From Stereum hirsutum FP-91666 SS1 (lineage: Eukaryota > Basidiomycota > Agaricomycetes > Russulales > Stereaceae): a stretch of 64,000 nt of DNA. The stretch lies in contig NW_006763131.1 of NCBI RefSeq assembly GCF_000264905.1, positions 596,793-660,792 of the forward strand, given 5' to 3'. Both the position numbers and the translations under genes were made by a program. The notes under the pieces are model-generated. The model ran no database searches, was not told the DNA's origin, and saw only the letters and a program-made list of their open reading frames with translations. Positions 1 to 64,000 of the stretch are shown piece by piece (position 1 is the first letter of the stretch; every line of letters begins with the position of its first letter).

Positions 1-96
1 GAGGACTGTACTCTTTATCAAGCGGTGCATGTCCTTTGAACGCGCAGCATCCAAGAGAATAGACATGCAAAGTAAGTGCCGCCAATAACCGCCCAA

Positions 97-2497
97 TCAT
101 TCTCCGTACGCCAGCGCCTCACTCCACTCCGGCCCCTCCAGATCCTCGAAAAATCCAATCTTACACTCTTCGTACTGAAACTTCTCCAATCCATCAAAAT
201 AATCATCATACTCCGCGCTCAAGGCCCCAGATAGATCCTGCGCTTCTCCATTGGGAAAGATGGAGGACCAAGGGGAAAGGCATGAGGATCCGGAACAGCG
301 ACGGAGAACGAGGAGCAGGGCGTCGAGACGGGGGGCAATGGTGGTGTAATCAGTGTTGTTCACGGTGGCGAAGGAGAAAGTTGACTTGGAGTTGATGGCG
401 AGGTTGGTGAGTTGGTAGGGATCTGTCTGTTCATGGTTCGTGATAGGGTCAATGAAGCAAAAGGGAAGATGCAGGTTCGATGGCAGGGGGGACCATACTT
501 TGAGATTGAACAGCTCCCGCTCGCCCGTACACCAGACCCCATAGACCCACTCATCGTCGTCGTCATTCACTCGCAACGAGCGATAGGTCTGATTCCGGAA
601 CACTCGATCTGTAAACAAAAGCGCGATTAAAAAGCGGCATCTTAATGACGTCTGGGTCTGTCCATCTCGCGAAACACGACTAACTAGCATAGATACCCTC
701 CAATATTCCAACATTCCAATACTCTGTGATGGTATGTCTAGGCTCCTCCACTGGGGAAGTCCTATTCACGTCTGTTGTAGTTTGGGTGCCATTATCGAAA
801 GCCGGAGTAACGAAAGATATTGGTCGACCATCGAGAGTGTAGTTCGCCGTGGCACCGGCCAGATCGAGAATTGTGGCCCCTAGGTCGGGCATGGAATAGA
901 CATCGGCAGCATTGGTGACGTTAGGCGCGATTCCTGGACCACGGATGAAGAGTGGAATGAGGACATCTATATGTCAAACAACATGAGCGGTCAAGCCGAG
1001 AAATTAAATCAGCGACCGAGGAATCATAACTTGAAGGTGTCGAAGAGCGTTCAACAGGGATGAGAAGACGCACCTTCCTGGAACGGGAGCGTTTTACTTG
1101 GTTGACGGCGGTGTGAGCCGAGGGCATAGCCGTTGTCCGCTACGCTGCAGTTGAAAAAATGTTAGATATGAAAATCAAGTGAAGAAGAGGACGAGTAACG
1201 AACTAGATGATGTACGTATTGTTCGCGATTCCCGCGTCCTCGACTTGTTGAACAGTGTTCTCTACCAAGTCATCCACGGTTCGCAGCGTTCGCAACCGTT
1301 GACGATACACATGATCAACCTGAAGCACAATCACTCAATACGTCAACCTTGCTCCAATGCCAACAAACAAACCGAAACACAACACGCACATAACTTAAAA
1401 CGGTCTCATTCAATGCCTCCAGCTCCTTCAACCACGAAACCCCGCCACCCGGGCCACCCACCGGAACATTATAATTCGGTACCCTGGGTACCACAGTCTC
1501 GTTGAACAGCCCGGCGTACTCTGGAGGAGGAATCGGTTCGGTGAATGAGCCGTTGAGTTGGACTTCCATGTGTGGTGCCGTGGGAGCGATGCCAAGGAAG
1601 AATGGTTGGGAAGAGGAGAGGGCTTGTTGGAACATGGCAATGGATTTTTGGACGATGAGGTCCATTTGGTAGGTTCCTTCATGATTGATGGCGGCTTCGC
1701 CTGGATACATCACGAATGTAAGTGGTAGATAGGAATATATGGAATGGACGGAATAGGGGAATGAGTAGGTAAATAGGGGAATGAGTAGGTCATGGTGATC
1801 GTACCATTAGCAGAGAAAGACGAGTTGTAGAACAGGTAAGTATTCGGATCGACTAGGAAGTCTGCATTCGTCCATCCAGCCGCTGGAAGTTGTTGTATGT
1901 TGTCAACTTGCATGCCGTTCATCTAGCGAAATCGTCCACAGTTGAGCACTTACGACGGGGATTAAAGACTGTGATAACTTGACTGTCAGACGCACCAGCT
2001 TTCCTGTATAATAAGTGCCATACCCAGCCTCCTGCAGAAATATGGGCAAATACTCGCTGTTATGCCCTTTCTCGCAGAACACTTCCCATCCTGAAATCAT
2101 GATAGCACAAGATCGCATCGTCAGCGCTACACCTCCATCCTCATCAATGAAGGAGGACCCATCACTTGCCTCCATACGGAGTAGACACATACGTCACATT
2201 ATGGTTATGTGCGTATTGACCCTTCAACAGCGACACTCTCGAAGGGCAACACAGCGACACAGGTGCGTAGAAATGCGTGAATGTTGAGCCTTGTTCTGCA
2301 ATCGAGGCATGCAGCTTCGGCATGTAGTCGAGCGTCCCGGTGCGGACATCTTGATCGTCTGTGATGATGAGGATGATATTGGGTTTCGAGGGATCGAGAG
2401 AGGCCGCATAAGCATGTAGCGAAAATAGTACCAAGCAGATGAGGAAGCGGCTCCAGAGAGAACGCCAGGAGGGTCGTAATACGAGGCTCCTTGGCAT
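97..2497 (-). CDS. Secreted sulfatase (arylsulfatase family), copy A
   Basis: Predicted type I sulfatase that hydrolyses sulfate esters outside the cell or in the secretory pathway. The N-terminus is a signal peptide (hydrophobic core LICLVLFSLHAYAA), followed by the metal-binding ITDDQD motif and the sulfatase signature CCPSR, whose first Cys is the expected formylglycine site. About nine exons were placed by comparison with the paralogue at 18352-20587; exons 1-4 map to 2170-2497, 1996-2090, 1805-1922 and 1390-1700. Later exons carry a FIRGPGI segment and end in ALAYGE. The first intron appears to use a GC donor (GGAG|GCAAGT) where the paralogue has GT. The true substrate is unknown. The start is the first Met before the signal peptide; a TATAAG box lies about 60 nt upstream. 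Family assignment is firm, exact internal splice sites less so. Confidence 0.88.
1751..1790. repeat. 20-bp tandem duplication inside a sulfatase A intron
   Basis: Two adjacent 20-nt units (1751-1770 and 1771-1790) differ at one position. They lie in the intron between exons 3 and 4 of the sulfatase gene and have no coding role. Confidence 0.8.
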
Positions 2498-3505
2498 TTC
2501 CAGACGATGAAGGGGGAAGGAGAGGGGGCATCAACTCACAAACCGCTAGGGAGTACTTATAGCACATCTTGTCCCCTGCCCATCATCGTTAGTAGGAGGC
2601 GTCAGCGGACCCGACTAGAGTGAATTGAAAGTTTGCGCCTTTGAGGACGTGCCATGCATCATATGGGAGCTCACGGGCGCTTGAGTTCGTAGTAAAAATA
2701 CTTTCGAAGCTAGGCGGAGTCGCGACAACTGGTGACGGATGCTATCGGATGCCTACCCATTCCGCTGGGGGACAATGGGTCTTGTAATCAAGTATAGATC
2801 GTGTGCCACGTCGATGATGTTGAGCGAGCCCGGGGAAGTAGTGCACTAAGACCCTCAAGCTCGTTTCACGGTCGCCCCCAGGATCGCCTAGTCGGGGACA
2901 AAAAAAAAGAGTCAGTGTAACGAAGTCAACGGAACGAATGGGTAATCAGAACAGACATACCTCTCAGGACATGGTTCTCGAGATCTAGGTACTAGCTATG
3001 CATGGAGTGGATGAATCCATTCTCGAAGCCAGGAGAGGAGGTCAGAACGGACTTACAGCTCCCATGTGTTGGCTATGCTCAAAGGCGTCGGAAGACGATA
3101 ACGAAACTCGAACTATGCACATATATAAACTAAATACATAATGTCAAGGGAAGACAGCAATCATCATATGCGAAGTAAAGCGAGAAAGCAGAATAATGAC
3201 ATGTAACGTTATGGTCCTCAATTGCAATTGCAAGAAGTTTTGAGGTTGAGTGTGGATGAGTTACCATCTGCTTAACTTAAAAAACGTGATCCTTCATGAG
3301 CCCGTACCTTCCTGGCATTCAACTTCTCGTCTCAGCTGCCAATTCCAGTGTCCCTCCGACGCCACATGGACCCATACCAGAGTAAACGTCGCTCATTCTC
3401 CCACCGCAACGTGTACTGTCTTCGAGTCTTAAGTCGTTGAACGGCCACTCCGTACCCAGCCACCAGCTGCCACCAGCTCTGTGACACCTCTAAACTCACC
3501 CCTCC
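2498..3505. other. Intergenic, no gene recognised
   Basis: About 1 kb between the sulfatase A start and the CNNM-like gene stop. It holds the sulfatase promoter (a TATAAG-like box near 2556 on the minus strand) and an A-rich run near 2900. Open frames here are short and match nothing I recognise. Confidence 0.6.
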
Positions 3506-6326
3506 TCAGCTCATCGGACTCTCACTGATGGTGGCTCCATACGTTCCATGTCCATTCCCGTTCGCCACCTCATTTTCAGGTATCGGAGACCCAACCCCAG
3601 CACCTCCTGCTCCTAGAAGGGGGGTGCGGTCTCCTGGAACACTAGTATCGCGACGTTCGCGTTCGACGATCCTTTGTGTAACGCGTCAGTATATGATGAG
3701 GAACAGTCGAGAAGAAATTCCTGCATGAACCGAGGACAGGGCCAGAGAGAACAGGACGAGGAAAAGAGACAGAATGAATTCAGGAATGAACTGATCACTC
3801 ACCCTCTCATGACAGCCGCCGTCGTCATCCTTTTCGCCCTCTTCTTGCTCTGATTATCCTCGTACCGATCCGTCTCATCCACGATCTCCTCCGAGATGAT
3901 TTCTTCGATGATGTCCTCGAGGGTTATCACGCCGAGCGCGCCACCGGCTTGACCGGGCGTAGCGCTGATGAGGAGGAGGTGGGCACGGCCGGTTTGGCTA
4001 GGTGAGTCGAATAAGTTGGGATTATTTGTGGGATTGTGAAGCGCCACAGACGAAATCGCGATGGCAAGGAGGAAAGAGAGAAAGAGAGAATGTCAGCGCG
4101 ATTTGATACGAGGACGTCAAAATTTGAAGGATAGGGGGGTGAGTGAAAGGACGCACAAGTAATCCAAGGCCTGGAAACAATTGATGGAAGGTTGGGCCTC
4201 TGGCAAAATCGAGAGCTTGAACGACCCGACGGCTTGACTTTTCGCGGGGTCGTAGGACAGGAGCTGTTGATAGGGAAAATGCAGACCACACGGGCGGGTG
4301 ATCGAGTCCAAAGACATCGCGGGAGCCGTTCATCGAGGGGAAAAGACGCATTGGTTGAAGGAATGGGTGAAAAACACCTTTGAGTTGAAGACAAGCTGAA
4401 ATGAAAGGAGAGCGAAATACATACCTTCTTAATCAAAAGCAATCCCACGAATGCAAGGGGTTTACCGGGCTCGTGCACCGGGAAACGAGAGTATCCCGAC
4501 GTGAGGCTATCGTAACGTCGACGTTAGCCGTCAGGATGTGTGATACTCCGCAAGAAACATGCAAGAAATACTCACAGACTCTCAACAGTCTTCGAGTCCA
4601 AAATCGTATCCGCACTAAGCGTCACAACATCCTTCATCCACCCAGCCCAACCCGATTAGCCGGAGGGAAAACAAACACACAGACCACAAAACGTACCTTC
4701 ATCGGCGTCATAATTTCTTCTACGTTCTTCGTGTTCAATTCTAACACTCCGTTCAAAATAGAGATCTCGTCGTCCCTCAGCGGCTCCTCGCCTGTCCTGT
4801 GAAACTGCAGGAACGACTTGAGCTCCGCTTTTTTGTACGTGTGTTCTTCGGAGGCGCCGAGGATGTAATCGAGCAGTTTAGCGGTAGGCCATGCGATGGG
4901 GGCTAATTTTCGTTTTGTTTTCGAAGCGTAGAGGAGAGGAGGGATCAGTGTTAAGGTGGGGAGATAGGATGAGAACGAAAAGAGAGAAGAAAGGATGACT
5001 GACAGAATATGTACATCATGGCGAGTACGAAAGGCGCGCACTTCGCGCCGATTGAGAGACCGTAACGGACACTGACAGCTTGAGGAATGACCCTGTGTCG
5101 CGAAATAATTTTCACAAATAAGTATCCTACCATTCACGGCTCAAGAGACCTAGAAAATAGAACGCACTCTCTGTTGATATGACATAACAGAGTGGCAATA
5201 TATCATGTGTTAGCGATTTGTTGTGCCATAAACAGAATGGGAAAGAAGCGTACCCAAAGATGACTGCCGATTGGGAAAGGACAGAGAAAGAATTCATTCA
5301 AAGCATCAGTATAACCCAAAGGTATGAAGACGAACAGACGGGGATACGGACCGATGAGCGTGGTCGAGATGACCACAGCGGCTACACCACCACCTAACTG
5401 CATTAGTTTCGTCAGTGGGTGTCTCATGACGCGACATTAAAGTCATAAAGGGACGTACAGCGCTATCCAAGAAGATTGGCAAGCTTTCATTGACAATCTA
5501 GACGCGGCACCACACATAGACAAGAAAATACTGAGAGCAAGTTGAGCCGGCCTTGGAGAACGGGGCTTACGACATTGCCAAGCAAGAGAACCTGTGCCGA
5601 GTAACAATGGGGTCAGTATCGGTTGATCTGGGTGACTTCAAGAGCAGGATTGTGTTGTACGGAGGATTCGTTGTAGATCCAAACACCACACTAGGAGCAT
5701 GCGTTCCCGTTGAAGGTAAAGCAAGCATTACTGACACCATACGACGGCAGAGTATCCCTGCAGATGAGTCAACATCAAATCCAAGCTTTCATTTGAAGCC
5801 ATATTCTGCTTCCAAGAGTGCAAGACAACTCTAGACAAAAGCCAAGAACACAAAGGCGGAACGGGACTCACCACCAAGACCCAATGTCTTCCTCTCGTCA
5901 AGAGCCGCAGCACTAATCACTCTCACCTCAGTATTGTTCCAGATATCGCAAACAGCTCACAGTTCAGTAAACACGCACCCTTTTGCGCGTTTCGCTTTTC
6001 TACAAGATCCTCCGACGAAGTAGAAAGTACACGTAGATGGAGTTCGTCAAGGCCCATAAGACCAAGAGTCAACCTTCGAACGTCATCGTGCATCAGTACC
6101 ATGCTACAAATCAGTCCTAAATAAAGACTCACCCCGCAAATACACCACCAATCAGGACCAGCGCAACACTGATGATCAACTTCCACCAAAACTCTGGCGA
6201 CCCCGGAGCTTCTCCGTGCTCATCTTTCTCCGTTCCAGCTCCTACAGCTGCAGTCAAGTAAGGAACTGCACGGCCCAGTGATACATGCAGTAGAAGTGGA
6301 AGAGACCTAAGAGGGGAGCGACGCAT
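3506..6326 (-). CDS. CNNM/Mam3-type DUF21 + CBS membrane protein
   Basis: Member of the CNNM/CorC/Mam3 family, linked in yeast to vacuolar metal handling and in animals to Mg2+ transport. Reading order: N-terminal hydrophobic leader, DUF21 transmembrane domain ([77 protein letters not shown]), then a CBS pair ([37 protein letters not shown]) and a tail ending SESPMS. The gene has very many exons, including 21, 39, 46, 10 and probably 3-nt exons (5571-5591, 5459-5497, 5352-5397, 5254-5263, 5168-5170) inside the DUF21 core. The start at 6326 was chosen because it gives a signal-like leader before the first membrane span. It shares a 280-bp divergent promoter region with TRM2. Family call is strong; the transported ion is not visible. 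Confidence 0.87.
5168..5170 (-). other. Candidate 3-nt microexon of the CNNM-like gene
   Basis: The trinucleotide AGA is bracketed by a CAACAG acceptor and a GTGCGT donor on the minus strand. Inserting it between the 10-nt exon ending TTTGG (5254-5263) and the exon starting GGTCATTCC (from 5092) restores the family motif FGEVIPQ. Skipping it keeps the frame but loses the conserved Glu. Confidence 0.55.
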
Positions 6327-6606
6327 GCAGAATAAACAGAAAGCTGAGATGAGGGAAAGGACGAAGGGGCGTAACGACGGTGCTAGCCAAGCGAGGGCGC
6401 TTTTGAGTGCGTGTGACGTCAGGACGCGTTCGTCACGCTTGATCACAGTGACTGTTCGCGTCACGGACATGTCGCCAGGCCCTGGGCTCCCCACGTGGAG
6501 GTAAAACTCCGAAGTGCTTATTTGTCGCCACATTTTTTGAACCATTTGTGCGCCACTCCTCTGCTGTCGTCGTCGCTGTCATCTCCTGCCTCGGACGCAT
6601 CTGCGC

Positions 6607-9502
6607 ATGCTTCAGAGCTGTTCTAGACGTTCTCTACTTGGGTGTAAATATTCCACACTACGTCTTTCTCCAACAATCACGTCTAGACCGATATACTATC
6701 GCCCAGCTTACCCAGACCTAACCACCGACCTCAGACGCAGACTCGGCCTCAAACAGATAAAGTCTACAAATAAAATGACAGACACACAAGAACAACCATC
6801 CTCATTGTCGGACCCATCTACGCTGGGATCAACTTCAAAATCAAAATCTACAACCAGACCAGCTTCTGAGGTAGAGGACTTGTCTACTCGACCTGGCGCG
6901 GAGAAAAAACCACGACTTGGATCTCCACTAAAATCTGTGGCATCTGCACCTATCCCAGCTCCAGCAGCCGATCTTGAAAGATTAGAGAATGGCAATCCAG
7001 AACTCGTCGTAGCTGCCAACGAGCTCGCCACCATCAAACCCGCACGAACTCAAAAGCAATCCAACAAAGCCGCCAAAAAATCCCGCAAACAAAAAGGCAA
7101 AGAACCCGAGCCAGGAACGTCGGAGGATGTCGTGCTGAGGGAGGTCAGGGCGTTGTTGGGCAAGGAAGCGGTGGAGAAGGCACAGGAAGAGGGATGGGAG
7201 TTCAAGAGTCCGTTTGAGTTCCGGGAGGAGGTAGAGGTCGTGGTTAGTGCGATGAGTTCGACTGGTGAGCATTTGTTCGAAGCCGTGTTTTCCATACAGT
7301 GCTATGCCTCTCCTGCAGTTGGTCACAATATCTACTTCAACGATAGCCTGTTCCAACGGTGACCATACGGCCCCAAGCGCTATTGCTCTATCCAGGCTCT
7401 CGAATCATGTGTATTATGCACTACTCTCTATGATTGTGCCTTGGAATCGTTACCTGCTTCATTGTTCATCTGTCAATCTGTCACATACGAAGCATAGGCC
7501 CGGACTGTGTAATGTGGCACCAATGTGCCGCATAGGGGGATGCGAACGGACGTTCTGTTCGTCCTCGCATGATTTAGATGCGTGATGCGCACCTGTTTGA
7601 TATTCTTTCACTTCATCGACATATAACCATCAAAGCTTCCCACTAATCTCCTCCCTTTCTCCCTTCTCCTCAACATAGGCGAAGCCCTCGCCCTCGTCCA
7701 CCCCTCTTCATCATCTCCCTCGAAGCCCCAGGCCAATCCTCACCCTTGGGTCCTCATAGTTCCCTTCTGCCTTCCTGGAGAAACCATTCGTGCCCGGGTG
7801 TACCGTTCGGCTCGGCTACACTCCTTTGCAGACTTGATTAGCGTTGTGAAGCCGAATGATGAATTGAGAGATATGGAGAGAGTGCGGTGTCGGTATTTTG
7901 GCAGCTGTGCAGGGTGTCAATATCAGGTACGGTTTTGTTTTTCGTACTTCGGCAGAGACTGTACACTGCGGGAGAACATATCATCACTCACGGGGGATAT
8001 ATTTATATACACGACGTAGATGTTATCGTACGAGAAGCAGCTGGAGCTAAAGCAAGACGTCGTCGTCAAAGCCTACCAGCACTACTCCGGTTCGTTTCCC
8101 CACTTCCTACAGTCTTATAATTCCCTATTTCCTCCAATCCTTCCCCGATCACACTTCCCTCCGCATTCCCACCCCCTATCACTGTCTTCCGAAGTTAATT
8201 ACCTTACCTACTCCAGACCTTCCCCCAACCTCAATCCCCACGATTGAATCCACGATCGGGTCACCCCTTCAATATGGCTACCGCACGAAGATAACGCCGC
8301 ACTTCGACGCGCCGCCGAAGAAACTTCAGAAGAATGTGGAAGGTAGACCAGAAGGGAGGCCGGATTGGTTGAATATCGGGTTTAATAAGATTGGGAAGAG
8401 GACGGTGCTGGATATCGAGGTGAGTTGCCTTCTTTCTTCTATAATTTACAGTTTGGGCGTGGCTTGTGGGCAAGACGATGGAAAGAGCGACATGGCTGAT
8501 ACTGATGCTGATTCGGTATGCGATGTGGTAGGAATGTCCGATTGCGACACCGGTTATTAACGAGGAGTATACGAAGATGCGGAAGACGATTGAGCAGTGG
8601 GTCTTTTATAGTCATCGCCTTCTCTTCGGTAGATAGAACGCTGATTTACTCTGTACAGAAAAATATACACCTACAAGAAAGGCGTTTCCCTCCTCCTTCG
8701 TGACTCTCTCGAGATTCCACCTCCTAAAGAGCCAGAAGTCCAACAACCTACAGAATCAGAGCCAACTCCCCAAGAACCCACAGAAACCTCCACAATATCT
8801 TCTCTCACCTCCGCCCTAGAAAAACATGTCTGCATCACTGACCACAAAGCGACAGTCCGCGAACGCGTCGGCGATACAGTGTTCGACTACACCGCAGGCT
8901 CGTTCTTCCAGAACAATAACTCTGTCCTAGTCCCTCTCACTTCCTACGTTCGGGACGCCATTTTCCCACCCTCCTCCTCCGATCCGGATCTCCTTGCCGC
9001 CGCGAACAGCAAAAAACCGACGAACTTAGTAGACGCCTACTGCGGCGCCGGCCTCTTCGCGCTCACCCTCGCCCCCTACTTCACTCACGTTTCCGGCATC
9101 GAACTCTCGACCGCCTCCATCGCCTCCGCCACCTCCAACGCCGCTATGAACTCGCTCTCGCATGTTGCCACGTTCCTCTCTGGAGACGCAGCAGATATAT
9201 TTGCGAAGGTCCAAGGGTTTGAGAGGGACGAGACGGTGGTGATCATAGATCCACCACGGAAAGGGTGCGATGAGAGGTTTTTGAAGCAGTTGATCGGCTT
9301 TGGGGCGAGCAAGGTGGTTTATGTGAGTTGCAATGTGCATACGCAGGCGAGGGATGTGGGGTGGGTTGTGAGAACGACGGCGGAAGAACAGGAGAGAGGG
9401 GAGAGGAAGGGGCGGTATGTGTTGGAGAGTTTGAGAGGGTTCGATTTGTTTCCCCAGACGGCGCATGTGGAGAGTGTGGCGGTTTTGAAGCTGGAGGAGT
9501 GA
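6607..9502 (+). CDS. TRM2: tRNA (uracil-5-)-methyltransferase, TRM2 type
   Basis: SAM-dependent enzyme that makes m5U54 in the tRNA T-loop. After a low-complexity Lys-rich N-terminus (with a possible mitochondrial presequence if the first Met at 6607 is used; a second Met lies at 6775), a TRAM-like segment (GETIRARVYRSARLHSF) leads into the catalytic domain: DAYCGAGLFAL (SAM motif I), DPPRKGCD, VYVSCNVHTQARD with the nucleophilic Cys, and HVESVAVL with the general-base Glu. A CRYFGSCAGC motif and a later ECPIATP give a C-x5-C-x2-C ... C pattern like the Fe-S site of bacterial RumA. The first intron (7265-7678, about 414 nt) is much longer than the others here. Four further short introns follow. 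Assignment is secure. Confidence 0.93.
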
Positions 9503-10160
9503 TTCGCGTCATTTACAATAATTTATTGTGTCAGTATATGCGGTCAGATGTTCGTTCTCGAACTGGAGCACACAACTCTGCCACAACATCGGATTCCGCG
9601 TCGCCACACCTTCTACCACTCTTTCTGAGTCAGAGTCAGAGTTAGAGTCAGAGCGACATCTCCACGCAACGCATTCTCTGTACCACCCAACCATGGTCCG
9701 TGCGCACCTCGCACTACAGCTATAACAACCTGCTCTGGTCTCTCCGATGTTCCCCATCTCTTGTGCTCGGGCACGCACATGCGGCAGTGAAGTCTCGACT
9801 GAGCCCATGTCTTTTGCTGATTGCAAATTACACATCCGAACCCGTCTATTAGCTTTGGCTTTTAGCAATTTTTCGACAACACCCATACCGTGTGCTTTCT
9901 TTCTTTGAAACTTCCAGTGTACCTTTCGAAGAGGTACTTATCGCCTATTTTGATCGCGGTGATGGCGAGTGTGCCGGAAAGTATTGTCTGTTTGTTTGTC
10001 TCTATTTTATAGTATGTGCTTCCAATCTCGAACCTCAGTAGTTGTACGATGATCGGCACGTCTTTGGGACAAACGAAGATCAACCGTGATGAGGATGTGG
10101 GCACATAGGTTGTCGAAATTCGTCTCGAAGTCGTGAAAACAAGAATTAACAAGAACGCTA
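9503..10160. other. Intergenic between two convergent genes
   Basis: About 650 nt downstream of TRM2 and of the carboxypeptidase. It should hold both polyadenylation regions. A short TCAGAGT-type repeat lies near 9626-9650. No gene is seen. Confidence 0.6.
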
Positions 10161-12426
10161 CTAAAGCTCCTCCCCAGCCATCCACTTGTTGACGAGGTGA
10201 AGTGCCTCCTTGGGCTTATCCAAAGGAACCTATTGATTTAACATCGTCATCATACATAGTCTCGGTATCAGTTATGCGTCACGGAAATCTTCTGAACGTA
10301 TAATGAACCACACACCATATGTCCTGCTCCTTCAATCGTCGCAAACGTTAACCCCCCGCTACTTCTCACCTTCCCGGCCACGGCCTCGCCTCCTGGAATA
10401 TTCCATTCCCCCAACCCCTCTTTGCGCCATTCATCAGCTCCGCTCCATTCCAACGCTCTGACCCATCTCTCGTTCCCGACCCAATTACAGATCCAGTCGT
10501 AGCTACCTACGTATATGAGGGCACGGATACCGTGCTCGAGGAGGGCTGCGACGTAGTCTTTGGAGGGGTGTAGTTCGTCGTTTGAGAGTGCGAAGAGGGT
10601 GCCTACGCGGTTGGAGCAGGAGGACCAGTTACCGGACGAGGGCGAGACACCAAGGGTGGAGCGGACGGAGGGTTGCGAGAGGTACTGCGCGATTGTGCTA
10701 TGTTGTTTTGCCACATAGATAATCATATTAGCTTGATAGGTCTCAATCGGTTACGGATGTACCATCGAGAGATGCAGAGAGGGGAGGTAAGAGGTTAGCA
10801 AACGTACACAGTGATAGGATAACACAGAGTTTCCTCTATCGGACCCTCGCACGGCTGGCTGATATCATAGTAGTTCAGTCCCGTGCTATCGAATGGGTCC
10901 ATAAGCTCTGTTGTGCAAAAGCTCATGGCCGCCTCGCAGTTCATCTCGTCGAACTGGGTGATGCAAGAGGATTGAAGCCACGTTTCACAACGGGGTATCT
11001 ATGCAGTGAAAGAGGTTTGTGATTAGGTGTTATAAGGTGCGGGGAAGGGGAAGGGGACGGAGGGTGTGATGGGAAGAGACGATCCGTACGGCTTTTTTCA
11101 TACGGACACAGGTGCTGTGTACACAACGTTGTAATAACCCTTATTAGTATAATCCTCGTACAATTCAGAAAGAGGAAAGGAAACACACCCGATAGGAAGG
11201 ACAGGGTCGACAGAGGCAGGTGTGCAGGTCATGTCATAGTACGATGGGGTCATGGTGTATGGGTCCGTCAGTCCGTTTCCTACGAACAAAAAGAGACGTC
11301 ATATCACCGAGGTATGAGAGCATATAAGAAGGGCGTACCAATTATGACTGAAGTCAAATTGATGGGAGTCATTTCAGCAGCTATGAGGTCTGCGTTCTGG
11401 TCATAGACTGCCGATGCGAAGACCGGGATGTAACGGCCCTAACGAGGTGGACCGGGTCTAAGTTTGAGTATTCCGTATGTAACACTCAGCCTAAATCTAG
11501 ACGTACAGCATATGATTCGCCAGCCATGTGGAAAGCGCGTCCTTTGAAAGACGGAAAGTTCTCGAAGAAAAGCGAGACGAATGCGGCGATGTCCACCGCT
11601 GCCTCCTCCGTCGTACTCTACAGCACTTTAATTGAATATGTGCAGATAATGGGGAAGAGCAGTGGAGAAGATCGATACACACGACAGACTCTCCGTAGTC
11701 GGCGTATGAAAAGCCAACGCCGATGGGTTGGTCGACGAAGAAGACGTTTGCGTTCGAAGTCCAGGATTCCTCAAAGTACTCTGTAGACGTAGAGTTCACG
11801 ACTCTACACGGTCCTGCAGTATCATAGTCAGAGACGGTACTGTCGCGTGAGAATCGAACCCACCGAGCTCCATATACAGTCCCATGGAGCTTGAGCAACC
11901 AGGACCTGTCATTAGAATGAGTGAGCTTCGAAGCTTTGAAGTCGCGAGAGACATTAGAATCTTGAGAGGGTGCGTACCTCCATTCGTCCAGAATATGACG
12001 TCGTCCTTCGCAGGATCGTTTCTACTCTCAAAAAAGTAGAAGAAGATATGTCTCGCCTCGATGTCGATGTAACCTGTGTACGAACTTCACGAAAGTCCAA
12101 TCGAGCCACCACAGGCCCTATGTTTAGCAGAATTCAACCTCACCATCTTTCAAAGTAGAAACAGCTCACGAGACCGTATCATCACAGAAACCATCTGTCT
12201 TCTTGATTCTGGCACTATGTTTCGGGAAAGCAGGGTGGGTCAACGTCGTGAACTCATCTGTGCTCAGCGCACTCAGAGAATCTACAGGCGAGAAGAGACC
12301 ACTGTCGTAAGAGCCGTACGGCCCATATTCAGACGCGAGCTGAGACTTGAAAACGGCTGAGCGTGCTGCTACAGCACTGCTTAGGCTCAAAGAAAGTAGC
12401 AGAGAGGGTGAGAAGGGGATGAACAT
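10161..12426 (-). CDS. Serine carboxypeptidase (peptidase S10, CPY-like)
   Basis: Secreted or vacuolar exopeptidase that removes C-terminal residues. It begins with a signal peptide ([20 protein letters not shown]). The catalytic triad is visible in order: Ser in MAGESYA (near 11520), Asp in [12 protein letters not shown] (near 10490), and His in [13 protein letters not shown] at the last splice junction. [17 protein letters not shown] supplies the conserved oxyanion/substrate region. The tail [16 protein letters not shown] ends at 10161. About eight to nine exons. It shares a 211-bp divergent promoter with RMT2, an accident of compact spacing rather than a functional pairing. Which S10 subgroup it belongs to cannot be decided by eye. 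Confidence 0.9.
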
Positions 12427-12637
12427 GGTCGTGGCCTGCGCGCACGAGTGTTCTTACGATAAGAGCGCGAATTTATGAGTGGCGTTCCGTCCCCTGAAGC
12501 ACATGGCACCAACCCACGCCACCCGTTATTCGAACTCCGATGAAGGCAACTTGTTTGTCTTCCAAGTTCATCCTTCTTTCCCATCTTTCTCCACCTCAAA
12601 ACTCGCCAGGGAATGATTTTTCGCACCGTATCACACC
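12427..12637. promoter_or_regulatory. Divergent promoter region, carboxypeptidase / RMT2
   Basis: 211 bp separate the two start codons, so both promoters must lie here. I see no convincing TATA box on either strand. Confidence 0.6.
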
Positions 12638-14416
12638 ATGGTCTCTATCCCTGCAGCATGGACCACTCTTCCGCTTCCTGGCCCGCCTCTCGGCCGTGAA
12701 CAACCTGGCGAGAATGATCCCCCTACAATGGAGCTCCCGGAAAGTCTCGGTTGGGAGAAGTACAAGAAAGAGTTCAAGAAGAGCCCTATCAGAGGGGGCG
12801 AGTCGTATAACGCGTAAGAATTTGCACCACTGCGTACCGTTTTCCTACCAGCGATTTAATCAACTAACTGGTATCCACCTTCCTTTTGTTCAACGTAGAT
12901 GGCATGCACGCAACCAGGCCGACCACGCTGCTTACGAGCGTGGCCGAGTGAAACACAACCCTTCCAAACAGCTTCTCTACGCCATTCAGCGTGGCGAACG
13001 TGATACTGCTCTCTTTGACGATCTTGTCGCTCGAGGGGCTACCATCTGGGACCGCGATTCCGCCACCAGTGACTCGGCTTTACACCTGGCTGCGATCGCA
13101 GAAAATCCTGTTGCTGTGAAATGGCTGCTTGAGAAAGGACTACCTTGGTGGGTTTCTGCGGTGGATGAAAAGAACAAGTATGCGATTGGAAGGGCAATCA
13201 AAGGTGGCGAGTGTTGGAAGGTGCTAATGAATTGGATGGTAGAGAGCGGTATGTCTAGCTCAGCCCGAGTCTAACTGAACATAGTCTGACTCTATGCAGA
13301 TTATGCGCGCTATTACAGGCCTTTTGAGGGAAGACCCAATACAGTAGAATGGCACTTTCACCCCATGGACGTGGAGATCGACAACTCTTCTTACCTTAAC
13401 GAACGGTGCCAATATGTTTATCGCGTAGATCAAGGGTCTATGGAGGTCAGCTTGATCACGAGCAAGAGTCAGAGCGCCGTCATGGCCGGCTGGGAGACCC
13501 CTATCAGTGAATTCAAAACAGCTATCTTCGTTCGTTTTCCGTGCTCATCCCTTTTGTAGTGAAGGAGTCGGCCAGGCTATTGATGGACGGTCAAGGCCCC
13601 GGAAAATCTATATTGAACATCGGCTTTGGACTTGGTATTGTAAGGGCTTCACTGACGTTTCGATACATACTTACACAGCGCGATCTGACGTTGTGGCACA
13701 ACCCTTCGTAGATCGACACAGAATTCCAATATTACTCTCCCTCGAACCACACGATCATCGAAGCCCACCCCGACGCCCTCACCTACTTTGAAAACATCCA
13801 ATTCGACAAGAGCCCCTTCTCTCCCGGCCACCCCGAAACCTCAAAGTGCGAACATATCGACAATCCGAAAAAGACGAACATTAAACTGATCCCACATCCG
13901 TGGAAAGAGGTATTCGAGGATCCGAAATTGAGGGCGAAGTACAGCTTGGGCACGTTCGACGCGATTTACTTTGATACGTTCCAGGAGGGATATAGAGCGT
14001 TTTTGGAGTTTTTCAAGTATGTGCCGGGATTGATGAAGGGACCTGGGTCGCGAATGAGTTTTTTCCAGGGGCATGGGGCGTTTGATGATTGTTTGCATGA
14101 GGTGGGCTCTTCTCATTTCGTGCTCAAACTCATAGGCATGGGCTAATCAGTCGCGGTGAAGGCGTACAGAGACATCCTGACCTTGCATTTGAACGATCTT
14201 GGGATGCGAACGATCTGGAGCGGTGCGTTCACATTCTCAACGACTTGACATTCTTCTTGCTAAAACATTTTCTTCGACTTTTACATCGGTAGACCTCAAA
14301 GTAAAGAGAACGCGATGGACGACAGAGACGTATACCACCGGACGAGAGATCGTGCGTTTATCTTCCCTCAATCGATATCTATTGTCCATCAGTCCTCCCT
14401 GCGGGTCCTTTTGTAG
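12638..14416 (+). CDS. RMT2: Arginine N5-methyltransferase RMT2 (ankyrin + SAM methyltransferase)
   Basis: Fungal Rmt2 methylates the delta (N5) nitrogen of arginine, classically in ribosomal protein L12. The N-terminal part carries ankyrin-like text (ATSDSALHLAAIAENPVAVKW). The C-terminal methyltransferase has the motif I ILNIGFGLGIIDTEFQYYSP, then HTIIEAHPDAL, TFDAIYFDTFQEGY and GPGSRMSFFQGHGAFDDC. The start MVSIPAAWTTLP at 12638 heads an exon ending before GTAAGA near 12808. The catalytic core is complete. The last exon is uncertain: I end it at 14416 through a short GTGCGT intron, but reading through to 14621 or splicing to a stop near 14822 is possible. Confidence 0.85.
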
Positions 14417-15138
14417 CGCTACTGATATAACGCATTTCTCTTCGTATTTATGGGCATTGTATGGTCGACAGCCCCTCTCCGAGACACCGCAACAAATGCC
14501 TATCTGCATCCCCGCACCCACTGTACCCCGTAAAGTCGTCGCTCGTTCCAATTTCTTCGACGGCTCCAGAATTCCTCCCACTGCTACGACACAAGATAAA
14601 GCTGCAAGCAAGAAGAAATGATGAAGTTGTGGGAAACACGTCTGTGCCCAAAGGAGAAGTGCGGGAGGAGGAAATAGAGCCGATTTCGAAGCGTGGGATT
14701 GATGGTAATGGGAACAAGCGAACCCGAGACTATTTCTTAAAGGACTGTTTTCGGTAGACCTGTATTTCTTGGGGGGTGACAGTGATCCAGAGAATGTCAG
14801 CGACTCAAAAGTCACCCAGTAAACCCCGTCTCCGCCATCGTTGGCAGCGCTGACGTCCGTCTAACGATCTCATGCAAGCCACCTCCGTCAAGAACGCGAA
14901 GATAACGTTGTATGGAAACTCGTACACGGATAGGGGTATTGGTCCTCATGGGCCCGTTTTGTACCCTGAATAAATTACCTTACCTTACCTCAGAAAGCGC
15001 CGATCGAAAGCGGTGCTTCGGCGGAGTTTCAAATTGAGCATGGTACCATTGAACGCCGTTGTCGCTGAGTCGTCATTGACATTGTCAGTCATCTATCTTC
15101 ATGGGCTTTCTACCTCTTCTACTCTAACATCAACGAAG
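14417..15138. other. Intergenic, or 3' end of RMT2
   Basis: About 720 nt between RMT2 and the deaminase-like gene. It contains an open frame continuous with RMT2 to 14621 and a possible terminal exon near 14758-14822, neither of which looks conserved. Confidence 0.45.
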
Positions 15139-17453
15139 ATGCTTGACGTGCCGCCTTCGAAAGACGTCGGAAGCCCTGAAGAACTGCGCAACGAGCTGTC
15201 GAACTTCATAACCCTCGCGACTATCGCCTTACGCTTTCACCATCCAACCGCGCCGGAAGAGCCAAATGTTCCGAAAGACGAACTGCTCCGAACTCTGCAG
15301 TATATTACTACCCTTCTTACTGTCGGGACTCCTCCGAAAGTACGCGGTCCCTTCAAAGATACCTTCGCTTCTCGCGTCATCGCTCTCACGGCAAACATCA
15401 ACTGTGAAGCAATCGAGTCACTCGTTCTGGTTACTCAGAACACGAGATCTGCACTTTCTCCAGAGACGACCGAGCTGAAGTCTCTGCAAACAACTGTGAG
15501 TGGTGAGGAGGTTCTGAACGAATGGCACAAAAAGGAGTGAGTTTCGCAGGATCCTCTATCCTCTTCAGAGTTTACTGCCCGACAAGCTGCTTACTCTTTC
15601 CTGTTTTGATCGCCTACAGTCCCGATGGTAACTTCAAGAGCATTTTCGCCATTCTTGAGCTATTTCGTGTAGACAAGCCTAGGTTGAAATCCCCCGATTT
15701 TAGTGGAGTCTTCCTGGGTCGCTGTGAACGTTTTCACCTGTACATCGTGAACCACGCTTATCCCAAGATCGCCTCCCGCATCCTCATGGGTAGCAGAACC
15801 TGGAATAGGCACCCCATGGACGTCCTCGCTGCCTACCCTCTCGACAGCCTACGCAAAAGACTTTCTTTTCCGAGAAAGCTCAAGGTCGACAAAACCGGGG
15901 TAACTTGGCTTCGCAATAGATACGACATCCAACCCCAGACGGTATCTGCGAATAACACCTCGTCAAGCCCATACGTCCTCTACCAGGTTACCCGCGACAA
16001 CGTTGGGAGATGGATCGCAGCCCTCACGGATACCTTCTCGGGCCTGAGGGATGCCTTGACTACGAAGGGCAGATCCAGAAACTCGCTTACCCTGCAGAAT
16101 GTGGTGGAAGTTGTGCCCCGCTTGATGATGTTTCGTCTCTTGTTGAAATGCGAACTCGTTGCTTTTCTGCTATCGGATGGATTGCTTGTGCAGGAGATGA
16201 CCGCGGTCAGGCCGGGCGATCTCGGACTTGGCAGCGCGACCGAACGTACGTCTCTCTCTTGGCCAGTTTGCTGCATGATTCGCCCCGTTGACTGTGCGAA
16301 TGGTGAATGGGAAACAGGCGCTGGAGATGCAGGGAACGTGGGGCCTGGCGGAGACAGGATAGCGCAGGAGGCCGCGGAGAACGAAGAGGCCCTGGAGAAT
16401 GAAGAGGAGGCGCGGGAGAACGACGAGGAAAACGATGGTAATGTCGGCCGCCGAGTCACTACAACCGGTCAATCGCGTATTCTGATGGTATTTATCATGT
16501 TTTCAAAGTTTTCGTCGAAGACCTCATGCCCAACTCGCCTGCCGACACCATCATTCGCTATCTGAAGACTATAGTCGCGTGGACCACCGCCGTAGATTAT
16601 CTCTCCGCCCATTCTCTCCCGCTCCCTATCCATGCATATCTTATCTCCATTCCTCATCCCTCATTCCCGCCTCTCAACAATGTAATCGCCAACTTTAAAA
16701 GTACGATCCTTGACCACCCTGATTTACGGGACACGAAGGCTGAGACCGCAGCGCTACTTGAGACCGACTTCAAATTGGAACCATGGTCTGTGACTGACGT
16801 GTCGGTGCACGCAGAAGCACTTATGATGGGCCTCGCACGTACCTTCTGGTCACTACCTGCAGCGGAGAGCTCTTCACTGGACGTCAGCGCGGAGGCTCGA
16901 GACGTGCTTCTCAAAATATTTCAAGTTCGCCACCATCTCCTCGGAACGTGGTTCATTGCTAACGCTCCTTGGGTTACTCGTCCGTTAGACAAATAAGACT
17001 CCGATCGCCGTCAGCAAGAAGTGTTGTTGGTGCTGTTGGCAGCTGTATCGCTACTTTCACCCTGACGACCAGCATGAGTCGGACCCGCTACAGAGCCCTC
17101 ACCCGCCGGCTGAAGGTCCTCCGAACATCGTGCTATGGGGCAGCCACTCGACAATCTATCCATGGTATCCGCCTCCCGTCGGAGTTCCCATACAGTTTTT
17201 GGAATCGCTGGCGGAGAGATTACAGGATATGTTAGTTGGTATACTCAAGCGGGCGTCGAAATCGTCAGGAGAGATATCCGTGCAGTCCACCCCTCGTAGC
17301 TCCGGCGAGAGCGAACGTCCACAGGGGCGTGAACTAGATACGATGGTCAACACACTCCAACTATACGTACGCCCACTATTTTGATTGTTCAACGTATAGT
17401 AATGGTCTGACTAACATGCCTTATAGCTCCCTGGCAGAGCCCAACATGGGTGA
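15139..17453 (+). CDS. OTT_1508-like deaminase domain protein
   Basis: About 650 aa in six exons. Two motifs mark the C-terminal half as a member of the cytidine-deaminase-like superfamily: HAE at 16808-16816 (Zn ligand plus proton-shuttling Glu) and SKKCCWCCW at about 17016-17039, a C-x-x-C Zn site. This arrangement is typical of the OTT_1508-like deaminases, predicted nucleic-acid or nucleotide deaminases expanded in mushroom genomes and related to bacterial polymorphic-toxin domains. The N-terminal half is helical with no recognised domain. An acidic linker (AENEEALENEEEARENDEEN) separates the two halves. Introns include one with donor GTTCGC (16925-16997, branch GCTAAC, acceptor AAG). The start at 15139 is chosen as MLDVPPSKD; an in-frame Met lies at 15013. 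The biological target is unknown. Confidence 0.68.
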
Positions 17454-17641
17454 GCGGAAGAAGTGCAAGACCTCTGTTTGTAATTGTACAGTCTTCAAAT
17501 TTTTTGTCGGTCGTCGAAGACATTTCGGCCGTGTATAAACTCTCCGTTTCACTTTGACAATCACACAAACCCGGGGATAATGTTCCTCTTTCAAACCAGC
17601 TGTTCTCATGAGTCATTATTGAGAGTTCCTGTGTTCGCAAG

Positions 17642-17960
17642 GTGCGGGCGACAGACTTACCCATCCCGCACGTTGTATCTGGCTCTTGCGATGGTAGCAG
17701 TCCGCATCCGGCATATAGAGACATGTTCTGTGTTGTCAGGGCCGTTCAAGGGCATACCGACACCGTCACCTCTGTTGCCTTCTCGCCTAACAATACATGC
17801 ATTGTGTCGGGCTCACACGATGGAACGGTTTGTCTCTAGGACGCTCAGACAAGTATATTGGTAGCATGGCCATTGGAGGGACATACCGCACGGGTCAACT
17901 CAGTCGCTCTCTCACTTACCGGCATAAGTAGTGTGGCGAGCAGTTGGCAGAATTTCATAG
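17642..17960 (+). pseudogene. WD40-repeat gene remnant
   Basis: The reading GHTDTVTSVAFSPNNTCIVSG followed by SHDGTVCL, a TAG stop (17837-17839), then DAQTSILVAWPLEGHTARVN is two consecutive WD40 blades. The stop sits exactly where the conserved Trp of the RLWDA motif belongs, a one-base TGG to TAG change. No start, upstream domain or further blades are present. It is probably debris of a NACHT-WD40 type protein common in agaricomycetes. Confidence 0.72.
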
Positions 17961-18276
17961 AATTTGAATATTTCCAGGTCTAGGATGCCATGAAATACCA
18001 TTCAGGACGTCCGAGGGTGGAGAAGCAGGGGTAAACCCAAAAAATGTGCAAATATAGATCGCCATCGTCCAGCGATATGGGGAATTCTCGCGTCATTCGT
18101 GAGCTGCATCGCGCGCGGTGGCAACTTGATCCCACTGGCACTCACCTCCGGCTCGAGCTCGTGCATTCATGCCTTGAGAACATCGCCGTAGGCCACTGAG
18201 CGCAAAATTCATTCAGACGAGTGTGGATGACCAAAATACTTGGATTGCTGAGCATACTGTCTTCGATAGAATCCGC

Positions 18277-18282
18277 TATAAA
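18277..18282 (+). promoter_or_regulatory. TATA box of sulfatase B
   Basis: TATAAA at 18277-18282, about 70 nt upstream of the start codon at 18352, with a pyrimidine-rich stretch between them. Position and sequence fit a fungal core promoter. Confidence 0.6.
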
Positions 18283-18351
18283 TACTTGGCGATGTCTGCG
18301 AGAATGACGCTCCTCTTTTTGTCGTCGTCCCTCCTCTAGAGACCTTCCGTT

Positions 18352-20587
18352 ATGGCATTCTCCTCGAGCCATTTTTGGAAGACCGTCTGCGGCTTTCTTC
18401 CCATCCTCTCTTCCGGTCTCATTCATGCCTCTAACGCTGCTTCCCTCGACCCTTCAAAACCCAACATCATCTTCATCATCACCGACGACCAGGATGTCCG
18501 TACTAACACACTGGACTACATGCCGAAGCTTCACGCCTCTATAGCTGAGCAGGGTGTTTCGTTCACTCATTTCTACGCGCCTGTTTCGTTGTGCTGTCCC
18601 TCGAGAGTATCGCTGTTGAAGGCTCAGTTCGCACATAATCACAATGTGACTTACGTTTCGGGTCCATATGGAGGTATGTTGATTGTTCTTTTTCAGTGGT
18701 TGGTGTTGGCTCTGTCGGTCTGACTATATGGTGGGCAGGATGGGAGACTTTCTGCGACCTAGGACACAATAACGACTATCTGCCTATTTTCCTACAGGAG
18801 GCAGGATATGAGACATATTACACGGGAAAGCTGGTGCGTATAATCGATCGATTTATATACCTCGGTTTATATATCCTGACACGAAATGTAGATGAACGGC
18901 ATGAAAACCACAAATATCCAAGAACTCCCAGCCGCCGGATGGACAAATGCGGATTTCCTGCTTGACCCGAACACCTACCTCTTCTATAACGCGTCTTTCT
19001 CTGCAAACGGCGAAGCTTCGATCAACTACGAAGGCGAATACCAGACCGCCCTCATCCAGCAAAAATCCACATCCATGCTGCAACAAGCCCTCGCCTCGCC
19101 TTCCCAGCCCTTCTTCCTCGGCATCGCGCCCACAGCGCCACATCTCGAAGTCCAGTTCAATGGCTCGTTTACCGAACCACTCCCATCACCAGAATACGCA
19201 GGATCATTCAATGACAGTATAGTACCGAGGTCGCCGAATTACAATGTCCCGGTGGGAGGTCCGGGAGGCGGAGTTTCGTGGTTGAAGGAGCTGCCGGAGT
19301 TGAACGACACGGTGGTGGATTATGTGCGTATCGTGTTCGCTCTGGAATAGATCGAAAGGAACGTGGTGCTGACTTAGACTGTTATAAGATCGATCATGTG
19401 TATCGTCAGAGGTTGAGGTCTCTGCAGAGCGTAGATGATCTCGTGGAGAACATCGTTCAACAAGTCGAGGACGCAGGGATCGCGAACAACACCTACATCA
19501 TCTAGTGCGTTATTCTCTCTCCCTTGTTTTCGCTCATATACAATGTCTAATATCACTTCTCTCGCAGCGTGGCTGATAACGGTTACGCCCTCGGTTCTCA
19601 TCGCCGTCAACCAAGTAAAACACTCCCTTTCGAAGAAGGTCAGACTCCAGACTATTCTTTCCGTAGAATGTCATCTTAACCACGCTCCGCTGATACGCAG
19701 ACGTTCTCATCCCCCTCTTCATCCGTGGTCCTGGAATCACACCCAACACGACCAACTCCGCCGATGTCTATTCCATGCCCGACCTTGGAGCTACGCTCCT
19801 CAGTCTCGCAGGTGCCACGACAAATTACACCATCGACGGGCGACCGATATCGTTCACCGAGACGAACGATACGACATGTGGATTGAGTGCTAATGAGACG
19901 GTGCAGGAGCCGAGACATACGATTACGGAGTATTGGAATATCGGAGCGTTCGAGGGGAACTATGCTGGTGAGTCCAATACCTATGCGATGGAGAGAGAGA
20001 CGGAGAGCAAGAGAGAAAAGATCCAAGGCGGTGCTGACAAAGGGTGCTTCTTACTTTCGTTTATAGATAAGACCTACTCGAATGGCGGCTTTGTGAACCA
20101 GACATACCGTTCATTGCGCGTGATTGATGGCGAAGATGAATGGGTGTATGGAGTCTGGTGCACGGGCGAGCGGGAGCTGTTCAACCTCAAGGTATAGCGA
20201 AGTCTCCTAGAGACACCCTATCAGACCTCCGCTAAACTTAGTCCAACCTCTAAACAGACTGACCCATACCAACTCACCAACCTCGCCATCAACTCCAACT
20301 CCTCTTTCTCATTCGCCACCGTAGACGACACAGACTACACCCCGCTCGCCACCCGGCTCGATGCCCTTCTCCTCGTGCTTCGCCGTTGTTCTGGAAATGC
20401 ATGTCTCTCACCCTGGTCCTTCATATTCCCCGACGGGGAGGTCCAAAATCTAGATGGGGCGTTGGATGAAGCGTATGACGACTATTTCGAGGGGTTGGAG
20501 AAGTTCGGGTACGATGAGTGCAGGCTCGGGTTCTTTGAGGAGGTGGAGGGGCCGGAGTGGACGGATGCTTTGGCCTATACGGCATAA
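18352..20587 (+). CDS. Secreted sulfatase (arylsulfatase family), copy B
   Basis: Paralogue of the gene at 97-2497, in the opposite orientation. Signal peptide FLPILSSGLIHASNAA, metal-binding ITDDQD, signature CCPSR with the formylglycine Cys, and the same exon layout. First exon ends GGAG|GTATGT. Later segments include LPAAGWTNADFL, VGGPGGGVSWLKEL, VADNGYALGSHRRQPSKTL and FIRGPGI. The protein ends GPEWTDALAYTA. Length is about the same as copy A, and no disabling change was seen. Two secreted sulfatases suggest scavenging of sulfate from organic esters, but substrate specificity cannot be read from sequence. Confidence 0.9.
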
Positions 20588-20741
20588 AACCGGCATGATA
20601 GATGAACTATGTGGAATTGGGGAGTAGTGATGATAGGCGCTGTCCGTACAAACCTGGTAGCTCTAGAGCAGAAGAAAAGTAGTAATGATGTACGCTCAAT
20701 CTAGTTCTGTATTCCGTGGACTCTTTAGTGTGGGGATATTA

Positions 20742-23316
20742 TCAAGCACTGAGCAGTGCTTTAGCCTCCTCGCGGCTGTGCGCAGAGAACCTGTCTTCTA
20801 CGACCTTGACAGTCTTGTTAGTGTGTCCATTCATGACCTCGTCTTCCGCACTGATCCGGGTCCGTGACCTGTTCCGGAAGGACTTCACGATCATGATTAG
20901 GCCCAGCAAAGCCGCAACTCCACCTCTGAAAAAGAGATCTAAATAAACATGGGCGAATATAGAATCAGAAAGGGCATTTGTCACGCACCCGAACATAACC
21001 CAACTCTTTGACCACCCTACTACACCCCATCCAAATCTAAACCATCCGCGAACCTCATCGTCTTCATCCTTCGGCCTGTGTGGTCCAACTGGCAATCCCT
21101 CCAAATCGGTCGCACTATGTTTTCCAGCTGCGTTCCCGCTGGTAGGATAACCAAGCGCAGCGCACTGTTCGGTGATGAACGAGGGTACGCCGCCTCCGAG
21201 TTCAGTGCGGGATTGTGCGATGAGGGGGGCTTCGATGATGGTTAGTGCGAGGCCGGATTCAAGGTGCCATTCGATGTGACCTGGTAGGGTGATGTCAGGT
21301 CAGTACATGGGTGGACTGAAAAGTGGAGGATGATGTTTAGGAGGGATTCTACACATACAGTGAATGAACCAGACACCGGGGTTGTCTGCGACGACACGTA
21401 GTGTGACTGATCCTCCACCGGGGACATGGACGGTATCTCGTCGCATAGGGTTCGCTTGGCCCTCGATGAATGGAGGATTCAGCTCTGGATCATCAGAGGT
21501 ATAGTTTTCGGCGCGGTGGATGATTTGCATGGTGTGCCCATGTAAGTGGCTATACGTTGTTCGGGTCAGAGGACCATAAGAGCTGATATGCAGACGCAGG
21601 GAGAACTCACAATGGATGTTTACCGTCATCGTCGTTCATTAACACGATGTCTACAACATCCAAATGGTTCCATACTAAACTGGTGGGTCCGTACGCACCG
21701 GCCACCGTCGCGTTCTCCCCGAGAGTAAGTGCAGAGAGTATCCCGGGCACTAAAGGCGCGTTGTATGTTACATCGTTGAACATTCCGCGATTCGTACCAT
21801 CATCCATGGTTTCTAGGAGGACGACCAATGGTATGGTGAGGTCTGCGGGAGGATACATCGGCACGACTTCGATCGGCACGAGTGCGCTATCGTTTAACAT
21901 TAGAAATTCGTCTACAAATCCTATGTCAGCCGTCGGGGTAGACGAGTTGTATGTGATTGTCGAGGTCACGTCTGCGCGTTATAACATCTAAGTGAGGTAC
22001 ACAGTTTGGGAATGATAAGAAATACGAACTTGGATCCAATGCATCGGGTAGGTCGTCGAACATGTCGACGTCCATGTTCGCGTGGATTGCCCAATTAGAC
22101 GAGGTATCGTTTCGCGCGGTGACGAGGACAGAGTAGCGCTGAGCGACAGTCAAGGATAGCATCTCGGCTGAGTACTCCTCTGTGTCAATCTACACCATCC
22201 GGAATTAGTTGTTATTCAGACCACTCAGAGTGCAGTATGGCTTACTCCGTCCGCCTCTATGACTCTCATCTCATGCCCGTCGATCCAGAAGTAGAACCCT
22301 GCGAAGGCCGCCGTGTTGACGACACGCAATCGGTATGTCTTCCCAGGCTCGAATGGCAAGGTCGCGTTCTCGTTGAAGCCGACAGCAGAACTAGTCACAT
22401 CAGAGGATGTGCCGGAAACGGGAGGAAGATAGGTCGCGTTTTGGGCGAAGTACATCAACGCAGAGTCTAAAGCATCGATGATTAATGGCTAAGATTTTAG
22501 AAGTGGGTCGAGAGAAATTAGCTCGGATTACCTACCTGGCACGGGCTCATTACCCTCAGGATTATCGACGTTGATGAACTCGGCCAATAGGTCGCTGTGT
22601 TGTTCATGATACCAGTCTCCGAGGACGATCGTGTATTCTTCATCATATGAGTAGACTTCGGATTCGGGGTTGATCACGAATGGAGCACGTAGCCCATCGA
22701 CATATTGACCCTATGTTCGAAGAATCCACCATTAGATGGAGGCGATGAATGGAAAGATGAACTGAGTGATGAACGTACGGAAGCGTGGGCATGAACCCAG
22801 TAAGTCCCTCGTTGGCCGGAGGTACTGACGGGGACGACATAGCCGAAAGTAGATCCAACAGGTATGCCGCTACAAAAACAACCGAAAGAAGAGAAAATAT
22901 CAAGCAGGCGGAAACGGCAATTTAAAAGCGATCTATCGTACGAACCATTGGGAGAGACCCACAGCGCCGTCCATCCATGCGGTAGAATTGAAAAACATGC
23001 CATGGTGATGGAGCGAGGTAGGAACGTCCAAAGAGTTTGTCACATGAACAAGTAGGTCCTCATTCGAGTTGACGTCGAAGGGCGGTGGCCTAACACAAGA
23101 CCATCAGCACTATCTCGGAGAACTGTGGGGACGAATGTGGCGCAGGACGCACGGCCAGGTGCCATTGACGCCGACGACGCGTCGGGGGTAGAGTCCATCC
23201 GGGCTGATGTCGTCCACGTAGGTTATATTCCACCAGATTTCTTTCGTACCAGCAAAAACAGGAGGTACGAGAGTGAAAGCAATAAATGCGAGGCAAGAGA
23301 GAAAAGATGGCCACAT
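20742..23316 (-). CDS. FET3: Fet3-type multicopper ferroxidase
   Basis: Plasma-membrane ferroxidase that oxidises Fe2+ for uptake with the Ftr1 permease. Signal peptide MWPSFLSCLAFIAFTLVPPV, then copper motifs LHHHGMFFNSTAWMDGA and GTYWVHAHAS in domain 1, WFIHCHIEWHL in domain 3, and a C-terminal membrane span (GGVAALLGLIMIV) with a short basic cytosolic tail ending KALLSA. About a dozen exons. An in-frame Met at 23343 exists; the start at 23316 is preferred because it directly heads the signal peptide. An ATCTGATAA palindrome lies about 240 bp upstream. No FTR1 gene lies on the upstream side, although the two are often divergent neighbours in fungi. A laccase-like oxidase is the alternative, but the membrane anchor favours Fet3. 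Confidence 0.87.
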
Positions 23317-23553
23317 TGTGAAGTTGCGAGGCTTCAGATCCACCGAGTGGCGTCTCAGATATTGTGCGGTCTGTGGGGTAGTATGCAGAAAGCGAAGCCC
23401 TGGAGAGTGGGACTACGAGGGATGGAGTACTAGGTTGTTGTGGGTCAAAATAAAAGACGCATCCCCCTTGCCCTTCGATTGCTGAACAATATATGTATAC
23501 CGTCCTCGAAGGAGCAGTGAGGGGTTAATAAGATGGGTGTTCGCATCAGTGCC

Positions 23554-23564
23554 TTATCTGATAA
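23554..23564. promoter_or_regulatory. Candidate iron-responsive GATA site upstream of FET3
   Basis: The 11-nt palindrome TTATCTGATAA contains ATCTGATAA, a perfect match to the ATCWGATAA consensus bound by fungal iron repressors of the Urbs1/SreA class. A further CTTATC core is at 23579-23584. The site lies about 240 bp upstream of the FET3 start, and no other gene is close on that side. Regulation by iron is inferred. Confidence 0.6.
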
Positions 23565-23599
23565 TTTCCGATCGTGATCTTATCAATTGAACGTCTAGC

Positions 23600-24317
23600 A
23601 AGCGACTGTGTGGCGTCCTGTTGTGGCGACGTATAATTCCTCCAGACTCTTTCGAACTTTACCCACAGCGGTGAGAAGATAATGTATCGGGGGTTAAGAT
23701 GAAGTACAGAGCTAAGAATGAGTCGAAGACGGGATGCGCTATATATACGCTGCGGAGCAATACGGAACCAATGGGAACACCAAGATGTGGCCCATCGCAC
23801 TGAGAGGTGATCACTACGACCAGTACTATGCACTCCGCAAAACTGCACTCTATGATCATCATAGGTTTAACAAGAGACTGCTCCTGACATGTATGAAGTA
23901 CGATGTATTACTTGCAATAGTGTCCATGGATATGGTGATGACATTACCGATGGAATACCAGTTCCTATTAAGTATTCTAGGAGGGTACTCTGTACACGGG
24001 TATTCGAGAAACTCGACGTACATCGCCGCTCACCTTGCGCCCTGCTGCACCTTTGTCGCCGGATGTGGACAAGCCAGACTATAGCGCACGAAAGCATTGG
24101 ATGATAGGGTGGCGAATGTGTTGGCAGATGAAGAATACTTTCAGAGAGCAGGAGGTTAGAAGCACCCACGACACCTGAGGCTGATAGGATGATGTCCAAT
24201 AAAGCGTGTATCGCATCAGAGCAGATCAGAGCAGCAGTACGCATTGCACTAGATCTCCAGGAAACCATCCAAACGGCGCGACCCAAACACGCTCCTAGTC
24301 TCCTACCAACACGTCAT
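23600..24317. other. Intergenic, no gene recognised
   Basis: About 700 nt between the FET3 promoter and the ATP11 stop. A 117-codon open frame at 23734-24084 has no recognisable motif and looks like chance. A TATATATA run sits near 23741. Confidence 0.5.
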
Positions 24318-25798
24318 TCAAACCCCAACATCCCCCGCCAACCTTACCACATCCTCCCAATCAAACCTCTCCGGCTCCTCATGAAACCTCCTCAACACCT
24401 CCTTCGCCGCCGTCTCCTTCTTGCTCTCGCCCTCTCCCTCCGCAGCGACAGGCCACAAATAAAACCTCTGCAACCCCATCGTCAATAACTGCGCGTCCTC
24501 CTGGCTCAGCATCCACTCCTTTTCATTCGAACTTGATGAAGGAGTGATCTCGCCCCGCAGCAACACGAGACCGTGTGTATGTGCGAGGTCGGTGTAGAAT
24601 GTGAGGACGAGGTAGGGCGTCGCGAATGTTTGGCGCATTTTGTATTCTAATAGCGGCGTGAAGATGATCATCGCTGTTTTCGGGTTCTGTTTTCCCAGGA
24701 GCAATGGATCGAGCGCAGGCGGTGAAGTGGAAGGAGGAAAAGGAGAGTCGTCTGCGGAAGGGAGTGCAGGCGGGTCGTGCGTCGCCCATTGCATGTAATG
24801 GAACTCGTGTCCTTTCTCTTTCTCTGTCGTCGTCGTGCCATCTGCTGTCGGAACGTTGGCGGGTATTTCCCTCGGGAGTGGCAGGATGAACGACGGCCAT
24901 TTCGCGGCGACGCCGAGCATGCGTTCATACGTCTCTAGAGGCATCGAGGCGCAGATGTAGCCGCGGCCTGTGCCGCCGGAGCGGGAGGCGTGGTAGGCTG
25001 TCCAGAGGGCGTTGATTTGGGCTGGCGTGTGTGGTGTTTGGAGGAGTTTGGGTAGGGCGAGGATGGAGGAGAGGGGCTAGATGGGTCGTCGAGAAGGTGT
25101 TGTCAATATTCATGGTTTAAGAAGGCAAGTAATAGAAGAGAAAAGGTGTCATCCTGTCTCTGCGAGATGCGACCGATCTGGACTACCGACCACGAACCGA
25201 AATCACCTCGGTCCTCAAACGAACACAAACACGAACACAACACATACCTTCACAGGTGACGAATCCTTTCTCTTCGGAATCTTGGCCGCCCCAACCCCAG
25301 TCCCTGCCTCTGCCCCAGTCCCAGTCGTCGTACTTGTACCAGGCTCATCCACCGAAGCAGAAGCAGCCAGATGTTTCGCAGCGCTAGCTAACCGTGCCTT
25401 CCTCGCCTCCTGCTCTTGTAATTTCACTTTCTGTCGGAGTTCGTCGACTGTGGCGTTTTCTCTGTTCCGGATGAGTTCGAGCACGAGTCCAAGTCCGAGG
25501 AGGTTTGGGATTGGGAGGGAAAGCAACGAGGAGAACGAAGAATGATCAGATGACGACCGTGACTAATAAGTATCCTATCGTATACTATGACAAGTGCGCT
25601 AACGAACAAACGGACTCACTTCTTCGCCTTTTCCTGCAACTTAGACGCGTATTTCGACGCGTAGTCTACTTCTACGTTTTGAACTTGATGAGAGCGGTGG
25701 AAGTGTCTCGAACGGAGGGTGCTAGTGTGCTGCCGCGAAAGAAAGAGACGAGCGCGAGGGGTAAGGGTCCGAGCCCCAGTTGCAGATAGAAACGACAT
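24318..25798 (-). CDS. ATP11: Mitochondrial F1-ATPase assembly factor ATP11
   Basis: Chaperone that binds the F1 beta subunit during ATP synthase assembly in the mitochondrial matrix. The N-terminus is a basic, Ser/Arg-rich presequence (MSFLSATGARTLTPRARLFL) followed by VDYASKYASKLQEKAKK. A Glu/Lys/Ala helix (LRQKVKLQEQEARKARL) leads to the Atp11 domain with FILPLPRE, FHYMQWATHDPP, LTFYTDLAHTHGLVLLRGE and a C-terminal FDWEDVVRLAGDVGV. Four exons. A Ser/Thr/Gly-rich linker (EPGTSTTTGTGAEAGTGVG) is an insertion relative to yeast Atp11. Confidence 0.9.
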
Positions 25799-26261
25799 GG
25801 TGGAGTCCGTATGAAAAGAGGCCCGTCAAATTGTTCTATCAAGATGTATTCGAGATGGAACAGCGACGAAGTATTATAGAGATGTTGTACGGTGCCAAAG
25901 AGGAATGATGTCACGAGCAATCTAAGGACGTAGCCAGGACGAAGAGGAATAGTTCATGAAGAAGAGGATTCGAGTTCCATCGGTGCTCATATTGCGTTGT
26001 ACGATCACGTGACTGAGATCGTGTTGTCTCGTCTCTCCACATCTCTCTTTGTCCGTCTATCACCTTGAAAGTATATATCCAACGCTACAATAGGGGACAT
26101 ATACATCCGCTCAAATAGCCAACTACGACACTATCTTTCTCATTCAAAACATACATGCGAACGCGTTGCAGAGTGAGGATTTACGAGTCCGGCCGGAGTG
26201 ATTCTTGAGAGAAGTCCGCGAAAAATGAGTGTATTACAGCAACGAGCGAGAATAGGAAAGA

Positions 26262-27597
26262 TTACAAAAATACACCATGACCATGAACAGAAACTCCAGA
26301 CGAGACCAACGAACCACTCCTAGAACCAACGGACCGCTCAAGCATACTACCACAAACAAAACAACTAGTCAGCATCACCCCCTCTCATCAACAGCATAGT
26401 TAGAAAAATCGAACTCACCCTCGTAAACGTCCCCATCGTCATGAACGTCTCCTTCCTCTTCACCCCATCCTTCGGCCCATAAAGACTCTTCACAGCCTCA
26501 CTCATCCCCGCCTTACGCTTCGCCTCCTCCATCGCCAAACTACTCGCCACCGCTCGGCTCGTACTCCCCACCCCATTTATCGAAGCTAAATTTGCCGTCG
26601 CTCTGCTCTCTCTGTCCCTTTCCCTGTCCCTTTCCCTGTCTTCCTTCGCTGTCTTCTTCTTTGGTGGCTCGAGCGACGTAGCATTGACATTGGCATCCGG
26701 GGAGTCACTGGAGGAGGTGGCAGCAGCTTTGCGCTTCTTCGATTTTGATTTCGCAGACTTCGTAGCAGCCTCGACGAGCCTCCTCGCCTGCATCGCCACA
26801 CGCATCTTCTCTTCGTCCGCACTCGAGGGATTGATAGTCCGCACGTCTTCGGTCTTATCGAACTTCGTCGCACATTGCGGACATACGTCCAATTGCCTCT
26901 CCTTCTCCTTTTCGCCTACATCCTTCTCCTTTCCCTCCGACTCTAATGACAAGGAAGGAGGTGAGGATGATGATGCGGATGCGGAGGTGAGAGTCTTGAG
27001 GCCGGCTTGGGAGAAGACGCAGCCGCAGGTGGAGATGTAGACGAAGGGGACGGCGCCTGTCATTTCTTTGAGTGTGAGCGGACAGACGAAGAGTGCACGG
27101 GTGGGGGCGTCTTCATTAATAGAGTTAGAGGTGGAGGTGGAGGTGGAAGAGGAGGGGGTGGTGTTCGGGGTTAGATTTAGGGTTTTGACGTCCTGTATAC
27201 GACGGTGTGAGCAACGGTCGGTCGATGAGGGAGAACTTGAACATGACGAGCGAACCTTCAACGAACGTATATGCCCACATATCTCCTCCCCATCCCCATA
27301 CGCGCCCCGATCCAGCAGAAACTCCAGCAGCGCATCTTTATTATACAGCTTGCCCAGCGCACAACTGACTATCGGCTCCCTTAATGGGCGCTACATAGCC
27401 ATTCCAAGTCCACCAATCAGCACAAAGACACCTTGTTTGTTCGGGAAGGTGAGAAGAAAGATGAGAGGACGCACCTTGGATAAAGCACACGAGAACCAGC
27501 GCGCACGGGTCTGGTTCGCCTTGTCTGCTTGTTCGGCTTTGGGCTTCGAACGAACGAGATCGCGACGGTCGGGGATACTTCCTCCATCATTACCCAT
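26262..27597 (-). CDS. RTF2: Replication termination factor 2 family protein (Rtf2 RING-like)
   Basis: Nuclear protein of the Rtf2 family, which stabilises paused replication forks in fission yeast. The conserved N-terminus MGNDGGSIPDRRDLVRSK is followed by ALGKLYNKDALLEFLLDR (first half of the Rtf2 RING variant), then FVCPLTLKEMTG, VYISTCGCVFSQAGLKTL and DVCPQCATKFDKTEDVRTIN. The C-terminal third is Lys/Arg-rich and disordered (KKKTAKEDRERDRERDRESR), ending with a short exon that encodes VHGHGVFL. About four exons. The divergent partner is MED21, 375 bp away. Confidence 0.88.
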
Positions 27598-27735
27598 GGT
27601 GTCTGAGGTATTTTGGTAGCTGACTAGACAGAGACGGCAGATAATACGACGACGAAGATGAGGACGAAGAAGAGAGGCGGCGATGTGATGGTGGTGGTCA
27701 GAGACAGAGGCTGAGAGACAGGTGCTGACCGAAGC

Positions 27736-27848
27736 GTGACCGGAGCCTCATCAGGGTGCCACTCGTGACAAGCCCTTCGTGACGAAATGTGACGAGCGCC
27801 TTGTCTCAGGGTCACAAACCGCGGCCTCACGTTTCGGCCGAGCGTGAC
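27736..27848. promoter_or_regulatory. Cluster of GTGAC boxes in the RTF2-MED21 promoter
   Basis: Six GTGAC/GTCAC motifs occur in 113 bp (27736, 27765, 27779, 27789, 27811 reverse, 27844), four of them as CGTGAC. They lie between the divergent starts of RTF2 and MED21. They look like repeated binding sites for one factor; the factor is unknown. Confidence 0.45.
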
Positions 27849-27972
27849 AAACCCAACTCTTTCAGTTCCAAACACTCGTTTGTCCATCCGTCCGTCTTTT
27901 GTCTGCCTGTTCTGGTCGCGTTCGTTCGTTCGTGTTTTTCTGGCCCCAGAGATGCTCCAGGAATTGTCGAAC

Positions 27973-28800
27973 ATGGACCGCATCACACAACTGCAGGATG
28001 AAATCCAGAACGTATGTCCATTGCCCGTCTTTCCTCCCCTCTCCTCACCTCTCCTTCGATCTCATCTTCTCTTTCACCTGTCCCACTTTCCTTGTTGTTG
28101 TTTGAAAGTCGTTCGAAAGGCGCAGATAGCTGACGATGACATGATAAATTGACTATAGCTGATGACCATCATGTCGAGCACACTCGCCTACCTGACCTCA
28201 CGCGCCGATTTCGCGCAAGTGTCGAGCGATATACCCGTCACGAAGACACGCAATGCGGAGAAGGTCGATTCGGAGGAGGTGTTTAATGGTGCGTTCATTA
28301 TTTGCCTCTTCCCATCTGCCACCAATCTCAACTGGCGTGCTCCTTTTGCCTGTGCGTCTGGACGGGTGTGGGTCATATAGCGAACAAGAAGGAGCTCGTG
28401 GCGGATCTGATGATGAAAGCGAAACAAGTAGAATATCTCATCCAGAGCCTCCCCGCTCCTGAACCGGAGGAGGAACAAGTTGAGTTTCTCTACATCCCAT
28501 CCCATTCACCCTCAGGTTTAGCTGAACGAACGTTGTGGATGTGTGCAGGCTAAACGACTCCAAGCCCTCGAAGACGAGATGAAGATCGCGAACGAAGAGT
28601 ATATAGCCGCTGTGAACCGCGCAAGTCAGTCTCTTTAATCTTGTCTCACATCCTCTCTCCCCTCATGGTGTCGTGTTGTTGACACGCTGCACATTTGCCC
28701 TCAAACAGAGGCACTCCACGCCCAGATCGACGGCGTACTGAAGACGATGCTTTCCGAGGACGAGTTCGCAGCGGAGGCGGAGGTCGAGGGGCCAGGATGA
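27973..28800 (+). CDS. MED21: Mediator complex subunit 21 (Med21/Srb7)
   Basis: Subunit of the Mediator middle module that relays activator signals to RNA polymerase II. The start MDRITQLQDEIQN is the conserved Med21 N-terminus; an upstream in-frame Met at 27952 is less likely. Spliced exons read LMTIMSSTLAYLTSRADF, then KELVADLMMKAKQVEYLIQS, LPAPEPEEEQ, RLQALEDEMKIANEEYI and LHAQIDGVLKTMLSEDEFA, the heptad-rich C-terminal hairpin that pairs with Med7. Five exons, about 150 aa, the normal length for the family. Confidence 0.92.
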
Positions 28801-29374
28801 ACGCACTCAATGGTCAAAGGACAATGACCAACGGCCGAAAGACTACAATACCGAGAGACCACGAGAAAAGAGCAACACTTGACAGACGCACCCACATCGT
28901 CGAAACATTGGCTCATCCTCGTCGCACAATCGCCAAAGTCCGTCCCTCGACGGGCGTCCGGCTCTTACAAGAGAACTCTCTTCCTACCCAATATCACCCA
29001 CCCAATACGACCTGGGCTCTGCCGTTTGGAACAGCTCCTTCTTCCGCAGCATTCAACCTCCTTACGAGCTGAAGAAGGCCCTTATCAGTACTGGGAGTTC
29101 CTGGGTTATGGATAGGCTGTCGACTGGACTCTGCACCTTACCCTCATGTCGTACAATATAATTTCCTCCATATTTATTGATTTTGCTCTCGAAATTCGAA
29201 ATCTAAATCACATGCGAACGTTGGTAGCCTCGAGGCACGTCAATCTTGGAAGAAGTCATTTTACGTCGTGATTACATAATCTATCCCGGCATTGTGCCGT
29301 CGGAATCATTCTCTGAACAACTCTAGATCTCCTATGGCCACTGCTCTCCTTCGCCGCCATCGACGACCACGACA
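28801..29374. other. Intergenic between MED21 and PSD1
   Basis: About 570 nt. The open frame overlapping the MED21 last exon continues into it but is a shadow. No gene or clear core promoter element is recognised. Confidence 0.5.
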
Positions 29375-31599
29375 ATGAGCAGCAAACACACCGTGCTCGC
29401 CGCCGTTGCCCGCAGTGTACAACGACGTACGCAGACGCACACGCTCCTGCGCATTTCAAGAACGCGAACACGAACAGAAAAACATAACGCCGCCGCCTCG
29501 CTACCCCTCCTCTCGGCATCCAGAACATTTCATACGACCGTCGCCCGGCTCTTCGAAAATAAGCACGCGCCGAAGGACGACAGCCCGCCACGAAGTAATC
29601 ATATCGACGGCGCGGCCTCGAACCAGTCCTTGTTCAGTGCGTCCCTCCTTCCTCCTGCTTATCCCCTTCCCCTCCCTTTTCCTTTCCTTTCCTTTCCTTT
29701 GCCCCGTCCCTTACGATTTGGGTTGAATTGTGCGGTCGGCTGATACGTATACGGTCATGGTCTGGACAGAACGTGCGTCAGAGGCATGGAGGCGCACCCC
29801 CACGAAATGGTATCCCCTCCCTTGGTTCGTCGGTGCGATGCTGCTCGTGCTAGTGCAGTGGAGGCGGACGGTAAGGAAGGAGGCGGAGGTGCATGTTGAT
29901 GGGGATGGACATGAGGTCGTGAGATTGAGGGGACCTTGGCAGGTGAGTTTGTTTATTGTTTGGTTGTGGTATGTATGTTTTGGTAGTGGTCGTGTGCACC
30001 GTCGGTTGAGACTTCATCTGAAACTACGAAAGTCCGAATATGCTTGTGCGCTGTTACTGTCTTTATAATGATTTAATACAAGAACATCGTCTCGACTCGT
30101 ACATACGACTAGTATACACAATTAATCTCCAACATACTCACCCACTTCACTCATCCCTTCCTAGGTCCACATCCTCGGCGCGCTCCCCCTCCGCAACCTC
30201 TCCCGCGTCTGGGGCTACCTCAACTCCCTCGAACTCCCCCTCTGGTTCCGTCCGTACGGCTACAAAATCTACGCCTCCCTCTTCGGCTGCGACCTCTCCG
30301 AGATCGAGCCGTCCGACCTGCACGCCTACCCCTCCATGGGCGCCTTCTTCTACCGCGCCCTCAAGCCCGGCGCACGCCCGATCGACGCGTCCGCACCGCT
30401 CGTGAGCCCCGCGGACGGCACCGTGTTGCATTTCGGAAAGGTCGAGGGGGCGAGGGTGGAGCAGGTGAAGGGATTGACGTATAGTCTTGATGCGTTATTG
30501 GGTTTGGAGGACCAGAGCGGGAAGAGGACTAGGGTGAGGAGGGCGGAGGCGGATCTCGGGAAGAGGAAGGAGATTGAGGTGGTGGATGATGAGGAGTTCG
30601 CGAACGTTAATGGGATTGAGTATTCCCTTAACCAACTTATTGGAGGAGCGGGGAGTACGCCTTCGACACCTGTTACGCCTTCTGCGCCATCGCATCCGAC
30701 TACCCAACGTTCTTCTTCTGCGTCAACGTCAGCCACGGAGAGTACAGACGAAGAATTCCCGACGGATCCAAAAGCGTACAGCACCCCCTCCTCGCGCGAC
30801 CGTCACCCCTCCCCTCAAAAACACGGCGAACGGATCGACGCCTCCGTCGTCGAGCCCGACCGCTCCATCCAAGAAACACTCTCGCACGACGTCTCGGTGG
30901 CGAAGGAGATGGGAGTCTCGCCTACGCTGCAGAGGACGCGGAGCACGTACGGCGCGACGGTGAGGCCCGGGAACGCGTTGTATTTTATGGTGGTTTATTT
31001 GGCGCCGGGGGATTATCATAGGTTTCATAGTCCGACGGCGTGGGTCGTGGAGAAGAGGAGGCATTTCATGGGTGCGTGATTGATTCCTTGCACGCTCTTC
31101 TTCAGACTTCTTGACGGGATTTGCTGATTGCTGACTCGGGGTGATTAATGGCAATGACACAGGCGAACTGTTCAGCGTGAGCCCCTACGTCGCCAAACGG
31201 CTCGAAAACCTGTTTGTGTTGAACGAACGCGTCGCCCTCCTCGGCCGCTGGCGCCACGGCTTCTTCTCCATGATCCCCGTCGGCGCCACCAACGTCGGCT
31301 CCATAAAAATCAACTTCGACCAGCAGCTCCGGACGAACCTCCGGCACCCCCGACGCTCGCGCCCGCCACCGGGGACGTACGAGGAGGCGACGTACTCCGC
31401 TGCGAGTCCGATATTGAATGGGCAGCCGTTGAGTGCGGGGGAGGAGATGGGGGGATTTTGTTTGGGGAGTACGATTGTGCTGGTTTGGGAGGCGCCGGAG
31501 GGAAGGGAGGGGTGGGAGTTTGGGGTGGGGGTGGGGGAGAAGGTGAAGGTTGGGCAGGGGTTGGGGAGGTTTGGGAGTGGGAGAGAGAAGGTTGAGTGA
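29375..31599 (+). CDS. PSD1: Mitochondrial phosphatidylserine decarboxylase (Psd1 type)
   Basis: Converts phosphatidylserine to phosphatidylethanolamine in the inner mitochondrial membrane. Basic presequence ([19 protein letters not shown]), membrane span [13 protein letters not shown], then the catalytic domain: [47 protein letters not shown] with the catalytic His, [20 protein letters not shown], and the pyruvoyl self-cleavage motif LGST in [15 protein letters not shown]. The autoprocessing Ser is intact. A long Ser/Thr/Pro-rich insertion (about 30640-30850) interrupts the domain, as in other fungal Psd1 proteins. The intron near 29640-29750 carries a CCTTT microsatellite. Four to five exons. 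Confidence 0.93.
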
Positions 31600-32097
31600 G
31601 GGGAAGGTTGTTGATGCATATACAGCTGACGAGACTCATCTCTACGTGCTTTACTTACCCATTTGGATTTCAACATCCGGAACCAAAATAATTCACTGCT
31701 TGCTCTTCGATGGGAGGGTCAGGGCTTTAGATAATTTATCTGCAGTGGCCCGTGATTTCTTGCATACTATCACGATGTTGCTCGTCTCAACTCAGGTCTT
31801 TTCGAACGAATATGTACGGTGAGGTTATACAGTACGTTCAATATGAGTGTGTCGAGTACTTGCAGCTGATGGGAATGTCGGACTTTCAATTTCTGTGGCG
31901 CCACATTCCTACGCCACCCACTGACATCAACTTGAATACACCGTAACGGCGACCATACATCGGAAACTCGTCTCAACCTCGCTTGCTATTGTCCTTGCAG
32001 CTCCAGTAATATAGATATCTTTGTCTCTGGCTTGTTATATATATCGTCTTCTGAGGAGCTAAGTACTCGTCGTCTATTACCACTCAAACTTCAGGAC
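31600..32097. other. Intergenic, no gene recognised
   Basis: About 500 nt between PSD1 and the reductase-like gene. It is AT-richer than its flanks and holds only short open frames. Confidence 0.5.
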
Positions 32098-32835
32098 ATG
32101 CCCGGGCATCTCCTCATTCTCGGCTCGACAGGCGCATGCGGCCAACTACTCGTCGAAACACTACTCGACATCCCCCATTCCAAATCCCCCAACTTTCCAC
32201 CGGGCTCATGGCACACCCCAAACCCAGCCCTCCCGACTCTAACTCTATACCTACGCACCCCCTCGAAGCTCCCCACCACATTCAGCACCCACCCGAACGT
32301 CACCCTCGTCGAGGGCACACTCACACCTGCCGACGAAGCCAAACTCACGTCTGCAATGACGGGCGTCTCGGCTGTTCTTAGTGCTATTGGGCCCAGTGTC
32401 AAAGAAGGACCGGACACGCCCATCGCAGAGGCTTATAAAGTCGTCTTGCACGCCATGCGAGCGAGCGGGGTGAAGAGGCTCATCGCGCTGGGCACGCCGA
32501 GTATCACGGACGAGAAGGACGGTTTCAGCTTGGTTTATAAGGCGATGGTACATGGGATCGCGCTCTATGCGCCCAATGCGTACAAGGATATCGTGAAGGT
32601 GGGAGAAGTCATTCGTGGAGCGAACGAAGGTGTGGAGAGCGGGAAGGAGATTGAATGGACGATCGTGAGAGTGCCGGCGTTGACGAGTTCGAATAATAAG
32701 GAGGTCGTGGCGGGGTATATTGGCGATGGGAAGACTGGGGCGACGCTTGCGAGGGCTGGGTTTGCGGCGTTCGTGGCGGGAGAGTTGCGGGCTGGAGAGT
32801 GGATCCGTGAGGCCCCTCTGTTGACCTCGGCTTGA
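32098..32835 (+). CDS. NAD(P)-binding Rossmann protein (NmrA-like atypical SDR)
   Basis: A single-exon 245-aa protein. The N-terminal LLILGSTGACGQLLVETLLD has the GxxGxxG dinucleotide-binding motif of atypical short-chain dehydrogenases/NmrA-like proteins. Further family text: PNVTLVEGTLTPADEAKL, GVSAVLSAIGP, VVLHAMRASGVKRLIALGT, WTIVRVPALT. Conserved SDR catalytic Tyr-x-x-x-Lys is not evident, as in many NmrA-like members, so it may act as a redox sensor or a reductase of unknown substrate. The start at 32098 is the Met right before the Rossmann strand. Confidence 0.8.
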   Translation: MPGHLLILGSTGACGQLLVETLLDIPHSKSPNFPPGSWHTPNPALPTLTLYLRTPSKLPTTFSTHPNVTLVEGTLTPADEAKLTSAMTGVSAVLSAIGPSVKEGPDTPIAEAYKVVLHAMRASGVKRLIALGTPSITDEKDGFSLVYKAMVHGIALYAPNAYKDIVKVGEVIRGANEGVESGKEIEWTIVRVPALTSSNNKEVVAGYIGDGKTGATLARAGFAAFVAGELRAGEWIREAPLLTSA

Positions 32836-33347
32836 GTGAGTACTTGGGACGCGATCGTCTGAACGCGATACTCGGGAATATCGTGTCCTCGTGTTGTACT
32901 GGAATACCGTTCCTATCAGATAGAACCCAGTGTCTCGGTATCCAAGTTGTAAGTCTCTAGGAGCTAGTGCATTCCGATGTATTCTAATATATTGTGCAAG
33001 AGAAGGCGGCAGTATAGGGTAGCCGCACTCTCCAGTACCTGTGACAGACATGAACACTGTGCTAGAGAAAGGAGCAGCTCGCGAGTCATGATCACTAGAA
33101 TATGTTCAACTCCGATAGGGGACAACGATAGCGAGTACTCAGGATGATAGATGCAAGCGTCATTCGATGTAAGACCAAAACGGCGAATTATTGACAGTAT
33201 AAAAAGCATAGCAATACATTACCGTAACGCAACAAGAGGAAAACGAGACGAGATACCCACCTCACATCTACATCACAACATCCTATCAAGAGACATGAAC
33301 TGGACATCTCAGCTTGCCACCCCCTCACACCCGCTTCTTATAAGCGT
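32836..33347. other. Intergenic between two convergent genes
   Basis: About 510 nt holding the 3' ends of the reductase-like gene and the inositol kinase gene. No gene is seen. Confidence 0.5.
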
Positions 33348-34719
33348 TCAGGACGCCGCTTCCTTGGTCTTATCTTCCTCCACGAGCTTCTTCACCTCCT
33401 CAATCCTTCCCTCCAACAACTCAATAACCGTATCCATCCCTTTCAACAACCCCTTATCTGGCCCTTGTCCAGGCGTCAACTTCGTATGCGCGAAGTCTAT
33501 GAGCTTGACGATATACGGCGGACCAGGCCTCTCCTTCGCCTTCTCGTCTTCATCCTCCTCCTCTTCGTCCTCGTCGTCCTCGTCATCGTCGTCATCACTC
33601 TCCAGCCCACTCGGATGTTCTTCCATCCACTTCACACCCTCCCTCGCTTTCTCTATATCCGCCTCATATATGAACAAAAAGCTCGAAGCGATCATCCTCA
33701 TCTCGATACATCCCGCGATCTCGCGTATCATCTCCACGTCGAGCAACATCGCTTCGAGGATAGGAAGAAGAAGGTGCGCAGGGAGACCTTGGTTGTGCGT
33801 AGATGTAGATGATACCTGAGGGAGGGTGGGGAGGAGAAACGTCGGGTCGGAGGGGTGAGAGGCGGGTGTCGAGGTGAAGGGAGAAGGGGAAGGAGAAGAG
33901 GAGGGGACGGGGAAGAAGCGTGCGATTCCGGAGGGGAGGTCGCTGGGTTTGATAGATTTGCCGTAGGATTTGGAGGTCTTGACGGGTTTCGAGGTCGTAT
34001 TATCGTATACCTGCGCATGTCAACATGTCAAAATTTCGCTCCTGCTCACGGTCTGCATGAGCTGGGTCAAACCTGAAATCCAGTCAATCGCACGCCCGTC
34101 TCGAAAGATGTCGTGTCCCGTGCAGTCTTCGACATACGCGCCTTCTTCTCTTCGCTCGCGTCGTCGTCGTAGAGGACGGTCCCGAGTTTGATATCGAGGA
34201 TGTTAGGCTTACGAAACGGAGTTGTGAGATTCTCCAGGACCAACCTGCACCCAAAACCACACCGTCGATCAGCACAAACGCATCCCTCACCGCCCGCAAC
34301 AACTCGCAGCTTAAACAGAAACAAAGAAAAACTCACGTCTCCTTCTTCTCCTTCCCCTCCACCTCCTCAATATTCCCCCTCTCATCCTGCACCCCCTCCA
34401 ACCTCAACGTCCCATAAAACCTCGGCACCCACCTCCTCAAATCGCCCAACCCCAGCTTCTCCCCATCTTCACTCTGCAGTACACTCGCATAGAATTTATG
34501 TTCGAGCGGCAGGGCGGGCTTGAATACCAGCGAGCCGTCCTCGGACGTCTGTACGCCGGAGTGGCCGCCGACTTGGTTTGCGAGCTCGAGAGGGTGCGAG
34601 GGGGGGTAGGGGCTGTGTGAGCGGGAGGGGGCGGAGGAGGGGGAAGGAGAGGGGGAGAGGGAGGACGGGGTGGCGCTTAGGCTGAGATTGTTGGGGGAAG
34701 GGGTCACGATGGCGGACAT
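33348..34719 (-). CDS. Inositol polyphosphate multikinase (Arg82/IPMK family)
   Basis: Kinase that phosphorylates inositol polyphosphates (InsP3 to InsP5 in yeast Arg82). In order: Ser/Pro-rich N-terminus, VGGHSGVQTSEDGSLVFKPA (ATP-binding lobe), YASVLQSEDGEKLGLGDLRRW, RFYGTLRLEG, the inositol-binding signature KPNILDIKLGT (PxxxDxKxG), SFETGVRLTGFQVYD, ASSFLFIYEAD (SSLL-like motif) and the Mg-binding IDFAHT with the catalytic Asp. An Asp/Glu run of about 20 residues (near 33550-33600) inserts before the last motif, as in yeast Arg82. About four exons. IP6K is the alternative, but the length and acidic insert favour IPMK. Confidence 0.88.
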
Positions 34720-35185
34720 CGATATCGGGATGGGGGGTTGCTTCAGAGGTGGTGTAAATAGATGGAGGCGAACTATAGACAGAAGAGAGCTAAGAATGCA
34801 CTGCTTCAGATTATGAAGATAATATTTGTTTCGACGTGGCAGACTACTCTGAATGTCGTGGAGGCCTACCTTAGATATAGTGTGAGGCGTAAGTAAAGGT
34901 TCAAGGTGACAGAGCGGTACAGAGCAGAAGAGCGTTCATGGCCAAGGAGATCATGGTGGCATGGAGAGCATCGGTTCGTGCAAATATCGAAATTCGAATG
35001 CTTGGCGGGCGGTGTGGCACCTACAGCAGTGGCACTTCGGTGGCGCCCTCGTCCACTGATTTCATTGCGAAAAGCAACTGTATCTGTAGGAACTTCGTAC
35101 AAACAGCTCATCCAGTACATACACAAGTACGTACACTTTTTGACTCCACTATAACTATATACCTATCCACGTCCTACCACCCGCC
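34720..35185. other. Intergenic, no gene recognised
   Basis: About 465 nt upstream of the inositol kinase and downstream of the aminotransferase. Only short, motif-free frames. Confidence 0.5.
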
Positions 35186-37066
35186 CTACTCACAAAGCAC
35201 ACTCCACCCCTGCCACTCCACCCTCCCATGCTGCACATCCACCAACCTCTCATAAAGCGCACTCGCCACCGGTCCCATCGGCCTCGTCTCCCCCCCTCCC
35301 CTCTTATCCCTATACTCCGGCAACACCACATCGCCCAACCCCTCCTCCCCTCCCTTTCCGCTCCAACCGATTCGCGCCACGGCAGTGACGACCACCGCCG
35401 TGCCGGCGCAGAACGCTTCGAGGAGGCGGCCGGTGGAGGAGTAGGCGTAGAGTTCCGGCATGGAGATGGGGCGCTCGTGGAGGTGGATTTTGAGCGCGTT
35501 GGAGAGTTCGGGGAGGGAGGTGGAGGTGGGGTGCGCGGCGAGGAGGGAGAGGACGGAGGCGCGGGTTATGCCGGGGAGGATGGTGCCGTCGAGAGGGGGG
35601 GTGATGATATCCAGGCCTGCACCAACACCCACCGTCAGCTTCCACAGTCTCTCAAGGGAGGGAGAATATGAAGGGAAACGTACCACCGTCATCTCGTTTC
35701 ACGACGATAAAGAAATTCATAGCCCCCGCCTCCGTAATATTCTCTCCAATCAACCACAATACCTGCTGATATCCCTTCTCAATCGCCATCCTCTGCGGAC
35801 TAAACCCAGGCGCATAATTCAACCCCAACTTGAACCCTCCATGTCCACCTGGCCACGACCTCACATGTTCCCCCACCGCAAGCAAGGATATGCCCTTGGT
35901 TGTGCTGGATTTGAAGTAAGGCCCGGTGGGGGAGAGGATGACGAAGAGAGTGGCGTGGGTGGAGGCGGTGACGCCGAGGGCGGCGCGTGTGCCGATGAGG
36001 GTGGGACGGATGTAGAGGGAGGAGCCTTTGGGTTTGGGGATCCAGCGGGATTCGAGTTGGACGAGACGTTTGATGAGGACGAGAAGCGCGGAGGAGTCGA
36101 AGGGCTGTGGGGGTGCGAGATGGGTTAATAAGGGGAGAGGCGGGGAAAGTAAGAGGGGAATTGGGATGTGAGGCTTACGGGGAGAGCCATACGGGCTGCG
36201 GAGCCTTCGAGGCGCTTCATGTTGAGTTCTGGGCGGAACAGACGGGGTTTACCATCTGCGCCGAGATAGGCCTAAGAGGACGAGTTTGTGAGCTTGGATG
36301 AAAGGATATGAAACGACCGAGATATCGCAGAGAGCGGTATCTATGCATTGTGTACATTCTCCGTGATGTGATGAGTAGTAAGACTTTTGTAAGGACGAGC
36401 AAGGCCCTTTCGTGATAGTCATACCACTGCAACCGATAGCAAAAATCCTCGACCAGCCGCCAAAAATATAACCATGACCTCATCAAGTCCATGCTTTCAT
36501 TACGCACACACAAAAAATTCCAACGCAGCACTCAACTTTACTCGCATCGAAGCGAGATTTGACGTAGTACGAAGAAGACGAAAAAACCACACACCTTCAT
36601 ACCCTCAAACACGTTCGGACAGTATTGCAAACACGAGCTCGCCGGATCGATGCTCAGCGGGCCATAAGGCTTGATCTCAGGTGCTGACCATCCGTTCTCG
36701 GGCTCGTAGTGCATGATGAGCATATGGTCTGTCATTGTCTATTCCCATTCCCAGTCACATCAAAACGTTAGTCTACATACCAGTGAAAGATTTTAAGGAA
36801 AAGAGAAGGACGCACCTGGCCAAAGACTAAGTCCTCCACGGCCGGCATAGGTTTTAGACTGTTGCTCATTGTAATCGTCAGTTTCGATGGCTAGTTTCGT
36901 TCGTATAGAGTGAGCATCCTGCTTGAAGTTAGTGCGAGGAAAAACGCACGTCGATCTCGTTCAACTTTGGGGGCATGCCCCCCGGGTTTTTGAGGACCTT
37001 CGCATCTCCGGCAGGGAGGGGAAGCCCATTGGAGCTCAGAGGCTCGTTCGTTTTTGGGATCGTCAT
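35186..37066 (-). CDS. BAT: Branched-chain amino-acid aminotransferase
   Basis: PLP enzyme that interconverts Leu, Ile and Val with their 2-oxo acids. Start MTIPKTNEPLSSNG at 37066; spliced exons give DPSKLTITMSNSLKP, EDLVFGQTMTDHMLIMHYEP, LQYCPNVFEGMKAY, ALGVTASTHATLFVILSPTG, GGFKLGLNYAPG with the PLP Lys, NITEAGAMNFFIV, TPPLDGTILPGITRASVLSL and a C-terminal AFCAGTAVVVTAVARIGW. About seven exons. No mitochondrial presequence is visible with this start, so it may be the cytosolic form, or an upstream start may exist. A 267-bp divergent promoter is shared with LIP2. Confidence 0.9.
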
Positions 37067-37333
37067 TCTGTTCTAGTTCCGAGTCTATGTATGTGGTCTA
37101 GCTGAGCAAGGAAGGAGCGCTAGCAAGAAAAGCTGTGGATGGATACAGACAAAGGAGAAAAGCAAGAAGAAAGGAGGTGAAGATATAAATACAGGCCTGA
37201 ACAGAGACAGTCGAGTCAGGAGATCGACAGTGATTCGCGGAGCTTATCTTATCTGACCCGGGAGATCGGCGGCTCACCCAGTGATGCCACCGTAGCGCTG
37301 GGCCACCTTGCTTACTGACCAGCACTGTCGACC

Positions 37334-38164
37334 ATGGGCCTCCCTCCAATACTCTATCATCATTTCTCAACACCCCTACCATATATCCAAACTCTTGCAC
37401 TGCAAGAAGCTATCCACAACTTTCAACTTTCGTTGCGACGTTCCGCGCCTTCCAAACACCGAGATATCCTACTTCTTCTCGAGCACCGACCCGTCTACAC
37501 CGCCGGTCGACGACAAGCATCGACTCCAGAGCACGAACGGGAGCTCATCGCCGAAGAAACACGTCTCAAACCTCTCGGAGCCGACTTCGTCCGCACAAAA
37601 AGAGGAGGCCAGTTGACCTACCACGGTCCTGGCCAAATGGTGGGCTATCCTCTGCTGGACTTGAGCGCCGGGTCCGGGTCAGGACCTCCCCTCAGCATCC
37701 GGGACTATATCTGCAGACTTCAGAAGACGATCGAAGAACATTTTTCGGAAGGGCATGGGATTCCGGTGTCGAATTCGGAACATACGGGTGTTTTTCTAGA
37801 TGAGAAGACGAAGGTTGGGTCGATTGGAGTGCAGGTGCGACATCGGCTGACGACTCATGGATTTGCGTTCAATGTTACGAGGGAGCCGCTCCCGTGGTTC
37901 GATGAGATTGTCGCTTGTGGGTTGGCGGATGTGAAGGCGGGGTGTATCGAAAGCGCGGGTGGAGAGGATAGGCGGGTCAGCGTGGCGGGAGAAGTGCAGG
38001 GCGTGGTGGACAGGTTCGGGAAGAGGTTTGGACGAGATATGGAGAGGATGGAGTTGGGCTCTGGGCAGATGGGCGAGGTTGAGGAGATTATTGTTGGGCT
38101 GGAGCAGGAGGCTCGGGAGGCAGGAGACTGGGGGAAAGCGCCACGCCAGACTGGGACTCCATGA
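37334..38164 (+). CDS. LIP2: Lipoyl(octanoyl) transferase, LipB/Lip2 type
   Basis: Transfers octanoyl groups from acyl carrier protein to lipoyl domains in mitochondria. It is a 276-aa single-exon gene. Motifs: LLLEHRPVYTAGRR, GGQLTYHGPGQMVGYPLLDL (LipB signature), HTGVFLDEKTKVGSIGVQVR with the catalytic Lys, THGFAFNVTREPLPWFDEIV, and ACGLADVK with the catalytic Cys. There is no strong mitochondrial presequence, though the N-terminus is short and uncharged. Divergent from BAT. Confidence 0.94.
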   Translation: MGLPPILYHHFSTPLPYIQTLALQEAIHNFQLSLRRSAPSKHRDILLLLEHRPVYTAGRRQASTPEHERELIAEETRLKPLGADFVRTKRGGQLTYHGPGQMVGYPLLDLSAGSGSGPPLSIRDYICRLQKTIEEHFSEGHGIPVSNSEHTGVFLDEKTKVGSIGVQVRHRLTTHGFAFNVTREPLPWFDEIVACGLADVKAGCIESAGGEDRRVSVAGEVQGVVDRFGKRFGRDMERMELGSGQMGEVEEIIVGLEQEAREAGDWGKAPRQTGTP

Positions 38165-38768
38165 CGCTGTCGGTACGTTTGCGCCGTTGTCATTTTCACT
38201 ATACAAGGGCTGAACATCCTCTCTTGAATCGTTGGCTAGCTTGTTGAGGATTGTACAATGTATCAGGCCAGCACCTCGTTACGGATTCTGAGACGTGATC
38301 CCCACGGTAAAGCTAGTTCGAGCGGTATGTCTAGTCGTGCATTCTAACATAGTATTGAACAGCTCATCAACTGCTTTTGAGAATAGACTACCCCTCGAGG
38401 CCAACTTCGACGCACGAGGGCAGCCTTGCTGCTTATTTTGACAGGATACACGTCAGATTGCATCCGCCCGATATTTCCAGGTGACACTGTATTCGTACTT
38501 CTTGATCATGAGCGGTGATAGTGCGCCGCCGGCTTACAAGTTATGGGGGTCCTGGAAGTTTCAAGCATGCACTTTGGCCATGGGAAATGCAGACTGATTG
38601 ACTGTTCCCGTCGATTACTTACCTCGAATTCTCGGGCGTAGGAAGGGCGAAAGCACGTGTATAGGAAACAATCAATGAGAAATGACGGAGAGTACACGGT
38701 CAATAGACGAAGGAGAAATTTGTCTGGGCGATACAAGAGGCCAGGTACAACGTTAACGAGCACTCCAC
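38165..38768. other. Intergenic, no gene recognised
   Basis: About 600 nt between the LIP2 stop and the predicted stop of the repeat-peptide gene. It would hold both 3' UTRs. No gene seen. Confidence 0.45.
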
Positions 38769-39675
38769 TCAAGCGTCGTTTCTTCCCGTGTCTAATGATG
38801 ACGTCAAAAGTCAGCTCAACTGCAACCAACTGCCTCGTCGTGACAGAGTTGAGGAATGAGGAATGAGGAATGAGGAATCAGCCTACTCACATTGTTTCAC
38901 GTTCGACGTGACACCGGTCTTCTCGACGAACTTCCCGGGGGAGGTCACGTTTCGCTCTATGTAGTGTCAAGTGTCAAGCACAGGGAGACAGTCAGTCAGT
39001 TCGGATTTTCGAGGCGATGAAAGGTGAGCATGTACAGAACATGACGTACTTTTGAAATCGGAAGTGTCGGACGTCACGCCGACGCCCTCAACAAAAGCGC
39101 CAGGGAGAGGAGTGTCGCGAGCTGAGTGGAGAAGGTCAGTCCAGATTCCACAGTCGACGAGATGTATCACGTACTTTCGAAGTCGGACGTGTCGGACGTG
39201 GCGTCAACGCCTGCGACGAAAGCGCCGGGGAGAGGCGTGTCGCGGGCTTTCACTACAAGCAGTGGAATAATGATCAGGATGAGTGGCAGCCCAAAAAAAA
39301 AGAAATAGGGAAGGGTGCGAACTCTTCTCCAGGCCGGAAGTGTCGGAAGTCACGCCCTCGGTTTCAACGAAACCGCCTGGGAGAGGACTGTCGCGAGCTT
39401 TCACTATAAGAACGATTAGAACGAGTTGCGGCCCCTAAAAAGTTACAGGGGAGGGTGCGAACTCTTCTCCAGGTCGGAAGTGTCAGATGTGACGCCGACA
39501 TTTTCAACGAACAAGCCTGGAATGGGTGTCGCGCGAGCCTCGACTGTTCATTCGAACCGTCGTCGGCTCATGGCAGTAGAAATGATGTTCTCGAGATGAA
39601 CTTACCGGCGTTCGCTACGGGGCTTGCGACGACCGAGGCAGCGAGGAGGAGAGCGGAGAGAATGATTGTACGCAT
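38769..39675 (-). CDS. Secreted repeat peptide precursor, one repeat per exon (candidate RiPP precursor)
   Basis: Seven exons (39606-39675, 39463-39543, 39323-39403, 39175-39252, 39050-39121, 38891-38956, 38769-38791) encode 156 aa. Exon 1 is a signal peptide (MRTIILSALLLAASVVASPV). Exons 2-6 each encode one imperfect repeat with core DTPLPGAFVEGVGVTSD. All internal introns are phase 1 and the repeat exons are 81, 81, 78, 72 and 66 nt, so every repeat is a symmetric exon. A basic residue precedes each repeat (EAR, KAR, KAR, TR, KKR). Exons 2 and 3 use a weak GTTCGC donor. The last exon encodes a short tail ending GRNDA; reading through the last donor instead gives a stop two codons later. I know no named family for it. 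Next to UstYa-type and methyltransferase genes it fits a RiPP precursor; a repetitive wall or surface peptide is the alternative. Confidence 0.72.
38851..38878. repeat. Four tandem GAGGAAT units
   Basis: Four perfect 7-nt copies on the plus strand, inside the last intron of the repeat-peptide gene and just downstream of its donor. Confidence 0.9.
39050..39543 (-). repeat. Tandemly duplicated exon-intron units
   Basis: Four homologous exons (39463-39543, 39323-39403, 39175-39252, 39050-39121) with a degenerate fifth at 38891-38956. The two introns after exons 2 and 3 are also alike: both start GTTCGCACCCT, are followed by a pyrimidine tract and a GGGC-GC motif, and end before TGAAAGC. Whole exon plus intron units were therefore duplicated. 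Confidence 0.8.
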
Positions 39676-39701
39676 GGCTCGAAGTCGAGGAGGCTGAAAT
39701 C

Positions 39702-40066
39702 GCTGAGAAAAAGATAGTTAGTTCACGACAGAATAGTTTATGACCATCAGACGTTCCCCGGACTGTGCCAAGAACGAAATTCATGTCGTTGCCTAACAAG
39801 GTCAACGGCGATTACAAAGCGAAAACTATCGATCCAGTGCTCGTCTGGAAGATGCTTGGTCTTCCGATTTTCACGGACAGACCTAGACATTATCCAACAC
39901 GAAGCTCTCCAAACGAGCGTGGTCGGTTTCTCCACATATCACAAAGACGAGCCAGGGACAGGCAGGAGAGAAAGACACAAATGAGACTTACAGTCACAAA
40001 CAGGTCCTAGATCCGAGTGGGTGCAAACAGGGAATCGCGGAGCGAATGGTGGTGGTTGGGTTTATA
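39702..40066 (-). promoter_or_regulatory. TATA box and 5' UTR intron of the repeat-peptide gene
   Basis: On the minus strand TATAAA lies at 40061-40066. Downstream, a segment without ATG ends in a GTAAGT donor at 39991, and a pyrimidine-rich CTCAG acceptor lies before 39702. This gives a non-coding first exon and a 289-nt 5' UTR intron ahead of the start codon at 39675. Confidence 0.5.
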
Positions 40067-40440
40067 GAGAGATGGGGATCGTCCTGGGGCCTGGGCGAGG
40101 ACTTTGTGCCGCTATCCTATCAGGGTATTTGGAAGGTTGTTGGGAGGGCGGTTCCGATGAGGATCGTACCGTGTGACGACTCTGTAGAGCAATGAGGTAC
40201 GTACTTATGCCCCTTTCTTCCGATACTCCGGCTCCTTCTCGCTTCTTGAGCGCTGAGCTTATCCCCAAGTAATACTTACGGTCAGTAACGGGCACACATA
40301 TGTTACTTACTGGTCTTCTGACAGCATTGTGACGGCGGCGATTCAGATCCGAGGGTGATCGTCAGAAAGACTTGGTCCTGCGAAAGCGCCTTGAACTTGA
40401 ACCTGTACACCACAGTTGTCGATCCTCTCCTTTGTGCTCC

Positions 40441-41046
40441 ATGGCGAGCTACCAGCGACTCTCCGCCAGCGACGACAACATCACTGAGGAGCATGGGCTA
40501 GTCGACGAGAAGCAACGGTCGTTATCACGAACATTGACACCGAAACATACCTTCGATATCTTTCGCTACCTCACTCTCCTTCTCATCGCCGTTAATGTCC
40601 TTTTGGCTGGTGTCAATCTATGGGCAACCAATGCTCTCTCTTCGACCATCCTGGACATAACTCCTCTCACCAAGGTCGCGCACCTACCTATGCCAGACCA
40701 GTATGTAGGCCTCAGCGATGTCTCTCGACAGAAACGTGCGTGCGAGTTCTACTGTCCTTGTGTCGTTGAAATCCAGCTGATTGAGGTGACCGATTATCCA
40801 CTTCAGTGATCCATACCGAAGAGGAGAAAGCCAGTGTCCTTGGTTCACGCGATACATCTTGTGAGTTTGCTCCCATGTCCTAGTTGCCTCCCAATCTCAG
40901 TCGACGCGACTCGTCTACAGGATTGTACTTTTGCAACTGTTGAGATAGGAATAGGACTTCAGGAGAGCACACGGTTTGTCATATTGACGCATGTGCGTGC
41001 AGTCATCGTGGGCTTCGTGCATCTTCCGCAAGAGTTGTGCCTTTGA
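40441..41046 (+). CDS. UstYa-associated type membrane protein, probably truncated
   Basis: Exon 1 encodes a short cytosolic head, one membrane span (TLLLIAVNVLLAGVNLWA) and the luminal motif LPMPDQYVGL, close to the LPRPDPYVGL-like sequence common after the anchor in UstYa/DUF3328-type proteins of fungi. Exon 2 (about 40815-40859) encodes HTEEEKASVLGSRDTS. A third exon with an acceptor after CAATCTCAG runs to a stop at 41046 (FATVEIGIGLQEST). The HxxHC motifs of complete UstYa proteins are missing. It is either a truncated copy or a member of a related anchor family that accompanies UstYa genes. The start is the first Met. Confidence 0.5.
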
Positions 41047-41672
41047 TCGTAGTGACAATCTATGCAGGGTCTACTTCCAATAGGAGACACATTTCTCCAG
41101 AGAAGAATTGAACAGGGTTTCAGAGGGTTTCCCGGGCGATATTATCGTGAGCGAGGTTCTTAAGCTAGCGTGAAACAGGAAAGCAGCCTTGCGTGATGCG
41201 TAGGTCGGAACAGAACCGACTGCCGAACACTTCGAGGCCATCTGGTGAACACCATCGTAAGGGTCACTGGTGTGGTCCCCCTGGATCCTATCCACGAAGC
41301 TCGTACATACTATGTATTCTGCACAGTGAGTAAATCATGGTCAAAACACCTCTTTCGGAGGAAAGTTATCTTGTGAGATACACCGCAGGGTGAACGCTAC
41401 GTTGGCGAGAGATGTCACTGAAAAGAGCGCCCAGGCGGTCCCCCAAAGATTGCTCCGAGGAATGAATTCAAAGCGCTCTCTGAGTTTCTTCAAAAGCCGT
41501 GACATTCCTTCTTTCAGGGTCGACCTCGGCCAGAGCCAGACTACTTGGCGGAATAGTTACATCATACTCGTATAACCAGCAACTGCTACCATTGCTCCTT
41601 GGATCACAACGCTCCTTACACTTTCGCCTCCTTCCGTCCCACAATCTTGTTACGCGGTACGCAGAGAGCGAT
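41047..41672. other. Intergenic, no gene recognised
   Basis: About 620 nt between the two UstYa-type genes. A minus-strand open frame at 41071-41295 has some protein-like composition but no motif I recognise. Confidence 0.4.
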
Positions 41673-42459
41673 ATGGAAGGCAAAGCCTCGTCTTTGAGGT
41701 GGACGATCATTGGGCTTCTCTGCCTCGCAGTATATCAGGGCATGGAGGTTGCGTCCAAACTGCGAACTCTGCGGATCCTTCATCCCGTGAAGAATCCAGA
41801 GGCAGTCTCGTACAGTGAGTGCCCTTCAAGCGCTACATTGATTGCAGCTAATTCCCATGGCTCGATGGTCTCGTAGGCTACATCGGTGATGATTATCCCA
41901 AGGAGCTGCCTCTACGAGTCAATCAGGTCGCAATGAACGCCGAATGGCTCGACGACGAAGTCTACGGGCCTTACGCAGACGAAGACTGGGCATCCAACTT
42001 CCCCAAAAGCAACGGATGGGTTGCACTCGGTCCAAACCACGACATGTTCGTTCTGTCCATGTTCCATCAGCTGCATTGTCTCGATGCATTGCGGTTTGGA
42101 TACGTGACTGCGAAGGCAAGAGTCCTCGACTTTCCCGGGAACGGCACGGGCGTCGAGCACCATGTCAATCATTGCCTGACCTGTATGTACCGATTTCCCC
42201 CCTCCTTCCTAGAATTTCGCTTTCTGATCACGTACCTTCAGATCTTCGAGAGATGATTCTCTGCGCGGGCGATATGACGCTCGAAACATCGGTGCCGACC
42301 ATCAATTCCATCGGCCAGCCGGATAACGCTGCTACAGGCCTCGATATCCTGCACAAATGTCGCGATTGGACTCAGATACGGGATTATCTTGACGAGAATT
42401 ACGAAGAGAGGCAGAAGTGGAAGGCAGAGGGAGGCAACTCGACGTCGATGTACCCGTGA
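41673..42459 (+). CDS. UstYa/DUF3328 family protein
   Basis: About 220 aa in three exons. An N-terminal anchor (WTIIGLLCLAVYQGMEVASK) is followed by a luminal domain with the two family hallmarks: HQLHCLDALR and HVNHCLTYLREMILC, each an HxxHC motif. UstYa-family proteins in ustiloxin, phomopsin and asperipin pathways carry out oxidative cyclisation or tailoring of ribosomal peptides in the secretory route. The text between (GPNHDMFVLSMF) and after (ADMTLET-like, CAGDMTLETS) also fits. The protein ends shortly after DENYEERQKWKAEGG. Splice sites GTGAGT and GTATGT are canonical. The neighbouring repeat precursor is the natural candidate substrate. Confidence 0.82.
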
Positions 42460-43484
42460 CGGGCTGGAGGATGGAGGGGTATGTTTCGGTCGATATATGC
42501 GTCTTTTTCCATTGGTGCTGCTTGCTTCGAATACTCGGGCGATATGCGAGTCTGTTCTATCCAGGTTGTATCAACCGGGGGCTGGCCGTTCTGAATGTTG
42601 CTCGACAGTGCTTCGGAAACAAGGAAACCTTGATCAAGCCGCCCACGCCACTCCCGGCGGTTGCCGCTCTAGTCTGACGCCACAAAGTTCAGACAATTTC
42701 TCCGTGCAAAAACCACTCACGTCCGACTCTACAACCCGACAATTTCACTACAAACAACACCTTCAAAGATGCTGGCTGCGCTATCTTTGAATCTACTTGC
42801 CCCTATGTCTTATGATCTCTAGCTCTCACCATCACCCATCCTGTTTTCGTGGGAGTTAAGTACTGAAGTACCCATCGCTTGCGTTTTTCGATTCACTTGA
42901 TGTTCAGAGCTTAGGTACCAACAGAGTACCTCGGGAACCTCACAACATCTACAGAGACTGGGCGACGTATTGCAATGATTCTGCTCACACACATATACTC
43001 GTGTGAGCTTACTTGAAGGGAATTCCCCACGAGAACATTCGCGGCCATTTTGCGATAACCGTCGGTTCTCCTGGATCTCCATGAGCGTGAGCCTGCGTGA
43101 GCGCATGAAATGTTCTTGGTGATGCGATTGTTCCGATGTTGATGGACGCCACGAAGTTGGACCCCTATACGTTTCAGATTGTGGTCGTATCAGCTTCCAC
43201 TTGCTAACACCGAACACGCCTCGAAAACGAGTTGTTTTTCTAGGATCGCGAAGAGGTCAGTATATTTTGGCCATAGACATCGACACTGTCGATAGGTGCT
43301 GCCGCTCTCCCGTTAGGCCCTATGGGGCGTTCCTAGTCGATACATGATAGCATCAGCTGTGCGTGCGCCAATGCAACGGGATGCTTCCTTCTGACCAATT
43401 CAATGATTTCGGTCAAACGTTCAACGTGCATAAAGAACGAAAGGTCCTGATCTCGCGTGTTCTCTCTGCATCTTTTTCCTCATC
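42460..43484. other. Intergenic, no gene recognised
   Basis: About 1 kb. Open frames on both strands, including 42819-43217 minus, show no conserved motif and no intron-exon pattern. Confidence 0.4.
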
Positions 43485-44954
43485 ATGTCTTACGCCCCAG
43501 ACGAGTCAGCAGCACTCCTCGACAGGGAGAGGGGCTTGTATGATGGATTCACCTTGGGTGCTGCGGCCTACGGTGCGAACACAAAAATACTTTCTGGCCT
43601 ATAAGCGCTGACTTTCATAGCTTGTGCGATTATTAGGTGTCCTTCTCACTCTTTTTGTACAGTGTATGAACGCACTCACTCAGAACCCGCGGGGAGGCAA
43701 GATTCTATGGCACTATGTCGCCTACGTTTTTGTAATGTTCGCGCTGGGAAACGTGGGATATTTCACGCACCTTCGCTTTATCCAACTCGCTTTCGTGGAC
43801 GATCGTGAATATCCTGGAGGGCCTTTGGGTTACCAAGCGGCTCACTACACTTCAGTGATCAACATCACTGGTATAGTTGCGTGCGTACCCTCACTCAATC
43901 TTACCGTCCTCGTTGGTTTCTGACGCTGGGTTTACAGCTACTTTATGATGAATTGGATGGCAGATAGTCTGGTGGTATGTCACAGTTCGCTATGCATATA
44001 TGATTTAGCAGATTTTATGACCTCTGTGGATAGCTCTATCGGCTATACGTGATCTGGGAACGTAGAACTCTCGTGGTCGCCTTCCCCACAATGATGTTCA
44101 TGGCGTCTTTCTGTGCGTTTTTGCTCTTTTCGACATTGTTCTCTAAGATATGCTTAGTTCGGTTGAAATTATCATTAATGTAGCGCTGTCTATCGTCGAA
44201 CTGTACAGCATCACTCAACCAGGCGCCAGCATGTTCTCTGACTCGGCGGTCAACTACGGGCTTCGTGCGTCCTCTCGTCTGTGCCATGGCCCCCTAATCC
44301 TAATATGCTCTATGTTCACTTCTGTTCAGTATATTGGTCTTTCTCGGTCGCTTTGAACATCGTCGTCACATTGCTTATAGTGTCTCGGTTGATGTACATG
44401 CGCTACATGCTCATGAAGACAATGCAGCAAACCGAAGCCGGGGTCTATACCAGCGTAGCCGCCATGATCATCGAATCCGCCGCTCTTTACTCCATTTCTG
44501 CTATCATATTCCTTGTCGGCTACGCGAAACAGATTCCACTGCAGTTCGCTGTCGAACCCGTCGAGCTCATTCAGGTATGTCTGTCCTGGTCGAGTATTCC
44601 CGTACCCTCCTAACGCGTCTTGAACATTAGGGCGTCTGTCCTCTCATGATCATCCTTCGTGTGGCGAACGGTAATGCCTGGTCCAGGGAAACATACCGTT
44701 CAGTGGTACCTGGCTCCATGACATTCGCCCCGAACCCGCATGTGACGCAAACAAAGCGATCGTCGAAGCGTTGGGATGGTAGTAACACGGCTTTCGGAAG
44801 CAGCGGTGACAAATCGTTCGGCCTGAGGTCCATCCATACGTCGAATCCAGGAGACCTCTCATTCGTCGACACTACTGTGGGCTCACATTCAAACATCGAG
44901 CAGCATCCGATCTCGGAATTTGTTATACATGAGGTGAAGGAACCAGAACCATAG
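43485..44954 (+). CDS. Polytopic (about seven-span) membrane protein, basidiomycete-specific
   Basis: Start MSYAPDESAALLDRERG. Spliced exons give successive hydrophobic spans: VLLTLFVQCMNAL, HYVAYVFVMFALGNVGYF, INITGIVAYFMMNWMADSLV, LVVAFPTMMFMASF, FSVALNIVVTLLIVSRLMYM, IIESAALYSISAIIFLVGYA and PLMIILRVANG followed by NAWS. LYRLYVIWERR and the LRVANGNAWS ending are typical of a large uncharacterised family in mushrooms (DUF6533/6534-like), thought to resemble receptors. A hydrophilic Ser-rich tail ends VKEPEP. About six exons; the second acceptor is taken at ATTATTAG|GTGTCC because it keeps the first span open. Function is unknown; a link to the neighbouring cluster is not shown. Confidence 0.72.
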
Positions 44955-45182
44955 CACCGGTGTAGGAATATGCACCTTGATTACTTTTCTGGTGGCGAAA
45001 CCAGCACTCATCCCTCATTGTTTGTATGATACTCATACCAATTGCCTTGGACTATATCAATACCATTCCCTTCGAGACGATGCTTCCTCAGCAACGTTGC
45101 GAACGCAAAAATCTTTGGTCATTACAATGAAGCATGCATGAAACTCCAACGATACACCTCTGCTCGTACTGCGACTAACTAC
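44955..45182. other. Short convergent spacer
   Basis: 228 nt between the stops of the membrane protein and the methyltransferase. Nothing else is visible. Confidence 0.5.
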
Positions 45183-46392
45183 TCATGGTTTCTGGGCTAC
45201 CAACTCGCAGGCGATGATGCATGCACCTTCCTCCTTGATCCCATCCCGAATCTCCTGAACCAGAAGCTTCCTCCCCTCTTCGGTCTCTATCTTTGTTCCT
45301 TGGGGCGCCTCGAGCACCCCACGCTTCAACATCGACTGGGATAATACTTCCAACACCAAGTCAAAGTTCTCAAGCGAGAAGTCTGCCTCTGATGCCAGTG
45401 AACCACCGTCAAGACCCTTGTAGACGTGGCAAAGCTTGCCGAACGGCGAAATGCCTCTCGTCGAGTGGATGATGGGAAGAGAGATGTCATTCAGGAGGTC
45501 CGGAAGGCGATAGGAGAGGCTGTATGAAGATGGAGTCAGAAGTCCGGATGGTGTGAAGAATAACAAGAAGGGTAGAACAGCTTTACTCAGTGATGAAGCC
45601 GTTACTGAGCGCGCCGCCCGTAAACATAGTGTTCCATTTATGTCTCCATGTGGGGCCATTCATGGCGGCCGCAAAGTCATGCCGCTCACTGGGTGTGGGT
45701 GGAGGGGCACTTTCCGTGTAGAAGACGGCATCGGTCTCACTCAAGATGAGATGCCCACCAGGTGCTGGCACCGTCGCATTGAGAAAGTCAGCGACTCACT
45801 GGCGTAGATGAAACAGGGTGACGCACTCAGTAGATCCTTACAGTTCTGTAGAGCCTTCTTCCATCCGTCTTCCGTCAAAGCGTACACCAGTAGCGTCATA
45901 TGCACCAAATCGAATGTGCCGTACAACTCGGAAGGGAATGGCTTGGTCACATCTTGCTCGAACGTCTTGAGACCCACACTGTCCGCGATTTCCTTCTCAG
46001 GGAACTTCGCCGTACTGATATCGCACGCCCATAGTTGCAAAGGGGCCTTTGGATCGCGAGATTGTCCAGTAGAAGTGCTGGCATTGGCGAGGCGTGAAGT
46101 GACTTCAGGAAGTTTGGCGAGGTCTAAAGTCCAGATACAGGTTCCTGCCGCAATGTCAAGGACACTGGAGACAGAGTTGATGTCGATGCACGATGGAAGA
46201 GGTGATGTGCGGCCCAGAATTTTCTTCGCCATGAGATACTGAGAGGTCAATCTGACGGTGCCCCAGTTGATCGAACAATCAGACACGAGGAGCGATGTCC
46301 GTGGGCAAAGCCATGACGAGTCTAACATACCTAACTTTCTCGGGGGCGCTGTCCCCAAGAACATATTTTGCTTCCTCTGGTGCTGTGGACAT
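45183..46392 (-). CDS. Class I SAM-dependent methyltransferase
   Basis: Four exons. Start MSTAPEEAKYVLGDSAPEK, then RLTSQYLMAKKILG, motif I VLDIAAGTCIWTLDLAKLP, LWACDISTAKFPEKE (motif II acidic loop), TFDLVHMTLLVYALTEDGW, LLTPGGHLILSETDAV (motif post III) and a C-terminal region ending ACIIACELVAQKP. This layout matches small-molecule or peptide methyltransferases of fungal secondary-metabolite clusters. Motif I normally reads D-x-x-x-G-T-G in this family; here the last Gly is Cys. Methyltransferases (UstM/PhomM type) accompany UstYa genes in dikaritin clusters, which makes it a plausible tailoring enzyme here. The substrate is inferred only from location. Confidence 0.82.
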
Positions 46393-47260
46393 GTTAGTCG
46401 GTTATAGTCCAGTTTGAATATTCAACGGTAGGACACAGCAGAATGTAAACACACGCGATGATGTTGGAAAAGAAGATCAGGTTCGTGATCACGAATCCAC
46501 CACATTGACAACGTGTGGTCTAAGCACATGAGAAGATGCGCATATCGGGTCGGAGCTCTTCACCTTGTCAACAAACTTGTCCGAAGAATCAAAGCGAACA
46601 CCCATCAGAAGTCGCAATCGTAGCACATGGGGTGTTGCTGCTGATCGGCATCCCGACAGCAGCGACGGTTGAATTGTGAGACGGTCAGGGGAACCAGGAT
46701 AGAGTTTACATCCTGTATCACTGGATCCAAATGGCAGAGATGGTACGGCAGAACGGCAAAGGTCAGTCTGCTAAAAGCGGGCGCCACAAAGCATCAGAAG
46801 AAATTAGAATTGTGAGTTATTTCAAGGCTATCGCACCTACATTGAATAGTTGAGCAGTGGCCAAAGCTGCAGGGGCACCGTCGACCGGCGTTGAATGGAG
46901 AAAAGCACCGATTGAGATATAGCATGCAATTGAGTAGATATATACAGCAAGGAACGAGCAAAGAGTGTCGCCGAGAACGGCGGATATATGAGTGTAAGTA
47001 GATGTAAGACTGTCAGCACGAGCAATTGCAAGGAGACCGAGAGGTAAAGATGAGATCAAGGGGAGCGAAAAAAGGTTCAGCAGAAATTGTGGGGATATAT
47101 GAAGATGGAGCGAAGCTTATGAGTAATGTAACGTAGCCGAATAAAATCCTCCGAAAGAAACGCATAGTGACCAAAGCTGGTGAGAAATAAGGGAAGGAAA
47201 GCGACGAGCAGATAATGAAGGAGCCGAACGAAATTATACATTGACATATTCCTGGATATT
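46393..47260. other. Intergenic, no gene recognised
   Basis: About 870 nt upstream of the methyltransferase and downstream of the very large gene. Open frames here are short, hydrophobic or low-complexity and lack start or splice support. Confidence 0.45.
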
Positions 47261-50200
47261 TTATGACCACCAACCGTCCTCTCCTTGGGTAGGCGTCACA
47301 GAAACGACGCTCGGCGTCGGTGATGCCGCAGCTTGGCGATAATACGAGTGAGCTGATCGCTGCTTGGCGTTGTAACTGAGATGGGGGTAACGAGAAGCTT
47401 GTGGTGCTTTGGGAGCGTGCATTGAGTCCCAGACCGAGGTGGTTGGAGGAGTGTTCGTGCGGTTTGTGGGCGCACGCGAGACAGGACGGCCATTGGCAGG
47501 TGCAGTCGGTGTTGCAGCACGGCTGGGGTATACTGTACTTGCACGAGAATCCGGTCGAGGAGGAGAGTTAACGGACATCTTCGCGGTCTTTGCATCCTCT
47601 TTCGCCTTGTCAGCTTCGGCCTGAAGACGGGCAACTTTCTCCTCGAGGGAGGCGACCTGATCGCGCAACTTGCTCTCACGTTTCTGCAACATAGCCATCA
47701 GTTTCCGGACAGACCGTGACTCAAAGCGATAACGGTATCGAGTGAAGATAATGCTTACCTGAGCCAAACGCTCATCCGCATCCTTCTCGTCGAGTTGCAA
47801 CTTGGCGAGAGAATGGTCCGTCTCAAGGTCGCTTGCCCTGCGCTCGGCCTCATCGCACCTCGACCTCATCTCCTCCACTTCCGCCTCATATTCCTTCGCG
47901 CGTTGCTCCCACTCAATCGCCCGCTGTTGGGCCTGAGTGAGGCTCTGCTTCGCAGCAGTGGCCGCACGGTCGCTACTGGCGGCCTTACTCTCTTGGTCCT
48001 TGAAACGACGTTGGAGGGCCGCGTAGTCGCTCTCGAGGGCTTTGGTCTTGTCGCGAACGCGGCGAAGTTCCATAAGCTCGGGCTCATTGCTCTTCTGCTG
48101 CTGCATCAGGGAGGTGAGCAACTCGATCTGCTGAGTGGCCTGGTTGAGTTGGTCCCAGTTTGACTGCTGTGAGAGGAGGACGTCGTGATCGTTTCGGAGC
48201 GAAGCGAGGGCCTCGTCAGAAGCTGCTTTCTGCTGATTGGCGAAGTTGGCCTGCATCTCGAGAGCCTGGACCTGTATCAAGGATAAACCCTCTCAGAGAG
48301 ACGTACGGTGTATGAGACACAAACGATGCGTACCTGCAGCTTGAGCTTCTGCGCCTCGGTCATATTCTCTCGTCCAATCCTATCCAACTCGGCGATCCTC
48401 GCCGCTTGAGTCTCGGACGCAACATCGGCAGCTTTCAATCTATCCAACGCCTGAACCAACGCCTCCTCAAGCTCGGTATGCCGTGCTTCCGAAGCGGCAG
48501 CGGCAGCTGCCCTGTCGACCATGCTCGCCTGGAGCTCGTCCACTTGAACCCTTAATCGATCCCGCTCGTTTTCAGCGGCGGTAGCACGCTCGGCGAGCAC
48601 ATCCTTCTCGACGCGAACGGAGCCGTGGGCTGCACGGGCCTTAGCGAGTTGGACTTGGAGTTCTGCATTGGAGTTGAGCGTGCGGCGGAGTTCCTCGAGG
48701 TCTTGCTTGGATGCGGCGCGCGCAATGAAGTCGGCCAGTGTCGATTGGATGGCTTGAGACGACGAGGCCACACTTTCGGGCAAAGTCGTGGTGAGTCGGG
48801 CGAGGGTATCCTGGTGAAGCGCCAGAATCTCGCCGTTCTGAGCCTGCAACGACTGCTGTCCCCTGACGAGACCTTCTACCCCCGACTCCACGACCGACAA
48901 GTCCAGCGGGGGTGCGACGGGCTGAGCAGCGGCATGAAGATCGCGTTCTCTGGCCACTCTGGCGGCGTCGTCGATCTTCATTAACAACGCCTTCTGCAGG
49001 TCTCCCAGGCCTTCCAGCTTCCCTTGCAGACCCTCCAGTGCCTTCAGCGAGCCGGAATTGACAAGCTTGATCATCTCCTTCGTTTGACCCGCCATCTCCT
49101 GCTGCCCGATAGTCATCTCCCTAATCTTCTTCACCACGTCCTCCATCGGCGCCTTCAGGCCCTCAACACCGTGCTCTACCTTCCCAGCGAGGGCGTCCAA
49201 GCCCCGGTCTCTAACTGCCAACCTCGAGTCAAGCCTCTCAACAACCAAATCCGACACCTGCTCCTTGATCTCATGAGCATCGGCCGGTGCCACGATCCTC
49301 CTGACCTCCGTCGTAATCCTCGAGATGATGGTCTCCGCATCAGGCATAGTAACAGGAGGATAGATATTCGGGAGAACAGGCAGGAGCTTATCGACGATGA
49401 GGTCCGCCGTCTCGCGTTTATCCGACGCGAGGTCGATGAGCTGAGCGATATGCGGCTTGACGGCCTGCGAGAGTTGATTCGTGAGACCTTCGTAGTCGAT
49501 GGGTTCGGAGCGCATCATCGCCATATGAGGAACGAGCGCGGCCATGAGTTCGCGAACGAGGGCTTCACGGTCGAACGCAGTGGAGGCGACACCGTGCGAA
49601 TGCGACGACGAGGACGAAGGACGGTTGTGGGTCGCGAGACTGACTTCGATTCGGTTCGCCAGCTGCCCGACGGCGCCGAGCACGGTGTTCATCGTTCGGC
49701 CGTGGAACTCTTCCATCATCCCCGGCACGTTCAGACCACCGAACTGGGGCTGAGACTGCACCCTCCTCAAGACCTCGGCCAGGTCCTGTTGCATGAGCGC
49801 CCTCGTTTCTGCGTGTCCGTTCTCGACGATATCCCTGACGAGCTGGAAGTCCAATTCACCCCGAGCGTCCATCGTGCTGTCGTCCAGGCCTCTAGAAGCC
49901 GATTCTTGCAGTTGACTACGGAAGAGGGAGACGACTTCGTTGATCATGGCCTCCGTCTTCGGGTTGAGCGCACCACCGTCTGTCGTTGAAGCATTAGCCT
50001 GGTAATGGTCCTGAAGATCCATCCTAATCTGGTCGATCTTCTCATCGAAGAGAGACTCGAGGCGGTCTTCGAACTGTTGCAACTCCAGCCGAGCATTGAC
50101 ATTGTTGCCGGATGAAGACGAACGGGGAAGAGCAGGCGGCAAAGAATCCGACATGGACGAGCTTGAATGAAGAGCAGGCAAAGACGACCTTCTCCGTGGC

Positions 50201-53200
50201 TGATGCTGAGGCGCGAACGTAGACTCCCTCCTACCATCAACAGCAGACTGACCCAGATCCTCCCAAGGCGAACTCGCACCAGAAACAGGCTCGGTGACCA
50301 GCCTTCCTCTCGATGCTTTCCTCGAGATAGCAGGGACGTTAAGATCATCCAACGAAGGCCTCGACGAATGCATATGCGGGTCGAATCCGCCCAAGAACTC
50401 CCTCGAGCTAAGCCTCGAACGGACTGACTTCCTAGTCCTCTCGTCTGAACCCTCACCATTTCCGTTTCCGAGAGCCTTGAAGAGACCAGCAGGAACAGTG
50501 TTCGTGGAGACGGGGTGTTTGAAGTCGAGGGGAATAGGGGCACGACGGGCTTTCATCGACGGGGGAATGGGAAGATCTCGCCCGACTTCCTCTAGCGGGA
50601 GTATGCTAGCCTGCGCTTCGTCCTCCGACTCGTTGTACTCTTCTGGACTTTCGACACGCTGATGCTGATGATCTTGTTGCTCGGCGACAGGAACGAGAGG
50701 ATGAGGCAGAGGGAAGGGAATCGTGACGACTTCCTTCGGCGGCATGGGGAAATACTGTGGCAGAGTCAAGGGTCTCGAAGAAGAGAGATCAGTAGTCGCG
50801 CCGAGAGTGGCTGCCTCTGCACTGACGGCGGTAGCCTGCTTCGAGGGCGAAGAAGGCGCAGAGCGTTGCAGGGTCTTTGTGGTTGGCGGAGAGAGGGTGG
50901 CATTGGGGAACTTGAACGACTTGATATTGTCGATCCCGGCACGATCATGGATTTCACCTTCATCTTCACTCGCACCGTCATGAGTAGAACTCGAACCACG
51001 ACGCATCCTCTTTTCCCTTCCTTGTGAAGCACGAACAGGTGAGGGATTTGCTTCTGCGGCTGGCGGCGAAGGTAAGGGTCGCGGGGCCTGGGGTTGCACG
51101 GATGATTGGAGGTGTTGGGGATGCGGCATGTGTGGCGGAGGTTCGTGGTGATGATGTTGAGGAGGCGCGGCGAAGACAGGTATCGGCATCTGGGGTGCAC
51201 CAGTCGGAAGACGGAAAGTGAAGTTTCCGGGCTTGAATTCAGCAGCAACGGGGTTGAGTGGCTTGCCCAGCGAAGGTACTCTCGTGTGGCCTGGTGTAGT
51301 CGAAGCCGATCCATTTGCTGAAGTTGTTGAAGGGCCGAATGTCGCTGGCACAAACGATCCCGAACCAGATCTTTGCCCGAATACGAACGGTTTTGCATTC
51401 GGATTCAATGTTGGGCCTAGCGCGGAGTTCGGTGGCGGGGGCATCGTGGGCTGTGGCGCGGCGAGTGGCGCGTTCGTCGTGAAGTTGAACATTTGTTCCG
51501 AAGTGCGACGCGAATGGGCGAGCGCGGGATCGTGCACTGAGAACTGGGCTGTGTCTGGCCGTGAGGAAGGTAAAGGGGGAAGAGGTCGGCCGACAGTCAT
51601 ACCGCTAGAGACCGACAAAGGTCGATGATGTTGATACCCACCATCATCATATCCACGACGTCCATCCTCACTCGGGTTCGAAATCATGTCGTTCTCGTCG
51701 TCGGTTGTGGCGTTCGCGAGCGCGTAAGAAGGTGTAGCAAGAGGGGGAATAGGGAAGCTAGGAAGTCTTCGAGGAGTTTCGATCGGGCGATGGTCGGCGT
51801 GATTCTGGCTTTGTCGTTGGCTATGGCCGCCCTTGCGCATAAGCCTTCGTTGAAGTCGATCGTTTCTTGCTCGCTCTTCGTCTGAGGGATTTGACCACTC
51901 GCCGATGCTCTCCTGAGGTGGTAAAGATAAAGACATTCAAGTGCGCATTCAGCAGATGAATGGGAGAGATGCCTGGTGGTGAACACGAGGCCATCGCGAT
52001 TAGTGTTACGTACCTCGTCCTCCTCGCTCTCAGCGCCAGTTCGCATGTCTTCTGAACCCGTCCACTCTCCAACCGCATCGCCATCAAGGTCGTCGACCTC
52101 AGGCGCATTCGCGCCGTGATGTAGCGGTACTTGATGTAGCGGTACTTGATCCATATCCCTCCTCTCCGGCTCCTCCACATCGACCTGTCCACCTACAGAC
52201 AACAAAGACAATGCAGCCGATAGGCGCGATACGTGCCTCGAGTGTAGCCTACTATGAGCCGCCGTCGTGACACTGCCTTCCTGCGTTTCATCCTCATCGA
52301 GCTCCATGTCCACCGATTGGTCCTCAGCGAGTTGTACGACATGTGATGACTCCACCACATCCTCTGGCGGCTCTTCCTCCTCCGGGATCTCGATACCAAA
52401 GCCACGCACAAAGTCTGGACGGCTGTCTGCACGTTGTGGAAGTGGAGGTGGCGCAAGCGAGGAATCGGTAGGCGCCCCAGGGTCCGACAACGTATCCTGC
52501 CGAGCGAAACTACCAGGGGTGATGGTGTCTGAACCAAGCGTGGCCATAGGGCCGAAGGGATTGAAGGAACCGGATGGGTTGTACGTCGAGGACGGTTGCT
52601 GAGCCAGCGAGAGACTGTGACCATGCCTGTTTTGCAGGCGCGGAGGCAGTTGTGCGCCGAGGTTGGGAGAAACAGAGAGTGACTGAGGAGAGACAGCGGT
52701 AGACGCATTTTGGGATGCATTCTGAGACTGCTGAAGCTTGTTAAGCTTGAAGTAGAGTAGGGCTGGGTCTGCCGGTGAAGAAATCTGCGTAACAGATGAG
52801 TACCGACATGACGTAAGAGAAAGCGGGATACTTACCGAGGCGGCACGGGCATGGGGAGCATGAATCTGGGGGACCGAGCTGTAGCTGCCAATACCCTTCT
52901 CGACGCCGAGTTTCTCGAGCTTCTCTTCGATGGCTTGCCTCTTGACATCTTCCCAGGCGAGCTATAATTCGAAGTAAATTAGTTCGAACCGAGCGGGACA
53001 CGAAGCAAGGATTTGAAAGCCAGAGGGCTCGCGTGACGCGCGCAGACCAAACGAGCTCTGTTCAACATGTTGAACAGGAACGTGCCCCTCTCAAAATAGG
53101 CTTGCAAACGACGCGGACTGCATCGCCACGAGGAGGCGATCGACGAGCACGACCCATTGAGTTACGAGCCGCTAAACAGGCAACGAATGACCTTTCACGG

Positions 53201-53965
53201 GGGTGCAGCACTTCGATGCTCCCAAGAAACACCTTCTGAAGATGGAGAGAGACATACCTTTCCGGGAAGGAAGACATCGATAGTATCAGGCAGTTTCTGA
53301 CGCCACATATCCTCCGGGTAGATTTCGCGAGTATCAATAACTGGGGGCGGCAACGGTAGCTGCTCTGGCACCTCGTCGATGGGAATAGGTACGCGAGCCC
53401 ACTCGGGATGCGTTGCTGGTTGACCGTCTTCCCCGGGTATCGTTTCCTTCGGGAAAGAAACGATAGCTTTCTTCGTCTTCACGGCCGTTGCAGACGCGGT
53501 CGCAGCAGTCGCGGCAGGAGTGAGTGGCGTCGGGACGTGATTCTTGCCAGGCCCGCCGAGTTGAGCTTTTGGAGGACCTCCGATGCTCACGCTCGGCTGT
53601 CTGCCACGGCGTTGAGGGTACGGCTGGCCGCCCTGTCCGAGCATGATATTTGGCGGGAACTGGCCCTGGCCAAGAGGCGTCATTGGCATTCCTGGTGGAA
53701 GTCGTCCACCCATGGCGGCGAGTGCGAGCGACGGGTGAGCTCTGTGCATAGGTCTCCCGGGGGGACCTGGTGGCTGGAAAAAAGAGGCCTGCATCGGGGT
53801 CTGCAGTGCGGACTGCGGGTTGAAAGGAGGGGCTGGATGAAAGCTCTGCTGGATCGCGGTTGGAAGTGAAGGCGAATACATAGGCTGCACGGGCTGCTGC
53901 TGGTGGAACGAGGGCCCTGGGATGTTCAGTCGGGACAGCTGATGTCGGTGCTGCCCAGCCATCAT
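47261..53965 (-). CDS. Very large proline-rich / coiled-coil protein of unknown function
   Basis: Roughly 2,000 aa in about six to seven exons. It starts MAGQHRHQLSRLNIPGPSFH at 53965. N-terminal 300 residues are Pro/Gln/Gly-rich, then comes a compact conserved-looking block (DTREIYPEDMWRQKLPDTID and AWEDVKRQAIEEKLEKLG). A long disordered acidic and Ser/Pro-rich region follows, with EEEEPPEDVVESSHVVQLAE and the in-frame duplication QVPLHQVPLH at about 52119-52150. The C-terminal half is helical coiled coil (about 50100-47600), with runs such as LEEKVARLQAEADKAKEDAK. It ends GEDGWWS. The composition suggests a cytoskeletal or polarity scaffold, but no domain is recognised, so I leave it unnamed. 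Confidence 0.72.
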
Positions 53966-54733
53966 GGCACAGTGGCCTGCAGCGCAGGGGGTAAGAAACT
54001 AGGGACGGGGTATAACGGCGAAGACAGTGTCCTCGCTCACGAGCTCACTGTCGGCAACGACGACGGCGACGAGTGCGGTGGTGGAGGGAAAGGGAAAGAC
54101 GTGGACGGCGTTGGCGGGCAAGTTCTCGGAAACATCGACCGTGACATGTGACTGCGCAACTTGCCGGAAGCAATCTCTTCCTCCAGAAGTATTTCCTACA
54201 TGCACAAACATTTCTGAGCTTGGATTTAATGTTCTACCCTATGCCGATCAGCCATCAAACATTCTGAATATTATTCGCTTCATTTGAAAAGAAATAAAGA
54301 AGGGTATCCCAAAAATTCGCAGAAATATCAGTTGTTACACGCTCTCGACGTCTCTCATCATGCATATGATTCGATGGCGTAGTTGGTTATGGCATCTGTC
54401 TAACACACAGAGGGTCGAATCAGTTAAGGCGTAAATGAATCCCAATATTTTGGCATCACGTTTTGAGTACGAATCATCAACGTTTTAATGGAGGACATGT
54501 CGTCCGGCCCATAGTTGACCTTATGCCTCTTGCATTTTTGTGCATCGAGAGATTGCGGTCAGCATAGCGCGGTTCAGGTAATGGCATGTTGAATATGCAG
54601 CCAACGACACGAGCATCATCTATTAGACCCAGCACCGAAATACTTAAATCGCCCACCCCCCTCCCAACACGACCAACGCCCACCAATTCCAAAAAACCAA
54701 ACCCAAACAAACCCCACCGCTCCATCCGTCCCC
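53966..54733. other. Intergenic with a tRNA-like remnant
   Basis: 770 nt between the large gene's start and the DBP3 stop. It contains the tRNA-Val-like sequence near 54368 and a CCCACC/AACC-rich stretch at 54650-54720 belonging to the DBP3 3' region. Confidence 0.5.
54368..54423 (+). tRNA. tRNA-Val(AAC)-like remnant, probably not functional
   Basis: TGGCGTAGTTGG matches the internal A box and D arm. TCTGTCTAACACACAGA forms a perfect 5-bp anticodon stem with a 7-nt loop and AAC anticodon (Val). It is followed at once by GGGTCGAATC, a near B box, so the variable region and T stem are largely missing and no acceptor stem pairs well. A degenerate tRNA gene or a tRNA-derived retroelement head are both possible. 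Confidence 0.4.
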
Positions 54734-57073
54734 TCAATCATCAAAAGTGATCTTCTTCGGGACAGCGCTCATATCCACATCGTCCCTGAAAAACGCCCCA
54801 TACACGCTATGCGTCTTCTTCCGAATCGTCATCGGGAACTTCTGCAGCGGCTCAGAATCGAACCCGCCGTCCCGGAGGACACGCGCGAGTTCGCCCGCGA
54901 GGGCGCGTTCGTGCTTGTCGCCTGTGAAGAAGGTGATGGATTTGCCGGATTTGCCGCCACGGCCTGGTTAGTCGACCAAAAAGGAAAGAAGACAATTTGA
55001 CAGTCAGCGGTCTGGACGAAGGTTAGGAAGGGAGACCCCGGAGGGAGGAACGCACCTGTTCTTCCGATTCTGTGGATGTAGTCCTCGATGGTCAGAGGGA
55101 AACTATAATTCAACACACATGCGACGTTAGGAATATCCAAGCCCCTGGCCGCGACATCCGTCGCCACCAACAGTCTCGTCGTTCCGTCCTTGAACGCTTG
55201 TAGTGCGGCGAGACGAGCGCCTTGCGACATGTCGCCGTGAAGGCCTTCGACGGAGTAGCCGGAGCGTTTGAGCGTGGCTTCGACGCGGGTGGCTTCTTTT
55301 TTGTAGAGGACGAAGATGAGGACGCGGTCGGATTCGGGGTCTGAGGCGTGTTTCTTTTTGGGGGAGAGGGTTTGGAGGTGTTTGAAGAGGCGAGAGCTAA
55401 ATTGGAGAGATAGTAAGGTTAGTTGGAAGGCTACGAGGGAGCTCGAATGAACATACTCCTTTTCACGGTCATCATCGAAGACCTCGACGACTGAGAATAA
55501 TGTATTAGCCAGGAGAAAGCAGCAGGACTGAAGTAGGATACTGACCTTGAGCTACACGAGCGTTCGCCGTCAGGTCATCGCTACCAATCGTGACCCTCAC
55601 CGGATCCTTCTGGAACGTCGCCGCCAACCTTCTCACAGCATCCGGCCAAGTGGCACTGACTGCACCCACACGAGGCCATCTCAGCATCCCGCTACACCGT
55701 GAAAAAAAACCGATGAGATACTCACACATAAGTGTCTGCCTCTCCTCAATGGGCTTAATATGCTCCACAATCCTCCTGATATCATTCTCGAACCCCTTGT
55801 CCAACATCCTGTCCGCCTCGTCCAGCACCAGATATTCCACCCCACTAAGATCGCACGACCCATCGCTCACGAGGTCCAATATCCGTCCAGGCGTGCCTAC
55901 CACGATTTTAGTATCGGGCGAACGAAGCGCTTTGATTTGCGGGATTTTGTCGACGCCGCCGTAGATAGCGATGGAATGGATGGGGGGAGAGCAGTAAGTG
56001 GAGCCGATGTGGGAGAGGGTGTCGTGTGATTGGACGGCGAGTTCGCGGGTTGGGGCGAGAACGAGGACGCGGACGGAGGATTTTGATTTTTTGGCTTTGG
56101 AGGAGGAGGAGGAGACGAGGCGTGCGAGGGCGGGGATTCCGAAGGCGAGGGTTTTGCCACTGTAGTCGTATAAAGTAAATGAATGTGTCAAAAGTGTTGA
56201 GAATGGAGGAAACGTACCTTCCGGTCTCTGCGATACCTACAACGTCCCTACCTTCGAGAGCTGGGGGCCAGGTGCAGGCTTGCACGGGCGTCGGCTTGTC
56301 AAAGCCTTTGAACGCAGCCTGGAATGCTGCCGGGATCTTTAAAGAGGCAAAAGACATGGCTGGGACGATCGGACCCGAGCCCTGAGGGAGGTTCATGCTG
56401 ATGGAGTGCTCGGCAAAGTACGCCTCGACGTCGGAAGATGATGGTGCATTGGGTGCGGAGGTAGATGCTGTGGGAGGAGGCACGGCGGGTGAAGAGGTCG
56501 ACGAGGGTTCTTCTGGAGCATGTTTCTTCTTCTTGTCTTTTTTGGAGCGTTTAGAAGGGGATGCGACCTCAGGTGTGGCGACTTCGGTAGCGGTCTCGTC
56601 GCGCTTGCGCTTCTTTTTCTTCTCCGGTTCTAGGGAATTGATTTATGATATATAACGAGCTTGACATAGATGATACAACGCACCTGAAGGGGATACAGCA
56701 TCTGAAGCTGGTACAAGCTCGCCTTGTAGAGCAGCCTTCTTCTTCTTATCCTTCTTCGATTTCTTACTCTCCTTCTCTGGCTCAACTGCTACATTCGATG
56801 AGTTAATATCGCCTTTCGGTAGAGACATGATGAATAGCACGCACGAGCATCAGGTGTATCGGCTGATATACTGGCAGCCTTTGCCTCAGCCTTCGCCTTC
56901 CGCTTTTCCTCCTTCCTCCGCCGTTTCCGTTCCTTCTCGTCCTCCTCAACTACTGGTGCAACAACTACTTCCTCTACATCCATCGGGACCGTCTCCTTTG
57001 CATGCTTTTTCGACTTTTTGCGCTTGAGAGTGGGATCGGACGAGCCTGGGGTCGTGTCCATCTCGAGAGTCAT
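54734..57073 (-). CDS. DBP3: DEAD-box ATP-dependent RNA helicase Dbp3 (ribosome biogenesis)
   Basis: Nucleolar helicase for pre-rRNA processing of the 60S subunit. The Lys/Glu-rich N-terminus (ESKKSKKDKKKKAALQG, KKKHAPEEPSS) is typical of Dbp3. Core motifs: DKPTPVQACTWPPALEGRD (Q motif), the Walker A AETGSGKT split by an intron, APTRELAVQ, GTPGRILDL, the DEAD box LVLDEADRM, ATWP in place of SAT spacing, LIFVLYKKEATRVEATL, LVATDVAARGLDIPNVACV and YIHRIGRTGRGGKSGKSITF. The end PKKITFDD matches the PKKIKFDD-type terminus of Dbp3. About nine exons. Start at 57073, MTLEMDTTPGSS. Neighbours give no functional link. Confidence 0.9.
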
Positions 57074-57564
57074 GGCAATCGTGGATAGAGGTACGGAACA
57101 GAAGGGTGTGTGGCAAGAGTGTGGCGAAGAGTGTGGGGAGCACGAAAAAAAGGATGAGAGGACAGACGCCAAAGTCCGAGGCGAAGGCTCGATCATGAAT
57201 GGCCGACGGACCACGGTGTGGCACAACGAAGAGGGGCCACAATTGTTCCCTATCCTTAACCACGACGACTCGGACTACAAGCTTGGTCTCAAAACCGGAC
57301 TCAAATATCAAAATAACATCCATCGGTCATGGTGGGCATTACTCGTCACTGGAATTCCCTTCACTAATTCAAGTTTAGGACTTCAAATCCACCTCTAAGT
57401 GCAGGGTGCGCGTGGCGCCCTCGTCGTAGGTCCCTTCTCTTCCACAAAAAATCCATGTGATCGTCGAAAAATACAGGTATGGAGGTCAACTATTACTTGG
57501 TCTCAGTCTCATTTTATGCATATTATCGTTGCACCCAAGTTGCGGCCGTAGTGCGCCTAGTGCC

Positions 57565-57651
57565 ACAGGGGGTGGCCTCATTTCCTCATCGCGGGCCTGA
57601 CGTCACTTCAACTTCCCGACGTCATGCTCCTCACCAACGAAAGTATATAAA
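57565..57651 (+). promoter_or_regulatory. STRE, CRE and TATA elements upstream of the LEA-like gene
   Basis: In order: an AGGGG stress-response core near 57567, a perfect TGACGTCA cAMP-response palindrome at 57598-57605, a second GACGTCA at about 57619-57625, and TATATAAA at 57644-57651, about 105 nt before the start codon. The order and spacing fit a stress-inducible promoter driven by ATF/CREB and Msn2-like factors; the regulation is inferred. Confidence 0.6.
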
Positions 57652-57756
57652 CCGCCGCGCTCGCATGTCTACCAACCACAACAATTCACAACTTTCCTCG
57701 TCACCGCTCCTACGAAATCTACGAATATCTTCTTCCGATTTACCAGTAATATCATC

Positions 57757-58289
57757 ATGTACTCCCGCATCGCTCTCTCCACTCGCACCCAAACCACCGC
57801 CCTCTCTCGCGCTGCTGCATCGCGACAGTTCCATGCCTCACCAGCAGCTTTCAAGACCGTCACGGAGACAGTGAAGGAGAAGGCTGATGCTGTGCGTCTC
57901 CTCTCTCAGTATTTGTTCGTTCTGCTTGCTGACGCTACTGTATCTCTCGTTCTGTGATGTAGGTGAACAAGAAGCTCGGAAAGGGTCTCGCATCCGCCAT
58001 TGAGTCAGGAGAGGTCGCTACGGAGAAGACGAAGCAGGCCACTGGTACGCACGGCTCATTATTCATGCCACTATGAATATATACTGATCCTGGCGTTTTC
58101 TACATAGGCGTAGCATCGGAGAAAACCTCCGACGCTGCTGGTGTTGCAAAGGAGAAGACGAAAGAGGTACGTGTATGTCTTGTCGATTGTTCACAAGAGA
58201 TACTGACATGGTCGTATGGCTTGTAGACCGCCGGCGTCGCTGGTCAGAAGAAAAACGAAGCCAAGGCGGAGATCAAGAAAGACCTGTAA
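57757..58289 (+). CDS. Small mitochondrial LEA-like stress protein
   Basis: About 111 aa in four exons. A mitochondrial presequence (ALSRAAASRQFHASPAAFK, with a likely processing site near RQFHAS) precedes three imperfect 11-mer-like amphipathic repeats: VTETVKEKADAVNKK, SGEVATEKTKQATGVASEK and AAGVAKEKTKETAGVAGQKK. Alternating Ala/Thr/Glu/Lys repeats of this type mark group 3 late-embryogenesis-abundant proteins, which fold on drying and protect membranes and enzymes. Exon junctions are GTGCGT, GTACGC and GTACGT donors. It is strongly hydrophilic and ends in EIKKDL. The upstream CRE and STRE elements support stress control. Confidence 0.75.
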
Positions 58290-61200
58290 CGAACTTGTCC
58301 TTGTTTCCTTTCCGTTGCAACACACATTTGTACATTAAGCATGATTAGCGTATCTCAGTGAACACACTATATTTTCCGGCTTCAGTATCACTGCAAAGAG
58401 CTCTCATATGAACTGTGCAAAAAAGAAAGTCGAACCAAACCTCAACCAACAGTTCTCCGAATTGTCAGCTGTTTGTGGCCCCAGTTCAGTCCCGCCACCT
58501 CGCCACAAGGGTTTTCGCAGAGTCCCGGGATTGCGCGCTTTTCGAGTGCATCATCTGGCGACATCCTCTGTTTCTCTCTTTCACCATGACCTTCGAGTCA
58601 GACCCAATGTTCTGTTTCCTCTTCGTCCAAGGCATGTAGAAGGTAGACGATGCAAAGCTCTTGATGAAGCTTTGCCTGGGTTCCGTTCCAGTTCGTTTCC
58701 TCAGAATCCTCAGCCGCCGAAGGGATCCGAGCTTGCAGATAATATTAACTTTGGCACGGCACGTAACTCGACCAGGCTCATGTCAACTGCATCTTCAGGG
58801 TGTCGCGTACTTTTTCTTGCTTCAGATTGGCGACGGGTTCAGCTCTGATCGACGCCACGACATGATCTTGGGATGTATCGCGATCACTCGAGGTGACTAC
58901 GTGTACATCGTTGACAAGGACGCGGCCAAAGCACAGTCGGGGACAAGATGGTCTGTTCGGAACGGAAGCGCTGTTTGAACGCTTAATGACTATTTTTCAC
59001 CCTTGCTGTTTGCCCTTCTATGAGTTCGCGGAACTCCTGCTCCTATATCGACGGCCTCCCGTCCAGTAACGCCGGTCTTTTTACGCTCTGAATCATATGG
59101 AGTGAGATGGATTGGTACGTCTCTGCCGTATTTATATCGTGCATCCTGACATGGTGAGATATGACATATCTTTGTTTGTTCCTCAGATTAGAACATCATC
59201 TCCAGCCATCCGAAGGATGCTGCATGCTTGCATCTCACAATATTAGCACAGTCGAGAACTTCTCGTTCTGGTCGGCCTATGCTAGACGTCGAGGCCTTTG
59301 CTCGGTTCTGTCACTGCATTTTTAAACGTTCAGTGCTCAGGCTATAGACTATCAGCGATTCAGGAGGGTCTCATAACGGCTCAGCGTATAGTGCAAGGTA
59401 TTCCTTCTCATACTTGCTCGACGATCACACATATGGGATAACACCCCTTGAATAGCGCGTTCCGTGATCGAGCAATCTTATATATCAAGGACATGCTTGG
59501 AAGATGTACGTCACTATATTTCGAGGCATAGTATATCGCCGCTCCACCTATTTCGATAACACTCCTAGAGATATATTCGGCTCAATTCGTCAGTTCTATC
59601 TGAAAATAACCTGGGTTGGTCTTTCCGCAAGTCAGCTCTGTCGGCAGTCGATGAAGGATAGAGAAGTCAAGCGAATGTCGAACTCCACTAATCTCACTCC
59701 AGGATGAGCACTTTCAGCCGGCTGCAGACCACATTCACCCTTCTAGAGATTTGCGGTGTGGAGGAGCATACGAGCGTACTCGTGTACTCCCCCATATGAG
59801 AAGGAAAAGGAGTTGAAGTAGCGACTTGCGAACGTACTTACGCTCGTTCAGTCGGACTTTCAATTCCCGGTCAACCCCATTCTGCAGCATCGCGATGTTT
59901 TATTCGTTTTTCTTCTCGTTTTTCCTTGGACTACTGAGCTGTCCCACTTGAGCACTTCTAGGGAATCCCAGGTATCGCCTCCAGCACTCGGAGCAATTGT
60001 TTTCAAGTAGTGGCGATCACGGCACGCTAAATCGACATCGCTAGTGGACGAAGGGCCGGAGCCATCCGCCCGGGACTAGGAACGGAACGCGCGGCCTCGG
60101 GTTCAGCCACACTTCGCCTCTCCTTCCACTTTGTTCGATTTATTGCTAGCACTTCCCCTTCCCCGTTTGCCTCGAAACTTTGTACAGAACTTCACACATA
60201 TCTAACCTTCACTGGCAAATTGTTTTCGAGTACGAGTCTCATCTGGTTCTCTCTAGGCGACCCTTCGACTCTGGGCCTCACCATTAGTGCACTTTTTCAC
60301 CCTTTTATTTGTTTTTCCTGCTTCTTTCAATTTCCACCACCAATCCCTATCGCATCGACGGTTTATTGACCTGAAAGGAGTGTCTTCCGGTTCGTAACCT
60401 TGCGCCGCAGCATGTGGACAGGTCTTGGCGATTGGATTGGGCACCCAAGTCTGCAACTCTGTGTGAGGGCCACAGAGGACCTCCACATCGCTCGCGTTCG
60501 TCAATAGCTGCAGGTTTCGATCTTGGAGTACTCTTGGATGGTAAATAACACTGTTGACATCTTCAACTTCGAACATGGAATGCTCTCTTTTATTTTTCTT
60601 CGATTTTACGATACTCTATTCCACTTGGCCTCTCCTTCATTTCCCGGACATTCTAATTATGTATCTAGATCTATGATCGCATTTTCCACTGTTCACTAGC
60701 GTTCCGATGCACTTGTAGCTTGCCCGACGGCGCAGGAGCACGCGCGGCTGATCGGGAAGCGAAGATTCTCTTGTCACTTATACTGGTGTCCTGCCACCTC
60801 TCGAATGCAGGTCCCCCCTCACCCCGTGAACTCGAACGTCTCTGTCTGCGTGTCTGTCCGTCAACCGTCTGTCTCCCCCACTCGTCAACTCTATCGTCTG
60901 CCTCTCGCTCTCATCGTCCTCCACTCTCTTTATTCTAACTCCACTCGCCTCGCCTCAATACCCCCATTTTCTCCAATTTCTTCTGCTTGCTTCCCTCGTC
61001 TCATTTCTCCACCACGTTCCGGCTTATCCTCGGAGAACTCGAACTCTCTCAAAACCCTACAAGTGTCCGCATTTATTAATCCGGTGCGTACATTGCTACT
61101 CTAATTTTCCTCCCTTTTCCACTCGCTTGATCGGCCTCTCTTCTACCTCTGTAGACCGAGCGACCACGTCCCGATCCCCTCCTCCTCCAATCAGTTTCGT

Positions 61201-62020
61201 ACCTCCACAGCGGCTGGATGCGAACTTGGCATTTGGAGTGACCTCGCTCGTAACGGACAATCGAACGACTCCATAATCTAGGAAGGACTGCGATCAGGTT
61301 CTAATACAGAGCCTTGGCAGGGCTCTGTACTCGCTGTATCCACTCCCCAGGAGGCGTTGGGAGCTCTATGTCCAGTAATTCACGCACAGTCCCGCTTGAC
61401 GGGAACCTCTCCCGGCGCATCCCTAGCGCACAGTATCTCTCGTGGGGACGCTGGAGTGCGAAAACGGATCCAGAGCCCCCATGGGAACGTTTTTGGCGCA
61501 CTATGTCTATTTCACTTTCGTCTCATCTTTCGCACTATTACCGCAATCCCTAACCTCCGTCACCCAATTTGGATTATCGTTCTCTCAGACTCTCAGTCGC
61601 GCTGCGGATGTCTATTCCTGGCTGTACAGCGTTTTGCGCATTGCTCGCGGCGGTTAGAGGACTTGGGCGCATTGGGCTCGGCGTTCCGCTGTCGTCGTTT
61701 TCTGGTCCGTTTTATTTTGGTTTTGGAGGGGCTGGAGGTGCTTTTGGGCCAGTAGGTAGGTTCATGACTATAGCTGAGATTGAAATGGGGGTCATGGGGT
61801 ACTCACGTCTGTTGGAGAAGCGCAGGCTTCCGAGAAGGTTTGTGAGTGGTATATATAAGAGTGCGATGACAGCGGCCGTGGAGAATCAGTACTCTGCCTC
61901 TACCTCTATCATCAACTACACTCGTAGACCTCTGTCCTCCGTCAACTAGAGTGTTTCTACTGCATCCACAGACTCTTTTATCTCATCGTTTATCGTTCCC
62001 ATTGGCAATCAACTCTCGTC
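58290..62020. other. Gene-poor region
   Basis: 3.7 kb with no gene I can recognise. Spliced or unspliced open frames at 58587-58978 (plus), 60253-60576 (minus) and 61301-61950 (both strands) lack family motifs. No rRNA, tRNA, terminal repeats or transposase motif is evident. A C/T-rich stretch at 60800-61020 could be the 5' UTR or promoter of an unrecognised gene. Confidence 0.5.
60253..60576 (-). CDS. Possible small unknown protein
   Basis: A 107-aa open frame starting MFEVEDVNSVIYHPRVLQ and ending KKCTNGEAQSRRVA. It has mixed, protein-like composition with Cys, Trp and aromatic clusters (CDRDWWWKLKEAG) but no motif I recognise. It may be an isolated exon, a remnant or chance. No promoter or splice evidence. 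Confidence 0.25.
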   Translation of the reverse strand: MFEVEDVNSVIYHPRVLQDRNLQLLTNASDVEVLCGPHTELQTWVPNPIAKTCPHAAAQGYEPEDTPFRSINRRCDRDWWWKLKEAGKTNKRVKKCTNGEAQSRRVA

Positions 62021-62479
62021 ATGTCCAACTCCATTCCACCCACTGTCTCCGCTCAGAAGAAGGCGAAGGTCAGCCACCCAGAGAGCTATCATTGTTCTCG
62101 TATGCTGACAGACGTCATCGCTCATGTAGAGATTTAGCACCCAATCTGCGGCTACGGGAACAACAACTTCAACTTCTTCCTCGGCCGCCTCAAAGCTCAG
62201 CACATTTATCGTGCGTGTAATGAGTCATGCTAGAGTTTATCACTGTACTGACAATGCCTCGTAGAACCCACTACGCGCGAAATTCACGTCGTCACCTCAA
62301 AGTAGCCAAGTATGTGACAAGTTAGAGTTATTTTCCCGTCATTGCGCTGACTATGATCTTGGTTTCTTCAATAGTCGCAAGTCCAAGTGAACGACCATGC
62401 CGAGATGATGGATGAGGACAACATGTCCTGGGGTGTTCCATCATCGTCGAGACGTCAGCGAAAGAAGTCGCATTCATGA
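62021..62479 (+). CDS. Small basic unknown protein, four exons
   Basis: Four exons in phase 0 (62021-62068, 62130-62210, 62265-62309, 62375-62479) join cleanly into 92 aa: MSNSIPPTVSAQKKAK, then a Ser/Thr-rich stretch, NPLRAKFTSSPQSSQ, and a C-terminal NDHAEMMDEDNMSWGVPSSS followed by a basic tail RRQRKKSHS. Acceptors are TAG; donors are GTCAGC (weak), GTGCGT and GTATGT. The consistent frame across four tiny exons is the main support. A short acidic motif next to a basic tail suggests a nuclear or regulatory role, but I do not recognise the family. Confidence 0.55.
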
Positions 62480-63140
62480 GACGGCACTGGCAAGACGTCG
62501 TTTTCTTTTATAGACTGCTTAGCTTGGCCGACGCGAGGTACGCAGTTGTTCTCGCCTTCCACTTCGAAGGTGGGACGAGAAGCTGACTTTGGGTTGGGTG
62601 CATTCATCTAGTCGGGTCGAGCTCGGATTTGAATCTTCATCATGGATACCCTACTCATACATCGTTATTCGATTTCACGGGACTGCAAGCTGTATGGCTT
62701 CTTTCGATCCTCAACTTTCATTTTTGACCGTCATGCTGCGATTTACGACCACTGGACTCTTGTTGCAACCTATTTATTTATCAAGAGAATGTAGGATGTT
62801 ATGGCTGCGTACCTACGTTGCGATCGAATTATTTATCACCCTTCGTTATTCGACAATACACTGCTCCCATCACAGTCCACACTCATCTAAATATGAGATA
62901 CCCTCTGACAGGGGCGCACGCCACTGTGGCGACCGAACAAGCCCCTAACTAGTGTGAGTCTGACTGCCCCTAACCTCGACGCTGCCACCAAGAGTCAAAC
63001 CGCGATAGTACTTACACGCAAACCTCTCCAAGTCATTGCTCTCTGTGAACATCTACGGTATGTCCTTCTCATTATTCAAAACCAAAAATTCTTAGAACTC
63101 ACACAACGTCCAATACTCGTTGCTAGTACATAACATTCCA

Positions 63141-63317
63141 ATGCCTTCCCGTGCTGAACGCATCGCCGAAGTCCAGCGAGCCATCCTCAAGTCGTATGGT
63201 GGGATGTACCACTTCATGCTTTCCTATGGGCTCAAGATGTACAAAGAAGGAGATTTGGAAGAAGCAAAGCAGATCTTGAGAGGTATGGCGGAGGCGGAAG
63301 TGGACGGTGAGGAATGA
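63141..63317 (+). CDS. Small helical protein of 58 aa
   Basis: MPSRAERIAEVQRAILKSYG then YHFMLSYGLKMYKEGDLEEA, ending AEAEVDGEE. A compact helical, charged protein with balanced codon use and no recognised family. Helix-turn-helix hairpin-like pattern (YKEGDLEEAKQILRGMAE) recalls a TPR half-repeat. An in-frame TTG-initiated extension upstream is unlikely. It may be complete or the last exon of a longer gene. Confidence 0.45.
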   Translation: MPSRAERIAEVQRAILKSYGGMYHFMLSYGLKMYKEGDLEEAKQILRGMAEAEVDGEE

Positions 63318-63710
63318 GGGAATTGGGTCAATTTATAATGGGTATCTTGAAGGTGAGTTCGACCGTGACGGTCAGATTTCCAACGGCGACGCTTATTTTG
63401 AGTTTTCGACTGGGAATCTTGTGTAGTGTGCGACTGAGTTATTTGATTAAATCAAAGGGTGTCCTGGAACCAGCACCCTTCCAGGTTCAGTCTGATCGAC
63501 ATGCTCTTTGAGAATAGCTCTCGGGCCTGACCTTCGAATCGTCTCCGTCTTGAAGACAGAATCATCGGTATGAGACACCCACACTCGTCCGAGACTTGGC
63601 GACTGTTTTCACTGGTAGACGGTTCGACGACACGACCAAACGCTCCGTGGGCCACATTCAACGGAAGATTCACATGCCAGCCGACACATCCTCCGTCGAG
63701 CTGCAAGATG

Positions 63711-63718
63711 TATATAAA
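63711..63718 (+). promoter_or_regulatory. TATA box of the right-edge gene
   Basis: TATATAAA at 63711-63718, 73 nt upstream of the start codon at 63791, the same spacing class as at the sulfatase B and LEA-like genes. Confidence 0.65.
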
Positions 63719-63790
63719 CCGTCTTTCCTTCAACTCTTCTTCACCTAACCGCGCACATACCTTGTCCATCAGACACTCACGAGCATAAAC

Positions 63791-64000
63791 ATGTTTACCA
63801 AACCCACTGTTACCTCCACCGCTGTTGTCGCTGGACGACTTAGGCTTCGATTCCGTGGACTGTTCCGTGCGTCTCTTCTTCATCCTACTGTATTTGCCTT
63901 CCAAGATACTGACACGAAGATTTATTCGTGCAGAAAAAGTTCACGCAATCCAGGACGTATCTACGCAGGCGTACGAAGTCCCCGTCATTCCCCGCCCTGT
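63791..64000 (+). CDS. 5' end of a gene cut by the window edge
   Basis: Start MFTKPTVTSTAVVAGRLRLR, a basic Thr/Arg-rich leader that could be a mitochondrial presequence. A GTGCGT donor near 63868 and a CGTGCAG acceptor near 63930 join to KVHAIQDVSTQAYEVPVIPR. The gene continues beyond the window. The TATA box at 63711 supports the start. Family not recognised. Confidence 0.5.
   Translation, partial: MFTKPTVTSTAVVAGRLRLRFRGLFRASLLHPTVFAFQDTDTKIYSCRKSSRNPGRIYAGVRSPRHSPPC

Follow-up and report, generated by a model that had tools for sequence, protein, structure and literature searches.

The precursors of the dikaritins (ustiloxin, phomopsin, asperipin and victorin) are, as far as is known, built with their repeats inside one exon. 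A gene on the minus strand of the window analysed here (the whole 64-kb stretch of Stereum hirsutum DNA) resembles them in being a repeat precursor that adjoins a UstYa-family gene. Dikaritin units are separated by dibasic sites (PMC9769878), whereas the window gene does not follow a dibasic rule. The usual cross-link residue of dikaritins is Tyr, which the units of the window gene lack. Victorin is an exception in using Phe, and a Phe–Leu link is on record (PMC9233826). KEX2-processed repeat proteins (KEPs; PMC6339444, PMC7329392, PMC9769878) resemble the window gene, whose product is predicted to be a small secreted precursor in which similar short repeats come after a likely signal peptide. 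Unlike in KEPs, each of its repeats occupies one symmetric exon and Lys-Arg (KR) stands at only one of five unit starts; its sister genes L050, L046 and L043, described below, do have KR sites. The epichloecyclin precursor GigA has a signal peptide, as is likely for the window gene, a variable number of repeats and a UstYa-like cyclase gene in its cluster (PMC8982410), but it has kexin sites between repeats and is an ascomycete gene. Rep1 of Ustilago maydis, which gives 37-residue peptides (PMC6339444), is likewise a basidiomycete secreted repeat precursor. Its repeats, however, are unrelated to those of the window gene. We know of no link between Rep1 and UstYa.

Umemura 2020 surveyed the surroundings of KEP genes and found a peak of DUF3328 (UstYa) genes at the directly adjoining position. 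Among 1680 basidiomycete KEPs, 103 (6.1%) were reported to have a DUF3328 neighbour, compared with about 30% in ascomycetes, and the authors suggested that basidiomycetes may hardly use cyclisation (PMC7329392). Pleurotus ostreatus has 16 UstYa genes (PMC8893723). All three KEP surveys (Le Marquer 2019, Umemura 2020 and Vogt 2022) used predicted proteins. These were cut at KEX2 sites by Le Marquer and in the first Vogt method; Umemura sought repeats first and KEX2 sites second, and the second Vogt method sought repeats in short signal-peptide proteins (PMC9769878). The words intron and exon are absent from the main texts of PMC7329392 and PMC6339444, and PMC9769878 has 'intron' once (intron-less cDNA) and 'exon' nowhere. 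A full-text search of open-access journal articles, covering titles, abstracts and main-text passages, returned no description of a fungal precursor whose cores each have an exon of their own. A preliminary description of this DNA knew of no named family with such a layout. As far as that search reaches, this holds for the layout, but the product appears to work like KEPs and dikaritin precursors.

The gene extends from 39675 to 38769 and is predicted to comprise seven exons and six introns (53–99 nt, GT-AG throughout), joined in one 471-nt frame (70+81+81+78+72+66+23) that encodes 156 residues and a stop codon. Exon 1 (39606–39675, 70 nt) contains the start codon and a likely signal peptide (MRTIILSALLLAASVVASPVANA). 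It was flagged by a home-made signal-peptide heuristic, which was applied to the window and to nine of the 17 other UstYa loci, and is the only such start found within 30000–48000. Exons 2–6 are all phase 1-1 and hold one repeat unit of 22–27 residues each: exon 2 (39463–39543, 81 nt, VEARATPIPGLFVENVGVTSDTSDLEK), exon 3 (39323–39403, 81 nt, MKARDSPLPGGFVETEGVTSDTSGLEK), exon 4 (39175–39252, 78 nt, MKARDTPLPGAFVAGVDATSDTSDFE), exon 5 (39050–39121, 72 nt, TRDTPLPGAFVEGVGVTSDTSDFK) and exon 6 (38891–38956, 66 nt, KRNVTSPGKFVEKTGVTSNVKQ), the last being the most diverged. Exon 7 (38769–38791, 23 nt) is a short tail, YTGRNDA plus the stop codon, and the repeats therefore number five. The consensus centres on PGxFV..GVTSDTSD, with an Arg near the start of the unit, PG-x-F-V in the middle and GVTSDTSD in most units; several similar short repeats, a hallmark of KEPs, are present. 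Recomputation returned exactly the coordinates and counts given in the preliminary description, namely seven exons and 471 coding nt with no frame break, and its symmetric phase 1-1 repeat exons of 66–81 nt were borne out for exons 2–6. The putative secreted precursor proposed there is also supported. Exons 3 and 4 have an alternative in-frame AG six bases downstream, use of which would replace MKARD with TRD, and introns 2 and 3 start with GTTCGC, a weak donor. Intron 6 contains TGAGGAA four times at 38850–38877.

The repeats at this locus exceed chance. Genomic repeat family D1, with four copies, was recovered mechanically without assumptions, and a translated-repeat cluster scan of both strands of the window placed all clusters at the precursor locus and none elsewhere. 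Consistently, a symmetric-exon-pair scan gave 12 pairs, the best seven of which all fell at this locus. Over the alignable 63-nt cores of exons 2–5, pooled pS was 0.54 and pN 0.18 (pN/pS 0.34); exon 6 was excluded because it cannot be aligned to the others without gaps. Pairwise differences among exons 2–5 were distributed 14/31/61 over the three codon positions (n = 106; column permutation p ~1e-4 for the third-position excess), and the remaining two reading frames gave pN/pS >1. The third-position excess and the low pN/pS therefore identify the repeats as coding copies under constraint and not as a satellite. When introns were compared with shuffled sequences, two of the 15 pairs were alike at p <0.02: introns 2 and 3 are clear copies (score 41, shuffled maximum 28), and introns 4 and 5 weaker ones (score 26, shuffled maximum 29, p 0.006). 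Intron copies alongside exon copies indicate that exon-plus-intron blocks were duplicated, and growth of the precursor by such duplication fits these data, in support of the earlier proposal of expansion by whole exons.

The residues at the unit starts are AR, AR, AR, TR and KR, so that under a strict dibasic KEX2 rule (KR, RR or KK between repeats) only one start in five qualifies. Arg is nevertheless retained at the equivalent place in all five units while the flanking residues vary. Neither Tyr nor Trp occurs in the units of exons 2–6; the sole Tyr downstream of the signal peptide lies in the exon 7 tail, and the Tyr-bearing core of dikaritin precursors is thus absent. The Phe of PGxFV is present in 5/5 units. 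With the dibasic rule broken and Tyr missing from the units, the gene was therefore not classed as a KEP or dikaritin precursor; by strict definitions it is neither, though it would work like one.

A UstYa gene (PF11807) lies 2 kb from the precursor in divergent orientation, on the plus strand at 41673–42459. Its three exons (41673–41814, 41877–42182 and 42242–42459) have boundaries set by eye, the first of them being backed by a tblastn match. Exon 2 scores 28.4 bits against PF11807, and exon 3 scores 25.9 bits in the genome search and 26.4 bits against a gathering cut-off of 25. Exon 2 contains HQLHC and HVNHC, which we take to be the HxxHC-type motifs of the UstYa family. The joined 221-residue product, with a likely membrane helix, gave 22 protein matches, all 22 with PF11807; its best named relatives are from Dentipellis (67%), Artomyces, Pholiota and Peniophora, a set that fits an agaricomycete origin, probably within the Russulales. 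A viral-contig scan with this UstYa returned no relative. As in dikaritin clusters, a UstYa gene is thus part of the cluster, and this neighbour suggests a likely pathway for the precursor locus. The preliminary description, whose secreted-precursor reading and exon layout are supported, overlooked the gene next door.

Between the precursor and the UstYa gene sits a short plus-strand gene with a likely membrane helix (40441–40883, end placed by eye and uncertain), also divergent from the precursor, which is transcribed away from both. Its frame at 40333–40806 had no Pfam match, and a plasmid search with frame 40333–40809 gave no match. The genome search returned one paralogue, at L038 (match 4121–3834, gene about 4121–3650, minus strand), adjoining the UstYa gene closest to that of the window (47% over 186 aligned positions). 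Both short genes appear by eye to stop after about 115–125 residues and to have no UstYa motifs. The idea that the 40441 gene is a truncated UstYa was set aside, because the L038 paralogue also seems by eye to end early; it therefore looks like a separate short gene, possibly a partner of this UstYa type. Multi-helix membrane-protein genes, related by eye, occur from 43486 onward (plus strand) and at L038 from 2706 downward (minus strand). Given these look-alike genes at both loci, the two UstYa neighbourhoods may be paralogous blocks. On its other flank the precursor is followed by a lipoyl-ligase-type frame (PF21948). A 1219-codon frame at 48277–51936 (minus strand) has no Pfam match above the cut-off.

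The precursor itself had no homologue at E 0.1 among 2381 candidates from the protein collection, in which fungal proteins are represented, as the UstYa search shows. The preliminary description had made preserved homologues a condition of its reading, and by that rule this result counts against it. Similarly, the L050 precursor gave nothing at E 0.01 among the best 7994 candidates. Pfam yielded no family for the window precursor; a weak PDE8 row (19.9 bits over 11 residues, below the cut-off of 25) was taken as chance. In whole-genome searches the window repeat (E 0.001) matched only its own locus, and so did each of the L050, L046 and L043 repeat types (E 0.1). Small multi-exon homologues may lie unannotated in other genomes.

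The genome search for UstYa exons listed at least 30 matches, grouped by hand into at least about 24 genes in 18 neighbourhoods. Among the matches listed, 17 neighbourhoods lie outside the window, and 10 kb was examined for each. Three of these 17 (L050, L046 and L043) contain unrelated genes with a signal peptide and one repeat per exon, every junction being GT-AG. The layout, treated as unusual in the preliminary description, is therefore no one-off within this genome. The L050 precursor (ten exons, 169 residues) has six units of the SVYYMS type, which contain KR sites. Four of them occupy 69-nt phase 0-0 exons, one is interrupted by an extra intron, and the last is shorter. The L046 precursor (seven exons, 141 residues) has six units, and its Lys-Arg sites are intron-split at 6/6 junctions, with K closing one exon and R opening the next. 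The L043 precursor (four exons, 71 residues, first intron less certain) has three units, and at both inter-unit KR sites (2/2) the Arg codon is split by an intron. Dibasic sites thus occur at every L046 junction and between all L043 units. At L037, a signal-peptide exon is followed by a single core exon (VPNDVYAKRSEGVEDGNSLPYYK), a one-core version of the same plan.

These four sister genes (L046, L043, L050 and L037) carry clean Lys-Arg sites and cores bearing Tyr or Trp. All five precursors, that of the window included, point away from their own UstYa gene, with about 1.0–2.0 kb between the start codon and the closest UstYa match. Alike intron pairs were also found in L046 (3/15) and L050 (3/36). 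At the paralogous locus L038, translated-repeat and exon-pair scans revealed no repeat precursor, and 13 of the 18 neighbourhoods have no accepted one, the scans being blind to short or strongly diverged precursors. The link between precursors and UstYa is descriptive, drawn from five cases picked by looking near UstYa genes and from one 64-kb background.

We interpret the window gene as a polycore precursor linked to UstYa, with a mode of action like that of KEPs and dikaritin precursors. This reading starts from the open exon layout, the coding selection on the repeats, the copied introns, the UstYa neighbour and the precursor-like genes in four further UstYa neighbourhoods. The unit-per-exon layout, the predicted signal and a UstYa neighbour, which four precursor-like genes elsewhere in the genome also have, argue that the chain is likely cut into small modified peptides. 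With a probability of about 0.58, each of five predicted exons of the gene carries one unit, and the product, predicted to be secreted, is cut at the conserved Arg and then modified by the UstYa enzyme 2 kb away. The precursor mRNA would be spliced to a single frame and its product would enter the secretory pathway. A protease, kexin-like or otherwise, would cut after the Arg near each unit start (AR, AR, AR, TR, KR), and UstYa would oxidise the core, the Phe of PGxFV being the proposed reactive residue. Because each repeat exon is symmetric, gain, loss or skipping of one would alter the number of peptides and keep the frame intact. The published DUF3328 peak next to KEP genes (PMC7329392) provides independent support. 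Several observations weigh against the proposal: a dibasic start in only 1/5 units, the lack of Tyr and Trp in the units compared with Tyr in 65.6% of DUF3328-linked KEP repeats (PMC7329392), no precursor homologue among the 2381 candidates of the protein collection, the short membrane-protein gene that intervenes before UstYa, and the paralogous locus L038 together with the 13/18 neighbourhoods that have no accepted precursor. Given the sister genes, the general reading of UstYa-linked precursors is stronger than the case for the window gene alone.

The lack of Tyr and Trp would suit a linear-peptide precursor that is secreted and cut but undergoes no UstYa modification, its UstYa neighbour stemming from independent expansion of that family. 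Chance neighbours are possible because the genome has at least about 24 UstYa genes, and linear KEP peptides have been found in four agaricomycetes (PMC9769878). We nevertheless consider this unlikely, though it deserves some weight: all five precursor-like genes are close to and divergent from a UstYa gene, and Phe is able to cross-link, as in victorin (PMC9233826). The four of five unit starts that lack a clean dibasic site could instead mean that the chain of 133 residues stays whole, for example as a secreted wall or surface protein grown by exon duplication. That would leave Arg fixed at one place in 5/5 units amid varying neighbours, and Lys-Arg sites in the sister genes L046, L043, L050 and L037, to be accounted for, and we regard it as quite improbable. 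Finally, the gene model might be wrong or the gene dead, its exons being remnants or otherwise spliced, as the two weak GTTCGC donors and the failure to find a homologue among 2381 candidates might suggest; codon-level constraint between the copies and a frame open across seven GT-AG exons make this very improbable.

A broader proposal, which we hold tentatively and rate somewhat below even odds, extends the polycore reading to agaricomycete UstYa-linked precursors in general. These may be built by exon modularity, in which the core is a symmetric mini-exon, Lys-Arg is often made by splicing, and gain, loss or skipping of exons sets the number and kind of peptides. Surveys of predicted proteins would miss such precursors because their genes fragment into exons of some 40–80 nt, which would explain why basidiomycetes show many UstYa enzymes and few substrates. 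If substrates do hide in one-core-per-exon genes, the UstYa–substrate gap of basidiomycetes is partly an annotation artefact; the at least about 24 UstYa genes of this genome contrast with the suggested near-absence of basidiomycete cyclisation (PMC7329392). A simple finding rule would then follow, namely a signal-peptide exon and then symmetric mini-exons, placed head-to-head with UstYa, and fungi would possess an unusual peptide repertoire that grows, and is possibly re-spliced, exon by exon.

A scan for signal peptides with KR sites covered all 17 loci and positions 36000–48000 of the window and gave 10 rows; it misses the window gene, L046 3122 and L043. It recovered the L050 precursor, added L037, and flagged L040 from 4977 to about 4270 (minus strand) as a possible exon-repeat precursor (PQPDTVFKR, PQPEELSRR, PQPDVVFK), too uncertain to count, with ambiguous middle exons. 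L042 7460, L042 7469 and L047 4596 were rejected as the likely UstYa N-terminus, because a UstYa exon on the same strand lies no more than 450 bases away, and L042 869, L044 7726 and L046 1552 were dropped as not convincing. Five rows of the repeat scans were rejected. Of these, L041 is one proline-rich pair and L044 a single weak pair, L048 resembles by eye tandem HMG boxes in one frame, and L052 is a low-complexity protein in long frames. The fifth, L036, is a repeat of roughly 260–380 bases that is interrupted by stops and looks alike on both strands; a long tandem DNA repeat occurs there at about 500–1560, close to a UstYa locus where contig C25 begins. The L039 row of the KR scan looks by eye like an aspartic protease, and two similar secreted-aspartic-protease-like genes (2274 and 6558, plus strand; DTGSSNTW, by eye) flank the UstYa gene there. 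On the window's own contig, where the window begins at 596793, four UstYa genes including that of the window fall inside about 73 kb (566.8–639.2 kb).
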